Positions 1-64,000 of a stretch of 64,000 bases of DNA are shown here, in pieces. The DNA is from Candidatus Thiodiazotropha endoloripes (lineage in GTDB: Bacteria > Pseudomonadota > Gammaproteobacteria > Chromatiales > Chromatiaceae): NCBI GenBank assembly GCA_001709035.1, contig LVKA01000015.1:124001-188000 (forward strand), read 5' to 3'. Position 1 is the stretch's first letter. Every line of letters starts with the position of its first letter. Position numbers and translations under genes: made by a program. The notes beneath the pieces were generated by a model. The model worked only from the letters and a program-made list of their open reading frames with translations, ran no database searches and was not told the DNA's origin.

Positions 1-233
1 GTGGTTTCTCAGCCAAGGCGGCGGCGGTAATGAAAGCAACTCAGGTGGGTTTTGCACATGTGGATGTGCTCAGCTCGCCACTGATCATGCAGGCACTGCC
101 CGAGGTCTCGGAGTTCCCTACCTTTCCACAGCTGTTCATTAATGGCGAGATCATCGGTGGCAGCGATATTGTCGAGGCGATGTATCAGAGCGGCGAACTG
201 GTTCCCATGCTCAAAGCAGCCACGGCGCATTAG
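1..233 (+). CDS. grxD: Monothiol glutaredoxin, C-terminal part (5' end outside window)
   Basis: The window opens inside this gene. Reading from base 3 gives GFSAKAAAVM, and the two bases before it (gt) fit the end of a TGT Cys codon, so the cut falls in the CGFS active site of Grx4-type monothiol glutaredoxins. Seventy-six complete codons remain. They contain the conserved FPTFPQLFING stretch, which holds the cis-proline region, and the GGSDIVEAM glutathione-binding helix start. Proteins of this family carry [2Fe-2S] clusters with glutathione, as homodimers or with BolA partners, in the cytoplasm. The next gene, 9 nt downstream, is a BolA-family gene, which fits that partnership. The N-terminal part cannot be judged. 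Confidence 0.93.
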   Translation, partial: GFSAKAAAVMKATQVGFAHVDVLSSPLIMQALPEVSEFPTFPQLFINGEIIGGSDIVEAMYQSGELVPMLKAATAH

Positions 234-242
234 GAGTCACCC

Positions 243-509
243 ATGAATGAGGAAGAGATACTCAACCGTGTGCGTACACTGCATCCGCAAGCGATCATCG
301 ATGTAGCCGGTGAGGATTGCAGCTTTGAACTCTATGTGGTCAGTAAAGCCTTTGCCGGAGTCTCCATTCTGAAACGTCAGCAACCGATCCTGGCGCTGTT
401 CAAAGAGGAGATCAGCAACGGTACTCTGCACGCCTTGACGATCAAGGCGAAGACACCGGCTGAACTATCGTCACAGGGCGGATTGGTACAGATACAACCA
501 CTTACCTGA
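243..509 (+). CDS. BolA family protein (IbaG-size)
   Basis: An 88-residue protein with the small BolA fold pattern. The conserved positions include the FELYVVSKAFAGVSILKRQQ segment, in which IbaG/BolA proteins carry their cluster-ligand region, and a C-terminal ALTIKAKTPAEL helix. The length matches IbaG better than classical BolA (about 105 residues). The start ATG is preceded by a GGAG at good spacing. It follows the monothiol glutaredoxin gene by 9 nt, so the two are probably co-transcribed. By family knowledge the pair would form a [2Fe-2S] heterocomplex used in iron-sulfur trafficking. Whether it acts like BolA or IbaG cannot be decided here. Confidence 0.9.
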   Translation: MNEEEILNRVRTLHPQAIIDVAGEDCSFELYVVSKAFAGVSILKRQQPILALFKEEISNGTLHALTIKAKTPAELSSQGGLVQIQPLT

Positions 510-587
510 ACCGTGCAGACGGCGTAATTGCCCTACCCAAGGCACAATCAAAAATTCTCCAATCAACCGTAACAGACAGGAAACACC

Positions 588-1136
588 ATGCATAAGATCG
601 GTATCTTCTTCGGCACAGAATCGGGTACGACCCGACTGATTGCAAAAAAGATCACCCGCAAAATCAACGCCCGGTATGAGGACCAACCGGCGGCCAAACC
701 GATCAACATCAACCGGGTGGAGTTGGATCAGTTGCTGGCCTATGACAAGCTCATACTCGGCACACCAACCTATGGTGAAGGCCGGCTGCCAGGAAAGGCG
801 GCGGGTAACGAGGAGATCAGTTGGGAGGAGTTCCTGCCGCAACTGAAATCCACCGATTTAAGCGGTAAACAGATTGCCCTCTATGGTCTGGGAGATCAGG
901 AGAGTTATCCCGACCGGTTCGTCGATGGCATGATGCGTCTGCATCGACCTCTGCAAGATGCCGGTGCTGAGTTGATTGGTGGCTGTGCGGTTGAAGGGTT
1001 CGAGTTCAACCACTCAAAGTCGATTGTGGATGGGCGATTTGTCGGTCTGGTTCTGGATCAACATCTGCAGCACTTGCTGACAGAGCAACGCATCGACAGC
1101 TGGCTGGATGAGATTCTACCGTTGATGCTCGTCTGA
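588..1136 (+). CDS. Flavodoxin, long-chain type
   Basis: A 182-residue FMN-binding electron carrier. Residues about 9-15 (GTESGTT) form the FMN phosphate loop of flavodoxins. A second loop, TPTYGEGRLPG, and the motif GLGDQESYPDRFVDGM around residues 100-115 match the isoalloxazine-binding loops of long-chain flavodoxins (NifF/FldA types, about 170-185 residues). AGGA-type ribosome site lies before the ATG. It sits 78 nt after the bolA-type gene in the same direction and may share its transcript. Flavodoxins pass low-potential electrons to nitrogenase, ferredoxin reductases or other enzymes. The sequence alone does not tell which partner is used here. Confidence 0.93.
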   Translation: MHKIGIFFGTESGTTRLIAKKITRKINARYEDQPAAKPININRVELDQLLAYDKLILGTPTYGEGRLPGKAAGNEEISWEEFLPQLKSTDLSGKQIALYGLGDQESYPDRFVDGMMRLHRPLQDAGAELIGGCAVEGFEFNHSKSIVDGRFVGLVLDQHLQHLLTEQRIDSWLDEILPLMLV

Positions 1137-1211
1137 ATCTTACTCAGGCTTATTGAGCCGACTGCTCATCCCTTTGTTTGTCCAGCCCCCCCCTAAAAAA
1201 TCACTCTGGGG

Positions 1212-1338
1212 GCGCCTGAAAAAGCACCACTCGGCGTTGCTCGTCACTCATTTGGAACACCAAACGACGTTCCTCGCGCCTTGCTTGGCGCTTTTTCAGA
1301 CACAACAGGGCGTATTGGATTCGTGTTAACAGGCTCTA
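1212..1338 (-). repeat. Truncated copy of the MITE-like repeat found complete at 38617-38887
   Basis: This stretch matches the reverse complement of bases 38617-38745 closely over its whole length. It keeps one end of the element, which reads CAACAGGGCGTATTGGATTC and then GTGTTAACAGGCTCTA, and breaks off at the middle of the full-length copy. Several substitutions show it is older or decayed. The rest of the gap 1137-1415 between the flavodoxin and NYN genes shows nothing else recognisable. Confidence 0.75.
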
Positions 1339-1415
1339 GCAAAACGAATGTACAACTGTTTTCTTGTGTATCCCGTATCTCTTCGAATCGGAGTGAATGT
1401 GCTTATATGGCATCT

Positions 1416-1895
1416 TTATTTTCTTAGCAGCAAGTCATTCTCTATTGCCACATATTTTGATGTGGATTGGATTAGTGAAGCCGCTGTTAAACCTGGAACG
1501 CCGTAAACTTCCGTTTTGACACCGAAATCCTTTTCCAGCTTTTTCATGAGTAAATCAAAGTCACCATCCCCGCTAACCAAAACCACCACATCTGAATCTC
1601 TTGCAGATTCAATTGCATCAATCGTTATTCCAACATCCCAGTCGCATTTCGAAGAGCCATCGGACCGCTGAATATACGGCTTCAACTTCACTTCAAAACC
1701 AATTGCCCTGAGAATATTTTGGAATTGTTGCTGCTTCGAATCGCCTCGATCACTGGAGTAGGCAATGGCTCGGATGACCTCTCTATTAGATGCAGCCATC
1801 TGCCAAAATCTGTTGTAGTCAAAGCCACAACTGTAAGCCTGCTTCGTCGTGTAGTAGACATTCTGAGCATCAACAAGAATTGTTACTTTATCCAT
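1416..1895 (-). CDS. NYN domain protein (LabA/DUF88-like PIN-fold nuclease)
   Basis: A 159-residue protein made of a single NYN domain. The N-terminus VTILVDAQNVYY carries the first conserved Asp and the Asn of the LabA/DUF88 group. A second acidic cluster, KCDWDVGITIDAI, and a third, LVSGDGDFDLLMKKL, complete the metal-binding pattern of PIN-like RNases. By family knowledge these are putative endoribonucleases; the RNA target is unknown. The gene stands alone, between the repeat remnant and the NADAR gene, with about 140 nt to the latter. The ATG at 1895 gives a protein that begins directly with the first strand of the domain. Confidence 0.85.
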   Translation of the reverse strand: MDKVTILVDAQNVYYTTKQAYSCGFDYNRFWQMAASNREVIRAIAYSSDRGDSKQQQFQNILRAIGFEVKLKPYIQRSDGSSKCDWDVGITIDAIESARDSDVVVLVSGDGDFDLLMKKLEKDFGVKTEVYGVPGLTAASLIQSTSKYVAIENDLLLRK

Positions 1896-2035
1896 ATCTG
1901 CACATATGTGTAGTTAGTTAACTTGCGAATCATCCGCACACTCATATGCATTGGCAGAATGAGTCTGGTCAACAGTCAATTGTTTTATCCTATTGCTGTT
2001 GTAACAAACAGTATACCCTGACATTATAAGAAGCC

Positions 2036-2503
2036 TTATTCAGTCAACTGCTCTTCCCTTAACTTGTTACGCACCGCCATCAGCACCTTGCCAAAAGTGT
2101 TGTGCCCCCGTCCGTCACGACCACAGCCCCAATAGTAGTCATATTGGCTGGTCTCGATGATCTCCTGTTCCCCGGTTGCAAGCAGTGCAGCCACCACATC
2201 CGGATTAGCCCTGCATTTGATGTAGATGGCACGGGTCATCATCACCTTCTGCAGCTGTTTCCAGTCTTTGCGAATCGAACGCTTGTTCTTCGCCGCCAGC
2301 GTCTGTGCCTTAGTGGGATGATCTGCTGTTCTGATCTCCTCGCGCAGTGCCTGATCTTCAAATTTCATGCCCTGATAGTAGTGCTCTGCCGACGGCCAGA
2401 CCGCACCGTCCAGTTCGAAACCAATTTTCGAACAGCTGGCCAGGGGATGAATCACATCAGTACGGGAGAGATAGTAGGGTTGCTGTTTAGCTGAAGAGGA
2501 CAT
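2036..2503 (-). CDS. NADAR family protein (DUF1768-type N-glycosidase)
   Basis: A 155-residue protein with the NADAR domain, seen in features such as WPSAEHYYQGMKF, the KNKRSIRKDW segment, and the C-terminal YWGCGRDGRGHNTFGKVLMAVR block. Family members (YbiA, RibX, DarG-linked NADAR) cleave N-glycosidic bonds, in riboflavin-pathway intermediates or in ADP-ribosyl adducts. The particular substrate here is not evident, as no riboflavin genes are near. A TTG lies one codon upstream; the ATG at 2503 was chosen as the normal start. It precedes no obvious operon partner: YjbQ starts the opposite side of a 28-nt gap and is upstream in transcription order. Confidence 0.85.
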   Translation of the reverse strand: MSSSAKQQPYYLSRTDVIHPLASCSKIGFELDGAVWPSAEHYYQGMKFEDQALREEIRTADHPTKAQTLAAKNKRSIRKDWKQLQKVMMTRAIYIKCRANPDVVAALLATGEQEIIETSQYDYYWGCGRDGRGHNTFGKVLMAVRNKLREEQLTE

Positions 2504-2531
2504 CAAGACACTCGGTTAGTATTGGTAACAG

Positions 2532-2942
2532 TCAAGTATGACTCCGCAGGATCGAACACACCACCCTGCGCTCCCTTCTCGGTCCGTCGAACTCGCAGAA
2601 AAAGATATTCTGCCAATGGGAGAGCCCCAACCTGCCATCGATCAGTGGAATGGTCTCAGAAGGACCGACCAGACCCGACTTGAGATGGGAATCCCCATTG
2701 CCATCCTGTTGATCATGCTGCCAGATGCCCTTGGGAATCAGTTTACGCAACAGATCCACAACATCCCGCTGCACACTGTCATCCCAGTTCTCCTGGATCA
2801 TGATGGCTGCGGTGGCACCCTGGGCGTAGAGGGCCACCAAGCCGTTCTGTACGCCACTGGAGCGTACCACCGTTTCGACCTGTGGGGTGATATCAACCAG
2901 CTCTTCCCGCTGGTTGGTTGTCAGAGTAATGATGTCACGCAT
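2532..2942 (-). CDS. yjbQ: YjbQ family protein (secondary thiamine-phosphate synthase / UPF0047)
   Basis: A 136-residue protein that matches the YjbQ/UPF0047 family across its length. It includes the segment GATAAIMIQENWDD, the histidine-rich loop IWQHDQQDGNGDSHLKSGLVG, and the C-terminal LGLSHWQNIFFCEFDGPRRERRVV. The E. coli member has weak thiamine-phosphate synthase activity, but the true cellular role of the family is unsettled. Its ATG lies 7 nt after the stop of the HAD-IIA phosphatase gene, so the two are likely in one transcript. Confidence 0.9.
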   Translation of the reverse strand: MRDIITLTTNQREELVDITPQVETVVRSSGVQNGLVALYAQGATAAIMIQENWDDSVQRDVVDLLRKLIPKGIWQHDQQDGNGDSHLKSGLVGPSETIPLIDGRLGLSHWQNIFFCEFDGPRRERRVVCSILRSHT

Positions 2943-2949
2943 AGGCTCT

Positions 2950-3744
2950 CTAAGAATAAAACAGTATTTGACTCAACTCGGAGAGTGAATTGATATCCCA
3001 ATCCGGTCTGGGCAGTTCCGCCGGGTAATCGGTATTCGGGGCAAATCGACCGGTCCGCACCAGGGCTGTTTTCATACCGAGTCTGGCCGCACCGGCAATA
3101 TCCGTATCCGGTCGATCACCAATCATCAGACAATGGTCGAGACTTATCCTGAGTCGCTCTGCAGCCATCTCATAGAGCAGTGGGTAAGGTTTACCAATGA
3201 TCAGCGGCTGTTTCCCTGTGGCAACAGCGAAGGGCGCTACCAGTGCCCCGCCACCGGGCAACACGCGATGACTGCCCTCATGATGAGCATCAACACTGTG
3301 GTCAGGATTGGTACAGACCAGTTGAGCCCCCTGCTTCAGGATCAGATTGGTGCCGATGGTGATAGACTCGAAGTCGATCCCCGGCCCCTCACCGATCACC
3401 ACAAAATCGGCCTGCTGCGAATCCTCCCGACCGCGCTCCTGCAGTGCCAGATGCAGACCTTCGGCTCCCACAGCAAAATATTTGAAATCCGGCTTCTGTC
3501 GGCCCAGCCAGAGAGCTGTCGCTTCGGCGGAAGTGACGATCTGCCTCTCATGCGGTCTTCTGAAGCCCATTCCCTCGAGACGATCCGCAACCCTGACTGG
3601 CGACAGGATGGGATTGTTGGTGATGAAGGCATGGGGCATATCCCCAACCCTTCGCATGAACTCCAGTGCGTCAGGGATCGCTTTTTCGCCATGATAGAGG
3701 ACACCGTCCATGTCCAGCAGCAGGGAATTGATTGCCGGTTTCAC
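2950..3744 (-). CDS. HAD-IIA family phosphatase (NagD/PGP-like)
   Basis: A 264-residue haloacid-dehalogenase phosphatase. Motif I is LLLDMDGVLYHG near residue 10, motif II the Thr of FITNNP near residue 42, a Lys of motif III in IIGKPYP, and motif IV is GDRPDTDIAGA, all as in the NagD/4-nitrophenylphosphatase group (HAD-IIA). The C2 cap lies between motifs II and III. Such enzymes dephosphorylate nucleotides, phosphoglycolate or sugar phosphates; specificity is not deducible. It is the first gene of a short operon with yjbQ. Confidence 0.88.
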   Translation of the reverse strand: MKPAINSLLLDMDGVLYHGEKAIPDALEFMRRVGDMPHAFITNNPILSPVRVADRLEGMGFRRPHERQIVTSAEATALWLGRQKPDFKYFAVGAEGLHLALQERGREDSQQADFVVIGEGPGIDFESITIGTNLILKQGAQLVCTNPDHSVDAHHEGSHRVLPGGGALVAPFAVATGKQPLIIGKPYPLLYEMAAERLRISLDHCLMIGDRPDTDIAGAARLGMKTALVRTGRFAPNTDYPAELPRPDWDINSLSELSQILFYS

Positions 3745-3960
3745 AAGTGATCTTTTTTAATGGTTGTTGTATTGAATGTATGCCGCAGATTAACGCGAAT
3801 CACCGCTAATGGTCGCAAATATTACCGAGTGGCCGCTGTGGATCAATAGTTTCTGATAAATCGCTGAATTGCCAGGGCTTCATCATTGGAAGATTTTCGT
3901 GGATTTGCGGTGATTGGCGTTTATTTGCGACTGAATACTTCTTCAATGCTCTCTCTGCCA
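3745..3960. other. Intergenic stretch upstream of the HAD phosphatase; leads into the repeat array
   Basis: No gene was seen. The segment holds two imperfectly related, mirrored phrases around 'attaacgcgaatcaccgc' and 'tttgcggtgattggcg', which could pair as a long imperfect hairpin. It ends in ctctctgcca, a degraded version of the tRNA-Ser 3' end that begins the repeat array at 3961. Confidence 0.4.
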
Positions 3961-4437
3961 TAAAAAAAGGGTTTGAGGGTCTCCCTGGCTTGGCTGTGGG
4001 CTGGAGGTCGCCTTCGGCTCACCCCTTCGGGGCGCCTACGTTTCGCTGCGGCGTCGGCGTCACTTCGTTCCTTTCGAACGAAGGGTTCGAATCAATCCTC
4101 TCTCTCCGCCATAAAAAAAGGGGTTTGAGGGTCTCCTTGGCTTGGCTGTGGACTGAAGGTCGGGATTGATTCGCCTTCGGCTCACCCCTTCGGGGCGCCT
4201 ACGCTTCGCTGCGGCGTCGGCGTCACTTCGTTCCTTTCGAACGAAGGGTTCGAATCAATCCTCTCTCTCCGCCATAAAAAAAGGGGTTTGAGGGTCTCCT
4301 TGGCTTGGCTGTGGACTGAAGGTCGGGATTGATTCGCCTTCGGCTCACCCCTTCGGGGCGCCTACGCTTCGCTGCGGCGTCGGCGTCACTTCGTTCCTTT
4401 CGAACGAAGGGTTCGAATCAATCCTCTCTCTCCGCCA
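3961..4437 (+). repeat. Three tandem repeats (151, 163, 163 bp), each ending in a tRNA-Ser 3'-end fragment
   Basis: Units run 3961-4111, 4112-4274 and 4275-4437. Units two and three appear identical; unit one lacks 12 bases (gggattgattcg) and has a few changes. Each unit begins taaaaaaagggg, the bases that follow the tRNA-Ser 3' end in its terminator, and ends GGTTCGAATC...CTCTCTCCGCCA, the T-arm and acceptor strand of tRNA-Ser with three extra bases. The interior is rich in short GC hairpins, and the 12-base insert can pair with the T-arm copy. The repeats point opposite to the intact tRNA gene. A reading frame crosses the end of the array and the tRNA, but it is not a gene. Confidence 0.9.
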
Positions 4438-4473
4438 TAAAAAAAGGGGCCCCGATTGGGGCCCCTTTTTTTA
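4438..4473 (-). terminator. Bidirectional terminator hairpin of tRNA-Ser
   Basis: A perfect GGGGCCCC stem with a GATT loop, flanked by an A-run on the left and a T-run on the right. It directly follows the tRNA-Ser 3' end on the minus strand. Together with the tRNA end and the facing repeat copy it forms an almost perfect palindrome of more than 60 bp. Confidence 0.9.
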
Positions 4474-4566
4474 TGGCGGAGAGAGAGGGATTCGAACCCT
4501 CGATGGAGCTATTAACCCCATACTCCCTTAGCAGGGGAGCGCCTTCAGCCGCTCGGCCATCTCTCC
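4474..4566 (-). tRNA. tRNA-Ser (anticodon GCU), CCA encoded
   Basis: Read on the minus strand, the gene starts GGAGAGATGGCCGAGCGG and ends CTCTCTCCGCCA. The acceptor stem pairs GGAGAGA with TCTCTCC. The anticodon arm CTCCC-CTGCTAA-GGGAG gives anticodon GCT (serine AGC/AGU). A long variable arm follows, as required for class II serine tRNAs, and the T-arm is GAGGG-TTCGAAT-CCCTC. The CCA is encoded and the total length is 93 nt. A tRNA-Ser(GCU) downstream of csrA is also found in E. coli, which supports conserved order. Confidence 0.96.
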
Positions 4567-4685
4567 GGATTTGATCTCTTGGGGCGATTCGCCGATTCTC
4601 CGGCCAGCTGATGGTGTCTCTGTTCAGAGCACCGACCAGGTCCCCAAAAGGAGTCGAGATTGTACAGATTTATTTCCATATAAAC

Positions 4686-4715
4686 AAAAAAAACTTTGCC
4701 TTCCGTGGCAAAGTT
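4686..4715 (-). terminator. Rho-independent terminator of csrA
   Basis: On the minus strand, a 9-bp stem (AACTTTGCC with GGCAAAGTT) is followed by a run of T's, about 50 nt after the csrA stop codon. Confidence 0.85.
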
Positions 4716-4762
4716 GTTTGCGAGGCGTTTAACCCCGGGATTTTTTTGTTCAGAACCTCTAA

Positions 4763-4945
4763 TTAAGAGGATTCTTCACTTTGTTCTCTTTTAATGCGTT
4801 CGTAAATCTCTTCCCGATGAACAGTAACATCTCGTGGTGCGTTCACACCGATTCGAACTTGATTACCCTTTACCCCTAGAACGGTAACGGTGACTTCATC
4901 TCCAATCATTAAGGTTTCGCCAACTCGGCGAGTCAGTATTAACAT
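4763..4945 (-). CDS. csrA: Carbon storage regulator CsrA
   Basis: A 60-residue protein that starts [18 protein letters not shown], the hallmark of CsrA/RsmA, and keeps the RNA-contact residues in the first strand (Leu4, Arg6, Arg7) and in [10 protein letters not shown]. CsrA is a homodimeric RNA-binding protein that blocks or stabilises mRNAs at GGA-containing sites near ribosome-binding sites. The length is normal. It lies between lysC upstream and tRNA-Ser downstream, with its own terminator. The 200-bp gap to lysC probably holds its promoter. Confidence 0.98.
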
Positions 4946-5146
4946 TTCCAGTCTCCATGTGTTTCCTTCATTTATTGGTATTCTCCTGTAGAAATTCCCA
5001 CAGACTTATACCATTGCCAACCAAGCCGCCGCAGATACGGGACTGGTAAAACTATTTTAGCAATAGCAAGAGACGTTAAAAAGGGAAAAAAGTACTGAAA
5101 TGATCAGAAAACTCCCTGTTTAAGCAAGTTTCAAGCAATTTTAGGA

Positions 5147-6370
5147 TCATACTTCTTTTTCCAGCTCGAATGCGTCGTGCAGTGCACGCACACCCAGCTC
5201 AAGGTACTTCTCATCAACCACCACGGAAATTTTTATTTCAGAAGTAGATATCATACGAATGTTGATACCATCTTTTGCCAGAGCTTCGAACATTTTGCTA
5301 GCAATTCCCGCATGTGAGCGCATCCCCACACCGACCAGGGAAATTTTCACAATACGATCGTCTGCCAGCACCTCCCGGGCACCCATTTCATTCGCTGTCT
5401 GTTCCAGGATCTCTTTGGCCCGCTTGAAATCCACCCGGTTGACGGTAAAGGTGAAGTCGGTGCGACCGGTGTCGTGGGAGATATTCTGAATGATCATATC
5501 GACTTCGATGTTCTGGCTCGAAATCGGCCCGATGATCTTGTGCGCCACCCCGGGCTGATCCGGAACACCCAGGATCGTCAGTTTGGCCTCATCGCGATTG
5601 AACGCGATACCTGAAATCTTTGCCTGTTCCATGTTCTCTTCCTCAAAGGTGATCAGTGTGCCTTCGCCCTCTTCAAAGCTGGACAGGACACGTAGGGGAA
5701 CATTGTATTTTCCGGCGAACTCAACCGCCCGAATCTGAAGTACTTTTGAACCGAGACTGGCCATCTCCAGCATCTCCTCGAAGGTGATGCGCTCGAGCCG
5801 TCTGGCGTTGGGCACAACCCTGGGATCGGTGGTATAGACACCATCCACATCGGTATAGATCTGACACTCGTCCGCTTTCAGCGCCGCCGCCATGGCAACC
5901 GCTGTGGTGTCCGATCCGCCACGCCCCAGGGTGGTGATGCTGCCGTGCTCATCCACTCCCTGGAAACCGGCCACGACGACCACACGATCCTTATCCAGGT
6001 CCGATTTCACACGAGCGGCGTCAATATCCCGAATACGCGCCTTGCTGTGGGCGCTGTCGGTCAGAATGTGTACCTGTCCACCGGTGTAGGAGCGGGCGTC
6101 ACAACCGATCTTCTGCAGGGCCATGGAGAGCAGCGCAATCGTCACCTGCTCACCGGTTGAGACCAGTACGTCCATCTCACGGGGAGAGGGTCTGTCATCG
6201 ATTTCACTGGCCAGACCGATCAACCGATTAGTCTCACCCGACATTGCCGAGACGACCACGACAACCTGATCTCCCCTGTCGCGATATGCTTTGACCTTTT
6301 CGGCGACGACTGAGATACGCTCAACACTGCCGACGGAGGTACCGCCATATTTTTGCACTATGAGTGCCAT
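5147..6370 (-). CDS. lysC: Aspartate kinase (aspartokinase)
   Basis: A 407-residue monofunctional aspartokinase. It begins [14 protein letters not shown], the KFGGTSV-type ATP/aspartate motif, and keeps [11 protein letters not shown] in the kinase domain (residues 1 to about 240). Two ACT regulatory domains follow (about 265-400), the first around [16 protein letters not shown] and the second around [16 protein letters not shown]. It makes aspartyl phosphate, the first step to lysine, threonine and methionine, in the cytoplasm. The size and the two ACT repeats match the alpha form of the proteobacterial and Gram-positive type; a shorter internal beta product is possible but not assessed. It lies between alaS and csrA on the same strand. 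Confidence 0.96.
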
Positions 6371-6431
6371 GTCTGTTCAAAGTCCTGTAAAAAGTGTGCC
6401 AATAAAAAATTGCTCATTTAACACCATTGGC

Positions 6432-6468
6432 AGATGAGTTGAAACACACAGTGCATCACAACTCATCT
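6432..6468 (-). other. Inverted repeat in the alaS-lysC gap
   Basis: A 10-bp perfect inverted repeat (AGATGAGTTG and CAACTCATCT) with a 17-nt loop, between the alaS stop and the lysC start. It lacks a T-run, so it could be a weak terminator, an RNA processing site or part of a leader. Confidence 0.4.
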
Positions 6469-6512
6469 AAAAGTGTCATGAATCCGCAGGTTTAGGGAAT
6501 ATTAACAGATGC

Positions 6513-9688
<3,176 letters not shown>

Positions 9689-10135
9689 TCAATCCAGCAA
9701 CAGACGACGAATCATTTCACTGGGAAAACCGCGGGATTCCAGGAAGCGGGCCCGTTTCGCCAGCTCCTTGTTCGACTCCGCCCTGATGGCACCATATTTG
9801 GCATCGTGGACCTCTCCCAGCAGCTGTTGCCACTGATCCTCATAAGGCACCAGCACTTCGTCAATCATAAACTGACTGATGCCCCGCTCACGCAGCTCCA
9901 GAGCGATGCGCAGCGGCCCCTGACCTTTTCTCACTCGGCTCTCGACGAACGATTCAGCGAAGCGGCCATCACTGAGCAGGGATGCGCTTGTCAGATCATC
10001 CAGAACCTGCTCGATCAGCGCCTCATCGTAGTGCCGACTCAGCAGCTTACGTCGCAGCTCTTGCTGGGAGTGTTCCCGTGCGGCCAGTAACCTGACCGCT
10101 GCGGCTTCGATTTCCGAATAATCGGGCTGGTTCAG
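9689..10135 (-). CDS. recX: Regulatory protein RecX, apparently with a CTG start
   Basis: The frame encodes a full RecX of about 148 residues: [20 protein letters not shown] and then a [21 protein letters not shown] repeat, followed by [18 protein letters not shown] and three-helix RecX repeats to the end. RecX binds RecA filaments and limits their growth. The notable point is the start. From recA onward the frame has no ATG, GTG or TTG before residue 67 (GTG at 9934), which would cut away almost half of the protein. The best candidate is CTG at 10135-10133, which overlaps the recA stop as CTGA and has GGAAGAGG about 8 nt upstream. An ATT further up inside recA is the alternative. Translational coupling to recA is likely. 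Confidence 0.85.
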
Positions 10136-11160
10136 CTTTCCGCCTCTTCCAATGCCTCTTCCGCCTCGGGAGAAGGCAGCAGCTCAGCCCGGATCCGGGT
10201 TTCGATCTCATCGGCGATTTCGGGATTCTCTTTGAGAAAGTTACGAACGTTCTCCTTGCCCTGGCCGATACGATCACCGTTATAGCTGTACCAGGCGCCG
10301 GATTTGTCGACGATACCCTGCCGTACACCCAGCTCGATGATCTCACCCTGATGGGAGATGCCCTCGCCATAGAGAATCTCAAACTGCACCTGTTTGAACG
10401 GCGGCGCCACCTTGTTTTTAACCACTTTGACCCGGGTGTCGTTACCCACCACCTCGTCACCCTTTTTGATGGCGCCGATGCGACGGATGTCGAGACGAAC
10501 GGATGAGTAGAACTTAAGGGCGTTACCACCGGTGGTGGTCTCCGGACTGCCGAACATCACACCGATTTTCATGCGGATCTGGTTGATGAAGATCACCAGG
10601 CAGTTGGTCCGCTTGATATTGGCAGTCAGTTTACGCAGTGCCTGGGACATCAGACGGGCCTGCAGTCCCACATGGGAGTCACCCATGTCGCCTTCGATCT
10701 CCGCTTTGGGCGTGAGCGCCGCCACCGAGTCGATGACCACCACATCCACCGCACCGGAGCGCACCAGCATGTCGGTGATCTCCAGCGCCTGCTCGCCGGT
10801 ATCCGGTTGAGAGACCAGCAGTTCGTCCACATTGACCCCCAGTTTTTCCGCATACTGAGGATCCAGGGCATGCTCAGCATCGATAAACGCCGCGGTGCCA
10901 CCCATCTTTTGCGCCTCGGCCACCACCTGCAGAGTGAGGGTCGTCTTACCGGAGGACTCAGGACCGTAGATCTCGACCACCCGGCCCTTCGGCAGACCGC
11001 CGATACCCAAGGCGATATCCAGTGTGAGCGAGCCGGTGGAGATGGCTTCAATGTTTCTTATGGAACTGGTGTCGCCCATACGCATCACAGAACCTTTGCC
11101 GAACTGCTTCTCAATCTGACCCAGAGCGGCACTTAAAGCCTTTGCACGGTTATCATCCAT
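10132..11160 (-). CDS. recA: Recombinase RecA
   Basis: A 342-residue RecA. The start [20 protein letters not shown] is the canonical N-terminus, so the ATG at 11160 is preferred to longer in-frame starts up to 11232; GAGGA precedes it. Walker A is GPESSGKTT at residues 66-74, and loop L2 with [14 protein letters not shown] is present. RecA forms filaments on single-stranded DNA for recombination and drives LexA self-cleavage. Upstream, a half-conserved SOS-like site (CTGT then eight bases then ATCG, 11176-11191) is too weak to call. Its stop overlaps the recX start. Confidence 0.98.
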
Positions 11161-11376
11161 TCGGTGGATCCTCATCTGTAAACTTTTATCGTTGAAATTG
11201 ATGGCGGGATTATCACACGGCCACAGGCTCAAGTCATGAGCCTCAAAAACCGATACTTCAAATTATTTTGCTATGTTCAACCTAAGGTATTGGTTTCCCA
11301 ATAGAATCGATAATCAGCGACTTCCCACCATTCACAATAGAACATTTTGAGTACCTAAGGTTAGCGCAAAACCGAC

Positions 11377-12609
11377 CTATGAGGCAACCGAATCCGCCCG
11401 CTGTGTCGCCTTAGAAATCCAATCGGAAGCGCGTGTCTTCTCAAATCTGGCCAGCCATAGGGACAACCCCAGGGTAAAACCCAGGATCAACAGGGAAGCG
11501 ACAACCACACCGGACCACCCCAGCCAGCGCCAGAAGGGCTCGAGATAGAAGCCACCCAGTGTGGCCCCGGCATAGTAGAACATCAGGTAGAGAGAGGTAG
11601 CGCTGCCCCGATTCCGCTTGGCATGGCCGGCGACCCAGCCCGCAGCCAGGGAGTGGCTAAAGAAAAAGCCGAGCGCATTGATGAACAGACCGGTAATGAT
11701 CCAGAACAGCTGCTGGTTAAGGGTCATCAGTGTACCGCACATGAACAGCACGATCCCCACCCCCATGGCGATGGGTTGGGAGCGGTTTCTCACCAGCCGC
11801 CCCGAAAGCGCTGCTGCCAGGGTGCCGGAGAGATAGGTCAGAAACAGCATACCCAGCCACGAGGATGAGAGTCCGAACGGTTCCGCTGCCAGCACGAAAG
11901 TGATGTAGCTGTACTGATTCACAAAGATCATGAAATTGAGGCCACCAACAAAACAGGCAGCCAAAATCAACGGATTGCGCAGATGCGTGGCCAGAGCGTG
12001 AATTACCGGGGATGGCCGAAACGGCTTGGGCTGGAATCGACTGGAGGGCGGCAGCAGCCAAATCACCACAACCACACACAGCAGATCAAATCCCGCCAGT
12101 ACCAGAAAACTGCTTGACCAGCCCCACTCGGCCGCTGCCAGACCGCTGATCAAGCGTCCGGAGACCCCTCCGACTGAATTGGCGCCGATATAGAAACCCA
12201 CCGCCAGCAGCAGTCCCTGGGGCTCAAACTCCTCCCCCATATAGGCCATGGCGGCTGCAGGCAGTCCGGCGATAAAGACCCCTTGCAGACCTCGCAGTAT
12301 CAGCAGTGTGTGGTAATCGGTGACAAATGCCGTGGCAAAAGTCGTCAGGCACAAAAGCAGCAGACTGGTATGAATAACCACCCGACGACCGAATGCGTCC
12401 GACAGGGGACCAAAAAGTAACAGCGCTCCGCCCAGGGAGAGTGTGGCAACCGAGAGACTCAGGGTGGCCTGCAAGGAGTCGATATCAAACACCTCTGCCA
12501 ACTGGGGGAGTAGCGGTTGCGTGATATAGAGATTGCTGAACACCATTACCGAGCCAATGCAAAGGGCCAGGGTGGCGCGCCAGAAGTCTTTGCTGTGGGT
12601 CTGAATCAT
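11377..12609 (-). CDS. MFS transporter, YnfM-like efflux family
   Basis: A 410-residue protein with twelve predicted membrane segments. The first loop carries GPLSDAFGRR, the MFS A-motif between segments 2 and 3. The beginning (SVMVFSNLYITQPLLPQLAEVF) and the arrangement beside a divergent LysR gene resemble E. coli ynfM/ynfL. The family exports small molecules or drugs with the proton gradient; the substrate is unknown. It sits in the inner membrane. Transcription diverges from the regulator across 94 bp of AT-rich DNA, where the regulator probably acts. Confidence 0.88.
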   Translation of the reverse strand: MIQTHSKDFWRATLALCIGSVMVFSNLYITQPLLPQLAEVFDIDSLQATLSLSVATLSLGGALLLFGPLSDAFGRRVVIHTSLLLLCLTTFATAFVTDYHTLLILRGLQGVFIAGLPAAAMAYMGEEFEPQGLLLAVGFYIGANSVGGVSGRLISGLAAAEWGWSSSFLVLAGFDLLCVVVVIWLLPPSSRFQPKPFRPSPVIHALATHLRNPLILAACFVGGLNFMIFVNQYSYITFVLAAEPFGLSSSWLGMLFLTYLSGTLAAALSGRLVRNRSQPIAMGVGIVLFMCGTLMTLNQQLFWIITGLFINALGFFFSHSLAAGWVAGHAKRNRGSATSLYLMFYYAGATLGGFYLEPFWRWLGWSGVVVASLLILGFTLGLSLWLARFEKTRASDWISKATQRADSVAS

Positions 12610-12703
12610 CTTGTTGATTACGTGGTTGTTTCTGTATTGAGATTAGTCAATCAATGCCTATAATGAAAATATATTATTTATATATTTTTGATATTGTTTG
12701 AAT
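12610..12703. promoter_or_regulatory. Divergent promoter region between MFS gene and LysR regulator
   Basis: Strongly AT-rich 94 bp between two divergent genes, the usual binding place of a LysR regulator. Contains the phrase tattatttatatatttttgatat. No single operator is claimed. Confidence 0.45.
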
Positions 12704-13588
12704 ATGAATTTGAAACAGCTGAGTTATTTCAAGGCGGTGGTCGAGCAAGGCGGTTTCAGTGCCGCAGCCCGCCATCTGCATATTGCCCAGCCCGCCATCA
12801 GTATCGCGATCCGCAAACTGGAGAGTGAACTGGAGTTGACTCTGTTGCAGCGCAGCGAGCGCCAGATCACCGCCACCACCGAAGGTGAAGTATTGCTGCA
12901 ACATGCGAATCGACTGCTGGAACAGGCCAGTATCGCCAATCTGGAGATGAATGAGCTCAAAGGACTGACCAAGGGCGAGGTGCGAATCGGTATCCCGAGC
13001 ATGCTGGGCTCCTACTACTTCCCACCTTTTCTGATGGGATTCAAACACCGCTATCCGGAATTACGGCTCTCGGTATTCGAACAGGGTACCCGACGTCTGC
13101 AGGAGATGATCCGCAGCGGTGAACTCGACTTGGGTGTGGTGGTGGCGGATGCCCCACCCGCCGATCTCGAGACCCGCTTTCTGACCCGTGAAGAGATGGT
13201 TGCCTGTGTTCCCAAAGAGCACCCTTTTGCCAATAAAACTTCGATCACCATGGATGAGTTTTTCAGTCAGGAGCTGGTGGTCTTCAAGCCGGGCTATTTT
13301 CTGCGGGAATTCATCGATGGTTTCAGCGAACAGCGGGGCGAAGCGCCAACCATCGCCTTCGAGACCAATCTGATTCCCCTGACAAAAGCGATCGTCCGCC
13401 AGGGTTTCGGTATCACCACCTTTCTGCGTATGGTTGTCGAACAGGATGCACAACAGGACCTGGTGGCCGTGCCATTTTCAGATCCTGTCCACCTGGATCT
13501 CTCCCTCGCCTGGAAAAAGGATGGTTACCTCTCCCGGGCCGATCGGGCATTCGTGGATTACATACTGGAGCATGTCAGCCATGAATGA
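12704..13588 (+). CDS. LysR family transcriptional regulator (YnfL-like)
   Basis: A 294-residue LysR regulator. The winged helix-turn-helix fills residues 1-60 (LKQLSYFKAVVEQGGFSAAARHLHIAQPAISIAIRKLE), then a linker helix and a periplasmic-binding-like effector domain from about residue 90 (VRIGIPSMLGSYYFPPFL). The ATG at 12704 gives the normal LysR start; a TTG two codons earlier is possible. It is divergent from the MFS gene and probably controls it in response to the exported compound. The effector is unknown. Confidence 0.93.
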   Translation: MNLKQLSYFKAVVEQGGFSAAARHLHIAQPAISIAIRKLESELELTLLQRSERQITATTEGEVLLQHANRLLEQASIANLEMNELKGLTKGEVRIGIPSMLGSYYFPPFLMGFKHRYPELRLSVFEQGTRRLQEMIRSGELDLGVVVADAPPADLETRFLTREEMVACVPKEHPFANKTSITMDEFFSQELVVFKPGYFLREFIDGFSEQRGEAPTIAFETNLIPLTKAIVRQGFGITTFLRMVVEQDAQQDLVAVPFSDPVHLDLSLAWKKDGYLSRADRAFVDYILEHVSHE

Positions 13589-13655
13589 GTGCTGGTCCAT
13601 GAAAACGGTTTACTGAGTAATTTAAAGATTATTAAGCCTATTCCACCAAACCAGC

Positions 13656-14177
13656 CTAAGCCAATGGCCAACGTTGCAGAATTTTGTAGCGGCTCTGGTT
13701 CGGTTGGGGATTGTTCGATGATGCCAGCACGAACTCTTTGACCGGCCATTGGATGGGTTGCGCCAACTGCCAGGGGGAGATGCGCTGGGCCTTGCGGAAG
13801 AGGGTCACATGGGGTTTATAAAGCCGTTGCTCTGGTTCGAAACCGCATTCTGTGAGTTGTTGTTTCAAGGCATCAACCAGTTGGATCAACGGCTCAGGTG
13901 TCGACTGAGGTGCGAGCCAGACAATCTTCGGCCTGGGCCAATAACCTGTGTGATCTAGGCTCAGTTCGAACCTTTGGCCGGAGAGTGACTCGGCCACCTG
14001 CTCGATGCAGGCAGGTTTTCGTCCCTGGAGCTGTCCGAGAAATACCAGGGTCATGTGCAGATCGTCCGGGTGGTGTCGATGCCCTTTCACCTGTGGACCC
14101 ATCGCCAGCTGTTGCATCAGTGTCTCTCTCACTTCCACCCCGGGCCAGAGGGCGAAAAACAGGCGCTGGTCAGACAT
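13656..14177 (-). CDS. thpR: RNA 2',3'-cyclic phosphodiesterase (LigT/ThpR)
   Basis: A 173-residue protein with the two HxTx motifs of the 2H phosphoesterase family: HMTL near residue 41 and HVTL near residue 124. ThpR opens 2',3'-cyclic phosphates to 2'-phosphates on RNA ends. The ATG at 14177 was chosen; a TTG two codons earlier also exists. Its start overlaps the end of pncC by a few bases, so the two genes are probably translated from one mRNA. Length is typical. Confidence 0.92.
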   Translation of the reverse strand: MSDQRLFFALWPGVEVRETLMQQLAMGPQVKGHRHHPDDLHMTLVFLGQLQGRKPACIEQVAESLSGQRFELSLDHTGYWPRPKIVWLAPQSTPEPLIQLVDALKQQLTECGFEPEQRLYKPHVTLFRKAQRISPWQLAQPIQWPVKEFVLASSNNPQPNQSRYKILQRWPLA

Positions 14178-14676
14178 TTTCAACCAACCTGATCAGTTGG
14201 CGCAGGGCATGCTCCACGGTTTGCAGCCTGACCTCCTCCCGGTCCCCCGCGAAGCAGCACAGTTCAAGCAGAGGATCCCGATTGGTCATCTGCCAACTGA
14301 AACAGACCGTACCTACCGGTTTATCCTGACTGCCTCCCCCGGGTCCTGCAATGCCACTGACCGCCAAAGCCAGATCCGCACCACTCTGCTGTAATGCACC
14401 TTGGGTCATCTCTCTCACTGTCTGCAGACTGACTGCTCCAAACTGCGCCAGGGTCTCAGCGCTGACCCCCAACATGGACTGTTTGGCCTGATTACTGTAA
14501 CTGACATAACCCCGGTCGAACCAGTCGCTGCTACCGGGCAGATCGGTCAAAACCTTGGCCACCCAACCTCCGGTACAGGATTCGGCGACCACCAGGCGAT
14601 CACTCCGGGCTCGCAACAACTTTGCAAGCTCAAGGCACAGCCCATGAATCTGTTCAGTTGAATCGATCATAACCAT
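14170..14676 (-). CDS. pncC: Nicotinamide-nucleotide amidohydrolase PncC (CinA C-terminal domain)
   Basis: A 168-residue stand-alone CinA C-terminal domain. It shows the conserved VVAESCTGGWVAKVLTDLPG block near residue 28 with the catalytic Ser/Lys pattern of PncC, the YSNQAKQSMLGV segment, and AVSGIAGPGGGSQDKPVGTV. The enzyme converts NMN to nicotinic acid mononucleotide in NAD recycling. In many gammaproteobacteria this gene directly precedes recA; here recA is about 2.5 kb away with an MFS/LysR pair between them, and the thpR gene follows. Confidence 0.95.
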   Translation of the reverse strand: MVMIDSTEQIHGLCLELAKLLRARSDRLVVAESCTGGWVAKVLTDLPGSSDWFDRGYVSYSNQAKQSMLGVSAETLAQFGAVSLQTVREMTQGALQQSGADLALAVSGIAGPGGGSQDKPVGTVCFSWQMTNRDPLLELCCFAGDREEVRLQTVEHALRQLIRLVENV

Positions 14677-14762
14677 TACGCCAGAAAGAGGTTGTTATGC
14701 AGGCTGCCGCAATTGAATGAACGCCAATTACGATTTAAACCAGGCACCACAATTCCACTCAG

Positions 14763-15038
14763 TCAATCTGTCTTGACCTTGAGTTTTTTCTGCTTGATCC
14801 CTTCACTATCGGCCGCTGTCCAGGTGATTCGCAGATTCAGCCGATGCTTTTCCGAATCCTGCGAAGCGGTCACTTTAAGCTGCAGTAAACCATCGGGCTT
14901 TAACTCCATTTCATCTTCATCATCACTGAGTACCAAACTGCCTTTACCGATACCCTGGGTGATCGATTTCAACAGGCGTTCTATGGAAGCACGATCCTGC
15001 AGGGATTCATGTCGAAAACTCTTTTTGCCTTGCCTCAT
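14763..15038 (-). CDS. Amphi-Trp domain protein (GAK-system type)
   Basis: A 91-residue protein with a short helical start (FRHESLQDRASIERLLKSITQGIGKGSL) followed by the strand pattern VLSDDEDEMELKPDGLLQLKVTASQD...LNLRITW. The last Trp at the end of an alternating hydrophobic strand is the feature after which the amphi-Trp domain is named. From memory, this domain is tied to the so-called GAK gene clusters (ATP-grasp, amphi-Trp, HprK-related kinase), whose function is unknown. It starts with an ATGA overlap on the metallophosphoesterase stop and is the last gene of the operon. It is a possible substrate or carrier of the modification; that is inference. Confidence 0.75.
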   Translation of the reverse strand: MRQGKKSFRHESLQDRASIERLLKSITQGIGKGSLVLSDDEDEMELKPDGLLQLKVTASQDSEKHRLNLRITWTAADSEGIKQKKLKVKTD

Positions 15039-16402
15039 GAGCTTTTTCTCTTGACGATGATTGATTTTGGATCGAACACCTTGATCTGAGGGTAGTCGGT
15101 ACTGATCCCCAACACCAGTCGATCGGGATGGAATATGGTCACGGCTGCTCCCTCCCCTATCAAGCCCTCTTTTTTGCGTGAGTGGCGATCGATGGTCGTG
15201 TCACACTCAAAGTTGAGCATACCTTTGCGCAACATGATTCGTTGGCCGTGGTAGCGATTGGCATGTCCATGCACGATCGCATAGATTCCTATTTCATTCA
15301 TCAGTCTGACTCCTTTGCGGGTCAGCGGCATATCCACATCCCGATACTTGGTTCTGATCAGATTGGCCAACGGCCCGTAGTAGAATTCAAAGATCTCATC
15401 ATCCACATCCTCCTTGAACTGTTTGTTGAGATATTTGACCCCTTTGCGATTGATCAGCTTTGCCATTCGGTCGTCGATACCCGCGTGGACGAACAGGAAA
15501 GAGCCATGATGAACCGCCAGTTTCATCTCTTTGAAGAACCAGTTGAACTCACCGTCATCCTTGAGAAACAGGCTTTGCCATTTGAGTACCGCCGCATAGG
15601 CCTGACGTAGTGACAAGCCGGCCTTTTCACAATCAGATTCGAATGAATCGATCTTCTCTCTCAGCCGTTTCAGCTCTCTGGCCATGCGATTGTCCGGCAT
15701 GACCCAGCTCGCCATCTTCGGGAACTCTTTGAACCAGCGCTTCGGCGGGTAGAGCAGACGTCGACAGTCACGGGTTGAAGGAATCCCCTGCAAAGCGGAT
15801 CTGTCCTGCAGATACTGATCGGCAATCTCACGCAACATCGGGATTGCCTTACTGCCCATGCGAATAAAGAAGTGGTCATGTCTCGGATCAGGCTCCATAC
15901 CGACCGAGGAGATACCCAGTTTGATGCGAATATCGTGATTGCCGGCCAGGATGGTGATCCTCGCTCCCAGCTTCTTCAACTGGCGGATGACCCGCAACAG
16001 CCGCAGATTGCTTGGCCCTTTGTCAAAACAATCTCCACCGATCACGAAGCTGGCCTCTCTGCCACGACGGGTCAACTTCAGGTCACCATCCTGATCGCCG
16101 GTTTTCCTTACCCCGCCGGAGGCAACCAGTGAGGAGATGAAGGCATCTGCATCCGCGTGCAGATCTGAAAAGAAGAACAGCTCCCGTTTTGGCCATTGCC
16201 ATTTCTCCTTACCCAGTACTTCGGTCAGCAGATACTCTGTGGTATTACGTTGCCCGCGCTCCTTGACGATGGAACGATGCTTGCCAAGCGGCCAGAGTTC
16301 ACTGGATGTGGGTAGATCAGGCTTGATCCACTTCAGCCCCCGGTATTTGGGGAGTCGTTTGTGATGATACTTATCGGTTTTGTTATCAGCGCTAATCGAC
16401 AA
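15035..16402 (-). CDS. Metallophosphoesterase (calcineurin-like), operon member
   Basis: A 455-residue protein of the calcineurin-like fold. The metal-binding motifs are in order: SDLHADAD near residue 79, GGDCFDKGP near 122, AGNHDIR near 154, VHAGIDDR near 306 and VHGHANRYHG near 379. An additional helical insertion lies between the third and fourth motifs. The best start is a TTG at 16402 with GGAGAGG just upstream, inside the end of the histidine phosphatase gene. No signal peptide is seen, so it should act in the cytoplasm. A phosphoprotein, phospholipid or nucleotide substrate cannot be distinguished. It overlaps both neighbours, which argues for strict co-translation. Confidence 0.85.
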   Translation of the reverse strand: MSISADNKTDKYHHKRLPKYRGLKWIKPDLPTSSELWPLGKHRSIVKERGQRNTTEYLLTEVLGKEKWQWPKRELFFFSDLHADADAFISSLVASGGVRKTGDQDGDLKLTRRGREASFVIGGDCFDKGPSNLRLLRVIRQLKKLGARITILAGNHDIRIKLGISSVGMEPDPRHDHFFIRMGSKAIPMLREIADQYLQDRSALQGIPSTRDCRRLLYPPKRWFKEFPKMASWVMPDNRMARELKRLREKIDSFESDCEKAGLSLRQAYAAVLKWQSLFLKDDGEFNWFFKEMKLAVHHGSFLFVHAGIDDRMAKLINRKGVKYLNKQFKEDVDDEIFEFYYGPLANLIRTKYRDVDMPLTRKGVRLMNEIGIYAIVHGHANRYHGQRIMLRKGMLNFECDTTIDRHSRKKEGLIGEGAAVTIFHPDRLVLGISTDYPQIKVFDPKSIIVKRKSS

Positions 16403-17096
16403 ATGCCTCTCCTCGTGAGCGGACCTTCCATTCCCCGGTTAGATGACGCCAGGATCCTGCGTAGCGGCGCTCAAGAAAAACTGGTCGACAATGATACATA
16501 CTCAAAGCCGCAATCTGATCGAATTCCAATATCCCCAGATGGTGAGCGGCATGGCGAAATGCCGCACCATGACCAACAAAAAGTTTGACGGTATCGGTAT
16601 CGACCCGCTGCTGTAACTCGGCAAGCCTATGATCCAGATGACGAGCCACTCTGACGCCCGCCTGCATCAGTGATTCAGCACCCTGCAGAGGCAGTTGGTA
16701 GTGGCTGTTCGACTTCCAGTCGGCCGGCGGCGTTTCAAAACGCGGATCATCCTGGAGTATGGATTCGATGGTCTGCCGGGTCAGATTTGCCGCAGACCCC
16801 ATACTGCGTTCGGCCAACTCATCAAAGCCCTCGATCGACAATGGTGATGAGATTGCGTCACTGAAACCCTGGCGGATGACTTCGGCGGTTTGCCAGCCAC
16901 GTAACAGATTGGAACTGTCGATCACAGGACAGAGATCCCAGTCAAACATCTGTAGCGCTCCACTCAGCAGCGTGACAGAGCGTCTCGCCTGTTGACGGCC
17001 CTGCTCAGTCAGAGGAAAGGGTTGCCAGGCACTGGGGGTATCCTTCAGCTGATGATAATCTCCATGCCTTAACAGAGCCGCAATGACACTAGGCAT
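16392..17096 (-). CDS. Histidine phosphatase family protein
   Basis: A 234-residue phosphoglycerate-mutase-like phosphatase. The catalytic RHG sits in ALLRHGDYHQ near residues 8-14. The second catalytic His lies in FVGHGAAFRHAAHHL near residue 179. The branch between them is helical, with an acidic residue region near FDELAERSMG. This places it with broad histidine phosphatases rather than true mutases. It is preceded by the SixA-NUDIX gene with a 45-nt gap and overlaps the metallophosphoesterase start. Substrate unknown. Confidence 0.85.
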   Translation of the reverse strand: MPSVIAALLRHGDYHQLKDTPSAWQPFPLTEQGRQQARRSVTLLSGALQMFDWDLCPVIDSSNLLRGWQTAEVIRQGFSDAISSPLSIEGFDELAERSMGSAANLTRQTIESILQDDPRFETPPADWKSNSHYQLPLQGAESLMQAGVRVARHLDHRLAELQQRVDTDTVKLFVGHGAAFRHAAHHLGILEFDQIAALSMYHCRPVFLERRYAGSWRHLTGEWKVRSRGEAFVD

Positions 17097-17141
17097 CGGA
17101 TATCAATCCGGATGGTGTATAACGGAATGGTAAGCACATCA

Positions 17142-18122
17142 TCACTTTTTGGATTTCTGTTTTTCAAGCATTTTTGCCAGTTTCTTGATCATTGGTTTAA
17201 GCTCAGCCTGTTTGATACGCTCGATCGCTTCATCTGGCGAGAGCCACTCCCGACCCCGATGACGCTCTTCCCACTCATCTTCCGGAATCAGATTTTTGAC
17301 CAACATTGGATAGACCTGAACGGAACACTCGGCGCCCCATTTCTCATATTTGTAACTGCCGAGGCTTTCACTTCCCACGTCACCTTCGACACCGGCCTCT
17401 TCAAATGCCTCTTTTGCCGCGGACGCCTGCAGGGTCAGCCAGGGCTCACTGATCCCTTTCGGCACCACCCAATGTTTCTGTTTACTGGAGCGGACCAGCA
17501 GAAACTCCGGCTTGCCATCCTTGATGCGATAGGGAATCACAGAAGATTGATTATAGTAGTAGGCGGGACGATCCCGCATCTCCTTGCTGGTGGGATCCGG
17601 AAATGGGAATTTTTTATCCAGACTGCTGGCACGGATTATGGAATCCAACTTACCATCCCCCGGACGTAGTTTTTTCCAGTCGTTGGGCATACTGATTCTG
17701 GCCAGGGTTGCGGTGGGGATCAGTTTGCCATCCTTTGGTAAGGGAATTCGCTTACCCTCCAGATACTCGGTCAGGGCTTCGAGACCGGGATTATGACCAA
17801 CCATCAGCACCCGCTTGGCGCTCTTCGGCGTTTCGGCAAGTACCTGCAGCAGGTCTTCAACCCTCGCGGCATAAATGCGCCGATCCTGGGTAATCTTGTC
17901 GGCATCCTGCCCCATCACCTTGACTGCCTTCTGTGCCGTGATGATGGCCCGCTCGGCAGGAGAACTGACCACATAATCGGGCTGAAGCTGATATTGCAGC
18001 AACCAGACTCCGATGCGTTGCGCACCCCGTTTGCCACGATCCTTGAGTGGACGCTTAAAGTCCTCTACCTGTTCACTCCAGTCAGACTTTCCGTGCCTGA
18101 GTAACAACAATTCACGTGCCAT
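17142..18122 (-). CDS. SixA-type histidine phosphatase fused to a NUDIX hydrolase
   Basis: A 326-residue two-domain protein. Residues 1 to about 155 form a SixA-like phosphatase (ELLLLRHGKSDWSE with the catalytic RHG, then VGHNPGLEAL). Residues about 185-320 form a NUDIX domain (SSVIPYRIKDGKPEFLLVRSS, then KGISEPWLTL...KEAFEEAGV). In the NUDIX box the RE of REUXEEXGU is KE and the first Glu is a Leu, so the motif is slightly off consensus but its EE core is kept. Mycobacterial MutT1 has the same two domains in reverse order and acts on 8-oxo-dGTP and diadenosine polyphosphates. It lies in the operon, 45 nt before the second histidine phosphatase. Confidence 0.88.
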   Translation of the reverse strand: MARELLLLRHGKSDWSEQVEDFKRPLKDRGKRGAQRIGVWLLQYQLQPDYVVSSPAERAIITAQKAVKVMGQDADKITQDRRIYAARVEDLLQVLAETPKSAKRVLMVGHNPGLEALTEYLEGKRIPLPKDGKLIPTATLARISMPNDWKKLRPGDGKLDSIIRASSLDKKFPFPDPTSKEMRDRPAYYYNQSSVIPYRIKDGKPEFLLVRSSKQKHWVVPKGISEPWLTLQASAAKEAFEEAGVEGDVGSESLGSYKYEKWGAECSVQVYPMLVKNLIPEDEWEERHRGREWLSPDEAIERIKQAELKPMIKKLAKMLEKQKSKK

Positions 18123-18235
18123 CGTCTCTCTACCTCTTAGGGCCTGTTATCTCTTCTCTACAACCATTTGAAGGTGATGCCTTATACACCATTTTTGAAA
18201 CTGACCTGTCCATCCTATTCAACACAATCTATCGA

Positions 18236-19357
18236 CTAAGTGCCGCCCCATTTGGCGATACAGAGCTCGGTCAAGGCTGCAAAATCCAATCCACCACACA
18301 CCTCATAGACAGGGATTCTATCCAATAATGCCAGGTAGGGCTCGGTGGCCAACGGCGCTTCATCCTGTAAAAAGTGACCTGATTGATCCTGATAGAATGG
18401 CCCGGGGGACTTCATTACCGCCTTCAACAGCTCTTCTCTTCCACTGATTGAAACCTGGCTCATACTAACCGGCTGGTCAGAGTCCCGATGCCAGTTGAGG
18501 ATAATCAGCCCAGCCAAAGGCACCGCTGTCGAGGTATCGATCCGACCCTTGCCGTAGAACTGTTCGACATTCACATCAAACTTCTCTTCCAGTTCCCACA
18601 ACGTCTGTTTCGGCATCGCCAACAGCTCGCTGCGGCGAGGCTCATCGATGAGTGCCTGCAGGCGTGGATTATTGACCACCGTACCGGGATTGATCCGGGG
18701 CAGCTTGGGGATGCCGACAGCCTCGACAACCTCATCCGATTCACGCAGAAACAGCCGATCATTGGTCAGAAAGCGGCTCTCTGGATGTTCCATCAGATGC
18801 AGCATCAAAGTCGACTTCCCACCACCGGAAAAGCCGGCAACCGCTACCGCATTCTTGCCCAACATCAGAGCGGCAGCGTGACAGATCAGCCAGTGTCGGT
18901 TCTGCAACCAGTTCATGATCTGGGAGTTGATGAAATTGACCAGTTGATTGTCATAGGTCAGACAGGGCCCGGCTGCAACACAGTGATCCCGGCTCTGCAG
19001 AAACAGCATGCCGGTACGCACTTTAAGAATCATACGACCATCCTGCAGCTCCAGGTAGGCATCCTTGCGGCCGGTCTTTCCAGGCTCCCGTTTCCAATCG
19101 GTAAACTGGATACCTGTCTCCAACACATCGCTCTCAATGGCCACAATCTCCAGTGCATCGTCGGCCAGCCGTTGCGGTAGGTAGGAAAAGTAGTCAGCCA
19201 AGCGGGTCAGCAGTTGCCGGCTGTTCGAGTTGATGGCGACCGATAACCCGCCCAGATTCAGATAGAGAGGGGTTTCACACAAGGTCTGCTCCTGCATCAA
19301 CAGGGCAGCGGCGGTCTTACTCTCCATCTGACGGTGTTCATCTGCTGGTTGAGTCAC
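18236..19357 (-). CDS. HprK-related kinase (GAK system)
   Basis: A 373-residue protein. The second half carries a P-loop, AGFSGGGKSTLMLHLM near residues 173-188, preceded by HWLICHAAALM, a pattern of HPr kinase/phosphorylase-related proteins. FLTNDRLFL and IPKLPRINPGTV follow. The N-terminal half has no catalytic signature I recognise. Bacterial HPr kinase phosphorylates a Ser in HPr, but these relatives have unknown substrates. The chosen GTG start overlaps the ATP-grasp stop as GTGA; an ATG ten codons in is the alternative. The 113-nt gap to the SixA-NUDIX gene is the largest inside the operon, so an internal promoter is possible. Confidence 0.82.
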   Translation of the reverse strand: MTQPADEHRQMESKTAAALLMQEQTLCETPLYLNLGGLSVAINSNSRQLLTRLADYFSYLPQRLADDALEIVAIESDVLETGIQFTDWKREPGKTGRKDAYLELQDGRMILKVRTGMLFLQSRDHCVAAGPCLTYDNQLVNFINSQIMNWLQNRHWLICHAAALMLGKNAVAVAGFSGGGKSTLMLHLMEHPESRFLTNDRLFLRESDEVVEAVGIPKLPRINPGTVVNNPRLQALIDEPRRSELLAMPKQTLWELEEKFDVNVEQFYGKGRIDTSTAVPLAGLIILNWHRDSDQPVSMSQVSISGREELLKAVMKSPGPFYQDQSGHFLQDEAPLATEPYLALLDRIPVYEVCGGLDFAALTELCIAKWGGT

Positions 19358-20244
19358 GTTGATAACGCCTCCATAACATGGGCAACATAACGGGAAGGCA
19401 CATCGATCCCCATCCCTTCATGGGCGCCGCGAAAACCGCCGAATGCGGAAACCTCGAAGACCACCGGCCCCTGGTCCGTCTCGGCCACATCCACGGTGGT
19501 GAAATCGAGCCCGAAGACCGCTTGCGCCCGCCTGGCCAGTTCGATCAGCTCATCACTGGCCTGATAACCTTCATAGTGCCCACCACTCAGAATGGTTGTG
19601 TTCCAGACACCTTTTTTGCCCACCCGGGCATAGGCCCCCAGATATTCACCGGCCAGAAATACCATCCCCAGATCCTTACCCGGCAGTTCGCGCTTCTTCT
19701 GGATATACATCACCGGATTCTGCTCGCGGAATTCGGCAATCTGTTTAGCCACCTGCTCAGAACCGCTCTGATGCTCGATTAGGGTCATACCCCTTGCCTT
19801 GGTGGAGTAGAGCGGTTTGAACACAGCCGCCTGAAACGCCTCGACTGCCTGGGCGGCCGCTTCGGGATCCTCGGTGATACGGGTCTCCGGCATGGGAATC
19901 CGGGCATTGTAGAGGGACATGGTACAGCTGAGTCGGTCGATCAGGCGGATGATCCGCTCAACCTGACTGAATACCCGTACCCCGGCCAGCTCCAGTTGCC
20001 GCAACATCTCCAGCCTGTCGAGGGTATGGGGGCTGTACTGCGCACTGATCTTTTTCACCAGCAGCGCATCGAGCCGGGTCAGATCCTCTCCCCGATAGAG
20101 CAACCTGCCACTGTCCAGCTCCGCAGTCACTTCCGCCATATCGATGACCAGCCGGTAGCCGGTCGCCTCTGCCACCGCATCGGCCAAGACTTCCGTCGAC
20201 CATTTACCGGGTATACCGACAACCCCGATTTTCGGTTTAACCAA
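19354..20244 (-). CDS. ATP-grasp enzyme, RimK-like (GAK system)
   Basis: A 296-residue RimK-type ATP-grasp ligase. It begins PKIGVVGIPGKWSTEVLADA, has a central substrate/ATP domain with FKPLYSTKARGMTLIEH, and the metal-binding end VVFEVSAFGGFRGAHEG. In RimK the last motif is ExN; here the Asn position reads Ser in EVS, so its metal site may differ. ATP-grasp enzymes join a carboxylate to an amine or thiol through an acyl phosphate. The start is TTG at 20244 with GAGGAG eight bases before it, overlapping the previous stop. Neighbouring kinase and amphi-Trp genes place it in a GAK-like cluster. Acceptor unknown. Confidence 0.85.
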   Translation of the reverse strand: MVKPKIGVVGIPGKWSTEVLADAVAEATGYRLVIDMAEVTAELDSGRLLYRGEDLTRLDALLVKKISAQYSPHTLDRLEMLRQLELAGVRVFSQVERIIRLIDRLSCTMSLYNARIPMPETRITEDPEAAAQAVEAFQAAVFKPLYSTKARGMTLIEHQSGSEQVAKQIAEFREQNPVMYIQKKRELPGKDLGMVFLAGEYLGAYARVGKKGVWNTTILSGGHYEGYQASDELIELARRAQAVFGLDFTTVDVAETDQGPVVFEVSAFGGFRGAHEGMGIDVPSRYVAHVMEALST

Positions 20245-21871
20245 TGAATATCTCCTCTATGGGTACCTTGAAACGACGTTTGGATTTAGCATTTGCCGCA
20301 AGCAGCTGCTCCATCAGATAACGTGCCCGGTAGAACATCGCTCTGGAGAGCGATTTGTCGAGAATAAACCGGGTGGAACTGACAAAGGAGCGTATCAGGC
20401 CCAGCGCCAGTCTGACCTCGAACTCCTCATCCTTGACCTTTTTCGAATAGCCACGGGCAAAGCGGTAGATGCCATGGCTGATGATCGCAATACGCTGTCG
20501 CACCCTGGGATCGAACACCTGCAGACGATAGTTCGAAATCATGAAGACTGTGATGTCCTGCAGATAATCCATATAGCGTGATCGATGCAGATCGATAAAG
20601 TTGATCCGTTGCTGCTGTTGATCGTAGATGATGTTATCGACGTTGAAATCTCCGTGGATATAGACTGAGAACGGCGCCTGGATATCGGCTTCAAGCTTCT
20701 GAACCTGTGTCAGCAGTTTGCTGAATGAGGGCAGCTTCTGGCCGCCGATGGCCAGGTTGTTCTGCTTGAATTCAGGATGTATGGCATACACATCATCCAT
20801 ACGTTTGGCGAGTTGATCCATATAGTTGGCTGAGACCGGTTTGGCCGTTCGGGTCTCATCCCAGACCTGTTTCAAGGTCTCGGTAAGATGGGTGAAGCTC
20901 TCCTGAAACAGCTTATCGGAACCACTCAACAGAATCTGCTCGAAGGTCTGTCCGGCCAGATGTTCGATCAGCATCGCTGCTGAATCGCCGCTTTTTTTAT
21001 AGGCCAGGATTTTCGGCGCCAGACCGGGAAATATCTCGTGCCAGTCGTTAACCCGCTGTTTCTCCTCCTTGAGTTTACGCTTGCCTCCATCCTTGAAGAT
21101 CCCGTGATAGCCAGATTCACCGGTACTGGCCACCGCATTGATCGCACTGCCGGATTTGGTCTGTGCGATGGTCTGCACCTGCAGACCATCCATCTCATTC
21201 ACCGCCTTCAGTTCGGTCAGGGAGGCATTCAATGTGTGGTAACGATCGGTATTGAAGTGCTGTCCCATGGCGGCCGAGATGATCGCTTCGCTGATGCGTA
21301 ACAGGGCGTTACCCATCTGCTCGATGTTACGGCCCAACATGATCAGGGAGATATGATCCGCCGGATACTTATCTTTCTTCAGAAGTTTCGAATAGCTCAG
21401 CAACTGTTTTTGATAGGCCTGATCGAGACGCTGCTCCACCCGACCGATCTTCAATGCCCGACGGGTGTCCTTGTCCGCCAGTGCCGGCTCGATCATCTCC
21501 AATGCCTTCAGCACCCGCTCCAGCATGGGGAGATACTTGCCCCGCTTCAACAGACGTTTCTGCTCCACCTGCAGGGACTGCAACATCGCCTCCCGGCTCA
21601 GTTCGGTGATCCGCTCCAGATGGGTGGCAACATCTTCAACCGCCCGCAGCAGTTGCTTGCTTCCGCCCTGATTGTCCGCAGCGGCATGCTCGGAGAGGCA
21701 GTGGTTGTGAATGCTCAAACGCAGATTCTCCACATAACCTTTGCGATCGAGCAGTCGGGATGGTGGTGTGTTGGCGGTTGTTGCAAGATAGTCCCGCAAC
21801 ACGCTCAGATGCGAGGCCGTTTCAGCGAGCAGGAATTGTAGATTGTCATTAATCGCCTTCGGTAGGGACAT
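20237..21871 (-). CDS. PhoU-like domain fused to an aminoglycoside-phosphotransferase-fold kinase
   Basis: A 544-residue protein. The first 210 residues are helical and resemble PhoU, with the telling ISLIMLGRNIEQMGNALLRISEAI segment near residue 185. The second part (about 240-540) has a choline/aminoglycoside kinase fold: GYHGIFKDGGKRKLKEEKQRV early, then VYIHGDFNVDNIIYD with the catalytic HGDFNxxN, and INFIDLHRSRYMDYLQD with the metal Asp. No signal peptide. PhoU proteins read phosphate status beside PstSCAB and PhoR, so a phosphate-sensing kinase is an attractive guess. The ATG at 21871 follows the NUDIX stop by one base; a TTG at 21880 is possible. Confidence 0.78.
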   Translation of the reverse strand: MSLPKAINDNLQFLLAETASHLSVLRDYLATTANTPPSRLLDRKGYVENLRLSIHNHCLSEHAAADNQGGSKQLLRAVEDVATHLERITELSREAMLQSLQVEQKRLLKRGKYLPMLERVLKALEMIEPALADKDTRRALKIGRVEQRLDQAYQKQLLSYSKLLKKDKYPADHISLIMLGRNIEQMGNALLRISEAIISAAMGQHFNTDRYHTLNASLTELKAVNEMDGLQVQTIAQTKSGSAINAVASTGESGYHGIFKDGGKRKLKEEKQRVNDWHEIFPGLAPKILAYKKSGDSAAMLIEHLAGQTFEQILLSGSDKLFQESFTHLTETLKQVWDETRTAKPVSANYMDQLAKRMDDVYAIHPEFKQNNLAIGGQKLPSFSKLLTQVQKLEADIQAPFSVYIHGDFNVDNIIYDQQQQRINFIDLHRSRYMDYLQDITVFMISNYRLQVFDPRVRQRIAIISHGIYRFARGYSKKVKDEEFEVRLALGLIRSFVSSTRFILDKSLSRAMFYRARYLMEQLLAANAKSKRRFKVPIEEIFIG

Positions 21872-21872
21872 C

Positions 21873-22361
21873 TCAGTCAATCACTCCCAGATAGAGGGGT
21901 TTTACGCCTTGCAACACCGGCTGCAGATCGAGCTCAAGACTTTTTGGAAAAAGTTCGACCTGGGAAAACTCAGCAAATGGCAGCCATACCACCTCGACCT
22001 GGTGTTTGTCAGGATGAACTCCAGGGCCAGGACGATAGTCATCCGGGACGGAACAGGCGAACAGAAACTCGATCAGATGACGGCTTGAGGGGGGCTCGGT
22101 TCTGCGTTGTTTGTAGAAGTCGGCGACAGCCAACAGGCCGTCCACCACCACCCTGGTGCCGATCTCCTCTTCACACTCTCTCTGCAGAGCTTGGGTCAAG
22201 CTCTCCTGCACCTCTTGACCACCCCCAGGCAAGGTGTACCAGAAGCCCCTCTCCTGCTGCCATTTTTTCTGCATCAAAACGGCTTCATCTCGCACAATCA
22301 CAGCACGCACAGCATTTCGGATATCGGCGTCCAGGCCTGTCAATTCACTTGCCTGTCTCAT
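21873..22361 (-). CDS. NUDIX hydrolase
   Basis: A 162-residue protein with a complete NUDIX box: GGQEVQESLTQALQRECEEEIG, fitting GX5EX7REUXEEXG, near residues 48-70. NUDIX enzymes cleave nucleoside diphosphates linked to another group. The leading RNAVRAVIVRDEAVLMQKKW strand and the late EVVWLPFAEF region are ordinary for the fold. It lies 43 nt after dgkA and its stop is one base away from the PhoU-kinase ATG. It is the second NUDIX domain of the operon, so the pathway may handle a diphosphate. Confidence 0.88.
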   Translation of the reverse strand: MRQASELTGLDADIRNAVRAVIVRDEAVLMQKKWQQERGFWYTLPGGGQEVQESLTQALQRECEEEIGTRVVVDGLLAVADFYKQRRTEPPSSRHLIEFLFACSVPDDYRPGPGVHPDKHQVEVVWLPFAEFSQVELFPKSLELDLQPVLQGVKPLYLGVID

Positions 22362-22404
22362 AATAATGTTTAACGCACTTCTCCCACGATCTATTCGAGT
22401 AAGC

Positions 22405-22773
22405 TTAGAAAAACAGCACCATAATCCAGCACAGAGCCACCAGCATCAGCGATACCAGCACAGCGGCTGAACCCTGATCCTTGGCACGCCCGGAGAGCTT
22501 ATGGTTCTCGGTACTGATTCGATCCACCACGCTTTCGATAGCACTGTTCAGCAGCTCTACGATCAATACGATCAGTAACGGCCCGACAAGCAGTGCCTTC
22601 TCGACTCCATTATCACCCAGCAAAAGCCCCAAAGGAGCGAGGATGATCAGCAGCAGCACCTCCTGACGGAAGGCCTCCTCGTTCTTATAGGTAGACCGAA
22701 ATCCCTTCATTGACCAGCGCATTGCGTTGATCAATCGCCGGAGCCCAACATTACGTTCGCCTTGCATCACCAT
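22405..22773 (-). CDS. dgkA: Diacylglycerol kinase
   Basis: A 122-residue integral membrane kinase with three predicted membrane segments. The catalytic motif NEEAFRQEV near residue 31 and VELLNSAIESVVDRIS near residue 72 are those of DgkA. It phosphorylates diacylglycerol to phosphatidic acid at the inner membrane. It is the first gene of the long minus-strand operon and diverges from plcP, whose product should release diacylglycerol; DgkA would return surplus DAG to phospholipid synthesis. A Pho-box-like repeat lies 42-82 bp upstream of the start, oriented toward plcP. Whether it also affects dgkA is unknown. Confidence 0.95.
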   Translation of the reverse strand: MVMQGERNVGLRRLINAMRWSMKGFRSTYKNEEAFRQEVLLLIILAPLGLLLGDNGVEKALLVGPLLIVLIVELLNSAIESVVDRISTENHKLSGRAKDQGSAAVLVSLMLVALCWIMVLFF

Positions 22774-23156
22774 AATGCGGCTCCTTCTACCAGCTTAGAC
22801 ATAAAAAATCGACCCTGTCATAAACAAATCATGATCCTCTCATAAAACTGCAACGCAGAACCACTATGGTTCGCATCCAGTGAAACAGGGCTCGCGAGCA
22901 GCAATCTGCCCCCCTGTACTGACAAAAAAACGCCTTTTTTGGCGCGAGGAGTAATGTTTGGTCATACCGATTAAACATGGAGCAATACCAGCCAGCGTTT
23001 TTTCCGGGTCAGCCCGGAGAGCAAAGCCTCTCTCCCCCTCAATTTCTTTCTCTGTCGCGAATAGAGAAAGACTTCACATCACTTGCTCAGGCCTTGCCCG
23101 CATGGCTATAAGCAGGTGTTCAAACTGGTGTTCACAAGACCAATGCGAGAACTCCG
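22774..23156. other. Divergent intergenic region dgkA/plcP
   Basis: A 383-bp gene-free gap. The left part holds the Pho-box-like repeat (22815-22854) and a possible -10 element. The right part, about 280 bp, would be the leader of the plcP mRNA. It has a GC hairpin around 'acgccttttttggcg' near 22930. Reading frames here show no recognisable domain. Confidence 0.55.
22815..22870 (+). promoter_or_regulatory. Pho-box-like four-unit repeat with -10 element
   Basis: Four 7-mers at an exact 11-bp period: CTGTCAT (22815), AAATCAT (22826), CTCTCAT (22837) and CTGCAAC (22848), with AT-rich 4-base spacers. The first is a perfect PhoB half-box, the next two keep the TCAT end. Ten bases after the last unit comes TATGGT (22865-22870), at the spacing found in PhoB-activated promoters. 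Direction is toward plcP. Activation by PhoB is inference. Confidence 0.7.
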
Positions 23157-23972
23157 ATGGCATCACTGAAATATAAAAGTCTGTTTCTGTCCGATACCCA
23201 TCTTGGACTGAGAGCCGCCCGCACCGAGTATCTGCTCGATTTCCTCAAACATACCGAAAGCGAAAACCTCTATCTGGTCGGCGATATTCTCGATTTTTGG
23301 AAGATGCGCTCCGGTTGGTTCTGGCCTTCGATTAACAACGAGATCATCAACCTGGTGATCAACAAAGCCAAGCAGGGCACCCGGGTGATCTACGTACCGG
23401 GCAACCATGACGAGCTGCTGCGCGACTATCTCAACTTCCACTTCTCGGGGATCGAGATCCACAAGGAGATCATCCACAAGACCGAGGATGATCGCCAGTT
23501 CCTGGTACTCCACGGGGATGAGTTCGACGGTGTGGTGATGAACAACAAATGGCTGGCCCACCTGGGCAGCGACGCCTACGACCTGCTGCTCTGGCTGAAT
23601 CGCTGGTTCAATGTCGCCAGGCGACGTTTGGGGTTTGGTTACTGGTCCCTCTCTGCCTATCTCAAGCACCAAGTCAAAGAGGCGGTGAAGTATATCGGCA
23701 ATTTCGAACAGGCGGTGATCCAGGCCGCCCGTGAACGGCAGTTGGACGGAGTGATCTGTGGACATATTCACCATGCGGTGATCAGTGATCTGGATGGTCT
23801 GACCTACGCCAACTGCGGGGACTGGGTGGAGAGCTGTACCGCTCTGGCTGAAGAGGCGGACGGCTCACTGAAACTGATCCACTGGGTCGACGAATCAATG
23901 CAACTTATCGATAAGAGAGAAGATGACTATGCGGATAGCGATACTGACGGACGCGTGGTACCCACAAATTAA
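23157..23972 (+). CDS. plcP: Phospholipase C-type metallophosphoesterase PlcP (lipid remodelling)
   Basis: A 271-residue calcineurin-like phosphoesterase with LSDTHLG near residue 13, VGDILDFWKM near 41, VPGNHDELLRDYL near 82, LHGDEFD near 118 and CGHIHHAV near 200. It resembles LpxH relatives often named UDP-2,3-diacylglucosamine diphosphatase, but the detailed pattern (WFWP, LGFGYWSLSA, CGDWVESCTA) is that of PlcP from Sinorhizobium and marine bacteria. PlcP removes the phosphate head group from phospholipids to give diacylglycerol under phosphate starvation. The adjoining glycosyltransferase gene, which overlaps by 50 nt, and the upstream Pho-box-like repeat agree with that reading. Confidence 0.87.
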   Translation: MASLKYKSLFLSDTHLGLRAARTEYLLDFLKHTESENLYLVGDILDFWKMRSGWFWPSINNEIINLVINKAKQGTRVIYVPGNHDELLRDYLNFHFSGIEIHKEIIHKTEDDRQFLVLHGDEFDGVVMNNKWLAHLGSDAYDLLLWLNRWFNVARRRLGFGYWSLSAYLKHQVKEAVKYIGNFEQAVIQAARERQLDGVICGHIHHAVISDLDGLTYANCGDWVESCTALAEEADGSLKLIHWVDESMQLIDKREDDYADSDTDGRVVPTN

Positions 23973-24963
23973 CGGCGTCGTACGTACGCTGAACAAAACC
24001 ATTACCATCCTGGAGCAGTGGGGTCATGAGATCCTCTGCATCAATCCGGAGCTGTTTCGGACATTGCCAATGCCAACCTATCCGGATATTCCGCTCTCTC
24101 TGTTTCCCTATGGCAAAATCAAAAAGCTGTTGAATGAGTTCAATCCCGATGCGATCCATCTCTCTACCGAGGGACCGATCGGCTGGGCGGGCCGGCGTTA
24201 CTGTCTGCGCCACGACTTTCCCTACACCACCACCTACCACACCCGTTTTCCAGAATATGTACGATTGCGGGCACCTATCCCTCTCGCCCTTTCCTACGCC
24301 TTCGTCAGAACGTTTCACGGTAAAGCGACCCTCACCATGGTTGCCACCAGCTCGATGAAGGCCACCCTGGAAGAACACGGTTTCAAAAATCTGGAGTACT
24401 GGACCCGGGGTGTCGATATCGACCACTTCGTACCCAGGAAGGAGAAGGCGCTGGATCTCGAAGGTCCCATCTCCCTCTACCTCGGTCGGGTTGCGGTGGA
24501 AAAGAACATCCAGGACTTTCTCGATCTGGATATCCCAGGCTCAAAGGTTGTGATCGGTGACGGACCGGCAATGGCCAGTCTCAAGAAAAAGTACCCGGAT
24601 GTCCACTTCCTCGGCTACCGTAAAAACGGCGATCTGGCCAACCTGCTGGCAGCGGCGGATGTAATGGTCTTCCCAAGCCGCACCGATACCTTCGGTCTGG
24701 TGATGCTGGAGGCTATGGCCTGTGGCGTGCCAGTGGCCACCTACCCGGTGGAAGGTCCATTGGACGTGATCAAAAACGGCATCAACGGCTGGATGGACGA
24801 AGATCTCAAAACTGCGGCGACCAAAGCCCTGGAAGTCGACAGAAAGAGCTGCCGGGAGTTTGCCGAGCAGTACTCCTGGGAGGCTTGTACCCAGCAGTTT
24901 CTAAATCTGATTCAGAAGAACTGTCCAGATTCAGCGACAGAGGCTGTTGAGAAGACCAGTTAG
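23923..24963 (+). CDS. GT4 glycosyltransferase, probable Agt partner of PlcP
   Basis: A 346-residue GT-B glycosyltransferase of family 4. It begins RIAILTDAWYPQINGVVRTL, the donor-independent N-terminal pattern of lipid glycosyltransferases, and has the C-terminal EX7E motif region TFGLVMLEAMACGVPVATYPVEGP near residues 257-280. Beside plcP, such proteins (Agt) transfer sugars onto diacylglycerol and replace phospholipids by glycolipids when phosphate is short. The start ATG overlaps the end of plcP by 50 nt; a second in-frame ATG lies two codons later at 23929. The nature of the sugar cannot be told. Confidence 0.87.
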   Translation: MTMRIAILTDAWYPQINGVVRTLNKTITILEQWGHEILCINPELFRTLPMPTYPDIPLSLFPYGKIKKLLNEFNPDAIHLSTEGPIGWAGRRYCLRHDFPYTTTYHTRFPEYVRLRAPIPLALSYAFVRTFHGKATLTMVATSSMKATLEEHGFKNLEYWTRGVDIDHFVPRKEKALDLEGPISLYLGRVAVEKNIQDFLDLDIPGSKVVIGDGPAMASLKKKYPDVHFLGYRKNGDLANLLAAADVMVFPSRTDTFGLVMLEAMACGVPVATYPVEGPLDVIKNGINGWMDEDLKTAATKALEVDRKSCREFAEQYSWEACTQQFLNLIQKNCPDSATEAVEKTS

Positions 24964-25025
24964 CACAAGGGCACAATGAATCGTAATAATGGGAAGGCTG
25001 TGGAAGATCATACAAATCTCATCGG

Positions 25026-26141
25026 CTATCCGTTTGCACCGGTATTCGGAATTAACCTCTTACCCTCTTTCAGGTTAAACTGACCGGTCTGATTTCCGCC
25101 TCCACACTTTGGGCAGACCGAGACATCGATGTAAAATACCCTTTTCAGGCGCTGTGCCCAGGTCATGGTCTGGTGCCGCTGTTCGGGTGTTTTGTCTTCG
25201 TGTTCCTCGTGGGGACGGCCCTTGCCGCGTTTAGCCGGCGTCACATCTACCCGGTGTTTGCTGTTGGGCGCGAATACGCCGTGGAACCGGGTCAGGTTTA
25301 CTCTCGGTTTCGGCACCAGCGCCGCCAGCTTGGCAATGACAATTCGGCAGGAAAGCCGATTTGTACGACAAGCGTCGCCGGATGTGCGACATGAAACCCA
25401 GCGGCTCAAAGATTACGTGCGTTGTGCCATCGCTGTTGGGCGTTTTGAGTTGGGTCACTCCTGGCATCCCTGCGCCCGTGACACTTGTGATTCCTTTCAC
25501 GTCGTACCGAATATTCCCTGAGGATGTCAGTGACAGCCGCTTCTCGGATACCGCTGGTCTTGAAATATATCGGCATAGTCTCCAGCTTCTGCCGTTCCCA
25601 GGCATGTGCCGCGACACCGGCGTGTAGGTTAAAGCCAGATACTTTCGCCACCTGGGAAAATCGATCATCGTCTTCCCAGGACGGGATCGTCTGCAGCGTG
25701 AATACCTTGCGCCCCTGCTGTGGCCCCACCCCACGGTGATGCGATAACTGACCGAGCACCCCAATACCTGTTGCATGGGGTTCTCATCCGCATCATCCAA
25801 ATCCAGGTAACTGTTTTCGGCTCTGGCTCCTGCTTCACCCTACCTCCTGCATCTATGCAGTCGTCTTCATCACGCTCGAGGATGCCCTCGCGCTCCAGAA
25901 AGCCGGCAACCCGGTGGCTGATCGTATGCACCAGCTCTATCAGTTCCTGCTGTTCTGGCCCATCGGTGCGCTGGAACCGTGTTCGACCGTGTTAGGTTTC
26001 CGTTTAAATCCCATCCAGGAACAGGATATGGAAATGGAAATGTACATTGAGATTGAGCGCACTGCCGAACCGCTGGATCAGCGTCACCGCACCGGTCTGC
26101 GCGGTCTTTCGAGTGAATCCTGCCTTCTGAATCAGAGTGTT
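25026..26141 (-). pseudogene. Decayed IS91-family transposase (several frameshifts)
   Basis: Pieces of one IS91-type (Y2) transposase are found in different minus-strand frames. In transposase order these are: GAVTLIQRFGSALNLNVHFH (near 26080), a middle part with VAGFLEREGILERDEDD (near 25900), GPQQGRKVFTLQTIPSWEDD (near 25720), THVIFEPLGF (near 25400), and the zinc-type end PKPRVNLTRFHGVFAPNSKHR to VCPKCGGG (25300-25090). Stops and frameshifts separate them. The element is dead. Its upstream end is replaced by an IS30 fragment. Confidence 0.85.
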
Positions 26142-26276
26142 ACCGTTTAGCTCACGTGAGATGGTAGATTGATCCACACCAGTTGCACCCGCTATCGCTT
26201 GTTGATTGAAACCACTTTTTGTTAGGGCTTCAATTTGGCATCTTTGTTCATAGGTCGGTTGATTGTAATTGCTCAT
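26142..26276 (-). mobile_element. IS30-type transposase N-terminal fragment fused to the IS91 remnant
   Basis: The first 45 codons from ATG 26276 read NYNQPTYEQRCQIEALTKSG and then FNQQAIAGATGVDQSTISREL, the helix-turn-helix of IS30-family transposases. The same frame then passes directly into the IS91-like stretch. This is a chance chimera left by nested insertion and deletion, not a working gene. Confidence 0.75.
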
Positions 26277-26485
26277 TGTGTCATCTCTTGCCGGAGAAAA
26301 AGCGGTTAACCTACGGAAAACTGGCCGTTTCTTCTACCTTCTACGAGTTATGCACTTATGAGTTGAAGTTAGAATTTGAAATCCAACTCGATATATGCTC
26401 ATGTAGAGCACAGTAGCGTAAACTGACTGCGCGCAAATTTATTAATTTAATTCTGGCACAAGCGTTTCTATCTGATTTTATTTTT

Positions 26486-27382
26486 ATGGAAACAAAGAAC
26501 AGCATTATTGATAGATTTGTTTTTTATACACCGCCTAGCTTTGTTTTTGTACTATTCCTGTCACCTGCCCATGCAATAGACGTTATTCCGGGCTATGCGG
26601 TCGCACCACCGCCGGATATGAATAGCTTTATGGCATCTCTCGTGAATATTGAAACTGGAGACAGGTACATTCAAGGGCTCAAGCAGGGGCTTGATACCAA
26701 GCTTAACATTTCAAACCTGTTATTACGCTACACCCGTTCATTTTCAATAAACGGCAAGCCGGCCGGTTTTTATATCCAACCTTCTTTGGGAGCGGTAGAA
26801 CCCGGTGGTTCTCTGTCTGGTAATGATAATTCAACCGGCATTGGTGATACGGGTTTCGCTTTTGCGTACTGGCCTTATGCCAATCGCGAAACGGGAGATT
26901 ATTTTTCCTTGACCGGTTATCTAATCGCACCGACGGGCAAATACGACAGTAATAAACTGGTTAATCTTGGTCAGAACCGTTATGGTGCAGCCTTCAAGAT
27001 TACCTATCACACAAAACTGACAGATTCTGTCGAGGGCATGCTGTCAACCGACGTGCAGTGGTTTGGCAACAATGACGATTACCGGCTGACTCATCAGTGT
27101 CTGGAGCAAAAACCGTTGTATTCCACGCAGGCAACTTTGATGTACAACATCAACAAGCAGTTCATGTTGGCTGGGAGTTACTTCATTCATACAGGTGGCG
27201 AAACACAGTTGGATGGCGTTGATCGGGATGACAGAATAAAGCGTGACCGTTATCAGCTGGCAGTTATGGGCAAGTTCAGCTTTGGGAAGTTAATTCTCCA
27301 GTTTGGTAGTGATTTGGATACGGAAAATGGCTTTATCGAATCACAACATGCCATTCTGCGTTATCAGCGTCTATGGCAATAA
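26486..27382 (+). CDS. Outer-membrane transporter-like protein, MetA pathway type (PF13557-like)
   Basis: A 298-residue protein. A signal sequence with a hydrophobic core and the cleavage pattern SPAHA-ID comes first. Then follow alternating beta strands, as in the 'MetA-pathway of phenol degradation' outer-membrane family: SLVNIETGDRYIQGLKQGLD, GDTGFAFAYWPYAN, LTGYLIAPTGKYD and a closing RYQRLWQ. Members are thought to be beta-barrel channels for hydrophobic compounds, but few are tested. Base composition is lower in G+C than the backbone and IS remnants stand on both sides, so it was probably acquired. No catabolic genes are near. Confidence 0.8.
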   Translation: METKNSIIDRFVFYTPPSFVFVLFLSPAHAIDVIPGYAVAPPPDMNSFMASLVNIETGDRYIQGLKQGLDTKLNISNLLLRYTRSFSINGKPAGFYIQPSLGAVEPGGSLSGNDNSTGIGDTGFAFAYWPYANRETGDYFSLTGYLIAPTGKYDSNKLVNLGQNRYGAAFKITYHTKLTDSVEGMLSTDVQWFGNNDDYRLTHQCLEQKPLYSTQATLMYNINKQFMLAGSYFIHTGGETQLDGVDRDDRIKRDRYQLAVMGKFSFGKLILQFGSDLDTENGFIESQHAILRYQRLWQ

Positions 27383-27848
27383 TACAAGTGGCACCCTATG
27401 AAATCTCTGGTAATCGTTTTTACCACACAATCTTAGCTAATACCGATTTCACCAATAAAACGAAATCCGAGTAGATTTTTTGATGTTCTGATAGAGGGGG
27501 CTGCTCAGTAAGGCAAAATCATAAGATTTCTACTTGAAATCCGCCAAAGATAATATCTTAAAATTGATTGGCGCACCGCAAGTAAATGATGATAATAAAC
27601 TGGCCAAAATATACAATATATACTACAAATTGTTCCAAGAGCAGCCCTATCAGCTGAAATTACACATTCTCAGCACTGAATGCTACCGGTTAGCCAGCTG
27701 TCGTTATATCTTGATAATCAGGATAACCTCTAAGCCTGTGTTTTGTATGGACTGGACTGCCCAAACTGGTTGAGGTGCTAAGACCAAGGGTAATGATTAA
27801 CGCCTATTGGAAGCACCATAACAATACACCTTCAGTTAGGTTAAAGAG
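27383..27848. other. AT-rich gap inside the island
   Basis: No gene was accepted in these 466 bp. A frame of 79 codons from a TTG at 27534 has no recognisable domain and no convincing ribosome site. The end of the stretch holds the leader of the EAL-domain gene. Confidence 0.4.
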
Positions 27849-30086
27849 TTGCATAGATTAAGAAAAAACGTATGGCTGCTTTTCATAGCAACCGTATTTG
27901 TTTCTATCCTTTTGACATTCGTCATGTCGGTGTACACATGGGATAAACATTTTTCCAGCATCAAATCAGACCTCAATCATGCCCACGCACTGACCAAAAG
28001 CTATCTTTTGGAAAAAATCGTGAAGATGAGTGAAATCTTCCAACTCCTTGATAAATCTTATAATAATAGAAATCAAGATCAAATCAATCTGATTTTCAGC
28101 ACATTCATTGATACGATTGATTTTGATAGAAACGCAGGAACGAACTTTTTTCAAGGCCACTTGACATTCGACAGGGAATTTCTTGATAAACAGAAACCAG
28201 AACAGGTCTTTTTGAAAAACAGCTTCTACTACACAACCCAGAAACAATGGGTAACCCCCATCTGCTATCGATTCTCTGAAGGTGATGTTGGTTGCTTTGC
28301 CATTGACCTCGAAGATCTAACCACGCTGCTTACCAGAGGCGCGAGAACAACGGGGATCAACCACGTGATATCAACATCGGATTACTGGTTAATACATAAC
28401 AGCTTTTTTGACAAAGATCAGTTTGCATCATTATATTCTGCGAATATGATGAAGGGTCCGATAGCAAAAACCCTGGCGTCTCATTCGAAATCACTAAAAG
28501 AAGAAATTGGGCTATCACTAGACGAATTTCTGGCGGGAGAAAATAGTCACAGCTACCAGCAAAGAGTGCTTAATGGAGAGCACACTTTGATCATGCTTAG
28601 CAGTGTTCCCACCTATAATCTGTTTATCGCATCTGGGTATACCTATTCAGAGATCTGGCGACAATTTCTCAGCTATATCTATGGAATTGTACTATTGACC
28701 ATAGGATTTAATACCGTACTTTTTTTCCTCTTTAAACGATACGACAAACTCAACGAAAAACACCGCCTTGATCTCGAATACAAAAACAAACACGACAGCT
28801 TGACCGGCCTGCTTACAAGACGCGCCTCAGAGCAGGTGTTTATGGAAGAGCATCCTATTAGCGGAACCTACGTATTAGCCGAAATATCCATTAATAAATT
28901 TCATCTTATCAATGAGCGTTTTGGACACCATACCGGTGACCTGCTGCTACAATATATCTCGAACTATCTCAAGAATTACTGCACCAACCCTTGTTATTTA
29001 ATACGTGATATCGGTCCAGATTTTTTTATCATCTCACCAGATTCAGAATCCGATAAAATCGAGCCTGCCATAGAGCAGTTGCTTGAAGAGGTAAAAAAAC
29101 CCATAGCAATTGGTGATGTCAAATTACGGCTCAATATTAAAGCGGGAATATTCAAGGGAAACCTCTCCTCCATATCCTATAGAGAAGCGCTAAAGTGTGT
29201 CGACCTGGCACTCTGGAAAGCGAAAAAGGAACAAATTAACCTATACACTTATACTGAGGAGACCCACGAGCAGGTAATACAACGCAGCCGGATAAGAGAG
29301 CTTTTGGATGATGGCATTGCCAAGCATGAATTCCACCTCGTGTATCAGCCACAAATCGAACCCAATACCGGTGTTTTAACTGGAATTGAGGCGCTGGCGC
29401 GCTGGAACAGCACAGAACTGGGATTCATTCCACCATTACAATTTATCGATATTGCCGAAGAATCAGGGCTCATCTTAGATTTAGGGCGGGAACTGACCAC
29501 CATCGCTATCAATGATTTCAAGGATATTTTGGCGAAAACCAACAAAGAATTCACGCTTTCCATCAATTTTTCCATCTATCAATTTCTGAGTGACACCTTT
29601 TTAAATGACATTGATGAGATTATTGGCAATTCCGGTATTCCACCCAAATTATTAACACTTGAAATAACGGAAAGTATTTTCGTTGAAGAACTGGCTTACA
29701 TTAAAAATATACTACTTCAGTTACACGAAAGGGGCTTTCACATTTCTCTGGATGATTTTGGTACAGGCTACTCATCACTCAGCATGCTGAGCAAGCTCCC
29801 TATTGATGAAATCAAGATTGACAAATCATTCATTGACAATATTCAGCACTCTCGGCCAGATTATCTTCTGGTGCGAAATATTCTTGCCATTGGAAAGACA
29901 TTGGATCTAAAGGTTGTTGCTGAAGGCATTGAGCACACGGATCAGGCCGATATACTGCAAAGGCACCATTGCCATTCTATTCAGGGTTACCTGTATTCAA
30001 AACCCTTGCCTAAAGAAGAAATCATAGCGTTTATTAATAAGAACAAAATACAAGAATACAAAAAATACAAAATAAAATACAAGTAA
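27849..30086 (+). CDS. Membrane c-di-GMP phosphodiesterase with degenerate GGDEF and intact EAL domain
   Basis: A 745-residue protein with two membrane segments (about 8-28 and 277-297) that enclose a periplasmic sensory region, then GGDEF (about 315-475) and EAL (about 480-735) domains. The GGDEF signature reads DIGPDFF near residues 387-393, so the cyclase site is lost. The EAL domain keeps GIEALARW near 511, NFS, EITES, DDFGTGYSS, IKIDKSFI and VVAEGIE, all needed for phosphodiesterase activity. The only start available is TTG at 27849, as a stop lies four codons upstream. Low G+C and flanking IS remnants point to transfer. The signal sensed is unknown. Confidence 0.88.
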   Translation: MHRLRKNVWLLFIATVFVSILLTFVMSVYTWDKHFSSIKSDLNHAHALTKSYLLEKIVKMSEIFQLLDKSYNNRNQDQINLIFSTFIDTIDFDRNAGTNFFQGHLTFDREFLDKQKPEQVFLKNSFYYTTQKQWVTPICYRFSEGDVGCFAIDLEDLTTLLTRGARTTGINHVISTSDYWLIHNSFFDKDQFASLYSANMMKGPIAKTLASHSKSLKEEIGLSLDEFLAGENSHSYQQRVLNGEHTLIMLSSVPTYNLFIASGYTYSEIWRQFLSYIYGIVLLTIGFNTVLFFLFKRYDKLNEKHRLDLEYKNKHDSLTGLLTRRASEQVFMEEHPISGTYVLAEISINKFHLINERFGHHTGDLLLQYISNYLKNYCTNPCYLIRDIGPDFFIISPDSESDKIEPAIEQLLEEVKKPIAIGDVKLRLNIKAGIFKGNLSSISYREALKCVDLALWKAKKEQINLYTYTEETHEQVIQRSRIRELLDDGIAKHEFHLVYQPQIEPNTGVLTGIEALARWNSTELGFIPPLQFIDIAEESGLILDLGRELTTIAINDFKDILAKTNKEFTLSINFSIYQFLSDTFLNDIDEIIGNSGIPPKLLTLEITESIFVEELAYIKNILLQLHERGFHISLDDFGTGYSSLSMLSKLPIDEIKIDKSFIDNIQHSRPDYLLVRNILAIGKTLDLKVVAEGIEHTDQADILQRHHCHSIQGYLYSKPLPKEEIIAFINKNKIQEYKKYKIKYK

Positions 30087-30194
30087 AATACAAAGGCACC
30101 CATTCTTAAATTATTTGCTTCTGATGGCCAGGTTCAAGGTGAAAGTAAACTTGGCAAATTATGGATGGGTGTCCATCTACACCAGCGATCTACA

Positions 30195-30500
30195 CCTCGG
30201 TTTGGGCACCAGCGCCGCCAGGCGGGCAATGAAATCCAGCGGCTCAAAGATCACATGCGAGGTGCCGTCTCGGTACGGCGTCTTGAGTTGAGTTGCTCCT
30301 GCGCATCCTTGCGCCCCACCTGCGGCCCCACGGCGATGCGGTACGTGATCGAGTGACCGCACAATTGACTCATGGATCGTCATCCACCGCGTCCCCGACC
30401 AGGTAACTGTTTTCGGCATCCCGTTCCAGTAGGCCTTGCTGTTCCAAATAGCATCCCACACGGTGGGCGATGGTGTGGGCCAGTTGCAATACTGTATTTT
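30195..30500 (-). pseudogene. Second IS91-type transposase remnant
   Basis: Minus-strand frames read TQLKTPYRDGTSHVIFEPLD and then FIARLAALVPKPR, clearly the same transposase region as the copy at 25300-25440, in the same orientation but with different mutations. Parts upstream (about 30400-30500) match the VAGFLE... region out of frame. Only fragments of the gene survive. Confidence 0.8.
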
Positions 30501-30746
30501 TGTACAGTCTATCGCTTGACTGCGGGATCTTGAAGCCTCAGCTATGAAGCCGGGAAGTGCCAAACACCGCGAGGGAGGCCTCATTGAAAAGCGGCAAACG
30601 CCAGCCTGCCGGGGTTCAGGCATCCCCACCAGTGTTATTCGGCCACCTTTATTTCTCATATTTAAGAAATATATTACACATTATCCACCACCCAACATAT
30701 GTTTCTTGCTTTTAAGTAATTATTGACTTATTGCTCAGCATCATCC

Positions 30747-30774
30747 TATAGTTTCTCTTATTGGAGAAACTATA
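30747..30774 (+). promoter_or_regulatory. Operator palindrome of hipBA, covering the hipB ribosome site
   Basis: A perfect inverted repeat, TATAGTTTCTC and GAGAAACTATA, with a 6-bp centre. Its right arm contains the GGAGAA ribosome site of hipB and ends at the first base of the start codon. This is the expected position of a self-repressing HipB site. Binding is inferred. Confidence 0.75.
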
Positions 30775-31067
30775 TGGCCCGAAAAATTACGCCCTTACCC
30801 CTGCCCACCTCCCCGGTCGTCGATTCGGTTGAGGCGTTTGGCGCGTTTGTACGGAGCCTGCGCACGCAACAACAACTGCGCATCGATGATGCCGCTGCAC
30901 TGTGCGGTGTTTCGGTTCAACTGCTCTCGGATCTTGAAAATGGCAACCGTTCCGTCGGCCTGGACAAGGCCCTGGCGGTTGCACAGCAACTGGGGCTCAC
31001 CCTGCTGGCGGTACCAAAATCGGCGCAATCCCAGGCAATTGCAGCCATCAAGCGTCAGTCATTATGA
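30774..31067 (+). CDS. hipB: HipB-like antitoxin / repressor (Xre family)
   Basis: A 97-residue DNA-binding protein. The helix-turn-helix lies at about residues 25-75 (FVRSLRTQQQLRIDDAAALC, then GVSVQLLSDLENGNRSVGLD). The ATG at 30774 is chosen because GGAGAA precedes it by seven bases. HipB neutralises HipA and represses their common promoter. Its last codons overlap the hipA start by four bases (ATGA), so the two are translationally coupled. Located in the accessory island. Confidence 0.9.
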   Translation: MARKITPLPLPTSPVVDSVEAFGAFVRSLRTQQQLRIDDAAALCGVSVQLLSDLENGNRSVGLDKALAVAQQLGLTLLAVPKSAQSQAIAAIKRQSL

Positions 31068-32392
31068 CAACCCACAGCCTTTCAGCCTGGATTGGTGAAC
31101 AACAGGTTGGCACCCTGAGCTATCACGACGATACCGGGCGCTTCTCGTTTGAATACGAACCGGCCTGGATGACGAATAGCGGTGCTTATCCCATATCCCC
31201 CCCCCTCCCGTTTTGGCGTCCGGACGGCCAAACCGATGAACTGCACTCGGTCAACGTACGCCGCTTCTTTGAGAATCTGCTGCCCGAGGGCAAAGCCCTG
31301 GAGGATGCGGCTGCAGCGCACATGGTCTCAAAAGGCAACCTGTTTGGTCTGCTGCGCTGGCTAGGCCAGGAAAGTACCGGTGCGCTTGCACTGTTGCCTG
31401 AAGACACCCTGTCGGCCCAGCTTGAACCGAGCGTGCGTGAAGTCAGCTTTGAAGAGCTCTCCGAGCGTATCCACGACCGGGCCAATCGCCCCTTCAATGT
31501 ATGGGACGGCCGGGTACGCATGTCCATTGCCGGTTACCAGGATAAACTGGCGGTCTATGTTGATGAGGAAGGAAAACTGTTCCTGGTGGAAGGCCGGCTG
31601 GCGTCGACGCATATCCTCAAACCGGAGCCGCTAAACCCAAAGCTCTCCAGGTTGGTGGCCAATGAGCACTTTTGCCTGAAGCTGGCTGCCGCGCTCGGTA
31701 TACCCTCGGCCGAGGTAGAAATTCTACGCGTGCCGGAGCCGGTACTGATGGTCAAACGCTTCGACCGCATCAAACACAACCGCCATGTCGAGCGTTTACA
31801 CGCGGTGGATAGCTGCCAGGTGCTCAATCTCAGCGTCAACCACAAATATGAACGCAATTTCGGCAGTGGACGTGATGTCGCCACTATTCGGGACGGCGTT
31901 GGTTTCGAGAGGCTCTTCTCCATCGCGCCGCTCACCCAGTCTGAAGCGGCCACTCGCATGGCACTGATCCGTTGGGCGATCCTGCAATACCTGATCGGCA
32001 ATAGTGATGCCCATGGTAAAAATATCTCGTTTCTGGTCGAGTCGGGCGGCCTGCGCCTCGCCCCTGCTTACGACCTGGTTTCGGTGTGCATCTATCCGGA
32101 TATCGAACACGAATTCGCCATGGCCATCGGAGACGAGTTCGATATGACTAAAGTCCGTGCCTTCGATTGGGCAGACTTTTCCGACCGCTGTGGCATAGCA
32201 CGCCGCCTTCTGGTGCGTGAGATGAACCGAATGATCAAAGCGCTCAGAATCCAGCTGCCGACATTACTGTCTCTGCCCAATTACATTGAGGAAGAGCGTG
32301 CCATGCTGCAGAAGATCTCGGACCTGGCCCTGCAACAGGCTGAGCGACTGGAAATCGATGCGAAAATGATTGCGAAAGTGGTAATTGAATAG
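31064..32392 (+). CDS. hipA: HipA-type serine/threonine kinase toxin
   Basis: A 442-residue kinase of the HipA family. The N-terminal couple domain (GTLSYHDDTGRFSFEYEPAW) is followed by the HipA C domain. The conserved STHILKPE loop near residue 184 holds the Ser that is autophosphorylated in E. coli HipA. The catalytic loop GNSDAHGKN is near residues 312-320 and the metal-binding APAYDLVS near 333-340. E. coli HipA phosphorylates glutamyl-tRNA synthetase and causes growth arrest; relatives have other targets. All catalytic residues look intact, so the module may be active. Confidence 0.93.
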   Translation: MTTHSLSAWIGEQQVGTLSYHDDTGRFSFEYEPAWMTNSGAYPISPPLPFWRPDGQTDELHSVNVRRFFENLLPEGKALEDAAAAHMVSKGNLFGLLRWLGQESTGALALLPEDTLSAQLEPSVREVSFEELSERIHDRANRPFNVWDGRVRMSIAGYQDKLAVYVDEEGKLFLVEGRLASTHILKPEPLNPKLSRLVANEHFCLKLAAALGIPSAEVEILRVPEPVLMVKRFDRIKHNRHVERLHAVDSCQVLNLSVNHKYERNFGSGRDVATIRDGVGFERLFSIAPLTQSEAATRMALIRWAILQYLIGNSDAHGKNISFLVESGGLRLAPAYDLVSVCIYPDIEHEFAMAIGDEFDMTKVRAFDWADFSDRCGIARRLLVREMNRMIKALRIQLPTLLSLPNYIEEERAMLQKISDLALQQAERLEIDAKMIAKVVIE

Positions 32393-32456
32393 AAGCGGGT
32401 GCAGCCTCAACCGGTTCCAATAAGCATGTCCAGATGATCCGCCCACCCCGCAATGA

Positions 32457-32711
32457 CTGGCCGAATCACTCATCCCTTTTCTCAATGAAAGACTAAAGAT
32501 TATCGACGCTACCCGTATGCTGAGCCGTTTCCTGCGTGGGATCACTTCCCCCAGACTGAGCCGGGCGAAGCTGAGTGGACACGAGCTTTTCGATACTTTG
32601 ACTGAGATTCCATTCGCCCAGGTCATGAGCTGGGCTGAAGAGCGCCTCGCATCTGAAAATCAGGGCTCATCTGGAGGGGCGAGTCACCCATGCTGTTTGG
32701 CAGAATCCTGA
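32457..32711 (+). pseudogene. C-terminal fragment, probably of a RecQ-like helicase
   Basis: An open stretch without its own start signals reads LIPFLNERLKIIDATRMLSR and then FLRGITSPRLSRAKLSGHEL, with EIPFAQVMSWAEERL at the end. The pattern of a closing helical region with 'RFLRGITSPRLSRAKL' recalls the C-terminus of some RecQ-family helicases. No helicase motif is present, so it can only be a remnant. The assignment rests on memory of the family end and is uncertain. Confidence 0.4.
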
Positions 32712-32878
32712 AAAGGCTGAAAGGCCGAGATGCTTTTGGCAGCGCATTGAGTGGACTGAATCGTAAGCGCCCTCTGTCGATAGATATGATTCTTAAGCAT
32801 TGGAAGGGGTTGCATATTCCCATTGAGAGCCTGATTGGTTCTGACAACTCTAACCTCAACCATCACAAACATGCATGA
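32690..32878 (+). pseudogene. Possible HigA-type antitoxin C-terminal fragment
   Basis: A 62-codon frame whose second half (SGLNRKRPLSIDMILKHWKG then LHIPIESLIG) matches the end of HigA-like Xre antitoxins, in which 'KRPLS..MI..L...L.IP.E.LI' follows the helix-turn-helix. The recognition helix itself is missing, so this is likely a decayed gene. It overlaps the helicase fragment, as expected in a junk zone of the island. Confidence 0.4.
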
Positions 32879-32901
32879 GTCACTTTGATTATTAACCCGG
32901 G

Positions 32902-32950
32902 TTAACCTCCTCTCCCTTTCAGGGTAAACTCTCCCGTCTGACTGTTGGCC
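32902..32950 (-). mobile_element. Third, very short IS91-type transposase end
   Basis: On the minus strand it reads NSQTGEFTLKGRGG and stop, and aligns base by base with the transposase end NQTGQFNLKEGKRL at 25050-25110. It marks the right border of the island, 47 bp before the cupin gene. Confidence 0.6.
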
Positions 32951-32996
32951 ACATACCGATAGCTGGCTCCCACCAAGACTAAAACGAAACAGACTA

Positions 32997-33278
32997 ATGA
33001 CTGAGTTAAAGATTCTCTGTGAACACCGCCCATCCTCCATGAAACTGGAGATCCAGGGGGTCTACGACTGGCCGATCTGGAGCAAGGAGGTGTCGAAATT
33101 CGACTGGAGTTACGACCAGACCGAGATCTGCTACTTCCTGCGTGGCAAGGTTATCGTCACCCCGGAAGGGGGCGAACCCCAGGAGTTCGGGCGGGGCGAC
33201 CTGGTAACCTTCCCGGCCGGCATGAAGTGCACCTGGGATATCCTGAAGGATGTGGAAAAGCACTACACCTTCGAATAG
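32997..33278 (+). CDS. Cupin domain protein (DUF861/cupin_3)
   Basis: A 93-residue single-domain cupin. The ETEICYFLRGKVIVTPEGG-like first motif (here QTEICYFLRGKVIVTPEGGE) and FGRGDLVTFPAGMKCTWDI second motif match the cupin_3 group, which includes (S)-ureidoglycine aminohydrolase relatives. The His residues usual in the metal site are largely absent, as in other DUF861 proteins. It lies 15 nt before mutS and is probably co-transcribed with it. Function unknown. Confidence 0.85.
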   Translation: MTELKILCEHRPSSMKLEIQGVYDWPIWSKEVSKFDWSYDQTEICYFLRGKVIVTPEGGEPQEFGRGDLVTFPAGMKCTWDILKDVEKHYTFE

Positions 33279-33293
33279 TCGTCTGCCTGCCTG

Positions 33294-35879
33294 ATGACAA
33301 AAGCCGCCAAAAACCAACAGCACACGCCGATGATGCAGCAGTATCTGCGCATCAAGGGCGAGCACTCCAACATGCTGGTCTTCTATCGCATGGGGGATTT
33401 TTATGAGCTCTTTTTCGCCGATGCGGAGAAGGCCGCACGACTGCTCGACATCACCCTGACCAAACGGGGCCAGTCAGCGGGCAAACCCATCCCCATGGCG
33501 GGGGTCCCCTACCATGCAGCCGAGGGCTATCTGGCACGGCTGGTAAAACTTGGGGAGTCGGTGGCAATCTGTGAGCAGATCGGCGATCCGGCCACCACCA
33601 AGGGACCGGTGGAGCGCAAGGTGGTGCGTATCGTTACCCCAGGCACCCTCACCGATGAGGCTCTATTGGAAGAGCGACAGGAGAACCTGCTGGTCTCGGT
33701 CAATGAACAGAAGGATGGCTTGGGAGTGGCTGCTCTGGACCTGGCCAGCGGTCGCTTCACCATTCAGCAGGTGATCAGCCTGGGGGCTTTGGGGGGAGAG
33801 CTGGAGCGTCTCAATCCAGCGGAAATCCTGCTTGATGAGGACTCGTCCCTGCCAGAGACCATCAGCCTAACTTGCGGCATCACCCGTCGTCCGGTGTGGC
33901 ATTTCGACTTCGACTCTGCGGAACAGCTACTGAGCAAGCAGTTCGGCACCCGGGACCTGGGCGGTTTCGGTTGCCAGGACCATCCCTACGCCGTGGGCGC
34001 TGCCGGTTGCCTGCTGCAGTATGTGGAAGAGACCCAGTTCGGTACCCTGCCCCATATCCGCGGCCTGCAGGTTGAACACCGGGACCACAGTGTAATCATC
34101 GATGGGGCCACTCGAAGGAACCTTGAACTGATCCACTCACTCAGCGGACAGTCCCAACACACGCTGGCCGGCATCATGGACCGCACGGTCACCGCGATGG
34201 GCAGTCGCAAACTGAAGCGCTGGATCAGTCAACCGCAACGTGAGCGGCAAACGGTTGCCAATCGCCACGCTACCATCCAGGCGTTGCTGGAGTCTGACCT
34301 CTATGTGGAGCTGCAGGAGATCCTTCAGGGCATCGGCGATATCGAACGCATTCTCGCCCGCATCGCCCTGAAGAGCGCCCGACCCAGAGACCTGTCCACC
34401 TTGCGCGAGGCACTTGGCGCACTGCCCCAGCTGCAACCCCTGCTGAATCGCCTCGACAGCCCCTTGACCCAATCCCTGGCCATGGAGATCGGTGAACATC
34501 CGCAACAACATCAACTGTTGATGACGGCAATCATCGAACAACCACCGATGCTGATCCGCGACGGCGGGGTAATCGCCGAAGGGTACGATGCAGAGCTGGA
34601 TGAGCTGCGCGCCCTCTCGCAGAATGCCGATCAGTTTCTGCTCGATCTGGAGATCCGGGAGAAAGAACGCACCGGCATTGCCAATCTCAAGGTGAGTTAC
34701 AACCGGGTACACGGCTACTACATCGAGATCAGCCGCAGTCAGTCGGACAAGGCGCCGGACGATTACATCCGTCGCCAGACCCTGAAGGGAGCCGAACGTT
34801 TCATCACCCCGGAGTTGAAGAAGTTCGAGGATCAGGTATTGAGTGCCCGGGAGCGCTCGCTGAGCCGGGAAAAACTACTCTACGATCAGCTGCTCGAGCG
34901 TCTGGGCGACTCCCTCTCGGAGTTACAGCAGTGTGCGGAAGGCCTCTCCCATCTGGATGTGCTGTGCAATCTGGCGGAACGGGCGCAGTGTCTCAACCTG
35001 GTCCGTCCCGAACTGGTTGACGAGCCTGGCTTGAAGATCGTGGACGGTCGTCACCCGGTGGTCGAACAGGTCAGTCAGGACCCCTTTGTCGCCAACAGTG
35101 TGACCCTCGACCAGCAGCAGCGTATGCTGGTGATCACCGGCCCCAACATGGGTGGTAAATCGACTTTCATGCGTCAGATCGCGATCATCACCCTACTCGC
35201 CTATGCAGGCAGTTTTGTACCGGCCGCCTCAGCGCAACTGGGACCGGTCGACCGGATCTTTTCCCGTATCGGGGCTTCAGACGATCTGGCCGGCGGTCGC
35301 TCCACCTTCATGGTCGAGATGGAAGAGACCGCCAATATTCTGCACAACGCCACCGAACAGAGCCTGGTGCTGATGGATGAGGTGGGCCGTGGTACCTCCA
35401 CTTTCGACGGGCTCTCACTGGCCTGGGCCTGTGCTGTGGAACTGGCCACCTACCTGCGCGCCTTCACCCTGTTTGCCACCCACTATTTTGAGCTCACCAC
35501 GCTGCCTGAAGAGTATCCAGGGATTGCCAATCTTCATCTGGATGCGGTCGAGCATGGAGACAGTATTGTTTTTCTCCATGCCGTCAGAGAGGGTCCGGCC
35601 AACCAGAGTTACGGACTGCAGGTGGCAACCCTGGCAGGCGTACCGAAAACCGTAATCAAGAAGGCAAGGCAACGGCTGCTGGAACTTGAGGCCAGTGCCC
35701 AAAGACATGCGGAGCAGCAGCAGAGCCAACTCCCCCTTTTCAACCTTTCACCTGAGCCTGCCGAATCCTCTGCCGTGGAGACCATGCTGGAGCGGATCGA
35801 TCCCGATGAGCTGACCCCCCGTCAGGCATTGGAGCAACTCTATCTGTTGAAAGAGAAACTGGAATCCAGTGATTCCTGA
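33294..35879 (+). CDS. mutS: DNA mismatch repair protein MutS
   Basis: An 861-residue MutS1. The mismatch-reading [12 protein letters not shown] motif lies near residues 30-42. The ATPase carries Walker [14 protein letters not shown] near 616-628, the Walker [17 protein letters not shown] and the THYFELTTL loop. The C-terminal end [17 protein letters not shown] is the dimerisation tail. It recognises mismatches and recruits MutL. It follows a cupin gene by 15 nt. In several gammaproteobacteria mutS neighbours pncC-recA; here about 18 kb of other genes separates them. Confidence 0.98.
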
Positions 35880-35912
35880 ATTCCCCAAACGTAACAATCA
35901 CCGAGGTATTTG

Positions 35913-36122
35913 ATGAGCGATCATGTCTATAAAAAGATTCAGTTAGTCGGCTCTTCCCAGAGCAGTAGTGACGATGCCATTCGCAATGCCATTGCCCGGG
36001 CAGGCGAGACCATCAGTAACATGGGATGGTTTGAAGTAGTGGAGACCCGTGGGCACATTGAAGACGGACAGGTCGCCCACTGGCAGGTGACCATCGATAT
36101 CGGCTTTCGCTTGAAGGATTGA
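35913..36122 (+). CDS. Dodecin (flavin-storage protein)
   Basis: A 69-residue protein with the dodecin pattern: [20 protein letters not shown], ending in the [21 protein letters not shown] strands. The Trp of [12 protein letters not shown] stacks on the flavin in known dodecins. The protein forms a hollow dodecamer that stores riboflavin or FMN. GAGG stands seven bases before the ATG at 35913, which is preferred over a TTG one codon earlier. It follows mutS by 33 nt. Confidence 0.93.
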
Positions 36123-36346
36123 TCAGGTCCCAAGGCATCACCATCAGCATGGACGCATCAAATCCTGGCTTCTATTGATTTGTGACAGCCAGAGTGCGGT
36201 CCTGCCGGGTCCTATGATCCCCCCCCCGTTCGATAGGTAGTACAAATTATGGTATACCCTGATATCCAAGGGTATTCACCACCATACCCAAGCGCTTTGT
36301 GGTCGCCTAAATTGTAATGTGACAGTTTGATGACGGAGTCACAACA

Positions 36347-36790
36347 ATGGATGCACGTAAAAACCCAAGAACAAAAACATCCTTTCAGGTCACTTTCATA
36401 TCCAATGCCAACGGGGTCAGTCAAAACCGAATTATTGCCGACATCAGCCAATCTGGCCTGTTTGTCAACGCACTGAGCGGTTCAAAGCTCAACGATCACT
36501 ATCGGGTGTTATTCAAAAAACCGGGGCAAATCGAGTCTATGCAATTGAACGCACAGGTCACACGCATAAATAACCGGGGTTCTGCGCTGACTTTCCGTCA
36601 ACTCGACCCACAGAAGAGCCGTTTTCTGTCGGAGTTGACCAATCCCAACTGGGATGGCAAGGATCTGCTGGAAGGGGTGATCAAACATGGCATTCTCGAA
36701 AACACCACGAACTTCGCCGCCTGCATGCGTTTGACCTCACTGCTTAGCAGTGATTATCGCTTCACGTCCAGAAGTAATGGTATCAACTGA
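36347..36790 (+). CDS. PilZ domain protein
   Basis: A 147-residue protein. The beginning MDARKNPRTKTSFQVTF supplies the RxxxR motif and IIADISQSGLFVNAL the (D/N)xSxxG motif of PilZ domains, the two c-di-GMP contact sites. The domain fills about residues 1-90; the rest, with LTNPNWDGKDLLEGVI, is unassigned. It is a likely c-di-GMP receptor. It stands alone between dodecin and the convergent FHA gene. Confidence 0.8.
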   Translation: MDARKNPRTKTSFQVTFISNANGVSQNRIIADISQSGLFVNALSGSKLNDHYRVLFKKPGQIESMQLNAQVTRINNRGSALTFRQLDPQKSRFLSELTNPNWDGKDLLEGVIKHGILENTTNFAACMRLTSLLSSDYRFTSRSNGIN

Positions 36791-36827
36791 GCGGGCTGAT
36801 CGACGCAACAGTCGATCTGTCCAGGCA

Positions 36828-36849
36828 TAGGGCCTGTTAACACTAATCC
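36828..36849. repeat. Solo end of the MITE-like repeat, overlapping the FHA gene end
   Basis: TAGGGCCTGTTAACACTAAT and two more bases match one terminal inverted repeat of the element at 38617-38887. The stop codon and last residue of the FHA protein on the minus strand lie within it. Confidence 0.6.
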
Positions 36850-37619
36850 TCAAACTCCAGGGAGAGTTCCCCGAGGGTGATTCGATCACCATTGCTAAGC
36901 TCAACCCCGCCTGCCTTGATCGGTTTCCCATTGATCATCGGTACATTGTCACCACCCACCTTCAGCAGGTAGTAACCATTGTGACGATGATTGATCAGGA
37001 TCAGGTCACCGCCCGGTTTTCCAACACTAAAAAAGGAGCGGTCAATCACCCGCTCCTCACCTCTATGTTCACCCTCAAGAAAACGGACTTTTGCTGTGCC
37101 ATTCTGTGCCGGGCTGCCGCTGGGGGCTGCTGATGGAGCGGCCGGCTTCAGCGCAGGTTTCACCGCCGATAAAGCTTCTGCTGCCACGTCATTATCATCA
37201 GCCACTGGTGTCGAGGAAAACGCCGGTTTGACCTGTTGTGCCGGTGAGGGAACAGGCTCTGCCGGAGTAGTCTGAACGGGTTTGATTACCACGGTGCGAT
37301 CCGGGTCTTCCTCTTCCATCTCATGATGAGGAAGTTGCGCAATATAACGCAGGTTGTACTTGCCGATTTCGATCAAGTCACCATGCTTGAGAAACCTTTT
37401 GGTAATTATTTCCCCATTCACACGGGTGCCATTGGTGCTGCCTTCATCCTCAATGGAGAAGCCACGAAAGACGCGTAGCAGAGTAGCGTGATGGCGACTG
37501 ACCGAGCGATCACCGAGACAGACATCACAGGTCGCATCCCGTCCGATCAACAATCGTTTATCAACAAGAGGAAACTCTTGTGGGGACTCATCGTCACTCA
37601 GAACTACGAGTTTTTCCAT
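36843..37619 (-). CDS. Protein with two FHA domains
   Basis: A 258-residue protein. The first FHA domain (about 15-90) is typical, with LLIGRDATCDVCLGDRSVSR, HHATL and STNGTRVNG. A Pro/Ala-rich linker (about 105-170) leads to a second, more divergent FHA-like domain (about 185-258) with FFSVGKPGGDLILINHRHNG and VPMINGKPI. FHA domains bind phosphothreonine peptides. The gene lies 34 nt after the PP2C phosphatase gene, in the same direction, a combination typical of Ser/Thr kinase signalling, but no kinase is here. The stop codon falls in a repeat end. Confidence 0.88.
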   Translation of the reverse strand: MEKLVVLSDDESPQEFPLVDKRLLIGRDATCDVCLGDRSVSRHHATLLRVFRGFSIEDEGSTNGTRVNGEIITKRFLKHGDLIEIGKYNLRYIAQLPHHEMEEEDPDRTVVIKPVQTTPAEPVPSPAQQVKPAFSSTPVADDNDVAAEALSAVKPALKPAAPSAAPSGSPAQNGTAKVRFLEGEHRGEERVIDRSFFSVGKPGGDLILINHRHNGYYLLKVGGDNVPMINGKPIKAGGVELSNGDRITLGELSLEFED

Positions 37620-37653
37620 ACATCATCTACCCAGGTATTCAATTATCACTTAT

Positions 37654-38415
37654 TCATTGTTCAGTGCTTAATTGTGGCCGCACGACAATCACTGAGATGT
37701 TATCGACGCCGCCACAGCGACAGGCGAAATCGACCAGTTCATTCACCTGCTGCTCAAGATCCAGATTTTTGTTTTCAAGGATACTTTGCATTTCATCATC
37801 CGTCACCATACCGGTCAGTCCATCTGAGCAGAATAGATAGAGGTCACCCTGCTCCACTTCCGATTCGCCAATATCCGACACAATCTCTGTTTGGGATCCC
37901 AGTGCTCTCGAAAGCACATTGGTGGGAACGCCAGCCATCATCGCCTCTTCCATATTGGCAAAATCACCCAGATTAATCATTTCCTGGATCAGTGTATGGT
38001 CTATCGTCAACTGCTCCAATCGACCCTGGCGTAACCTGTAAAGTCTTGAGTCACCAACATGGGCATAACGAATACTGTTTTGGTCGAACACACCCATCAC
38101 CAGGGTTGTTCCCATTCCTTGATACTCGGGCACTTGCTCAGCCAGTTCCAGAATGGCCTGATTGACTGTCTCGATCGACACGCGCATGGATGACCCATCC
38201 GGCATGGTCTCACGGGTCCTGCCTACGATCAGCTGGCTCGTCAGCAGATCGACAGCCAGCTCACTGGCCACTTCACCAGCATTGGCTCCCCCCATACCAT
38301 CAGCCAGAATCAGCACACCGAGATTCGGGTCACCGCCGATTGCGTCTTCATTTTGCTCTCGTACCATACCTTTATCGGTACGCATGGCCACTTCTATAAT
38401 CAAGCTCTCTCCCAA
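37654..38415 (-). CDS. PP2C-family Ser/Thr phosphatase (Stp1/PrpC type)
   Basis: A 253-residue phosphatase of the PPM family. Metal and phosphate motifs are REQNEDA near residue 20, LILADGMGGANAGEVAS near 35-52, YAHVGDSRLYR near 114, LFCSDGLTG near 192 and CGGVDNISVIVVR near the end. It removes phosphate from Ser/Thr residues in the cytoplasm. It is upstream of the FHA gene and likely counteracts a Hanks-type kinase elsewhere in the genome. Length is normal. Confidence 0.93.
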   Translation of the reverse strand: MGESLIIEVAMRTDKGMVREQNEDAIGGDPNLGVLILADGMGGANAGEVASELAVDLLTSQLIVGRTRETMPDGSSMRVSIETVNQAILELAEQVPEYQGMGTTLVMGVFDQNSIRYAHVGDSRLYRLRQGRLEQLTIDHTLIQEMINLGDFANMEEAMMAGVPTNVLSRALGSQTEIVSDIGESEVEQGDLYLFCSDGLTGMVTDDEMQSILENKNLDLEQQVNELVDFACRCGGVDNISVIVVRPQLSTEQ

Positions 38416-38616
38416 GTCCGCTTTTTTTGATTGAGATCAAAGATTGACGGATCTGCTGACGACCCCATCAAGATCTGTTCAAACATAAAGGACCAGCCCG
38501 GTAATCTCAACTGTGTAAATTACCAGACTAGTCCATTTTTTTCAGGTAGGGTTGGGGCGGATCAATTACCACATTGAATCAGGGGACTGAATTGATATCC
38601 CAGCAACCCGGTTCAG

Positions 38617-38887
38617 TTAGGGCCTGTTAACACTAATCCAATGCGCCCTGTTGCGCTTGAAAAAGCACCAATCAAGGCGCGAGAAGCGTGGTTTGGTTGT
38701 TCCAAATGAGCGACGAGCAACGCTGAGTGGCGCTTTTTCAGGCGCAACCCGAAGGGCTGGGTCTGTTTTTGCGCCCAGCGGCGTTATCATTCGCTCATTT
38801 GGAACAACCAAACTACGCTCATTCTGCCTTGCTGGACACAAAAACAGACCCAGCAGGGCGCATTGGATTAGTGTTAACAGGCCCTAA
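38617..38887. repeat. MITE-like element, 271 bp with 37-bp terminal inverted repeats
   Basis: The left end (38617-38653) begins TTAGGGCCTGTTAACACTAA and the right end (38851-38887) is its reverse complement with one mismatch in 37. Inside, GTTTGGTTGTTCCAAATGAG near 38690 pairs with its complement near 38793-38815, and CTGGGTCTGTTTTTG (38758) with CAAAAACAGACCCAG (38839), so the whole element folds on itself. No transposase is encoded. The ends start TTA...TAA, possibly a TTA or TA target duplication. A half copy lies at 1212-1338. Confidence 0.88.
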
Positions 38888-38935
38888 CAACAGGCACTCT
38901 GTATGAAGCTCCCCAATTGCATGCCAGATTGATCG

Positions 38936-39733
38936 TTACTGGCTCTCGGCTCCATTCCGACTGGCCAGTTCCATATCCAGCTCGTTCAAAATTGAACTCA
39001 TCTTTTTGGCCGGAATATAACCTGGGAGCATATCCCCGCTTTGCAGAAAAATCGCTGGCGTACCCGTCACACCCAGCAACTGGCCCAGTTGAAAGTGATT
39101 ACGAACCGGATTTTCACAGTTCTTGACTGGAATCTCTTCACCCGCCTTGGAGAGAGTCATCGCTTCGTTTCTGTCATCGGCACAGAGTACGGAAACAGCC
39201 TTCTGGAAGGATTCACTGCCGACGCCAGCCCTTGGGTACATCATATAACGTACCCGGATTCCCAGATCGTTATAGTCCTTCATCTCCTCATGGAGTTTTC
39301 GGCAATAACCGCAATCGATGTCAGTAAACACGGTAATGGTATGTTTGTACTCTTCGGGGGCAAATATAACCATGTTATCTTCACCAATCGACTCGATATA
39401 GACTGCCTTGGCCTTGGATATCTTGGGAGTGGTCAGGTCTTCCCGCTTTTCAATATTGAAGAGCTTGCCATTCAGCAGGTATTTACCATCCGAGGTGACG
39501 TAATAGAGCTGTGGTCCAACCATCACTTCATACAGGCCATCCACAGCACTGGGTGTAATACTGCTGATATCACCGCTTTTCAGTACTTTATTCATGCCAC
39601 TACGGACATTCTCAATTTCCGCGTCATGCTTGGACACTTCAGCATACAGGGTCGATACCATCAACAGAGCAGGCACCATGATCACAGCTTTCATAAAGCC
39701 GGGGAATGAATTGCCTTTGGTTATAAGTTTCAT
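38936..39733 (-). CDS. dsbC: Thiol:disulfide interchange protein DsbC
   Basis: A 265-residue periplasmic protein. A signal segment (VIMVPALLMVSTLYA) comes first, possibly with a later start at the Met 14. The dimerisation domain follows and then a thioredoxin fold with DIDCGYCRKLHEEM; the CGYC active site is at residues 141-144. The cis-Pro is in VTGTPAIFLQSGD. DsbC isomerises wrong disulfides. As in E. coli, it lies near xerD, here with a YajQ gene between them. Confidence 0.93.
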   Translation of the reverse strand: MKLITKGNSFPGFMKAVIMVPALLMVSTLYAEVSKHDAEIENVRSGMNKVLKSGDISSITPSAVDGLYEVMVGPQLYYVTSDGKYLLNGKLFNIEKREDLTTPKISKAKAVYIESIGEDNMVIFAPEEYKHTITVFTDIDCGYCRKLHEEMKDYNDLGIRVRYMMYPRAGVGSESFQKAVSVLCADDRNEAMTLSKAGEEIPVKNCENPVRNHFQLGQLLGVTGTPAIFLQSGDMLPGYIPAKKMSSILNELDMELASRNGAESQ

Positions 39734-39738
39734 TTTAA

Positions 39739-40221
39739 TTAATCCCGAAAATTCTGATATTGAAGCGGTAAACCATAATCTGATTCCCGCATGAGTGTGA
39801 TCACCTGCTGCAGATCATCCCGTTTTTTACCACTCACCCTGAGTTGGTCTCCCTGAATCTGAGCTTGGACTTTCAACTTGCTTGCCTTGATCTCTTTGAC
39901 CATTTTCTTGGCAATGTCCGTTTCGATTCCCTGCTTGATCACTACTGCCTGTCGTGCAGCATTCAGGCTGGTTTGGGGCTCCTTAATATCCATAGCAGCT
40001 ACATCAACACCCCGTTTGACCAGTTTCTGACGCAGAATATCCATCATCTGGTTCAGTTGGAACTCCTGTTCAGCCTTTAGGTTGATCTCGCTCTCGTTTT
40101 GCTCAAATTGAGCATCCACCCCTTTGAAATCAAACCGGGTACCGATCTCTCGATTTGCCTGGTCCACCGCATTGCGAACCTCCTGCAGATCAACCTCGGA
40201 AACGATATCGAATGATGGCAT
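39739..40221 (-). CDS. YajQ family nucleotide-binding protein
   Basis: A 160-residue protein which begins [20 protein letters not shown], the canonical YajQ start, so the ATG at 40221 is preferred over a longer frame reaching 40443. Two ferredoxin-like halves are seen, with [15 protein letters not shown] and [20 protein letters not shown]-like strands. Members bind nucleic acids or c-di-GMP (Xanthomonas XC_3703). The next gene, dsbC, starts 5 nt after its stop. Confidence 0.93.
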
Positions 40222-40509
40222 TAATGGAACCCTCTGTGTTGGCTGAATTGGCTGCGACTCTACCACATCCCTGGCGGTTGTTATCAACCTGGCGATCAAA
40301 TACTTTGCTCTGGTTCTGCAGTGACTTGTCTGGGTGTGATCGCTCAGCGCAGTCTCTAAAACATCAGACAGCAGGTTCTTATTGGTCTGCTCATCACACT
40401 GACAGGAATAGGTGCGCGCCCCACAGAGCATCTCGAATGACACATATTAAACCCTTACAATATCATGAGGTTATATCTACTTCTTAAAGCTTATCAAAAT
40501 GCAGCTTAA

Positions 40510-41415
40510 TCAACCCCTTGGATGGTGCCGGGCATGTAAGGTTTTCAATCTCTCCCGGGCAACATGGGTATAGATCTGGGTTGTGGATAGATCGCTGTGC
40601 CCCAGTAGCAGCTGCACCACCCGGAGGTCAGCACCATGATTGAGCAGATGGGTTGCGAACGCATGTCGCAGCGTGTGTGGAGAGACGGTGTCGCTTATTC
40701 CGGCGGTTGCGGCATGTTTTTTAATCCGATACCAGAAGGCCTGCCTGGTCATCCCCTTGCCGCGACGGGTAGGAAACAGATGAGCACAGACTCGAGCACC
40801 CAACAGAACCGTTCGTGCACCGCTGAGAAAACCTTCCAGCCAGCCTTGTGCCTCATCCCCAAGAGGAACCAGCCGCTCTTTGCCTCCTTTACCGGTGACA
40901 CGCAGTACACCCTGGGTCAAACTGACCTGCTCCGGTCGCAATTCAACCAATTCCGAAACCCTCAGTCCGGTTGCATAGAGCACCTCAAGCATGGCGCGAT
41001 CCCGCTCACCTTCCGGATCCTCAAGATCCGGGGCACCCAATAGTGCTTCCACCTCCGCTTCGGAGAGGGATTTCGGCAGTGGTCTCCCTAGTTTTGGCGC
41101 AGAGATACGCACACTGGGATCCGCTTCAATCCACCCTTCGCGCAGACAGTGTTGATAGAACTGGCGTAAGCAGGAGAGTAATCTGGCGCTGGAACGGGGC
41201 TTTACCCCCTGCTTACTCAAGCTTGCCAGATAGTATTGCAGATCCTCACGGCGGGCACTCAACAGGCCCCTGCGGTTTTGCTCCCGTAATGCAGCAGAGA
41301 TTTTTCGCAGATCCGATTGATAGGCCGACAAGGTATTCCGACTCAACCCCCGTTCCATCCAGAGTGCGTCCGCGAAAGCCTCAATTAACTTTTGATCCTC
41401 TTCTTCTCTACTCAC
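40510..41415 (-). CDS. xerD: Tyrosine recombinase XerD
   Basis: A 301-residue tyrosine recombinase. The catalytic residues are all present: Arg152 (TGLRVSEL), His247 and Arg250 (HTLRHAFATHLL), His273 (LGHSDLSTT) and Tyr282 (IYTHV). The N-terminal SAM-like domain fills residues 1-110. XerD with XerC resolves chromosome dimers at dif. Position upstream of dsbC fits chromosomal xerD rather than an integron or phage integrase. Confidence 0.94.
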   Translation of the reverse strand: MSREEEDQKLIEAFADALWMERGLSRNTLSAYQSDLRKISAALREQNRRGLLSARREDLQYYLASLSKQGVKPRSSARLLSCLRQFYQHCLREGWIEADPSVRISAPKLGRPLPKSLSEAEVEALLGAPDLEDPEGERDRAMLEVLYATGLRVSELVELRPEQVSLTQGVLRVTGKGGKERLVPLGDEAQGWLEGFLSGARTVLLGARVCAHLFPTRRGKGMTRQAFWYRIKKHAATAGISDTVSPHTLRHAFATHLLNHGADLRVVQLLLGHSDLSTTQIYTHVARERLKTLHARHHPRG

Positions 41416-41945
41416 GACTGAACTTCTGCAATCTGACCTCTGGTTGGCGCGCAGTTATTGCCAATAAATGCTTCCTCCGATTATGGCAGGTTATAGTTGA
41501 GAGCTAAATTCCATGGCGGTTTCACAGCGTGGATTGATCGGATACTCGAAATTCTTTTGCTCAGGGGAACCCAGGCACCAATCGAGGCAAAAAAACACTC
41601 AATTATTTCCACAGAACTTGTGGATAACTTTGTGGGTAAAGTCTCCAAATACGTCTGGAACCCTTGATCCTGCTGTACCCTTTTTAGATTGTGTAATTTC
41701 TATACAATTAATATATTTCTTTATTATTCATAATGTTACATCTCTTTTATAATAATTTTAATTAGATAATTTCATTAAACGGTCAAATGCTCGCTTCCCA
41801 GCAAAAAGGTGTGTATAAACAGTATTGACAGAAGCCAGCATAAGTGATCTATGGAATGGCACTTCAGGCGTAAGAAAGTTACAGCATTCAAGCCCCAACT
41901 AGCCTATGATAGCCCACCTTGAAATAGCCCTGTTATCGGTATGGT
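41416..41945. other. 530-bp gap between xerD and ycgN-type gene, with an AT-rich core
   Basis: No gene was seen. The middle (about 41600-41640) holds DnaA-box-like sequences, and 41690-41790 is extremely AT-rich. The region separates two divergent genes, so both promoters must lie here. Confidence 0.5.
41606..41639. promoter_or_regulatory. Cluster of DnaA-box-like sequences
   Basis: TGTGGATAA (41619-41627) is the reverse complement of the perfect DnaA box TTATCCACA. TGTGGGTAA (41631-41639) has one deviation. CCACA at 41609 makes an inverted pair with the first. Function unknown; this is not the usual oriC context. Confidence 0.45.
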
Positions 41946-42389
41946 ATGAGCGAGACAACTGAACCATTCTGGCGCACCAAATCCCTGGAGGCGCTCTCCC
42001 AGGAGGAGTGGGAATCGCTCTGCGACGGTTGCGCGAAGTGCTGCCTGCAAAAGCTGGAAGATGAAGAGACCCGGGAGATCTACTTCACCAACGTGGTCTG
42101 CGACCTGCTGGACCAGGAAGCCTGTCGCTGTACACATTATCAGGAGCGTTCCATCCTGGTACCCAACTGCATCACATTGCAACCGGAGGATCTGAAGGAT
42201 CCCTACTGGTTGCCACCAACTTGTGCCTACAGACTGATCGCCGAGGGCAAGGATTTACCTGCCTGGCACCCACTGCTGTGTAACGGGGAGAGTCGCCAGA
42301 TGAGGCTCGGTGGACACTCCATACATGGCAAGGTGGTGACAGAGTCAGAGGCGGATGACTGGGAACACCACCTGATCGATTGGATATGA
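41946..42389 (+). CDS. YcgN family cysteine-cluster protein (UPF0260)
   Basis: A 147-residue protein. Conserved cysteines are arranged as SLCDGCAKCCLQKLED near residues 26-36, then NVVCDLLDQEACRCTHY near 50-63 and CAYRL near 93, typical of YcgN/UPF0260. The pattern suggests a bound metal or iron-sulfur cluster, but the role is unknown. The DUF3549 gene starts on its stop codon with an ATGA overlap. Confidence 0.92.
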   Translation: MSETTEPFWRTKSLEALSQEEWESLCDGCAKCCLQKLEDEETREIYFTNVVCDLLDQEACRCTHYQERSILVPNCITLQPEDLKDPYWLPPTCAYRLIAEGKDLPAWHPLLCNGESRQMRLGGHSIHGKVVTESEADDWEHHLIDWI

Positions 42390-43450
42390 ACCAGATAGCA
42401 ACGCTGACTGAATTTCTCGAGTCTGGCGGTCTACAGCTTAACTATTACGACATGGGCCGGCGGGTAACACCGATCCAGAGAGACGTTTTTGTCAGTTTTG
42501 AACTGACCGACACTCCCTATCCCGCTCCGCTTCAGCAACAGGCCTGGTTTGCCCTGATTCTATCGGATCCGCAACAAAAGGAACTCGATCCGATGATCTG
42601 GTTCGTCCGCTTCCCGCTTGATGAGCAGGCGAAACTGCTGCAGGCGGCCCGAGACGACTTTCTGCATCGACTGATGGAAAACCTGGGGCAGAGCGCCGCG
42701 GGGAAACGGGAGGAGATGCAGGCGGCGATTCAGGACAATCCCTATCTGTTTCAGCCCAAGGAGGAGCGTCTAGCCATTTTCCACGCCCGTTTCACCGCCA
42801 GCCTGAACAGACCGGTCTCTCGCCATTATGAACACGCCAAAGCTTATTTCCAGGGCGAGCTGGGCTGGGATCAGTGGTCGTTTGTAGGATATCAGGGCAT
42901 TGCCGACCTGGCAGCCCGGATCGGTTCGGAGATCAGCGAGGACCAAATAGTCGCAGCCATAGCCGAGCTGCCTGCACCCCCCCTGGAAGCTCTCTGCCAC
43001 TGCCTGGAGAATGAGTTCACCTCAAAACCGATCACCCTGGCGCTGATCAAACGTGCACGTCAGACAATGAAACAACCGCAAGCGGATCTGAGAATCATCA
43101 GTTCGGTGATTCGCGGCATCTCACAATCAATTGCAGTTGAGCATCGTAACGAACTGATATTGAAAGCACTTGAGCATCCTATCTCCTCACACAGCGAACT
43201 GCTTGTGGCAATCTCCGGCCGTGCCTGGGAATGTTTGTCCGAGCAGCAGATCAGTGAGAAGTTTCTGCAGCGCCTGGCAGAGAATGAGGTGGGACAAGAG
43301 CTTTTCGATGGTGTGCTCAGTGACTTGCTCTACATGCCGAGCAGCCGTACCTGGCTGCAATCCAGCCTGCGCAATCCTCAGCGATCAGAACAATTGAACA
43401 GGGCCATCAGCCACTTTTTCGATAGCCTTCGCCAACCAGGCGCGGATTGA
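42386..43450 (+). CDS. DUF3549 family protein
   Basis: A 354-residue cytoplasmic protein of helical character. It begins MNQIATLTEFLESGGLQLNY followed by YDMGRRVTPI, the pattern of the DUF3549 family known from Pseudomonas and relatives. No catalytic motif is recognised. The ATG at 42386 overlaps the TGA of the YcgN gene as ATGA, so both are translated together. The convergent icd gene ends 44 nt away. Confidence 0.8.
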   Translation: MNQIATLTEFLESGGLQLNYYDMGRRVTPIQRDVFVSFELTDTPYPAPLQQQAWFALILSDPQQKELDPMIWFVRFPLDEQAKLLQAARDDFLHRLMENLGQSAAGKREEMQAAIQDNPYLFQPKEERLAIFHARFTASLNRPVSRHYEHAKAYFQGELGWDQWSFVGYQGIADLAARIGSEISEDQIVAAIAELPAPPLEALCHCLENEFTSKPITLALIKRARQTMKQPQADLRIISSVIRGISQSIAVEHRNELILKALEHPISSHSELLVAISGRAWECLSEQQISEKFLQRLAENEVGQELFDGVLSDLLYMPSSRTWLQSSLRNPQRSEQLNRAISHFFDSLRQPGAD

Positions 43451-43494
43451 GCTTTGCCAATGGCCCCCATCCCTGGAAGCCGACGATCGACGAG

Positions 43495-44751
43495 TTACAT
43501 GTTGGCGATCATGGCATCGCCGAAGGCGGAACAACTCAATTCCTGTGGATCATCCATCAGCCTGGCAAGATCATAGGTCACTGTCTTCGCCGAGATGGTG
43601 TCACCGAGACTGCTAATGATCATATCTGCCGCCTCGACCCAACCCAGATGACGCAGCATCATCTCGGCAGAGAGGATCAGCGATCCTGGGTTCACCTTGT
43701 CCAGACCGGCATATTTGGGGGCTGTACCGTGGGTCGCTTCGAACATTGCGACCGAATCAGAGAGATTGGCGCCAGGCGCAATCCCGATACCACCCACCTG
43801 AGCTGCCAGCGCATCGGAAATATAGTCACCATTCAGATTCAGGGTTGCAATCACACTGTATTCGGCAGGACGCAGCAGGATCTGCTGCAGAAACGCATCG
43901 GCAATCACATCCTTGACGATGATCTCGTTACCGGTCTTGGGGTTTTTGAAGGTACACCAGGGTCCACCATCCAGCTCGACAGCACCAAACTCCTCTTTGG
44001 CCAGCTCATAGCCCCAGTTTTTGAAGGCACCTTCGGTGAACTTCATGATGTTGCCTTTGTGCACCAGAGTCACAGAGTCCCGGTCATTATCAATCGCGTA
44101 CTGGATCGCCTTGCGAACCAGGCGTTGGGTGCCTTCGCTGGAGACAGGTTTCACCCCGATACCTGAGGTCTCAGGGAAGCGAATCTTACTGACCCCCATG
44201 GTATTCTGCAGATATTCGATCAGGGTTTTCACCTCTTCACTACCCGACTCCCACTCGATACCGGCATAGATATCCTCGGAGTTCTCACGGAAGATCACCA
44301 TGTTGGTCTTCTCAGGTTCTTTCAATGGGCTCGGCGTGCCATCGAAATAGCGTACCGGTCTGAGGCAGACATAGAGGTCGAGCTGCTGACGCAATGCCAC
44401 ATTGAGTGAGCGAATACCACCACCCACTGGTGTGGTCAGAGGACCTTTGATTGAAACCACATACTCTTTGACCGCATCCAGCGTCTCCTGGGGTAACCAG
44501 GTGTCGCCATCATAGACCCGGGTAGACTTCTCACCGGCATAGACCTCCATCCAGGAGATCTTCTTCTCACCACCATAGGATTTTTCCACAGCGGCATCGA
44601 TGACTTTACGCATCACAGGGGTGATATCCACGCCAATGCCGTCACCTTCGATATAGGGAATGATGGGATTGTTGGGAACACTCAACACCCCTTTTGCATC
44701 AACGGTTATCTTTTCACCCTCAGAAGGTATCTCAATCTTGTCATATGCCAT
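43495..44751 (-). CDS. icd: Isocitrate dehydrogenase, NADP-dependent
   Basis: A 418-residue enzyme of the E. coli Icd type. The substrate Ser lies in [27 protein letters not shown], where the SLN pattern includes the regulatory phosphorylatable Ser. [12 protein letters not shown] and the NADP-binding end [16 protein letters not shown] (Lys and Tyr marks of NADP use) are kept. The ATG at 44751, after AGGAA, gives the normal start [11 protein letters not shown]; an in-frame Met 14 codons earlier is less likely. It converts isocitrate to 2-oxoglutarate in the TCA cycle. Confidence 0.96.
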
Positions 44752-45177
44752 GAATATTTCCTGTAGATAGATAATTAACTGTGATACTTGCAAATAACCG
44801 GGACAGGCCCCCTATTCCCGTGTAGCGATCACAGGAAACTTCTTATTTTCGGCCATTTGAAAGGAATCTTGGCTGACATTGTAGCCATGTTTCGGGATAT
44901 GTTTATAGGTTGATTCAGCTCAGATCACAAGTACCAAACAGCCATAGTTCTTATAACAAAATCAAATAACCGGCATAACACATTAATTATAAATGACTTT
45001 TTTAAATACCCAGAAATACATTAGCCAATTGGTTGTCATGCGGAATCCCGCAAGCTGCATGTTTTTTTACTTGGCAGCAGCAGATTGGGCACGGGAGAAA
45101 CGGGAATCGGATGTTCCTCAGAGAATCCTTTAAGTGAATGGACCGGAACTTCCATTTTCCGGTCATCGTTGAACCGC
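44752..45177. other. Gap between phoD and icd
   Basis: No gene was seen in 426 bp. The left half should contain the icd promoter. The right end holds a small stem GACCGGA/TCCGGTC (about 45139-45162) downstream of the phoD stop, without a T-run; it may be a weak terminator. Confidence 0.4.
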
Positions 45178-46665
45178 CTACTGAGGCATCAGGGTATTAC
45201 GATAAACCTCGTTGCCATCGACGTCGATCACCGACAGAGTGAACTGACCCTGCTCATCGATCTCTGCAGCACCGAAATTCATCCACTGACGGGCCTCCTG
45301 ATAACTGCCTACATTGGAAGACTCGGGACCGTAGAAAAACAGACTCTCGGTACCCAGGGTTGTATCGAAGTCACGATTGGGAAACAGCCCGGCGTTCATC
45401 GGACCGGTTACCCCTTCATGCACATGGAAGTCGGGATCTTCAGCAAACGGGGTGTAACGGAAGATCTCGGCAAAGTGCACATCGGTGGTAATGAAGACAA
45501 TATTTCTCTCTCCCTGTTGATGCATAAACTTCAGCAGATCCCGCAGCTCCTGTTCAAACCCTCTGGGCTGATCGAAGTCGGCCCAGCCATCCCGTCCGTT
45601 TTCCACGGGAAATCCGGTCGGGATTGAGATCGGCACGCTGGAGACAATGACCTTCCAGGTTGCATCACTCTGTTTGATGGTCTGTTTGACCCAAGTGAGC
45701 TGCTCCCGACCCAACATGGTCTTGACCAGCACCTCATCGTCCGCTTCAAGATTGGCATCACGATACTGGCGATTATCCAGTACGATCAGCTCCAAATGCT
45801 GGCCCCAGCGGATATTGCGGTATAAACGACCCGGTGTACGCGAGGACTCGGCGATCGGATTGTAATCGAGGAAGGCCTGCAGACCCATTGGCAACAGATG
45901 CTCACCTGGCGTATAGGGAGCGGTATCCCGGGTATCGTGCAATGGACCGAAATCGTTGACCACCTCATGATCATCCCAGATGGCGACATAGGGCGTCTGG
46001 CGAAGCATCTCGTTGTAGTTCAGCTCTTCCCGGTTGTACTTCCAATGCGCCCAGTAGTTGTCCAGATCAGCCGATTGAATGAAATCCCCGGCAATCTGTT
46101 GATTGCCATAGCGTCCCACCGCTTCACACACCCCGTCGGCGTAGATCATGTCGCCCAGGCCGATGAAGAAGTCAGGCTTCAGATCGTTGACCGCGGCAAA
46201 GATTGGAAATCCTTCGTCCGCATCTCGACAGACATTCTGTCCGGCCACATCACCTCCCCAGGCAAAACTGACCTCCGCTTTACTGTTTGCCTTGGGTGCG
46301 GTTTTAAAATGTCCCGACTCAGAATTGTCATCATCGCGACTGCGTTTCGACTCTGTAAACCAGACTTTATACTCATAATCTTTATCGGCCTTCAGTCCGT
46401 TGAAAAGCACCTTACCGGTGTAGTCCCCACGGGCATCCACCTTGACGGTCTTCACTTTCTTACCCCGAACCGGACCGTCGATTTTGACATGCATGTAACC
46501 CTCACCGTCTGTACGTGACCAGATCACGGCAGAACGGCCAGTGACATCACCACTGGCCACACCATGGGTAACCGGCATCGCTTCATCACCACCGGCAGAA
46601 ACCGTCGTCGTAGCCGCCGCGCCAATGGCCAGCATCAGACTAAGCATGAGTGAGTTGTATTTCAT
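45178..46665 (-). CDS. phoD: PhoD-like alkaline phosphatase
   Basis: A 495-residue secreted phosphatase. A signal peptide (KYNSLMLSLMLAIGAAATTT-VSA) precedes a Fibronectin-like PhoD N-domain with VTHGVASGDVTGRSAVIWSR. The metallophosphatase core has GDMIYADG, VAIWDDHEVVNDFG, LDNRQYRD and TTDVHFAEIF. The ATG at 46665 with GGAGAG in front was chosen. The signal lacks a clear twin-arginine motif, although PhoD proteins usually use Tat. It hydrolyses phosphomonoesters or diesters outside the cytoplasm and belongs to a cluster of secreted phosphorus enzymes. Confidence 0.9.
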   Translation of the reverse strand: MKYNSLMLSLMLAIGAAATTTVSAGGDEAMPVTHGVASGDVTGRSAVIWSRTDGEGYMHVKIDGPVRGKKVKTVKVDARGDYTGKVLFNGLKADKDYEYKVWFTESKRSRDDDNSESGHFKTAPKANSKAEVSFAWGGDVAGQNVCRDADEGFPIFAAVNDLKPDFFIGLGDMIYADGVCEAVGRYGNQQIAGDFIQSADLDNYWAHWKYNREELNYNEMLRQTPYVAIWDDHEVVNDFGPLHDTRDTAPYTPGEHLLPMGLQAFLDYNPIAESSRTPGRLYRNIRWGQHLELIVLDNRQYRDANLEADDEVLVKTMLGREQLTWVKQTIKQSDATWKVIVSSVPISIPTGFPVENGRDGWADFDQPRGFEQELRDLLKFMHQQGERNIVFITTDVHFAEIFRYTPFAEDPDFHVHEGVTGPMNAGLFPNRDFDTTLGTESLFFYGPESSNVGSYQEARQWMNFGAAEIDEQGQFTLSVIDVDGNEVYRNTLMPQ

Positions 46666-47010
46666 TGTTGCACTCTCCATATGGTCATTAAAAAAGTCCG
46701 GCAACCAGACAGACTGATGTCGTCTGTTGAATAGCGTTCAGTGCTGAAAGTGATCCGTCTGGTCGTCGGTCAATAGAAGGAGTGCTAAGTAAATCGTGTG
46801 ACTGTTGCCTGGAAATGATGATTCGGTTAAAACTGGATGATCATTCCTTAGTTGTTGTTTAAGCTTCTTTTTTAGGTCTGTTTTGCGACTGCTATACTTT
46901 CAGAATGCCGTAACATGAGTATCAATAAACCACCATTTTGTTAACATGAATGACATTGAAACCAAGTTCTGCAAACCATTTAAACTTGCAATGCTTTGCT
47001 GGAGACATTG
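46666..47010. other. Divergent region phoD / beta-propeller gene
   Basis: 345 bp without a gene. It separates two divergent genes and must hold both promoters. Two phrases with 'taacatgag/taacatgaatgaca' lie at 46910-46955. No convincing Pho box was found. Confidence 0.4.
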
Positions 47011-48984
47011 ATGTCATTTCCAAGCCCCCGCTCACTCATCTGTTGCACACTTACCATACTTCTCACACTGTTGATCGGCTGTAACTCATCGAACAACTCG
47101 TCCAGCGACAATGGCGGCAATTCAACCACGCAAAGCTCAGCCAAACTGAGCCAATTCGAAAGCTGTGAAAGCTTGAAGAGCTATCTGATCAACACGGCTG
47201 AACAACAGAATCTGCTAACCAACTATGTCGCGGAATTGCCGGTATCCGTTGATGATGCGACCGATTCCCCGGAACCGATCTCGTTCGAGGAGGAGCAACC
47301 GGCTGTCCAGGAGGTCACCGGCACCAATAACCAGGTCGCTGGCGTGGATGAAGCGGACTTCATCAAAACGGATGGCAACCATACCTATCTCCTCTCCGGC
47401 AACTACTTCATGGTGCTGCAGACCTGGCCTGCTGCCGAAAGCCGGGAACTATCGAGAACCGAAATAGACGGCACCCCGAGGGACCTATTGGTATATGAAG
47501 ACACTGCCTGGGTCGTGAGTGAAATCCATCAGGATGCCTATGAGGATTTCGAGGAGAGTCTGAATGGGGATTTCGCGCCGCGGATCGCTCTGATGACCAA
47601 AATCACCATGCTGCAGATCAGCGATCCGCAACAACCTGTGGTGATCAGGGAGACGGTGCTGGAGTCGATCTACATGGATGCCCTGCGGATCGACCAACAG
47701 GTCTACCTGGTGGTTTCCACACAACTCGATCTGACTGGCGTGATTGATGATCCGGAGGGTGTGGAAGTTGAGCAACTGTTACCGATGATGGCGGATAACA
47801 CCAGCCCCGCAGCTCAGATCGATGCAGTCAGTTCAGTCATCAGTGGCTGTAACGAGATCTATCAGCCGGAAAACGTCACCGGTACAGGTACGGTCTCCAT
47901 ACTCGGTTTTGACCTGGAGAATCCCTTGGCTGAATTGACCAGTGCAAGCGTTCTGGCCAACAGCACCATGGTCTATGCCAGCCAGGATAACCTCTATCTC
48001 GCCAGTATCGAGGATAACAACTGGCTCTGGTTTCCGGTCTTGGAGGGAGAGGACTATCCAACTCCATCCACTAAGATCCATAAATTCAGTCTCGGTGGCT
48101 CGCCACAATATCTTGCTTCCGGCAGCGTGGAAGGTCATCTGTTGAACAAGTTCGCGATGGATGAATTCCAGGGCGAGCTCCGGCTGGTCACCACAGAACT
48201 GAACTGGTGGAGAGATGAGGATCCTGAAAACCGCCTGTTTGTTCTGCAGCAATTGGATAATCAGCTGGAGAAGCAGGCAGAACTCAGTGGTCTGGGTAAA
48301 CCTGGTGAGCGCGTCTTTGCCGTCCGCTTTGATCAGCAACGGGGCTATGTCGTGACGTTTGAGCAGATCGACCCGCTGATCACCCTGGATCTCAGCGATT
48401 CAACCAATCCTCAGGTGGCCGGAGAGTTGGAGGTACCCGGGTTTTCAACCTATCTGCATCCGATTGAAGGAGATCGCTTGCTCGCCATCGGTCAACAGGA
48501 CACCTCAATCAAACTGAGTCTGTTTGATGTCAGCACCCTCTCCCAACCGATACTCTTGTCAGAACATCTGATCGGCCAGGGGAGTTACAGCGAAGCACAG
48601 TATGACCATCACGCCTTCACCTGGTTTGAACAGGAGAAGATACTGGCCATTCCGGTCACCCAGTGGAACAGTGTGACCGATAGCACAGACTTCGGTTTGA
48701 GTGATATCTTCAATGGCCTGGAGCTGTTCAGGGTCACTGCCGAATCCGGTATCCAACCCTATGCCGCAATCGATCACGATTTCTTCTATGAAGATCCGGA
48801 TAATGGAAACTGGTTCTATCCGGAAGGCATTCGCAGAAGTTTCTTTGTCTCCGATGAGCAGATGAACAGTTACATCTACTCGATCAGCAGTCGCGGTATG
48901 CTGGTGAACGGCCTGGCTTCACCGGAGCGCAATATCGGCTCCATCGAGCTGCCCTATACAGATCCTGTTTTCTATCTGTTCTGA
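47011..48984 (+). CDS. Secreted beta-propeller lipoprotein (Beta_propel family)
   Basis: A 657-residue protein. The signal peptide ends in LTLLIGC, a lipobox, so it should be a lipoprotein. A Ser/Asn-rich stretch follows. The rest belongs to the 'C-terminal beta-propeller' family (PF09826 type): NQVAGVDEADFIKTDGNHTYLLSG is its signature at about residue 107, and repeated blades with 'RVFAVRFDQQRGYVVTF' continue to the end. GGAG stands before the ATG at 47011. Function unknown. It is divergent from phoD and convergent with the patatin gene. Confidence 0.87.
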   Translation: MSFPSPRSLICCTLTILLTLLIGCNSSNNSSSDNGGNSTTQSSAKLSQFESCESLKSYLINTAEQQNLLTNYVAELPVSVDDATDSPEPISFEEEQPAVQEVTGTNNQVAGVDEADFIKTDGNHTYLLSGNYFMVLQTWPAAESRELSRTEIDGTPRDLLVYEDTAWVVSEIHQDAYEDFEESLNGDFAPRIALMTKITMLQISDPQQPVVIRETVLESIYMDALRIDQQVYLVVSTQLDLTGVIDDPEGVEVEQLLPMMADNTSPAAQIDAVSSVISGCNEIYQPENVTGTGTVSILGFDLENPLAELTSASVLANSTMVYASQDNLYLASIEDNNWLWFPVLEGEDYPTPSTKIHKFSLGGSPQYLASGSVEGHLLNKFAMDEFQGELRLVTTELNWWRDEDPENRLFVLQQLDNQLEKQAELSGLGKPGERVFAVRFDQQRGYVVTFEQIDPLITLDLSDSTNPQVAGELEVPGFSTYLHPIEGDRLLAIGQQDTSIKLSLFDVSTLSQPILLSEHLIGQGSYSEAQYDHHAFTWFEQEKILAIPVTQWNSVTDSTDFGLSDIFNGLELFRVTAESGIQPYAAIDHDFFYEDPDNGNWFYPEGIRRSFFVSDEQMNSYIYSISSRGMLVNGLASPERNIGSIELPYTDPVFYLF

Positions 48985-49102
48985 AGCAGAACAAGACCTC
49001 AAAGTCGGTACTTGCCAAAGGCTTTCACAACCCCCATTCATCAGCTTGGTGAGGAGTGAACTCTGTGTGCGTTCTTATTCAGCCAGTGCCGGTTAAAAAA
49101 TA

Positions 49103-50326
49103 TCAGTAGCTGCTCAGACGGTCCTCCATGACATTACACTCTTCATTCAGTGTGACATGCCAGGGACAATCTGAAAGCGCTTTAAAATAACCCACTTCGT
49201 AGAGCCTCTGCATGTAGACCGGATCGAAAAAATCATTCAGCGGTTCGTCGAAGTCAGCGGGTACATTGGTGATATGAATATCGAAGCCGTCCCGTTCAGC
49301 CAGACTGGAGATATTCAACAGATTACCACGCCCTTGGTATTTGATCAGCGTACTGATCGAACGACTGGTGATATCACCGACACCCAACCCGACAGGAGCA
49401 TATTCCGGATCTATCTTGGTATTTCGAATCAACCAGAATGACTTTTGGGGATGCAGATCAAGCTGTTTCTCTATCTCCCTCACCTGCAGTCCTCGGGGAT
49501 AGACAAAGATCTGGGAAGTGACACCGCCATCAACATGTACTTCCTGAAACTGTTCCCCATCAATCTCAACATCCAGAACAACCGGTGGAAACACACCGGG
49601 TATCGAAGCTGAGGCGAGCATGATTTTCTGAATCAACTGTTTTGCACCGGGACGACCGCTTGCGGCAATCCTGCCGATCTCCCAGACAACGGGTCGCTGG
49701 GCGTCGATATTGGTGGTGGCGATCTGCAGAATCCGCCCTTTTCGACTCTCTCTGGCAATAGCCTCCACCATATCATCATCAACTTCCTGACTGATGATTT
49801 TTTGCAGCGGTTTTGTGTCGCCTAACGCCGATCCGCCAAACAGTGCGCTGAAAGGAGTAAGAATGAAGATATCCTGTTTGGAGGATTGGGTGAAGAGCCG
49901 CTTGATCGCATCATCGTAGGCTGAGCCTAAAAAGGCAAAAGGAGCGATCAAGGCGCCGGTGGAAATACCGGTGACCATGAAGAATTCAGGACGCCCTCCC
50001 CGATCACTCCAACCTTTGAGGAATCCTGCACCATAGGCTCCATCTTCTGCACCGCCGGACAGGGCCAGCAGATCGAACCGCTGTTTCCACTCTGGATTGC
50101 TCTCAATGCTGATACGCAGATTTTCGATCGCTTCATCAAGATAGGGGGCCGGTTTATCCCCCCAGAATCTTATATTTTTGTAACCTGAAACCTGGACACT
50201 CTCATAATGATGTTCCGCCGGAGCGGGAAACTGTCGCTGCACGGAGCTGCACCCGGAGATCAACAGCAAAATCAGCGCAAACCATGGCACTTTGCTGAAT
50301 ACAAACTGATAGTTAGGTTTTCTCAC
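49103..50326 (-). CDS. Patatin-like phospholipase, lipoprotein
   Basis: A 407-residue protein. The signal peptide ends in LLLISGC, a lipobox. The patatin domain (about 85-330) has the oxyanion motif SGGAEDGAYGAGFL, the nucleophile in GISTGA and the Asp of VHVDGGV, so the Ser-Asp dyad is complete. Such enzymes cleave acyl chains from phospholipids at the cell envelope. In a cluster with phosphatases and a nuclease it may take part in lipid turnover. Surface orientation is unknown. Confidence 0.9.
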   Translation of the reverse strand: MRKPNYQFVFSKVPWFALILLLISGCSSVQRQFPAPAEHHYESVQVSGYKNIRFWGDKPAPYLDEAIENLRISIESNPEWKQRFDLLALSGGAEDGAYGAGFLKGWSDRGGRPEFFMVTGISTGALIAPFAFLGSAYDDAIKRLFTQSSKQDIFILTPFSALFGGSALGDTKPLQKIISQEVDDDMVEAIARESRKGRILQIATTNIDAQRPVVWEIGRIAASGRPGAKQLIQKIMLASASIPGVFPPVVLDVEIDGEQFQEVHVDGGVTSQIFVYPRGLQVREIEKQLDLHPQKSFWLIRNTKIDPEYAPVGLGVGDITSRSISTLIKYQGRGNLLNISSLAERDGFDIHITNVPADFDEPLNDFFDPVYMQRLYEVGYFKALSDCPWHVTLNEECNVMEDRLSSY

Positions 50327-50627
50327 GGCTCTTTAACACTCATTCGATGATTGTATACAAGACATACTAATGGCTTTCAATAAATAAAGAACCTCTGAAT
50401 TTTCACGCGACACCATTCCAGCCCAAGCCCACTGGGGTGCGGAATAATCTCATTGGGGCGCTGTATTCTGATTGATCACTTTATTGCAGTTTCAAACCAT
50501 CTACGAATGGAACCACTATTAAGAGCGCATCCCAGCCTAGTCGCCCTGAAACTATATGCAATAATTCGCGTTGAATTACGGACTGATTTTTTTATCTGTT
50601 CGGATGAAAGGAATCAGAAAGACCCGA
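50327..50627. other. Gap between nuclease terminator and patatin gene
   Basis: No gene was seen. The part near 50330-50420 should hold the patatin promoter on the minus strand. A frame of 63 codons at 50453 has no support. Confidence 0.4.
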
Positions 50628-50662
50628 AAAGAAAAAGCGGATAACATCCCTGTTATCCGCTT
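50628..50662 (-). terminator. Rho-independent terminator of the extracellular nuclease gene
   Basis: Minus-strand stem AAGCGGATAACA with its perfect complement (12 bp, 4-base loop), followed by TTTTTCTTTT, 45 nt after the stop. Confidence 0.9.
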
Positions 50663-50706
50663 ATCTGTGTCAGAACCACCCATCAGGTCCTGCCAGGTGT
50701 AGTCGA

Positions 50707-53700
50707 TTATCTGGATTTTTTCACCAGATCGATCCACACCAGACGATGATCGGAGCCGGGAAAGGGCCAGTCGCCGACCAGATCGAACAAGGGATCCGAT
50801 GCGGCGGGCCAGAACACGCCGGCACCCAGCATCTTCAGGTTATGTGAAGGCAGAACATAGTCGACCCGCAGGTTGCCAGGCGAACCGTCGGTAAAATCGG
50901 CGGTATCGAAATCCGCACCGCCGATATGGCTCAGATTGGCGCCTGCCTGTCTGATCAGGGCATCCGCCCCACCAGCACTGACCGGTGTAATGGCTGTATT
51001 GACCAATGGATTGGCCAGCAACTTTGCGGTTGGGTTGGCAGTGTTGTCCCCATCGTGCGGATCGGCATTCAGGTCACCCATGATGACAAACCGCACGTTG
51101 GCCGGCAGCCCTCCAGCCACCCCCTCATCGTCATAGATATATTCCGCACCGGAGATGTAATCGCTCCAGAAACGGATCTCATCATGGTTGCGGCGACCGT
51201 TTCTGTCTTCCGGACCATCGAATACCGGAGGCGTCGGATGGCTTGCCAGGACATGGATCAGCTTGCCTTTCACCTTCACCGGAATATCCCAGTGGCTCTT
51301 TGATGAGAGTCTCAACACCGATTTCTCATCCTCGCTGTACCACGCTTCAGGCAGCATTGAATCCGGCATGTCTTTCCACAGAAACTTCTGGAACAGACGG
51401 ACTTTATTGTATTTGATTGGATAACGGGATAGCAGCACCATGCCGTACTGACCTGGAAAGAAACCAAAACCCTGGGCATCACCCGGTCCATCCACACTAC
51501 CGTCGTTATCCATATCAAAACCTGTGGGAATGCCGGTATTGGACTCGGCCACATAGACATGTTTGTAGCGTATCCGCTTCTGACCATTCTGACGTTTCAT
51601 CAGATAGTTCTTCCGGAAGAGCTCGATCGCTTCATGCTCGTCATCGAAATCAAACTCGTTCAGCAGCAACACATCCGGCCGTACACGCTGGATGATCTCC
51701 GCAATGGTTTTGGCCTGTGGATTTTCAGGTGTGGAGAGATCCGCGATCAGTTCACCTGGATTGGAACGATTCAATGAGGCGTTGAAAGTGGCAAACCGCA
51801 CACGCTTCTTTTCAGACAATTCCAGCCGCAAAACCGCTGGATCATGATCACTGGCCGCATCATGGAATTCTGTATTCAGATGAACCAGATCGTACTCGGC
51901 ATGTTGTGCCAGATTGTGTGTCAACAGAATATGGTCGAGTGCCTGGGCATTACCCTGGTAGTTGTAACTGTAACGCTCCTCAACCGGCAGAGTCTCCGTC
52001 AGATTGGCCAATAGGGGACTCTCATCCCCTTTCAGTGCACGGATCGGATCCATGAATTCAAATTCATTCAGATCACCCAACACGATCACTCTGGCTTGTG
52101 GGTCCTCTTCCTGCAGTGCGGCAACAAAACCATTGACAACTCTTGCCTGGGCCAGCCGTTCATCCTCACTGCCGTTAACCGGAGGCTGTACGAAACCGAA
52201 CAGTGGTGTACTGCCCCCCTTGGAAGAGAAGTGATTGTTGATCAGATGGATTTCATGATCCGCAGCTTCAAAACGTGTATAGAGCGGTTTACGACTGTTG
52301 GCAAAGGCGTCTCCATCGGATAGATCCTGATCCGTCAGCCTGCTGACCGACTCCCTGTCGGCTTCGACAGTTTCCGGATTATAGAGAAAGGCTACCCGAA
52401 TATTGCCACCGGGCTGTCCCCCATCCTGATTATTTTCAGGTGGATTATCGATGTAATCATAGTTGGGTCCGCCGGCGGTTCGAATCGCGGCCACCAGCAG
52501 CCTCAGTGTCTCATCAGCATCCACAATTCCATCATCGGCGGATCCCGAACTGTCCTGTATCTCCTGCAAGCCAATGATATCGGGAGATTGCAGTTGGTTG
52601 ACAATCTGCTCGGCCAGACGATCAAAACGGCCATCGGCCAGATCCTGATCACCATCTTCATCATTCGGGTCAAGATTCAGAACATTGTAGCTTGCCACGG
52701 TCAACTGACGTTCACCCTCGGTTACCAGACGGGTCTGCTCAGCCTGCAGATAATTATCCGTACGCAAGAAGTCTTCTGTGGGATAGACCTCGAAATTACC
52801 GTATGAATAGCCCACCACCCCGGTAACGTCACCGAGTTGATCACCGCTATTCACATTGACATGGAAATCATGTATTCCGCTGTCAAAATCGATCTGGACT
52901 CTTTCAGGATTGAAGTCGTCCGGTTTGATCGTGATACCACCGCGAAGGTTACGACCCGATGCATCCTCACCATTGTTGGCCAAGGTGAAGATCTCACCAT
53001 ACCGGTTGGTTGGTGATACGGCGACCGCATCCTCGATCGTCACCCGCATGGCTTCCAGACTCTCATAGAAGTCGATACCATCATTCTTCGGATCGAAGTT
53101 TGCCAGCATATCGTCATCGATAATCTGGTTTGGCGCGATCCGGCCACCACGCCCGATCATCACCGGATCCGGCAGCATATTATTCTGTGATTCGACTGTC
53201 ACATCAGGGCGATAAAACTGGGTACTGGAGAGATTGCCTGTACCTGCACCACCCGGAAAGTACTCGCTTACCGTGCCGCTTACCTGAACCGCATCACCCA
53301 CTTGCAGACCATGGCCGCTACCGGTGTAGAGATAGATGGCATCGGAGGTTGAATCATCCCCGTCTCCCAGCACGTCCTGGATAAAGACCGCATTGGAGTC
53401 GGTAGCGGTGACCACACCTGTGGTGGTGACGTTCTGTCCTTCATAAGGTGAGCTGTGGCCAGCTCCCTGGATATCATAGATGGCGACAGTGTCGTTGTTA
53501 TCATTTCCACCGTCACCTGAATCACCACCATCGCCAATCACAGAACCGTTGAGACTCTGACCCAGGTTCAGAGCAGAGACGGTTTGTGTAAGATCAGCCA
53601 CCCAGATGAAGTCTGTATCCATGACTCCACTGCCCTGCATCTGCATCGACTGGCCAACAGCGGTTGAAGAGGTTTCGGCGACGCCGATATCGATACTGGT

Positions 53701-54105
53701 GATGCCGGCAGCTGGACCGGAACTGGCAACAAAGCTGCCCTCGTAACTGATGAACTGTACGACTGTACCCGCACTGTCGATCAGTGCCAGACCGTCCGGG
53801 GAACCATTCTGGATACCACTGTGGCTGATTACTGTAAAACCATAACCACTGCCCGTGTCATCCGTTAGCACACCGGACAGATCGATGTTTGCATAAGGAC
53901 TGCGTACTGAAGCTGAACCGTTATAGAGCACCAGTTGCCAACCGCTCAGATCTGTACCTGTTGGACCTGTGATCTCTACAAACTCGTCGGTATCACTACC
54001 GGTATTATCATAGTGGATCTCGTTTATAAAGACGGTTGTATCGGCAAAAACCGGTTGGCATGAGGCCGCAAATAGAGCCGCCGCCAGGCGCTTATCGTTT
54101 AACAT
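50707..54105 (-). CDS. Large extracellular nuclease, ExeM/NucH family, with two EEP domains
   Basis: A 1132-residue secreted protein. After the signal peptide (cleavage after VFA) comes a lamin-tail domain (about 25-180, INEIHYDNTGSDTDEFVEI). A Gly/Asp-rich linker and an OB-fold region (about 205-450) follow. The first endonuclease/exonuclease/phosphatase domain (about 465-765) shows VASYNVLNLD, GLQEIQD, VLGDLNEFEFM and SDHDPAVL, as in ExeM. A second EEP domain (about 766-1130) shows VRFATFNASLNR, LLLNEFDFDD, VIMGDLNADPHDG and GSDHRLVWIDL. The usual ExeM protein has one such domain. ExeM-type enzymes degrade extracellular DNA; a phosphodiesterase role for the second domain is possible. Confidence 0.88.
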   Translation of the reverse strand: MLNDKRLAAALFAASCQPVFADTTVFINEIHYDNTGSDTDEFVEITGPTGTDLSGWQLVLYNGSASVRSPYANIDLSGVLTDDTGSGYGFTVISHSGIQNGSPDGLALIDSAGTVVQFISYEGSFVASSGPAAGITSIDIGVAETSSTAVGQSMQMQGSGVMDTDFIWVADLTQTVSALNLGQSLNGSVIGDGGDSGDGGNDNNDTVAIYDIQGAGHSSPYEGQNVTTTGVVTATDSNAVFIQDVLGDGDDSTSDAIYLYTGSGHGLQVGDAVQVSGTVSEYFPGGAGTGNLSSTQFYRPDVTVESQNNMLPDPVMIGRGGRIAPNQIIDDDMLANFDPKNDGIDFYESLEAMRVTIEDAVAVSPTNRYGEIFTLANNGEDASGRNLRGGITIKPDDFNPERVQIDFDSGIHDFHVNVNSGDQLGDVTGVVGYSYGNFEVYPTEDFLRTDNYLQAEQTRLVTEGERQLTVASYNVLNLDPNDEDGDQDLADGRFDRLAEQIVNQLQSPDIIGLQEIQDSSGSADDGIVDADETLRLLVAAIRTAGGPNYDYIDNPPENNQDGGQPGGNIRVAFLYNPETVEADRESVSRLTDQDLSDGDAFANSRKPLYTRFEAADHEIHLINNHFSSKGGSTPLFGFVQPPVNGSEDERLAQARVVNGFVAALQEEDPQARVIVLGDLNEFEFMDPIRALKGDESPLLANLTETLPVEERYSYNYQGNAQALDHILLTHNLAQHAEYDLVHLNTEFHDAASDHDPAVLRLELSEKKRVRFATFNASLNRSNPGELIADLSTPENPQAKTIAEIIQRVRPDVLLLNEFDFDDEHEAIELFRKNYLMKRQNGQKRIRYKHVYVAESNTGIPTGFDMDNDGSVDGPGDAQGFGFFPGQYGMVLLSRYPIKYNKVRLFQKFLWKDMPDSMLPEAWYSEDEKSVLRLSSKSHWDIPVKVKGKLIHVLASHPTPPVFDGPEDRNGRRNHDEIRFWSDYISGAEYIYDDEGVAGGLPANVRFVIMGDLNADPHDGDNTANPTAKLLANPLVNTAITPVSAGGADALIRQAGANLSHIGGADFDTADFTDGSPGNLRVDYVLPSHNLKMLGAGVFWPAASDPLFDLVGDWPFPGSDHRLVWIDLVKKSR

Positions 54106-54334
54106 CTGTTTATATCCTTACATTGATAGGGTCAGCTCATCTCAAACTGGCTCACAACCCTATACTTGTTCCATTTCGTGGATTTGAGCATTTGATGACG
54201 CTTTTTTTATCTTTTTTCTACAGATCGATATGCGCGTTTTATGACAACCAATTTCTTATCACCGGATTTCACTAATAACCCGGTGATTGAGTATGTGGTG
54301 GTATTGATATGCTCAACTGAAGCTTGGATTCTGG
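54106..54334. other. Upstream region of the nuclease gene
   Basis: No gene was seen. It contains a Pho-box-like site at 54230-54247 oriented toward the nuclease gene and poly-T/poly-A patches between that site and the start. Confidence 0.45.
54230..54247 (-). promoter_or_regulatory. Pho-box-like site before the nuclease gene
   Basis: On the minus strand TTGTCAT, spacer AAAA, then CGCGCAT. The first 7-mer differs from the PhoB half-box by one base; the second keeps four of seven. TAGAAA follows about ten bases later as a -10 candidate. The gene starts 125 bp downstream. Confidence 0.4.
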
Positions 54335-54362
54335 ACAAAAAAAAGGTGGCCATTAGCCACCT
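54335..54362 (-). terminator. Rho-independent terminator of phoX
   Basis: Minus-strand stem AGGTGGC with GCCACCT and a five-base loop, followed by eight T's, about 90 nt after the phoX stop. Confidence 0.85.
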
Positions 54363-54450
54363 CAGACGTACTCAATCCCTTGCTTGTTTTGCACCGGTCT
54401 CCCTACCGGTTTCAGTTATTTTTCTTTACTGTCTATGGATCCATGTCTCT

Positions 54451-55776
54451 CTACTTCGATTCTCCGGCATGTCGACTGATTGCCCAGGTAGCATCCCCAT
54501 CCTCTGCAGTAGAGTGTTGCACATTGACATAGAGTACACTGGGATCATGAGGATTGAAATAGATACCCGAACCCTCTGCTTGTGGATCACTCAAAGAGGC
54601 AAACAGTGAGACTTTGCGCGAAGCACCAAACTCGTTGGTATGCTGGCTGGCGATCCAGATATCCGACGGCGAGTTATCTTCAATCATCAGCAGATCACCT
54701 GTTGGCGCTTCAGCCAGATTGTCGACACTGTCAAAGCCTGTCTGATGTCCCTCATCCCCAGGGTAGCCGATTTCCACCGGGACATTGATTCCGGGTTTCA
54801 CAAAGTTACTCACTTGCATTGACTTCAGATCGATTGCAATCACACGCCCTTCGTATAACTCTTCTGTATAAACCAGTTGACCAGAAGTCGGCACAGCCGC
54901 CGTATCCCGAGGCCCTTCCGTAATAGCCACATAGAGGGTATTGCCAATCACCTCCAGATCTTCCGGTCGTTGATAACTTTGACCGCCAGCCTGACTGGCG
55001 GAAATCCGCGCCGATTGAGGATCGATTGGCCCAACCCACTCGCCCTGACCGACACCATCCGCACCCGTAACCTTCAGGCTATAAAGCTTTCCGGATGAGA
55101 GATCCCCTGCCACATCGGGGACAAACTTATAGATACCGCCACCACAGGGCACTACCCCTCGACACCCGGAGGTACGACCACGGTATTCATCAACCAGATA
55201 GAGGTTGCCTGCCCTGTCAAGCTCTATTCCTTCGTGTGCGAGCCGCCCCACTGCCGGTCTGTCGATCACATCCCGGGCCGTTACCAGATCTTCGTCGAGA
55301 AGTATCTCAAACAGTCTTCCACCTTCAATCTCTTCAGCAAACAGCAGGGTTCCCCACGGCGTCCAGCGAATACCGTCGAGTGAGTTATAGCTGGAATCCT
55401 GCACCAGCAGAGTCGCCTCTCCGGTTTTTAAATCGACCACACTGACAGATCCACCTTCAGGCAAACTCTCCGGCAGTTGTACTTCGTGGGTACGATACAG
55501 GAAACGGCCTTGCCTGGGCCCGGTCTCATTGACTGTGTTCATGTCATGCCAGTCGTTTCGACCCTTGTCATAGATATTCAGTTGTCGCTCGCCAGCCACA
55601 ATCCATTGTGTGTAGCCCCGAGGCAACTTCCAGGGTGAAGCGGGGTTCCAATCAGTCCATCTGGCCGATTCATCAAGTGGTTTGAAGTTATAGCTCTTCA
55701 ATCCCTCAGCCGTCACGCTCCCTCCAGCCAGGGCAATCAGAACTGTCATTAACACTACCGACAAGGGTCTGAACAT
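54451..55776 (-). CDS. phoX: PhoX-like alkaline phosphatase (DUF839)
   Basis: A 441-residue secreted protein. A signal peptide ends at SVTA-EG. The rest has the beta-propeller pattern of PhoX/DUF839 proteins: GYTQWIVAGERQLN, SLDGIRWTPWGTLLFAEE with the metal-binding Glu pair, LAHEGIELDRAGNLYLVDEYRG, YQRPEDLEVIGNTLYVAITE and DSVDNLAEAPTGDLLMIEDN. PhoX enzymes bind iron and calcium and release phosphate from many esters. No twin-arginine motif is seen in the signal, unlike many PhoX. It is shorter than classical PhoX (over 550 residues) and matches the compact relatives. Confidence 0.85.
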   Translation of the reverse strand: MFRPLSVVLMTVLIALAGGSVTAEGLKSYNFKPLDESARWTDWNPASPWKLPRGYTQWIVAGERQLNIYDKGRNDWHDMNTVNETGPRQGRFLYRTHEVQLPESLPEGGSVSVVDLKTGEATLLVQDSSYNSLDGIRWTPWGTLLFAEEIEGGRLFEILLDEDLVTARDVIDRPAVGRLAHEGIELDRAGNLYLVDEYRGRTSGCRGVVPCGGGIYKFVPDVAGDLSSGKLYSLKVTGADGVGQGEWVGPIDPQSARISASQAGGQSYQRPEDLEVIGNTLYVAITEGPRDTAAVPTSGQLVYTEELYEGRVIAIDLKSMQVSNFVKPGINVPVEIGYPGDEGHQTGFDSVDNLAEAPTGDLLMIEDNSPSDIWIASQHTNEFGASRKVSLFASLSDPQAEGSGIYFNPHDPSVLYVNVQHSTAEDGDATWAISRHAGESK

Positions 55777-56183
55777 CTATGCTTTTTCCTCGCTTGCTGG
55801 CGTTGTCACCGTCAATCCCTGACTGATCGAATCTTTGCTATTCAGGGCCCGATTCGCTGCATGAATTGTGAAATAAAAACAACTCATCAGGGCGAACTTT
55901 TTATGGTAACCATGTGTGATTCACCTATATGAATCAGATTCTAACATGGTAGCGATTACACCGGCACCTTAGCGCGTTTTTGTCTGCCTGAAATATATTA
56001 ACCATACAATTGCAATCATCCTGAAAGGCTTCAGCTCTACACTCACCGACTGATGTTTGACTAGTGTTGGAAAGCTATAAGCCTATGACAGAAAAATGGC
56101 AAAGCCAAACCAAACCACATCGCCGAACATCGACTTGTGAGCATCCTGATATAACAGAACCAATCTATTCCGGAGATAAGCCA
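55777..56183. other. Divergent region phoX / metallophosphoesterase
   Basis: 407 bp without a supported gene. It contains an inverted repeat GATTCA...TGAATC at 55918-55935 and a Pho-box-like site at 56085-56102. Frames that extend the metallophosphoesterase upstream to 56064 lack a signal peptide at the right place and were trimmed. Confidence 0.5.
56085..56102 (-). promoter_or_regulatory. Pho-box-like site between phoX and the metallophosphoesterase gene
   Basis: On the minus strand TTGCCAT, spacer TTTT, then CTGTCAT, a perfect PhoB half-box preceded by one with five of seven matches. It points toward phoX, 309 bp from its start, a distance like that of the plcP site. It also lies 82 bp upstream of the metallophosphoesterase start. 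Confidence 0.5.
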
Positions 56184-57230
56184 GTGAACTCAACACTTAC
56201 CAAAATCGCTACCAGCTTTGCAGCTCTATTGATCTCCTGCTCAGCGATAGCAGGTGATGATCGTGATGACAAATCCGAACGAGAGAGTAGCGACAGTTTT
56301 GCTTTCGCCATGATCGGTGACGTTCCCTATGGCGTAGCACCCTATAGTGACTATCCTGCGTTCGACAATCTGGTCAACAAGGTCAACCGCCAGAAAAAGC
56401 TGAAGTGGGTTATCCATACCGGTGATATCAAAAGCGGTGGAACTGAGTGTTCCGATGATCTGTTCTACGATCGGCTGGACCGCTACAACGCATTCAAAAA
56501 GCCTTTCATCTACACCCCTGGTGACAATGAGTGGACCGACTGTCATCGGGTCAACGCCGGTGAATACCAGCCGCTTGAAAGACTCGCAAAACTGAGAGAG
56601 GTATTCTTCTCCAATCCCGGCAAAACCATCGGTGACAAGACCATGTCTGTCGAGACCCAGGCTTGGACCTCAGGCTACGAGGAGTTTCCGGAAAATGTAC
56701 GCTGGAGTAAAAATGGTGTGATCTTCGCAGCCCTTCATGTAGTTGGCAGCAACAATGGTCTGAAAGCCTTTGATCCTGCCTCCTCAGCAGTCCGCGGTGA
56801 TGAGGATGATGCTGAAGCCTATCGTCGGATCGACGCGGCGGTACATTGGATCAATGACAGCTTCGACAAGGCGATTGAAGAGGATGCTCCCGGACTACTG
56901 TTCATGATGCAGGCCAATCCCATTCTGGAAGTCGGTTATGCCCTGCCACAAGGGGATGCCCTTACTGCAGCCAGAGAAGGTTTCAATGAGATCCTCACCA
57001 CCCTGGAACAACGTACACTGGAGTATGCCAAGCCGGTTGTTCTGGCACACGGTGACTCCCACTACTTCCGGGTGGACAAACCGGGACTGGTTGAAAATGG
57101 CTTTATCGGTAATTTCACCCGGGTGGAGAACTTTGGCTCAAGCCGGGTTCACTGGGTCAAAATCAGTGTAAACCCGAAATCGAAACAGGTCTTCAAGTTT
57201 CAGCCCATGATCATTGAAGAGAATCTATAA
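56184..57230 (+). CDS. Secreted metallophosphoesterase
   Basis: A 348-residue protein when started at GTG 56184, which has GGAG in front and begins directly with a signal peptide (NSTLTKIATSFAALLISCSAIAG). A longer frame upstream would bury the signal. The calcineurin-like core carries FAMIGDVPYG, VIHTGDIKSGG, PGDNEWTDC and VLAHGDSHYFRVD. It probably acts in the periplasm or outside. Divergent from phoX and within the phosphorus cluster, so a scavenging role is plausible. Substrate unknown. Confidence 0.85.
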   Translation: MNSTLTKIATSFAALLISCSAIAGDDRDDKSERESSDSFAFAMIGDVPYGVAPYSDYPAFDNLVNKVNRQKKLKWVIHTGDIKSGGTECSDDLFYDRLDRYNAFKKPFIYTPGDNEWTDCHRVNAGEYQPLERLAKLREVFFSNPGKTIGDKTMSVETQAWTSGYEEFPENVRWSKNGVIFAALHVVGSNNGLKAFDPASSAVRGDEDDAEAYRRIDAAVHWINDSFDKAIEEDAPGLLFMMQANPILEVGYALPQGDALTAAREGFNEILTTLEQRTLEYAKPVVLAHGDSHYFRVDKPGLVENGFIGNFTRVENFGSSRVHWVKISVNPKSKQVFKFQPMIIEENL

Positions 57231-57251
57231 ACTGATCGGCTGATCGCATGT

Positions 57252-57285
57252 TTCAGGGTATGGATCCATGCATCCATAGCCTGAA
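57252..57285. terminator. Inverted repeat between two convergent genes
   Basis: A 14-bp stem with one mismatch (TTCAGGGTATGGAT and ATCCATAGCCTGAA) and a six-base loop, 21 bp after the metallophosphoesterase stop. No T-run on either side, so the terminator role is a guess from its place between convergent genes. Confidence 0.45.
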
Positions 57286-57295
57286 CTGAGACAGA

Positions 57296-57592
57296 TCAGG
57301 ATTGCTTTTTCCGACCGATTTTGCGGTTGCCCAACCAGCTGATCAGAATATCCTCGGAAAACCTGAACAGCAGAAAAAACAGCATCGATACAATACCGGT
57401 GAGGATTAATTCAAAGGTCTGCCATAAAGCACCCTCACGTAGCGCAACCAGGCCGTAAGTTACGATGAAATCCCAATTCGCTGCAAGCAGTCGAAAGATG
57501 TTGATGGTCAAAAAGCCGAAGGCCAAAGCAGAGACAATTAACAGCAGGAAAGTCAGAATCGGCCGTTTCAGTAAATAGTCATGGATCGTCAT
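57296..57592 (-). CDS. Small inner-membrane protein of unknown function
   Basis: A 98-residue protein when started at ATG 57592 (TIHDYLLKRPILTFLLLIVS), which has GGAG seven bases upstream; starts at 57604 or 57637 are less well placed. Two hydrophobic segments are visible, about residues 10-35 and 60-80, and the C-terminus is basic (GNRKIGRKKQS). No family is recognised with certainty. It stands alone between convergent and upstream genes. Confidence 0.65.
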   Translation of the reverse strand: MTIHDYLLKRPILTFLLLIVSALAFGFLTINIFRLLAANWDFIVTYGLVALREGALWQTFELILTGIVSMLFFLLFRFSEDILISWLGNRKIGRKKQS

Positions 57593-57745
57593 GGTCTGCT
57601 CCATCAATCGTATTTCTTTTGTTTTTTTAATCCGCACCTGAGTCAGTTACCCTCCTCATCAGGCAATCTCTGACTTGGACTTTTGCCGGAATACCGGTTT
57701 GATCGGGAATAACCCTGAATTCCGTTTAAACTTCCGATATCCCTG

Positions 57746-59143
57746 CTACAGCTGCGCTGAATTCAAGACCAGCATTTTCTCGATCTGCATGTCACGGATT
57801 GTATGGGGTATGCCGCCTACCCCCAGTCCGGACTGACGCAATCCTGCAAAGGGCATACCGTCCACCCGAAAAGCTGTGTGATCATTGACCATTACCGCCG
57901 AGGCATCGATATTACGATAGACCATCATTGCTTTGTCGATATCCCGGGTGAAGACTGCTGCCTGGAAGGCATAGGGCAAACTATTGGCCTGCTGCAGGGC
58001 ACTCTCCAGTGAGTCGCTTTGGAAGACACAGACCACCGGTCCGAAGATCTCCTGTTGAGAGACTTTAGAGCGATGGGATGGGTTATAGATCACGGTTGGG
58101 CTGTAACAGTTGTTATCCAGCCTGCCTCCATCATTCAACCGCCGACCACCCTCAGCAACCGCCTCATCCACCCAACTTGCAACCCGCGCCATTTCAGCCG
58201 GTCTGATCAGTGGTCCAACCTCGGTCTCCAATGAAGCAGGATCGCCAACCTTCAATCCATCTGCAAGTTGCGCCAGTCGCTGACTGAACTCCTCAGCGAT
58301 ACCCGCCTCTGCAAAGACCCGCTGCACAGAGACGCAAACCTGCCCGGCATGGTAAAAACCGGCTTTCAGTACCGATGCGAGGGCTTTGTCAATGTCCGCA
58401 TCCTCAGCCAGAATCAGTGGTGCCACCCCACCATGTTCGAGGGCGCACCGGGTACCCGGGGCAAGCTTGGAACGTAACATCCAACCCACCTTTGCACTGC
58501 CGATGAAACTGAAAAAACCGACCCGTTGATCGGTCACCAGCCGCTCCGCAAGTTGCAGGCTTTCAGGCAGTACAAATTGAGCCCAGGGCTTGGGCAATCC
58601 CGCTTCGTGCAGCATATCGACAAACGACTTGCATGAGATCGGCGTGTCCTCGGCCGGTTTTACAATAACCGGACATCCTGCCGCCACCGCCGCTGCCACC
58701 TGATGCACAATCAGGTTCAACGGATGATTGAAGGCACTCACTGCTACGACCACGCCAATCGGTTCCTTTTGGGTAAAGGCCACTCTCTGGGCACCGGCCT
58801 GGGTACCATTGATCGGCACAACCTCCCCGGCTTCAGTACGAATGGTTTCAATTGCCAACTTGATGCCGTCAGCCGCCCGTTTCGCTTCCACAATCGAGTC
58901 GACCAATGGCTTACCCCCTTCCCGGGCGGCCTGCAGGGCCAGTGCATCGCAGCGCTCGGTCATCAACTGGGTAAGTCGCTCCAGTATCGCTACCCGCTCG
59001 TGCAGGGGTATCCAGGCCTGACGATTCCGATAACAGTCATAGGCCGTCTCCAGCGCCTGCTCAATCGCTCTGCTATCACTAAAAGGTATCTCTTCAAGCA
59101 GAGAGCCATCATAAGGGGAAGTCACCTTAAGGCTGGTGGTCAT
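57746..59143 (-). CDS. Aldehyde dehydrogenase family protein
   Basis: A 465-residue NAD(P)-dependent aldehyde dehydrogenase. VSAFNHPLNLIVHQVAAAVA and the VIVKPAEDTP NAD-binding segment lie in the first half. The general-base Glu is in RCALEHGG and the catalytic Cys in HAGQVCVSVQRVF. The end FAGLRQSGLGVGGI is usual. ATG 59143 with GAGGA nine bases before is preferred to a TTG at 59158. It lies 11 nt after the stop of the acetolactate-synthase-type gene, so both are one operon. The aldehyde handled is unknown. Confidence 0.9.
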   Translation of the reverse strand: MTTSLKVTSPYDGSLLEEIPFSDSRAIEQALETAYDCYRNRQAWIPLHERVAILERLTQLMTERCDALALQAAREGGKPLVDSIVEAKRAADGIKLAIETIRTEAGEVVPINGTQAGAQRVAFTQKEPIGVVVAVSAFNHPLNLIVHQVAAAVAAGCPVIVKPAEDTPISCKSFVDMLHEAGLPKPWAQFVLPESLQLAERLVTDQRVGFFSFIGSAKVGWMLRSKLAPGTRCALEHGGVAPLILAEDADIDKALASVLKAGFYHAGQVCVSVQRVFAEAGIAEEFSQRLAQLADGLKVGDPASLETEVGPLIRPAEMARVASWVDEAVAEGGRRLNDGGRLDNNCYSPTVIYNPSHRSKVSQQEIFGPVVCVFQSDSLESALQQANSLPYAFQAAVFTRDIDKAMMVYRNIDASAVMVNDHTAFRVDGMPFAGLRQSGLGVGGIPHTIRDMQIEKMLVLNSAQL

Positions 59144-59154
59144 ATATTTTTTCC

Positions 59155-60819
59155 TCAACTGGACAATGGACAGGGCTGGGTGATTTCACCAAGTCTTCGG
59201 GTCAGCTTCATATTCTCCCGGTAGTCGACCGGTGCAACAATCAAACTTGGACCGGTTTTTGAAAAAGCCGCTTCCAGGGTATCGGCAAACGCTTTGCTAT
59301 CGGTCACCCGATATCCATGCCAGCCAAAGGATTCCGCCAGCTGCAGCCAATCCGGATTATTGAACGCCAGATCGGTATGGCGCCCGAACTGACTCTCCTG
59401 CTTCCAGGCGATCAGTCCATAGGCGTGATCCTCCCAGACCAACATCACCAGATTGCAGTTGAGTCGCTTGGCCGTCTCCATCTCCTGAATATTCATCATG
59501 AATCCGCCATCGCCGGAAATTCCGACGATGCGTCTCTCCGGGGCGACCAGACTGGCGGCTATGGCGCCGGGCAAGGCGGCCCCCATGGAACAGAAACCAT
59601 TGGGTATCAGGCAAGTGTTGGGTTGATGGCAATGGTAGTGTCGGGCAATCCACATCTTATGGGCGCCCACATCGGACAACAGAATATCGTCCGGGCCCAG
59701 TACCTTTCGAACATCCCACAACATCTTCTGCGGACGCAGCGTCCCCTCTGTTTCATCATCCGCATGCATTGCCAACTCTTCCTGCATCAGCCGCCGCAGT
59801 TCCTGTTGTCTTGTGAGATCGAGACTGGGTACTCCCCGCTGTTCCAATCGTTCATTGATCATCCACAGGGTATGGGCCAGGTCACCCACCAACTCGACCT
59901 GGGGATGATAGTATTCATCCACTTCCGCAGGCAGAAAATCAGCGTGAATGATCGGCTTGTTTTTATGTGGATTCCACAATCTGGGATGGTATTCCACCAT
60001 GTCAAAACCCAGTGTCACCACCAGATCGGCCTCATCAATGGCAAAGGTGGGATAGTCTTTGCTACCGAGCCCGATGGTATAGAGACAGTAGTCCGCATCA
60101 AAATCCACAGCGCCTTTGGCCATGAACGTTGTGAGTACACCGATACCGGTCTTCTCACAAAAAATTCTCAACTGTTTGGCAGCGCGGCGACGAATCGCAC
60201 CGTTACCGGCGATGATCACCGGTCGTTTGGCATTTTTGAGTAAATCGAATGCCCGGTCGACAATCTTATCGTCAGCGACAGAGCGTCTGAATCGACGCGG
60301 CTCCAATGGCTCCGAATCGACTTCATGTTTGGCGATGTCTTCCGGTAACTCAATCAGCACCGCACCGGGTTTTTCCGTACGCGCAATACGCACCGCTTTG
60401 CGTACCACTTCCGGAATGGTAACCGCATTGTAGATACTGGTGGCCCACTTGGTGACCGGATTGAACATATCCACCACATCCATAATTTGATGAGACTCTT
60501 TATGTAAACGTTCAGTGGATCCCTGCCCGGTAAGCACCAGCATCGGTGCACGGTCCATGTTGGCATCGGCAACACCGGTGATCAGGTTGGTCGCACCCGG
60601 GCCAAGTGTCCCCAGGCAGACGGCGGGATTGCCGGTCAAACGACCATAGATCTCAGCCATGAATGCCGCACCCTGTTCATGACGGGTCAGAATGAATTTG
60701 ATCTTTTCAGATTTTTCCAGAGAGAGCATGAAGTCGGCGTTCTCCTCTCCAGGCACACCGAAGATATACTCGATACCCTCTTCCTCCAGACATTTTACGA
60801 TAAGGTCAGATGCTTTCAT
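59155..60819 (-). CDS. ThDP-dependent enzyme, acetolactate synthase large-subunit type
   Basis: A 554-residue ThDP enzyme. The activating Glu is in FGVPGEEN near residue 27, the ThDP motif is GISGDGGFMMN to N near residue 440, and the domain order Pyr-FAD/DHS like-PP is normal. The start KASDLIVKCLEEEGIEYIFG resembles catabolic AlsS proteins; a GTG four codons upstream is the alternative. It could form acetolactate from pyruvate or act on another 2-oxo acid. No small regulatory subunit gene is near, which argues against the anabolic IlvB. Co-transcribed with an aldehyde dehydrogenase. Confidence 0.87.
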   Translation of the reverse strand: MKASDLIVKCLEEEGIEYIFGVPGEENADFMLSLEKSEKIKFILTRHEQGAAFMAEIYGRLTGNPAVCLGTLGPGATNLITGVADANMDRAPMLVLTGQGSTERLHKESHQIMDVVDMFNPVTKWATSIYNAVTIPEVVRKAVRIARTEKPGAVLIELPEDIAKHEVDSEPLEPRRFRRSVADDKIVDRAFDLLKNAKRPVIIAGNGAIRRRAAKQLRIFCEKTGIGVLTTFMAKGAVDFDADYCLYTIGLGSKDYPTFAIDEADLVVTLGFDMVEYHPRLWNPHKNKPIIHADFLPAEVDEYYHPQVELVGDLAHTLWMINERLEQRGVPSLDLTRQQELRRLMQEELAMHADDETEGTLRPQKMLWDVRKVLGPDDILLSDVGAHKMWIARHYHCHQPNTCLIPNGFCSMGAALPGAIAASLVAPERRIVGISGDGGFMMNIQEMETAKRLNCNLVMLVWEDHAYGLIAWKQESQFGRHTDLAFNNPDWLQLAESFGWHGYRVTDSKAFADTLEAAFSKTGPSLIVAPVDYRENMKLTRRLGEITQPCPLSS

Positions 60820-61508
60820 GAGTTTTGCCACACTTTGTTTGTTGTTATAACCATATTAGTACCAATACCCATAGACGGCAGTAATCACTTTCAACAGTAG
60901 TATGAGCAAGTTGCTCACCAACTGATTTACATTACGGAGAGTTAAGCGGTCGACCCTGAGAGCCATCTGCTATAGATCTCGCATGTACCATGCCAACTGC
61001 ATTTGTCTGTACATGACTCATAGGCAAATTCAATTCATATCTATTGCTGACGACTGCCGTCTACTCAAACCCTATACTCAATTAATCACCGTACGGATTC
61101 ACTCATTGGCAATTTCCACATTCCGTTGTATGTTATTGCTCACCAATCAGAACCGGAACATACACTACTTTGGGGTAGTGGAAGTGTTCAGATCAAAGTA
61201 CGTGAAGTGAAACAAGACTCTGCCAAATAGACGGCCGGCAATGCTGACTGGCGCTTTTTCAGTCGAGCCCTGTAAGGCGGCAACGGGTTCTTATTCACAA
61301 CTCCGTACAGTTTCATCACAGAGTCACAATAAGATCAACAATCAAAAGATAACAATTCAGTAACATCGTTGAACAAAGAAAGGTCATGATGACTCGAACT
61401 GGCGGATTGTAAGGCGAGACATTATCCGCAATGGCACGGGTATTGCTGCCAGCCAAATATAACAACAATTATTTTTACATTAATATATACCAATCAAAGG
61501 ATACTCAG
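60820..61508. other. 689-bp gap upstream of the acetolactate-synthase-type and CBS genes
   Basis: No gene was accepted. At 61243-61262 the phrase GCTGACTGGCGCTTTTTCAG matches the inside of the MITE-like element in 19 of 20 bases, a likely remnant. The rest contains the two divergent promoters. The part 61430-61508 belongs to a longer reading frame of the CBS gene that lacks a ribosome site. Confidence 0.45.
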
Positions 61509-62015
61509 ATGGCATGTCGTGTAGGCAAACTTATCTCAGAGCCAGTCTCATCACTGGACCGTGATACAGACATATTGACCGCTTCCCGCTTCATGGCGGA
61601 TAACAACCTCGGCTCGCTGGTGGTGATGGATAAACAGCAGATCTCCGGTCTGTTTACCGAGCGGGACCTGCTGGTGCGCGTTATTGGTGCAGACCAGGAT
61701 CCGTCCGCACTAAAATTGAGCGATGTCTGTACAAAAAACCTGGTATCCGTCCACTACGACAGCTCCTGCGCCAATGCCATCAAACTGATGCGCAGCAACA
61801 AATGCCGGCGCCTGCTGATCTATAAAAACGATGAATTGCAGGGTCTGGTGAATATCTCCGATGTGGCCCATGCCCTCGCGGACCACAGTTCCGGTAAAAA
61901 CATGCTGGTGAATTTTGTTGGCGGCATCACCCTGATGGTGGTACTGATGGTCATCGGGGTATTGATTTCACACTTCCCCGATATGCTGCAACTGGCCGGC
62001 CACACGATGGACTGA
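61509..62015 (+). CDS. CBS-pair protein with a C-terminal membrane anchor
   Basis: A 168-residue protein. Two CBS motifs fill residues about 7-60 (ILTASRFMADNNLGSLVVMD) and 70-125 (NAIKLMRSNKCRRLLIYKND). A hydrophobic segment at about 135-157 (GGITLMVVLMVIGVLISHF) anchors it in the inner membrane. CBS pairs bind adenine nucleotides and often regulate partners. The ATG at 61509 with AAGGA upstream was chosen. No partner is evident. Confidence 0.85.
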   Translation: MACRVGKLISEPVSSLDRDTDILTASRFMADNNLGSLVVMDKQQISGLFTERDLLVRVIGADQDPSALKLSDVCTKNLVSVHYDSSCANAIKLMRSNKCRRLLIYKNDELQGLVNISDVAHALADHSSGKNMLVNFVGGITLMVVLMVIGVLISHFPDMLQLAGHTMD

Positions 62016-62076
62016 TCCACGGCTGCGAACCCTCACGCCTGCCAACAATTAGAACCGGGTTATGGCTGACTGACAA

Positions 62077-62098
62077 TTAAATCAAACGTTTGATTTAA
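62077..62098. promoter_or_regulatory. 22-bp perfect palindrome upstream of the CecR-type regulator
   Basis: TTAAATCAAAC and its exact complement meet without a spacer. It lies 51 bp before the regulator start, the expected place of a TetR-family operator. A self-repressor role is inferred. Confidence 0.75.
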
Positions 62099-62148
62099 AT
62101 TTTATTCGGAACTATACTTCCTGCTCCATCGAACAGGCCCCGACTCCC

Positions 62149-62826
62149 ATGTCCACCACCCCCGCTGAAAGCCAGAATGACACCCGAACCCGTCTGTTGA
62201 ATGCGGCACTGCAGGCCTTCGGCAGTCGGGATTATGATGGCGTCAGCACCCGGGAAATCGTGGAGATGGCAGACGCCAACATCTCCGCCATCTCCTACCA
62301 TTTCGAGCACAAGCAGGGCCTCTACCACGCCACTGTCGCCTACCTTTCCGAGATTCTCAAAGCCGGCATTGCAGAGCAGCTGGATTCGCTGGAGCCCTGG
62401 CTGAAGCAGGCTTCAGCGGAAGATTGTGGAGAAAAGGCCTGTCAGTTTTTAGCCCATTTTTTCGAGCATATTCTGCTGGGTGAGGTCGGCAAACATGCAC
62501 CGGGGATAATCTTCCGCGAGCAGAACCGGCCAACCGAAGCGTATCAGATTCTGTTTGAAAATCTGCTCGGCCCGATGCACAAATCCCTGGCTCAACTGGT
62601 CGCCAAATACCGTGGGCAATCTGCACAGGATCCCCAGGTTCTGTTTATGGTCCACAGCCTGCTGGGTCAGACTGTGATCTTCAGAATTGCCCAGACCACC
62701 CTGCTGAAAATTCTTAAACGGAAACGATACAGCCGGGAAAACATCAACGCCATCAAACGCCAGCTTGGAGCTCAGTGCCGTGCCATTCTCGACACTCAGC
62801 CGATCACCAACCATAGTAATCATTAA
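62149..62826 (+). CDS. TetR family regulator, CecR (YbiH) type
   Basis: A 225-residue regulator. The TetR helix-turn-helix lies at about residues 12-58 (TRLLNAALQAFGSRDYDGVS, TREIVEMADANISAISYHFE). The C-terminal part, with AQFLAHFFEHILLGE-like helices and FREQNRPTEAYQILFENL, matches the CecR/CerR C-terminal domain. E. coli CecR represses an efflux operon with HlyD-type and ABC or RND proteins. Here an RND/HlyD adaptor gene begins 33 nt downstream, and a perfect palindrome lies upstream. Confidence 0.92.
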   Translation: MSTTPAESQNDTRTRLLNAALQAFGSRDYDGVSTREIVEMADANISAISYHFEHKQGLYHATVAYLSEILKAGIAEQLDSLEPWLKQASAEDCGEKACQFLAHFFEHILLGEVGKHAPGIIFREQNRPTEAYQILFENLLGPMHKSLAQLVAKYRGQSAQDPQVLFMVHSLLGQTVIFRIAQTTLLKILKRKRYSRENINAIKRQLGAQCRAILDTQPITNHSNH

Positions 62827-62859
62827 CCGTCCCACAGATAGAGAGAGTCACTGAACACC

Positions 62860-64000
62860 ATGACTGATCATAAATCAATTTGGCGCAAACTCCTGGTCAT
62901 CCCCCCGATTCTGCTTGGGATCGGTGTATTGATGGTGATGGTTGGCAACAAGCAGCCACCCGTGACCAGCGAGGCTGGTGAACCGACAAAGCGGGTACGG
63001 GTTGTTGAGGCTCCGCAGTTGGCATTGACCCCGGTCGCCGAAGGCTACGGCACCATTCAGCCAGCCAGAGTCTGGTCGGGCGTGGCTCAGGTCTCCGGTC
63101 GTATCGTGGAACTCCACCCGAGGTTGAGGAACGGTGAGATCATCACCAAGGAGACCTTGCTGCTGAAGATCGATCCGGTGGATTATGAACTCAATCTGGC
63201 TCAGGTCTCCGCAGAGCTGGCTGAACTGAAGATTGAAGAGAACAACGCCAAAGCCTCACTTTCAATTGAGGAACGCAGTCTGAAGATCGCCCAGCGGGAG
63301 CTGCAGCGCATCACCAAACTGACCGCAAAAGGGACCGCCTCACAGAGTGATCTGGATAACGCGGAACGGAATCTCCTGAACAACCGTAACGCAGTCCAGA
63401 ATGTGAAAAACAACCTGGCCCTGCTGCCCACCAAACTTAAGGTACTCGAAGCGAAAAAGCGCCAGGCGGAACGGGATCTGGAAAACACCAGCGTCTATGC
63501 CCCCTTCAATATGCGAGTCGCTGACATGGGAATCGAAATCGACCAGTTTGTCAGCAAGGGCGGTCTGTTGCTAGCGGGTGACGAGGTGGACCGGGTGGAG
63601 GTGGTGGCCCGTTTTCCCATGTCGTCCCTACGTCGTCTGTTCATCGGACGGGACGTCTCTGAGTTTGAGATGCTGGGGGGCAGTCTGGCCGAAGCGGTGG
63701 CCTTTGAGCCATTGCTGAGGCTCGACCTGGGAACCACCATAGCCGAATGGCAGGCGGAGTTTGTCCGCTTCAGTGACAAGGTCGATCCGGACACCCGCAC
63801 CATGGGTGTCGTGGTGGCGGTGGATCGACCCTTCGAAAAAGTCATACCGGGACAACGCCCGCCCCTATCCAAGGGGATGTTCGTGCAGGTACTGCTGAAA
63901 GGCAAAACCCAGGCAGACCGTATCATCCTGCCCCGCTCCACCATCAGGAACGGTGTCGTCTATCTGGCGGACGAGAACAATCGGTTACAGCGCCAACCGG
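62860..64000 (+). CDS. Efflux periplasmic adaptor (HlyD/RND-type), 3' end outside window
   Basis: The frame is open from ATG 62860 to the end of the window, 380 codons. An N-terminal membrane anchor (LLVIPPILLGIGVLMVMVG) precedes the lipoyl half-motif GYGTIQPARVWSGVAQVSGR, a long coiled-coil hairpin (about residues 105-205, AELAELKIEENNAKASLSIE and onward), the second lipoyl part ENTSVYAPFNMRVADMGIEI and beta-barrel domain. This is a membrane-fusion protein linking an inner-membrane pump to an outer-membrane channel. The pump gene likely follows beyond the window. Regulated probably by the CecR-type repressor. Confidence 0.9.
   Translation, partial: MTDHKSIWRKLLVIPPILLGIGVLMVMVGNKQPPVTSEAGEPTKRVRVVEAPQLALTPVAEGYGTIQPARVWSGVAQVSGRIVELHPRLRNGEIITKETLLLKIDPVDYELNLAQVSAELAELKIEENNAKASLSIEERSLKIAQRELQRITKLTAKGTASQSDLDNAERNLLNNRNAVQNVKNNLALLPTKLKVLEAKKRQAERDLENTSVYAPFNMRVADMGIEIDQFVSKGGLLLAGDEVDRVEVVARFPMSSLRRLFIGRDVSEFEMLGGSLAEAVAFEPLLRLDLGTTIAEWQAEFVRFSDKVDPDTRTMGVVVAVDRPFEKVIPGQRPPLSKGMFVQVLLKGKTQADRIILPRSTIRNGVVYLADENNRLQRQP

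Follow-up and report, generated by a model that had tools for sequence, protein, structure and literature searches.

Gene content of the locus and the GAK assignment

The window, that is, the whole stretch of DNA analyzed here, comprises 64,000 nt of Candidatus Thiodiazotropha endoloripes (assembly GCA_001709035.1, contig LVKA01000015.1, positions 124,001-188,000), and all coordinates are positions within it. A sequence-only reading had described nine minus-strand genes with named domain types at 14763-22773; all nine open reading frames, which are mechanical calls, were confirmed there, and the domain calls hold:

14763..15038, minus strand: amphi-Trp domain protein, 91 aa, core (TIGR04354, 66 bits, cut-off 31; PF20068)
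15035..16402, minus strand: ApaH-like (PPP-type) metallophosphatase, 455 aa, core (PF00149)
16392..17096, minus strand: histidine phosphatase (branch 1), 234 aa, core (PF00300, 58.8 bits)
17142..18122, minus strand: fusion of SixA-like phosphatase and DIPP-like NUDIX (SixA-NUDIX), 326 aa, common accessory (PF00300 and PF00293)
18236..19357, minus strand: HprK-related kinase B (HprK_B), 373 aa, core (TIGR04355, 331 bits, cut-off 200)
19354..20244, minus strand: GAK ATP-grasp (RimK/MptN-like), 296 aa, core (TIGR04356, 428 bits, cut-off 300)
20237..21880, minus strand: fusion of PhoU domain and APH-like kinase (PhoU-kinase), 547 aa, core (PF01895 and PF01636)
21873..22361, minus strand: NUDIX hydrolase, 162 aa, common accessory (PF00293, 63 bits)
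22405..22773, minus strand: DgkA diacylglycerol kinase, lineage-specific neighbor outside the conserved unit (PF01219, 111 bits)

Adjacent genes overlap by 4-11 nt at five of the eight junctions: amphi-Trp/metallophosphatase (4 nt), metallophosphatase/histidine phosphatase (11 nt), HprK_B/ATP-grasp (4 nt), ATP-grasp/PhoU-kinase (8 nt) and PhoU-kinase/NUDIX (8 nt). The remaining three junctions are gaps of 43, 45 and 113 nt, and a promoter and terminator scan revealed no excess over shuffled sequences. Divergent metallophosphoesterase and glycosyltransferase genes (23157-24963) adjoin the operon.

The ATP-grasp, HprK_B and amphi-Trp genes had been likened to the GAK system, and all three score above the NCBIfam GAK cut-offs. 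The GAK CofD-like member, TIGR04357, was found outside the window at 535 bits (cut-off 340), on another contig of the same genome (G000:C1:21447-22550) and unlinked to the operon. It exceeds the cut-off in 5 of 14 GAK genomes, this one included, and has no match in the other nine. The XXXCH protein (TIGR04358, cut-off 40 bits) is over cut-off in none of the 14; in the window genome a partial match of 24 bits lies on another contig. In our judgement the XXXCH component is optional, and the GAK assignment thus rests on four models (TIGR04354, TIGR04355, TIGR04356 and TIGR04357). Since amphi-Trp proteins also occur in 8 of 398 genomes with neither HprK_B nor an ATP-grasp over cut-off, the amphi-Trp model is not GAK-specific. 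The neighborhoods of unlinked CofD-like genes in three genomes contained no GAK-core genes. Read by eye, this gene lies near glycerol-3-phosphate uptake and glycerophosphodiesterase genes in two genomes of the same genus; in the window genome it does not adjoin such genes.

The GAK families have been named only in a curated library, by models: the names amphi-Trp, "HprK-related kinase" and "GAK system" were not found in the 5.39 million open-access papers searched, nor was any paper joining at least three of CofD-like, HPr kinase, ATP-grasp and PhoU.

Core and accessory genes among relatives

The conserved core consists of PhoU-kinase, ATP-grasp, HprK_B, histidine phosphatase, metallophosphatase and amphi-Trp, while SixA-NUDIX, NUDIX and the CofD-like gene are accessories. 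All six core genes are kept across at least alphaproteobacteria, gammaproteobacteria and Stieleria, a lower bound on the taxonomic span because the 80 loci scanned were the best of 498 relatives, metagenome contigs being left out. Carriers among these best 80 of 498 include sulfur-oxidizing symbionts as well as Halomonas, Marinobacter and Thalassospira strains, which makes the GAK question directly testable. The tightness of the genes is conserved beyond chance: adjacent PhoU-kinase and ATP-grasp genes overlap or lie no more than 30 nt apart in 88 of 88 pairs (94 loci, some of them near copies, with one contig entered twice as L036 and L097). Among 398 genomes of the phylum, HprK_B is present in 13/13 with a GAK ATP-grasp over cut-off and, at E<=1e-20, in 3 of the 385 without one. 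In those three the contig stops at the HprK_B gene or no more than about 200 nt from it, and one of them (G033) has a partial, cut ATP-grasp.

The sequence-only reading expected all nine neighbors to be conserved together, which is borne out for the others and fails for DgkA. Counted over loci that extend 5 kb or more upstream (presence anywhere in the locus; L096, L116 and L123, without a called ATP-grasp ORF, dropped), the 162 aa type NUDIX gene occurs in 42/69 and the CofD-like gene shares the locus with the operon in 27/69. DgkA occurs in 14 of 15 Thiodiazotropha-group loci and in 0 of 54 others, and was dropped as a part of the operon. A role in lipid or envelope phosphate metabolism, as DgkA and the adjoining metallophosphoesterase and glycosyltransferase genes might suggest, is thereby largely refuted and is extremely improbable; the divergent neighbors too are confined to the Thiodiazotropha group among the 94 loci, bar one member of a glycosyltransferase cluster in L035. 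What is gained is a defined core gene set, freed of a false member, in which catalytic positions are kept.

Domain relationships and conserved residues

The core enzymes show no variation at the catalytic positions examined; the counts include the window protein and follow length filters that removed some matches. PhoU-kinase matches PF01895 (31 bits, cut-off 23.5) and PF01636 without reaching PhoU equivalog cut-offs; its profile matches in PDB are PhoU (profile positions 8-221) and APH(3'), and D411, N416 and D430 are present in 89/89 sequences. The GAK ATP-grasp matches the amino-acid ligases RimK, LysX and MptN. It contains the RimK domain (PF08443, 59.7 bits, cut-off 21); scoring 102 bits against the RimK subfamily model TIGR00768, below the cut-off of 143, it is termed only "RimK-like". 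Residues D252, E264 and S266 are found in 93/93 sequences, with Ser invariably at the third metal-ligand position, which is Asn in RimK.

The second NCBIfam match of the ATP-grasp is MptN (149 bits, cut-off 350). This match, and the CofD-like gene in the window genome, in other GAK genomes and within many loci, would suit a cofactor-like biosynthesis analogous to that of coenzyme F420: a CofD-like transferase and an MptN/CofF-like ligase might make a phosphodiester-linked, glutamate-capped molecule, with the other enzymes serving as kinases and tidying phosphatases. Such a pathway is decidedly unlikely, however. The CofD-like gene is unmatched in 9/14 GAK genomes, so the core reaction must be able to run without it; inspection of the neighbors, without a model search, showed neither a CofC-like nor a redox partner; and the linkage to phosphate genes described below is left unexplained.

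A single-sequence phmmer search of PDB with HprK_B gave nothing credible. Its predicted structure (AF2, mean pLDDT 94.7) resembles PEPCK (Z 16.0 over 307 residues) and, in its C-terminal part, L. casei HprK (Z 14.1 over 134 residues). HprK_B is thus predicted to have a PEPCK-like two-domain fold along its whole length, and this modeled likeness to a small-molecule enzyme counts for a compound as the product. HprK_B has the HprK-type catalytic fold, including Walker A and His, and H160 and K181 are found in 85/85 sequences. An Asp-Asp catalytic pair is also a feature of HprK; HprK_B has Asn199-Asp200 there in all 85.

The amphi-Trp protein has a His10-x-Ser12 motif followed by a helix and four strands (AF2 prediction, mean pLDDT 86). 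The best fold-search hits were E 1.1 with Foldseek and Z 2.4 with VIA, which does not imply a new fold. GAK-linked amphi-Trp proteins have Ser12 in 62/64 and His10 in 61/64, with Tyr in the other three; in stand-alone proteins, whose genomes lack HprK_B, position 12 is Lys or Gly in 8/8 and position 10 is His in 0/8. Gene contexts of the stand-alone proteins are mixed, and one adjoins a Ppx/GppA gene. No conserved C-terminal acceptor for the ATP-grasp was seen on amphi-Trp, and an apparent amphi-Trp/metallophosphatase fusion in L121 is merely a metallophosphatase tail preceding amphi-Trp.

These residues bear on the main rival explanation, a protein relay. Amphi-Trp would be an HPr-like phosphocarrier, on which HprK_B phosphorylates Ser12 while a phosphohistidine on His10 is removed by the SixA-like and histidine phosphatases, the phospho-state signaling phosphate status. 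Near-universal His10 and Ser12, missing from all stand-alone proteins, and the fit of the HprK fold to the C-terminal part of HprK_B speak for it. NPr is HPr-like, and lasso-peptide kinases are HPr-kinase-like. SixA dephosphorylates the phosphocarrier NPr (PMC7948535), and lasso-peptide kinases can polyphosphorylate a peptide Ser (PMC9266682). The latter kinases have the motif His-Lys-Asp-Asp (PMC9266682), however, whereas HprK_B has Asn199 at the first Asp. Moreover, the stand-alone amphi-Trp proteins belong to different subfamilies, which entails other residue differences, and their N-terminal alignment is short; His10 is not strictly kept; the PEPCK-like N-terminal domain points to a substrate of small size; and a relay would leave both the ATP-grasp and the ApaH-like enzyme without a function. 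On balance we consider it unlikely.

The NUDIX half of SixA-NUDIX is, by sequence, closest to DIPP enzymes: in PDB it matches DIPP 1-3 best (E 4e-9 to 1e-7; DIPP3-alpha, 4e-9), and R289 and R291 of an R-x-R-E-W stretch are each kept in 65/68. The phosphatase half is called "SixA-like" because it scores 52.5 bits against TIGR00249, below 74.5, and mostly retains the RHG motif (R 65, H 61 and G 64 of 68). Similarly, the metallophosphatase is "ApaH-like", since it misses the cut-off of the ApaH model PRK00166 (22.3 bits, below 176) and conserves PPP-type residues, each of the eight motif residues checked being present in 71/71. The histidine phosphatase keeps R10, H11, R66, E96 and H176 in 76/76. 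Single-sequence phmmer searches of PDB with the last two enzymes gave nothing credible; profile searches did better, with Ap4A hydrolase as the best match of the metallophosphatase (E 7e-4). DDP1, a DIPP relative from yeast, can cleave inositol pyrophosphates and diadenosine polyphosphates as well as polyphosphate (PMC8064635). With two NUDIX domains in the operon, these relationships might indicate house-cleaning, in which the NUDIX, ApaH-like and histidine phosphatase enzymes would salvage or detoxify dinucleoside polyphosphates and damaged nucleotides and the kinases recycle the products. It is very unlikely that this is the function of the operon: the NUDIX genes are more dispensable, whereas ATP-grasp and HprK_B are core, and the PhoU half and the CHAD and Na/Pi linkage are unaccounted for.

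Linkage to phosphate genes and a proposed function

The tie to phosphate status proposed from the sequence finds support in the neighborhoods of other GAK genomes and not in the window genome, where CHAD, Na/Pi and PPK1 genes sit on other contigs. Within 15 kb of the operon, CHAD (polyphosphate-binding) genes occur in 10 of 49 GAK genomes against 0.43 expected, Na/Pi cotransporter genes in 11 against 0.49 and, more weakly, PPK1 in 4 against 0.36; the expectation is uniform placement, Poisson values ignore kinship, and the set excludes near copies and short contigs and retains a single genome of the Thiodiazotropha group. All three are absent within this distance in 33 of the 49, the window genome included, and PPK1 has no match in 7/49, among them the 99%-complete G014. 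The ATP-grasp tree gives six state changes for CHAD, six for Na/Pi and two for PPK1. Its inner branches are weak (9/46 starred), and in a grouped comparison the starred branches alone force just two changes for CHAD and two for Na/Pi; with loci related in this way, the number of independent linkage events is uncertain.

Stieleria has CHAD directly upstream, and two permease genes and a PstS-like gene downstream; the upstream set of a Ketobacter locus (L106) reads by eye as pstSCAB-phoU. The Pfam survey of neighbors covered 223 of 274 proteins from 56 loci (up to four genes away, at least 150 aa), leaving out core and CofD-cluster genes, Thiodiazotropha-group loci and near copies. CNNM/CBS genes are also neighbors and were left outside the linkage control. 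Neighboring genes need not act in one pathway; the association suggests a phosphate-bearing signal or store, made and unmade. Phosphate and polyphosphate are thus the physiological lead, and the two amphi-Trp residues are targets for mutation.

We propose, with a probability of roughly 40%, that the GAK operon serves phosphate homeostasis, as a module for the reversible assembly of a phosphorylated compound that may bear an amino-acid cap. The conserved core, the co-occurrence of HprK_B and ATP-grasp, the phosphate-gene linkage, the DIPP and PEPCK likenesses and the invariant residues argue for this module as a whole. What we observe directly is which genes are present, their conserved order, the invariance of the catalytic positions, how the domains are related and, in some GAK genomes, the linkage of the operon to CHAD, to Na/Pi and, weakly, to PPK1 genes; the earlier suggestion that a phosphorylated compound or tag is made and removed is compatible with all this. 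The enzymes would cyclically build and strip a compound bearing phosphate ester or phosphoanhydride groups. The PhoU half of PhoU-kinase would read phosphate status and the APH-like half phosphorylate a hydroxyl; PEPCK-shaped HprK_B would add or move a further phosphate; and the RimK/MptN-like ATP-grasp would join an amino acid, or another carboxylate or amine, to the compound. DIPP-like SixA-NUDIX, the ApaH-like metallophosphatase and the histidine phosphatase would remove phosphates, the small amphi-Trp protein may bind or carry the product, and the output would affect polyphosphate as well as the uptake of Pi. What we infer comprises all of the reactions and their order, the small-molecule nature of the product and the regulatory output. 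A bolder version, which we find rather doubtful, is a second bacterial phosphate-signaling system apart from PhoU-PhoR-Pst. It might be a counterpart of inositol pyrophosphate signaling, with a pyrophosphorylated molecule made by kinase and ligase and erased by the DIPP-like NUDIX, or an HPr-like phosphorelay, in which amphi-Trp would carry phosphate on His10 and Ser12 under the control of HprK_B and SixA, PhoU-kinase would be the sensor and polyphosphate stores would be the output.

As in the NCBIfam GAK system (TIGR04354-TIGR04358), ATP-grasp, HprK_B and amphi-Trp share one operon here and a CofD-like gene lies elsewhere in the genome; the further core genes PhoU-kinase, metallophosphatase and histidine phosphatase and the phosphate-gene linkage are absent from the GAK descriptions seen, model pages not among them. 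With HPr kinase/phosphorylase and the PTS, the operon shares a P-loop kinase that has the catalytic fold of HprK and the conserved His and Lys. HprK_B differs by its extra PEPCK-like N-terminal domain and by Asn at the Asp-Asp position, and HPr and PTS genes are absent among the nine. The late steps of coenzyme F420 synthesis (CofD, CofF/MptN) likewise combine CofD-like and MptN-like enzymes, whereas in GAK the former is optional (5/14) and the ATP-grasp stays well below the MptN cut-off (149 bits against 350). PPIP5K combines ATP-grasp and histidine phosphatase in one architecture. Compared with eukaryotic inositol pyrophosphate and polyphosphate homeostasis (PPIP5K, DIPP NUDIX, SPX), the GAK ATP-grasp matches amino-acid ligases instead, the phosphatase is of branch 1, and no inositol kinase or SPX domain was noticed in an inspection without model search. 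The likeness is one of parts only: ATP-grasp, histidine phosphatase and DIPP-like NUDIX are combined, and some genomes have polyphosphate and phosphate-transport genes close by.

Operon layout and gene identities

The minus strand carries nine open reading frames at 14763-22773. Neighbouring frames overlap by 4-11 nt at five of the eight junctions and are 43-113 nt apart at the other three. The frames and their domain calls agree, bearing out the nine-gene operon described in the sequence-only reading. Pfam domains across the operon are DAGK, NUDIX, PhoU plus APH (the PhoU-kinase fusion), RimK (the ATP-grasp), His_Phos_1 plus NUDIX (the SixA-NUDIX fusion), His_Phos_1 and Metallophos, and the HprK-related kinase (HprK_B) had no match in the Pfam domain search. 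The ATP-grasp, HprK_B and amphi-Trp proteins all score above the cut-offs of the NCBIfam models that name the GAK gene set (grasp_GAK, 428 bits vs 300; HprK_rel_B, 331 vs 200; amphi-Trp, 66 vs 31). The window is part of contig C14 in a genome of 4.87 Mb, whose ATP-grasp is 98% identical to a Candidatus Thiodiazotropha ATP-grasp. Two further gene groups were seen in the window:

30723-32392, a HipB-like/HipA pair of the toxin-antitoxin type (31064-32392 has confirmed HipA domains; smaller gene read by eye)
45178-57230, 22-34 kb from the operon, PhoD phosphatase, PhoX-like protein, large Exo_endo_phos nuclease, patatin-like lipase and calcineurin-like phosphoesterase, a run likely devoted to phosphate scavenging

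Distribution and conservation

In the phylum sample, the GAK ATP-grasp exceeded its cut-off in 13/398 genomes and HprK_B in 14/398 (16/398 at E<=1e-20). At the latter threshold HprK_B was present in all 13 ATP-grasp genomes and in three others, as a cut gene at a contig start adjoining a cut ATP-grasp (G033), a full-length copy 213 nt from the start of its contig (G140) and a fragment at a contig start (G184). The amphi-Trp family exceeded its cut-off in 21/398 genomes: 12 of the 13 with the ATP-grasp, G184 and eight without a GAK system; it also matches Haloferax volcanii. Scanning one genome per GTDB species turned up 498 ATP-grasp relatives; the 80 best loci belong to gammaproteobacteria, alphaproteobacteria and a planctomycete, Stieleria. 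Many named carriers, judged by record titles and with no control comparison, are marine, halophilic or sulfur-oxidising symbionts. One operon (L075) lies on a contig binned as 'Halobacteria archaeon', which is probably mis-binned; the ATP-grasp tree places it, with weak support, among gammaproteobacterial rows.

Presence of genes around the ATP-grasp. The set of 94 loci (best 80 of 498, 13 phylum-sample stretches and the window) includes near copies; 'upstream' rows draw on loci whose sequence reaches 5 kb or more upstream, 'downstream' rows on those reaching 7 kb or more downstream, and a gene counts wherever it lies in the locus.
PhoU-kinase, upstream: 68/69
NUDIX, upstream: 42/69
CofD-like gene, upstream: 27/69
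DgkA, upstream: 14/69 (Thiodiazotropha group 14/15, others 0/54)
HprK_B, downstream: 59/60
SixA-NUDIX, downstream: 48/60
Histidine phosphatase, downstream: 54/60
Metallophosphatase, downstream: 57/60
Amphi-Trp, downstream: 55/60

The nine genes had been read as one unit; apart from DgkA, which is specific to the Thiodiazotropha group and not part of the conserved unit, they recur together across loci. The commonest order is (NUDIX)-PhoU-kinase-ATP-grasp-HprK_B-(SixA-NUDIX)-histidine phosphatase-metallophosphatase-amphi-Trp, with a rearranged minority. All 88 adjacent PhoU-kinase/ATP-grasp pairs in the 94 loci either overlap or are at most 30 nt apart, as are 75 of 79 ATP-grasp/HprK_B pairs. 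At L092, L104 and L118 HprK_B is separated from the ATP-grasp, the order being ATP-grasp, histidine phosphatase and metallophosphatase, a divergent ~380-aa gene, a ~190-aa gene and HprK_B; at L118 the larger gene is Exo_endo_phos and the smaller is without a Pfam match.

A ~400-aa gene, nearly always divergent, adjoins the operon in 30 loci and reads as the GAK CofD-like family; by position, two genes of this cluster, in G014 and G050, coincide with matches to that family's model. This family exceeded its cut-off in 5/14 GAK genomes, and the XXXCH family in 0/14. The window's genome carries its CofD-like gene (535 bits vs cut-off 340) on a different contig from the operon. In two genomes of one genus (G158, L132; G142, L133) an unlinked CofD-like gene lies near putative Ugp-type glycerol-3-phosphate uptake and glycerophosphodiesterase genes, read by eye.

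Across the full-length relatives that were counted, active-site residues are invariant in HprK_B (His160, Lys181, Asn199, Asp200; 85/85), PhoU-kinase (Asp411, Asn416, Asp430; 89/89), histidine phosphatase (Arg10, His11, Arg66, Glu96, His176; 76/76), metallophosphatase (eight motif residues; 71/71) and ATP-grasp (Asp252, Glu264; 93/93). The Arg-His-Gly of the accessory SixA half is less strictly kept (65, 61 and 64 of 68).

Linkage to phosphate and polyphosphate genes

In a survey of 223 proteins encoded near the operon, the most frequent Pfam families include CBS (16), CNNM (13), CHAD (9), Na/Pi cotransporter (8), PhoU (7) and His_Phos_1 (6). The top two represent CorC-type transporters (L066, L069, L073, L075, L077, L086, L091, L092, L094, L100, L118), in counts uncontrolled for copy number. 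Copy number was controlled by counting genes in 49 GAK genomes and measuring their distance to the ATP-grasp: within 15 kb lay CHAD in 10 genomes (0.43 expected), the Na/Pi cotransporter in 11 (0.49) and PPK1 in 4 (0.36), and none of the three in 33. Placed on the ATP-grasp tree, these labels require 6, 6 and 2 changes, respectively, some of which may be losses; only 9 of its 46 inner branches are starred, and these alone force no more than two changes each for CHAD and Na/Pi in a grouped comparison. Besides those 33 genomes, two further observations speak against the link: a PPK1 match was absent from 7/49 genomes, one 99% complete and six of unstated completeness, and the window's genome has all three genes on contigs other than the operon's.

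CHAD domains bind polyphosphate and often occur in polyphosphate operons (PMC6537752). The CHAD gene lies immediately upstream of the operon in Stieleria (L117), upstream and followed by a ParA-like gene in G156, between metallophosphatase and amphi-Trp in G116, and upstream and divergent at L066, L069, L073 and L079. A ParA/MinD-like ATPase gene clusters with CHAD in seven loci (L037, L039, L066, L069, L073, L075, L124); as a guess, it perhaps positions polyphosphate granules. Separately, a stand-alone amphi-Trp gene (L141:3108-3311) is flanked by heparinase-like and Ppx/GppA phosphatase genes. Phosphate homeostasis is probably the setting of GAK.

Candidate products and resemblance to known systems

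GAK-linked amphi-Trp proteins share the start F-x-H-x-S-L-Q-D (Ser12 in 62/64, His10 in 61/64), whereas all eight stand-alone ones compared, which come from genomes lacking HprK_B and are of different subfamilies, carry Lys or Gly at 12 and never His at 10. The operon also pairs an HPr-kinase-related enzyme with a SixA-type phosphatase, and the phosphocarrier NPr is a target of SixA (PMC7948535). With the caveat on subfamilies, these features support the main rival reading, an HPr-like relay on amphi-Trp, which is judged less likely than a cycling small molecule. The predicted structure of amphi-Trp (mean pLDDT 86) comprises one helix plus four strands, with no credible match in the PDB.

Structural alignment of the predicted HprK_B model (mean pLDDT 94.7) spans residues 8-373 for PEPCK (Z 16.0, rmsd 4.7, 307 residues) and 155-373 for HprK (Z 14.1, rmsd 2.7, 134 residues), thus its overall build is PEPCK-like; this predicted build favours, without proof, a small-molecule substrate. 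The best structure matches of the NUDIX half of SixA-NUDIX are DIPP (E 4e-9); the alignment contains the R-x-R-E-W stretch, with Arg289 and Arg291 in 65/68. The metallophosphatase profile matches Ap4A hydrolase (E 7e-4). Polyphosphate, diadenosine polyphosphates and inositol pyrophosphates are all cleaved by DDP1, the yeast DIPP relative (PMC8064635).

The sequence-only reading had proposed a phosphorylated or pyrophosphorylated compound or protein tag, made and removed, perhaps carried by amphi-Trp and tied to phosphate status. Overall it is partly supported. The likeliest product is judged to be a phosphorylated small molecule, made and unmade in a cycle, at a probability of roughly 0.4 for the full statement.

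Two departures from known enzymes are universal. Ser266 of the ATP-grasp occupies a position that is Asn in RimK. Lasso-peptide kinases are akin to HPr kinase. HprK_B has Asn199 at an Asp position of the lasso-peptide kinases' His-Lys-Asp-Asp motif (PMC9266682). A search of open papers, with most subscription papers outside its coverage, found no mention of 'amphi-Trp', 'HprK-related kinase' or 'GAK system'. The system belongs to the GAK kind, which is named but, going by these literature searches, uncharacterised.
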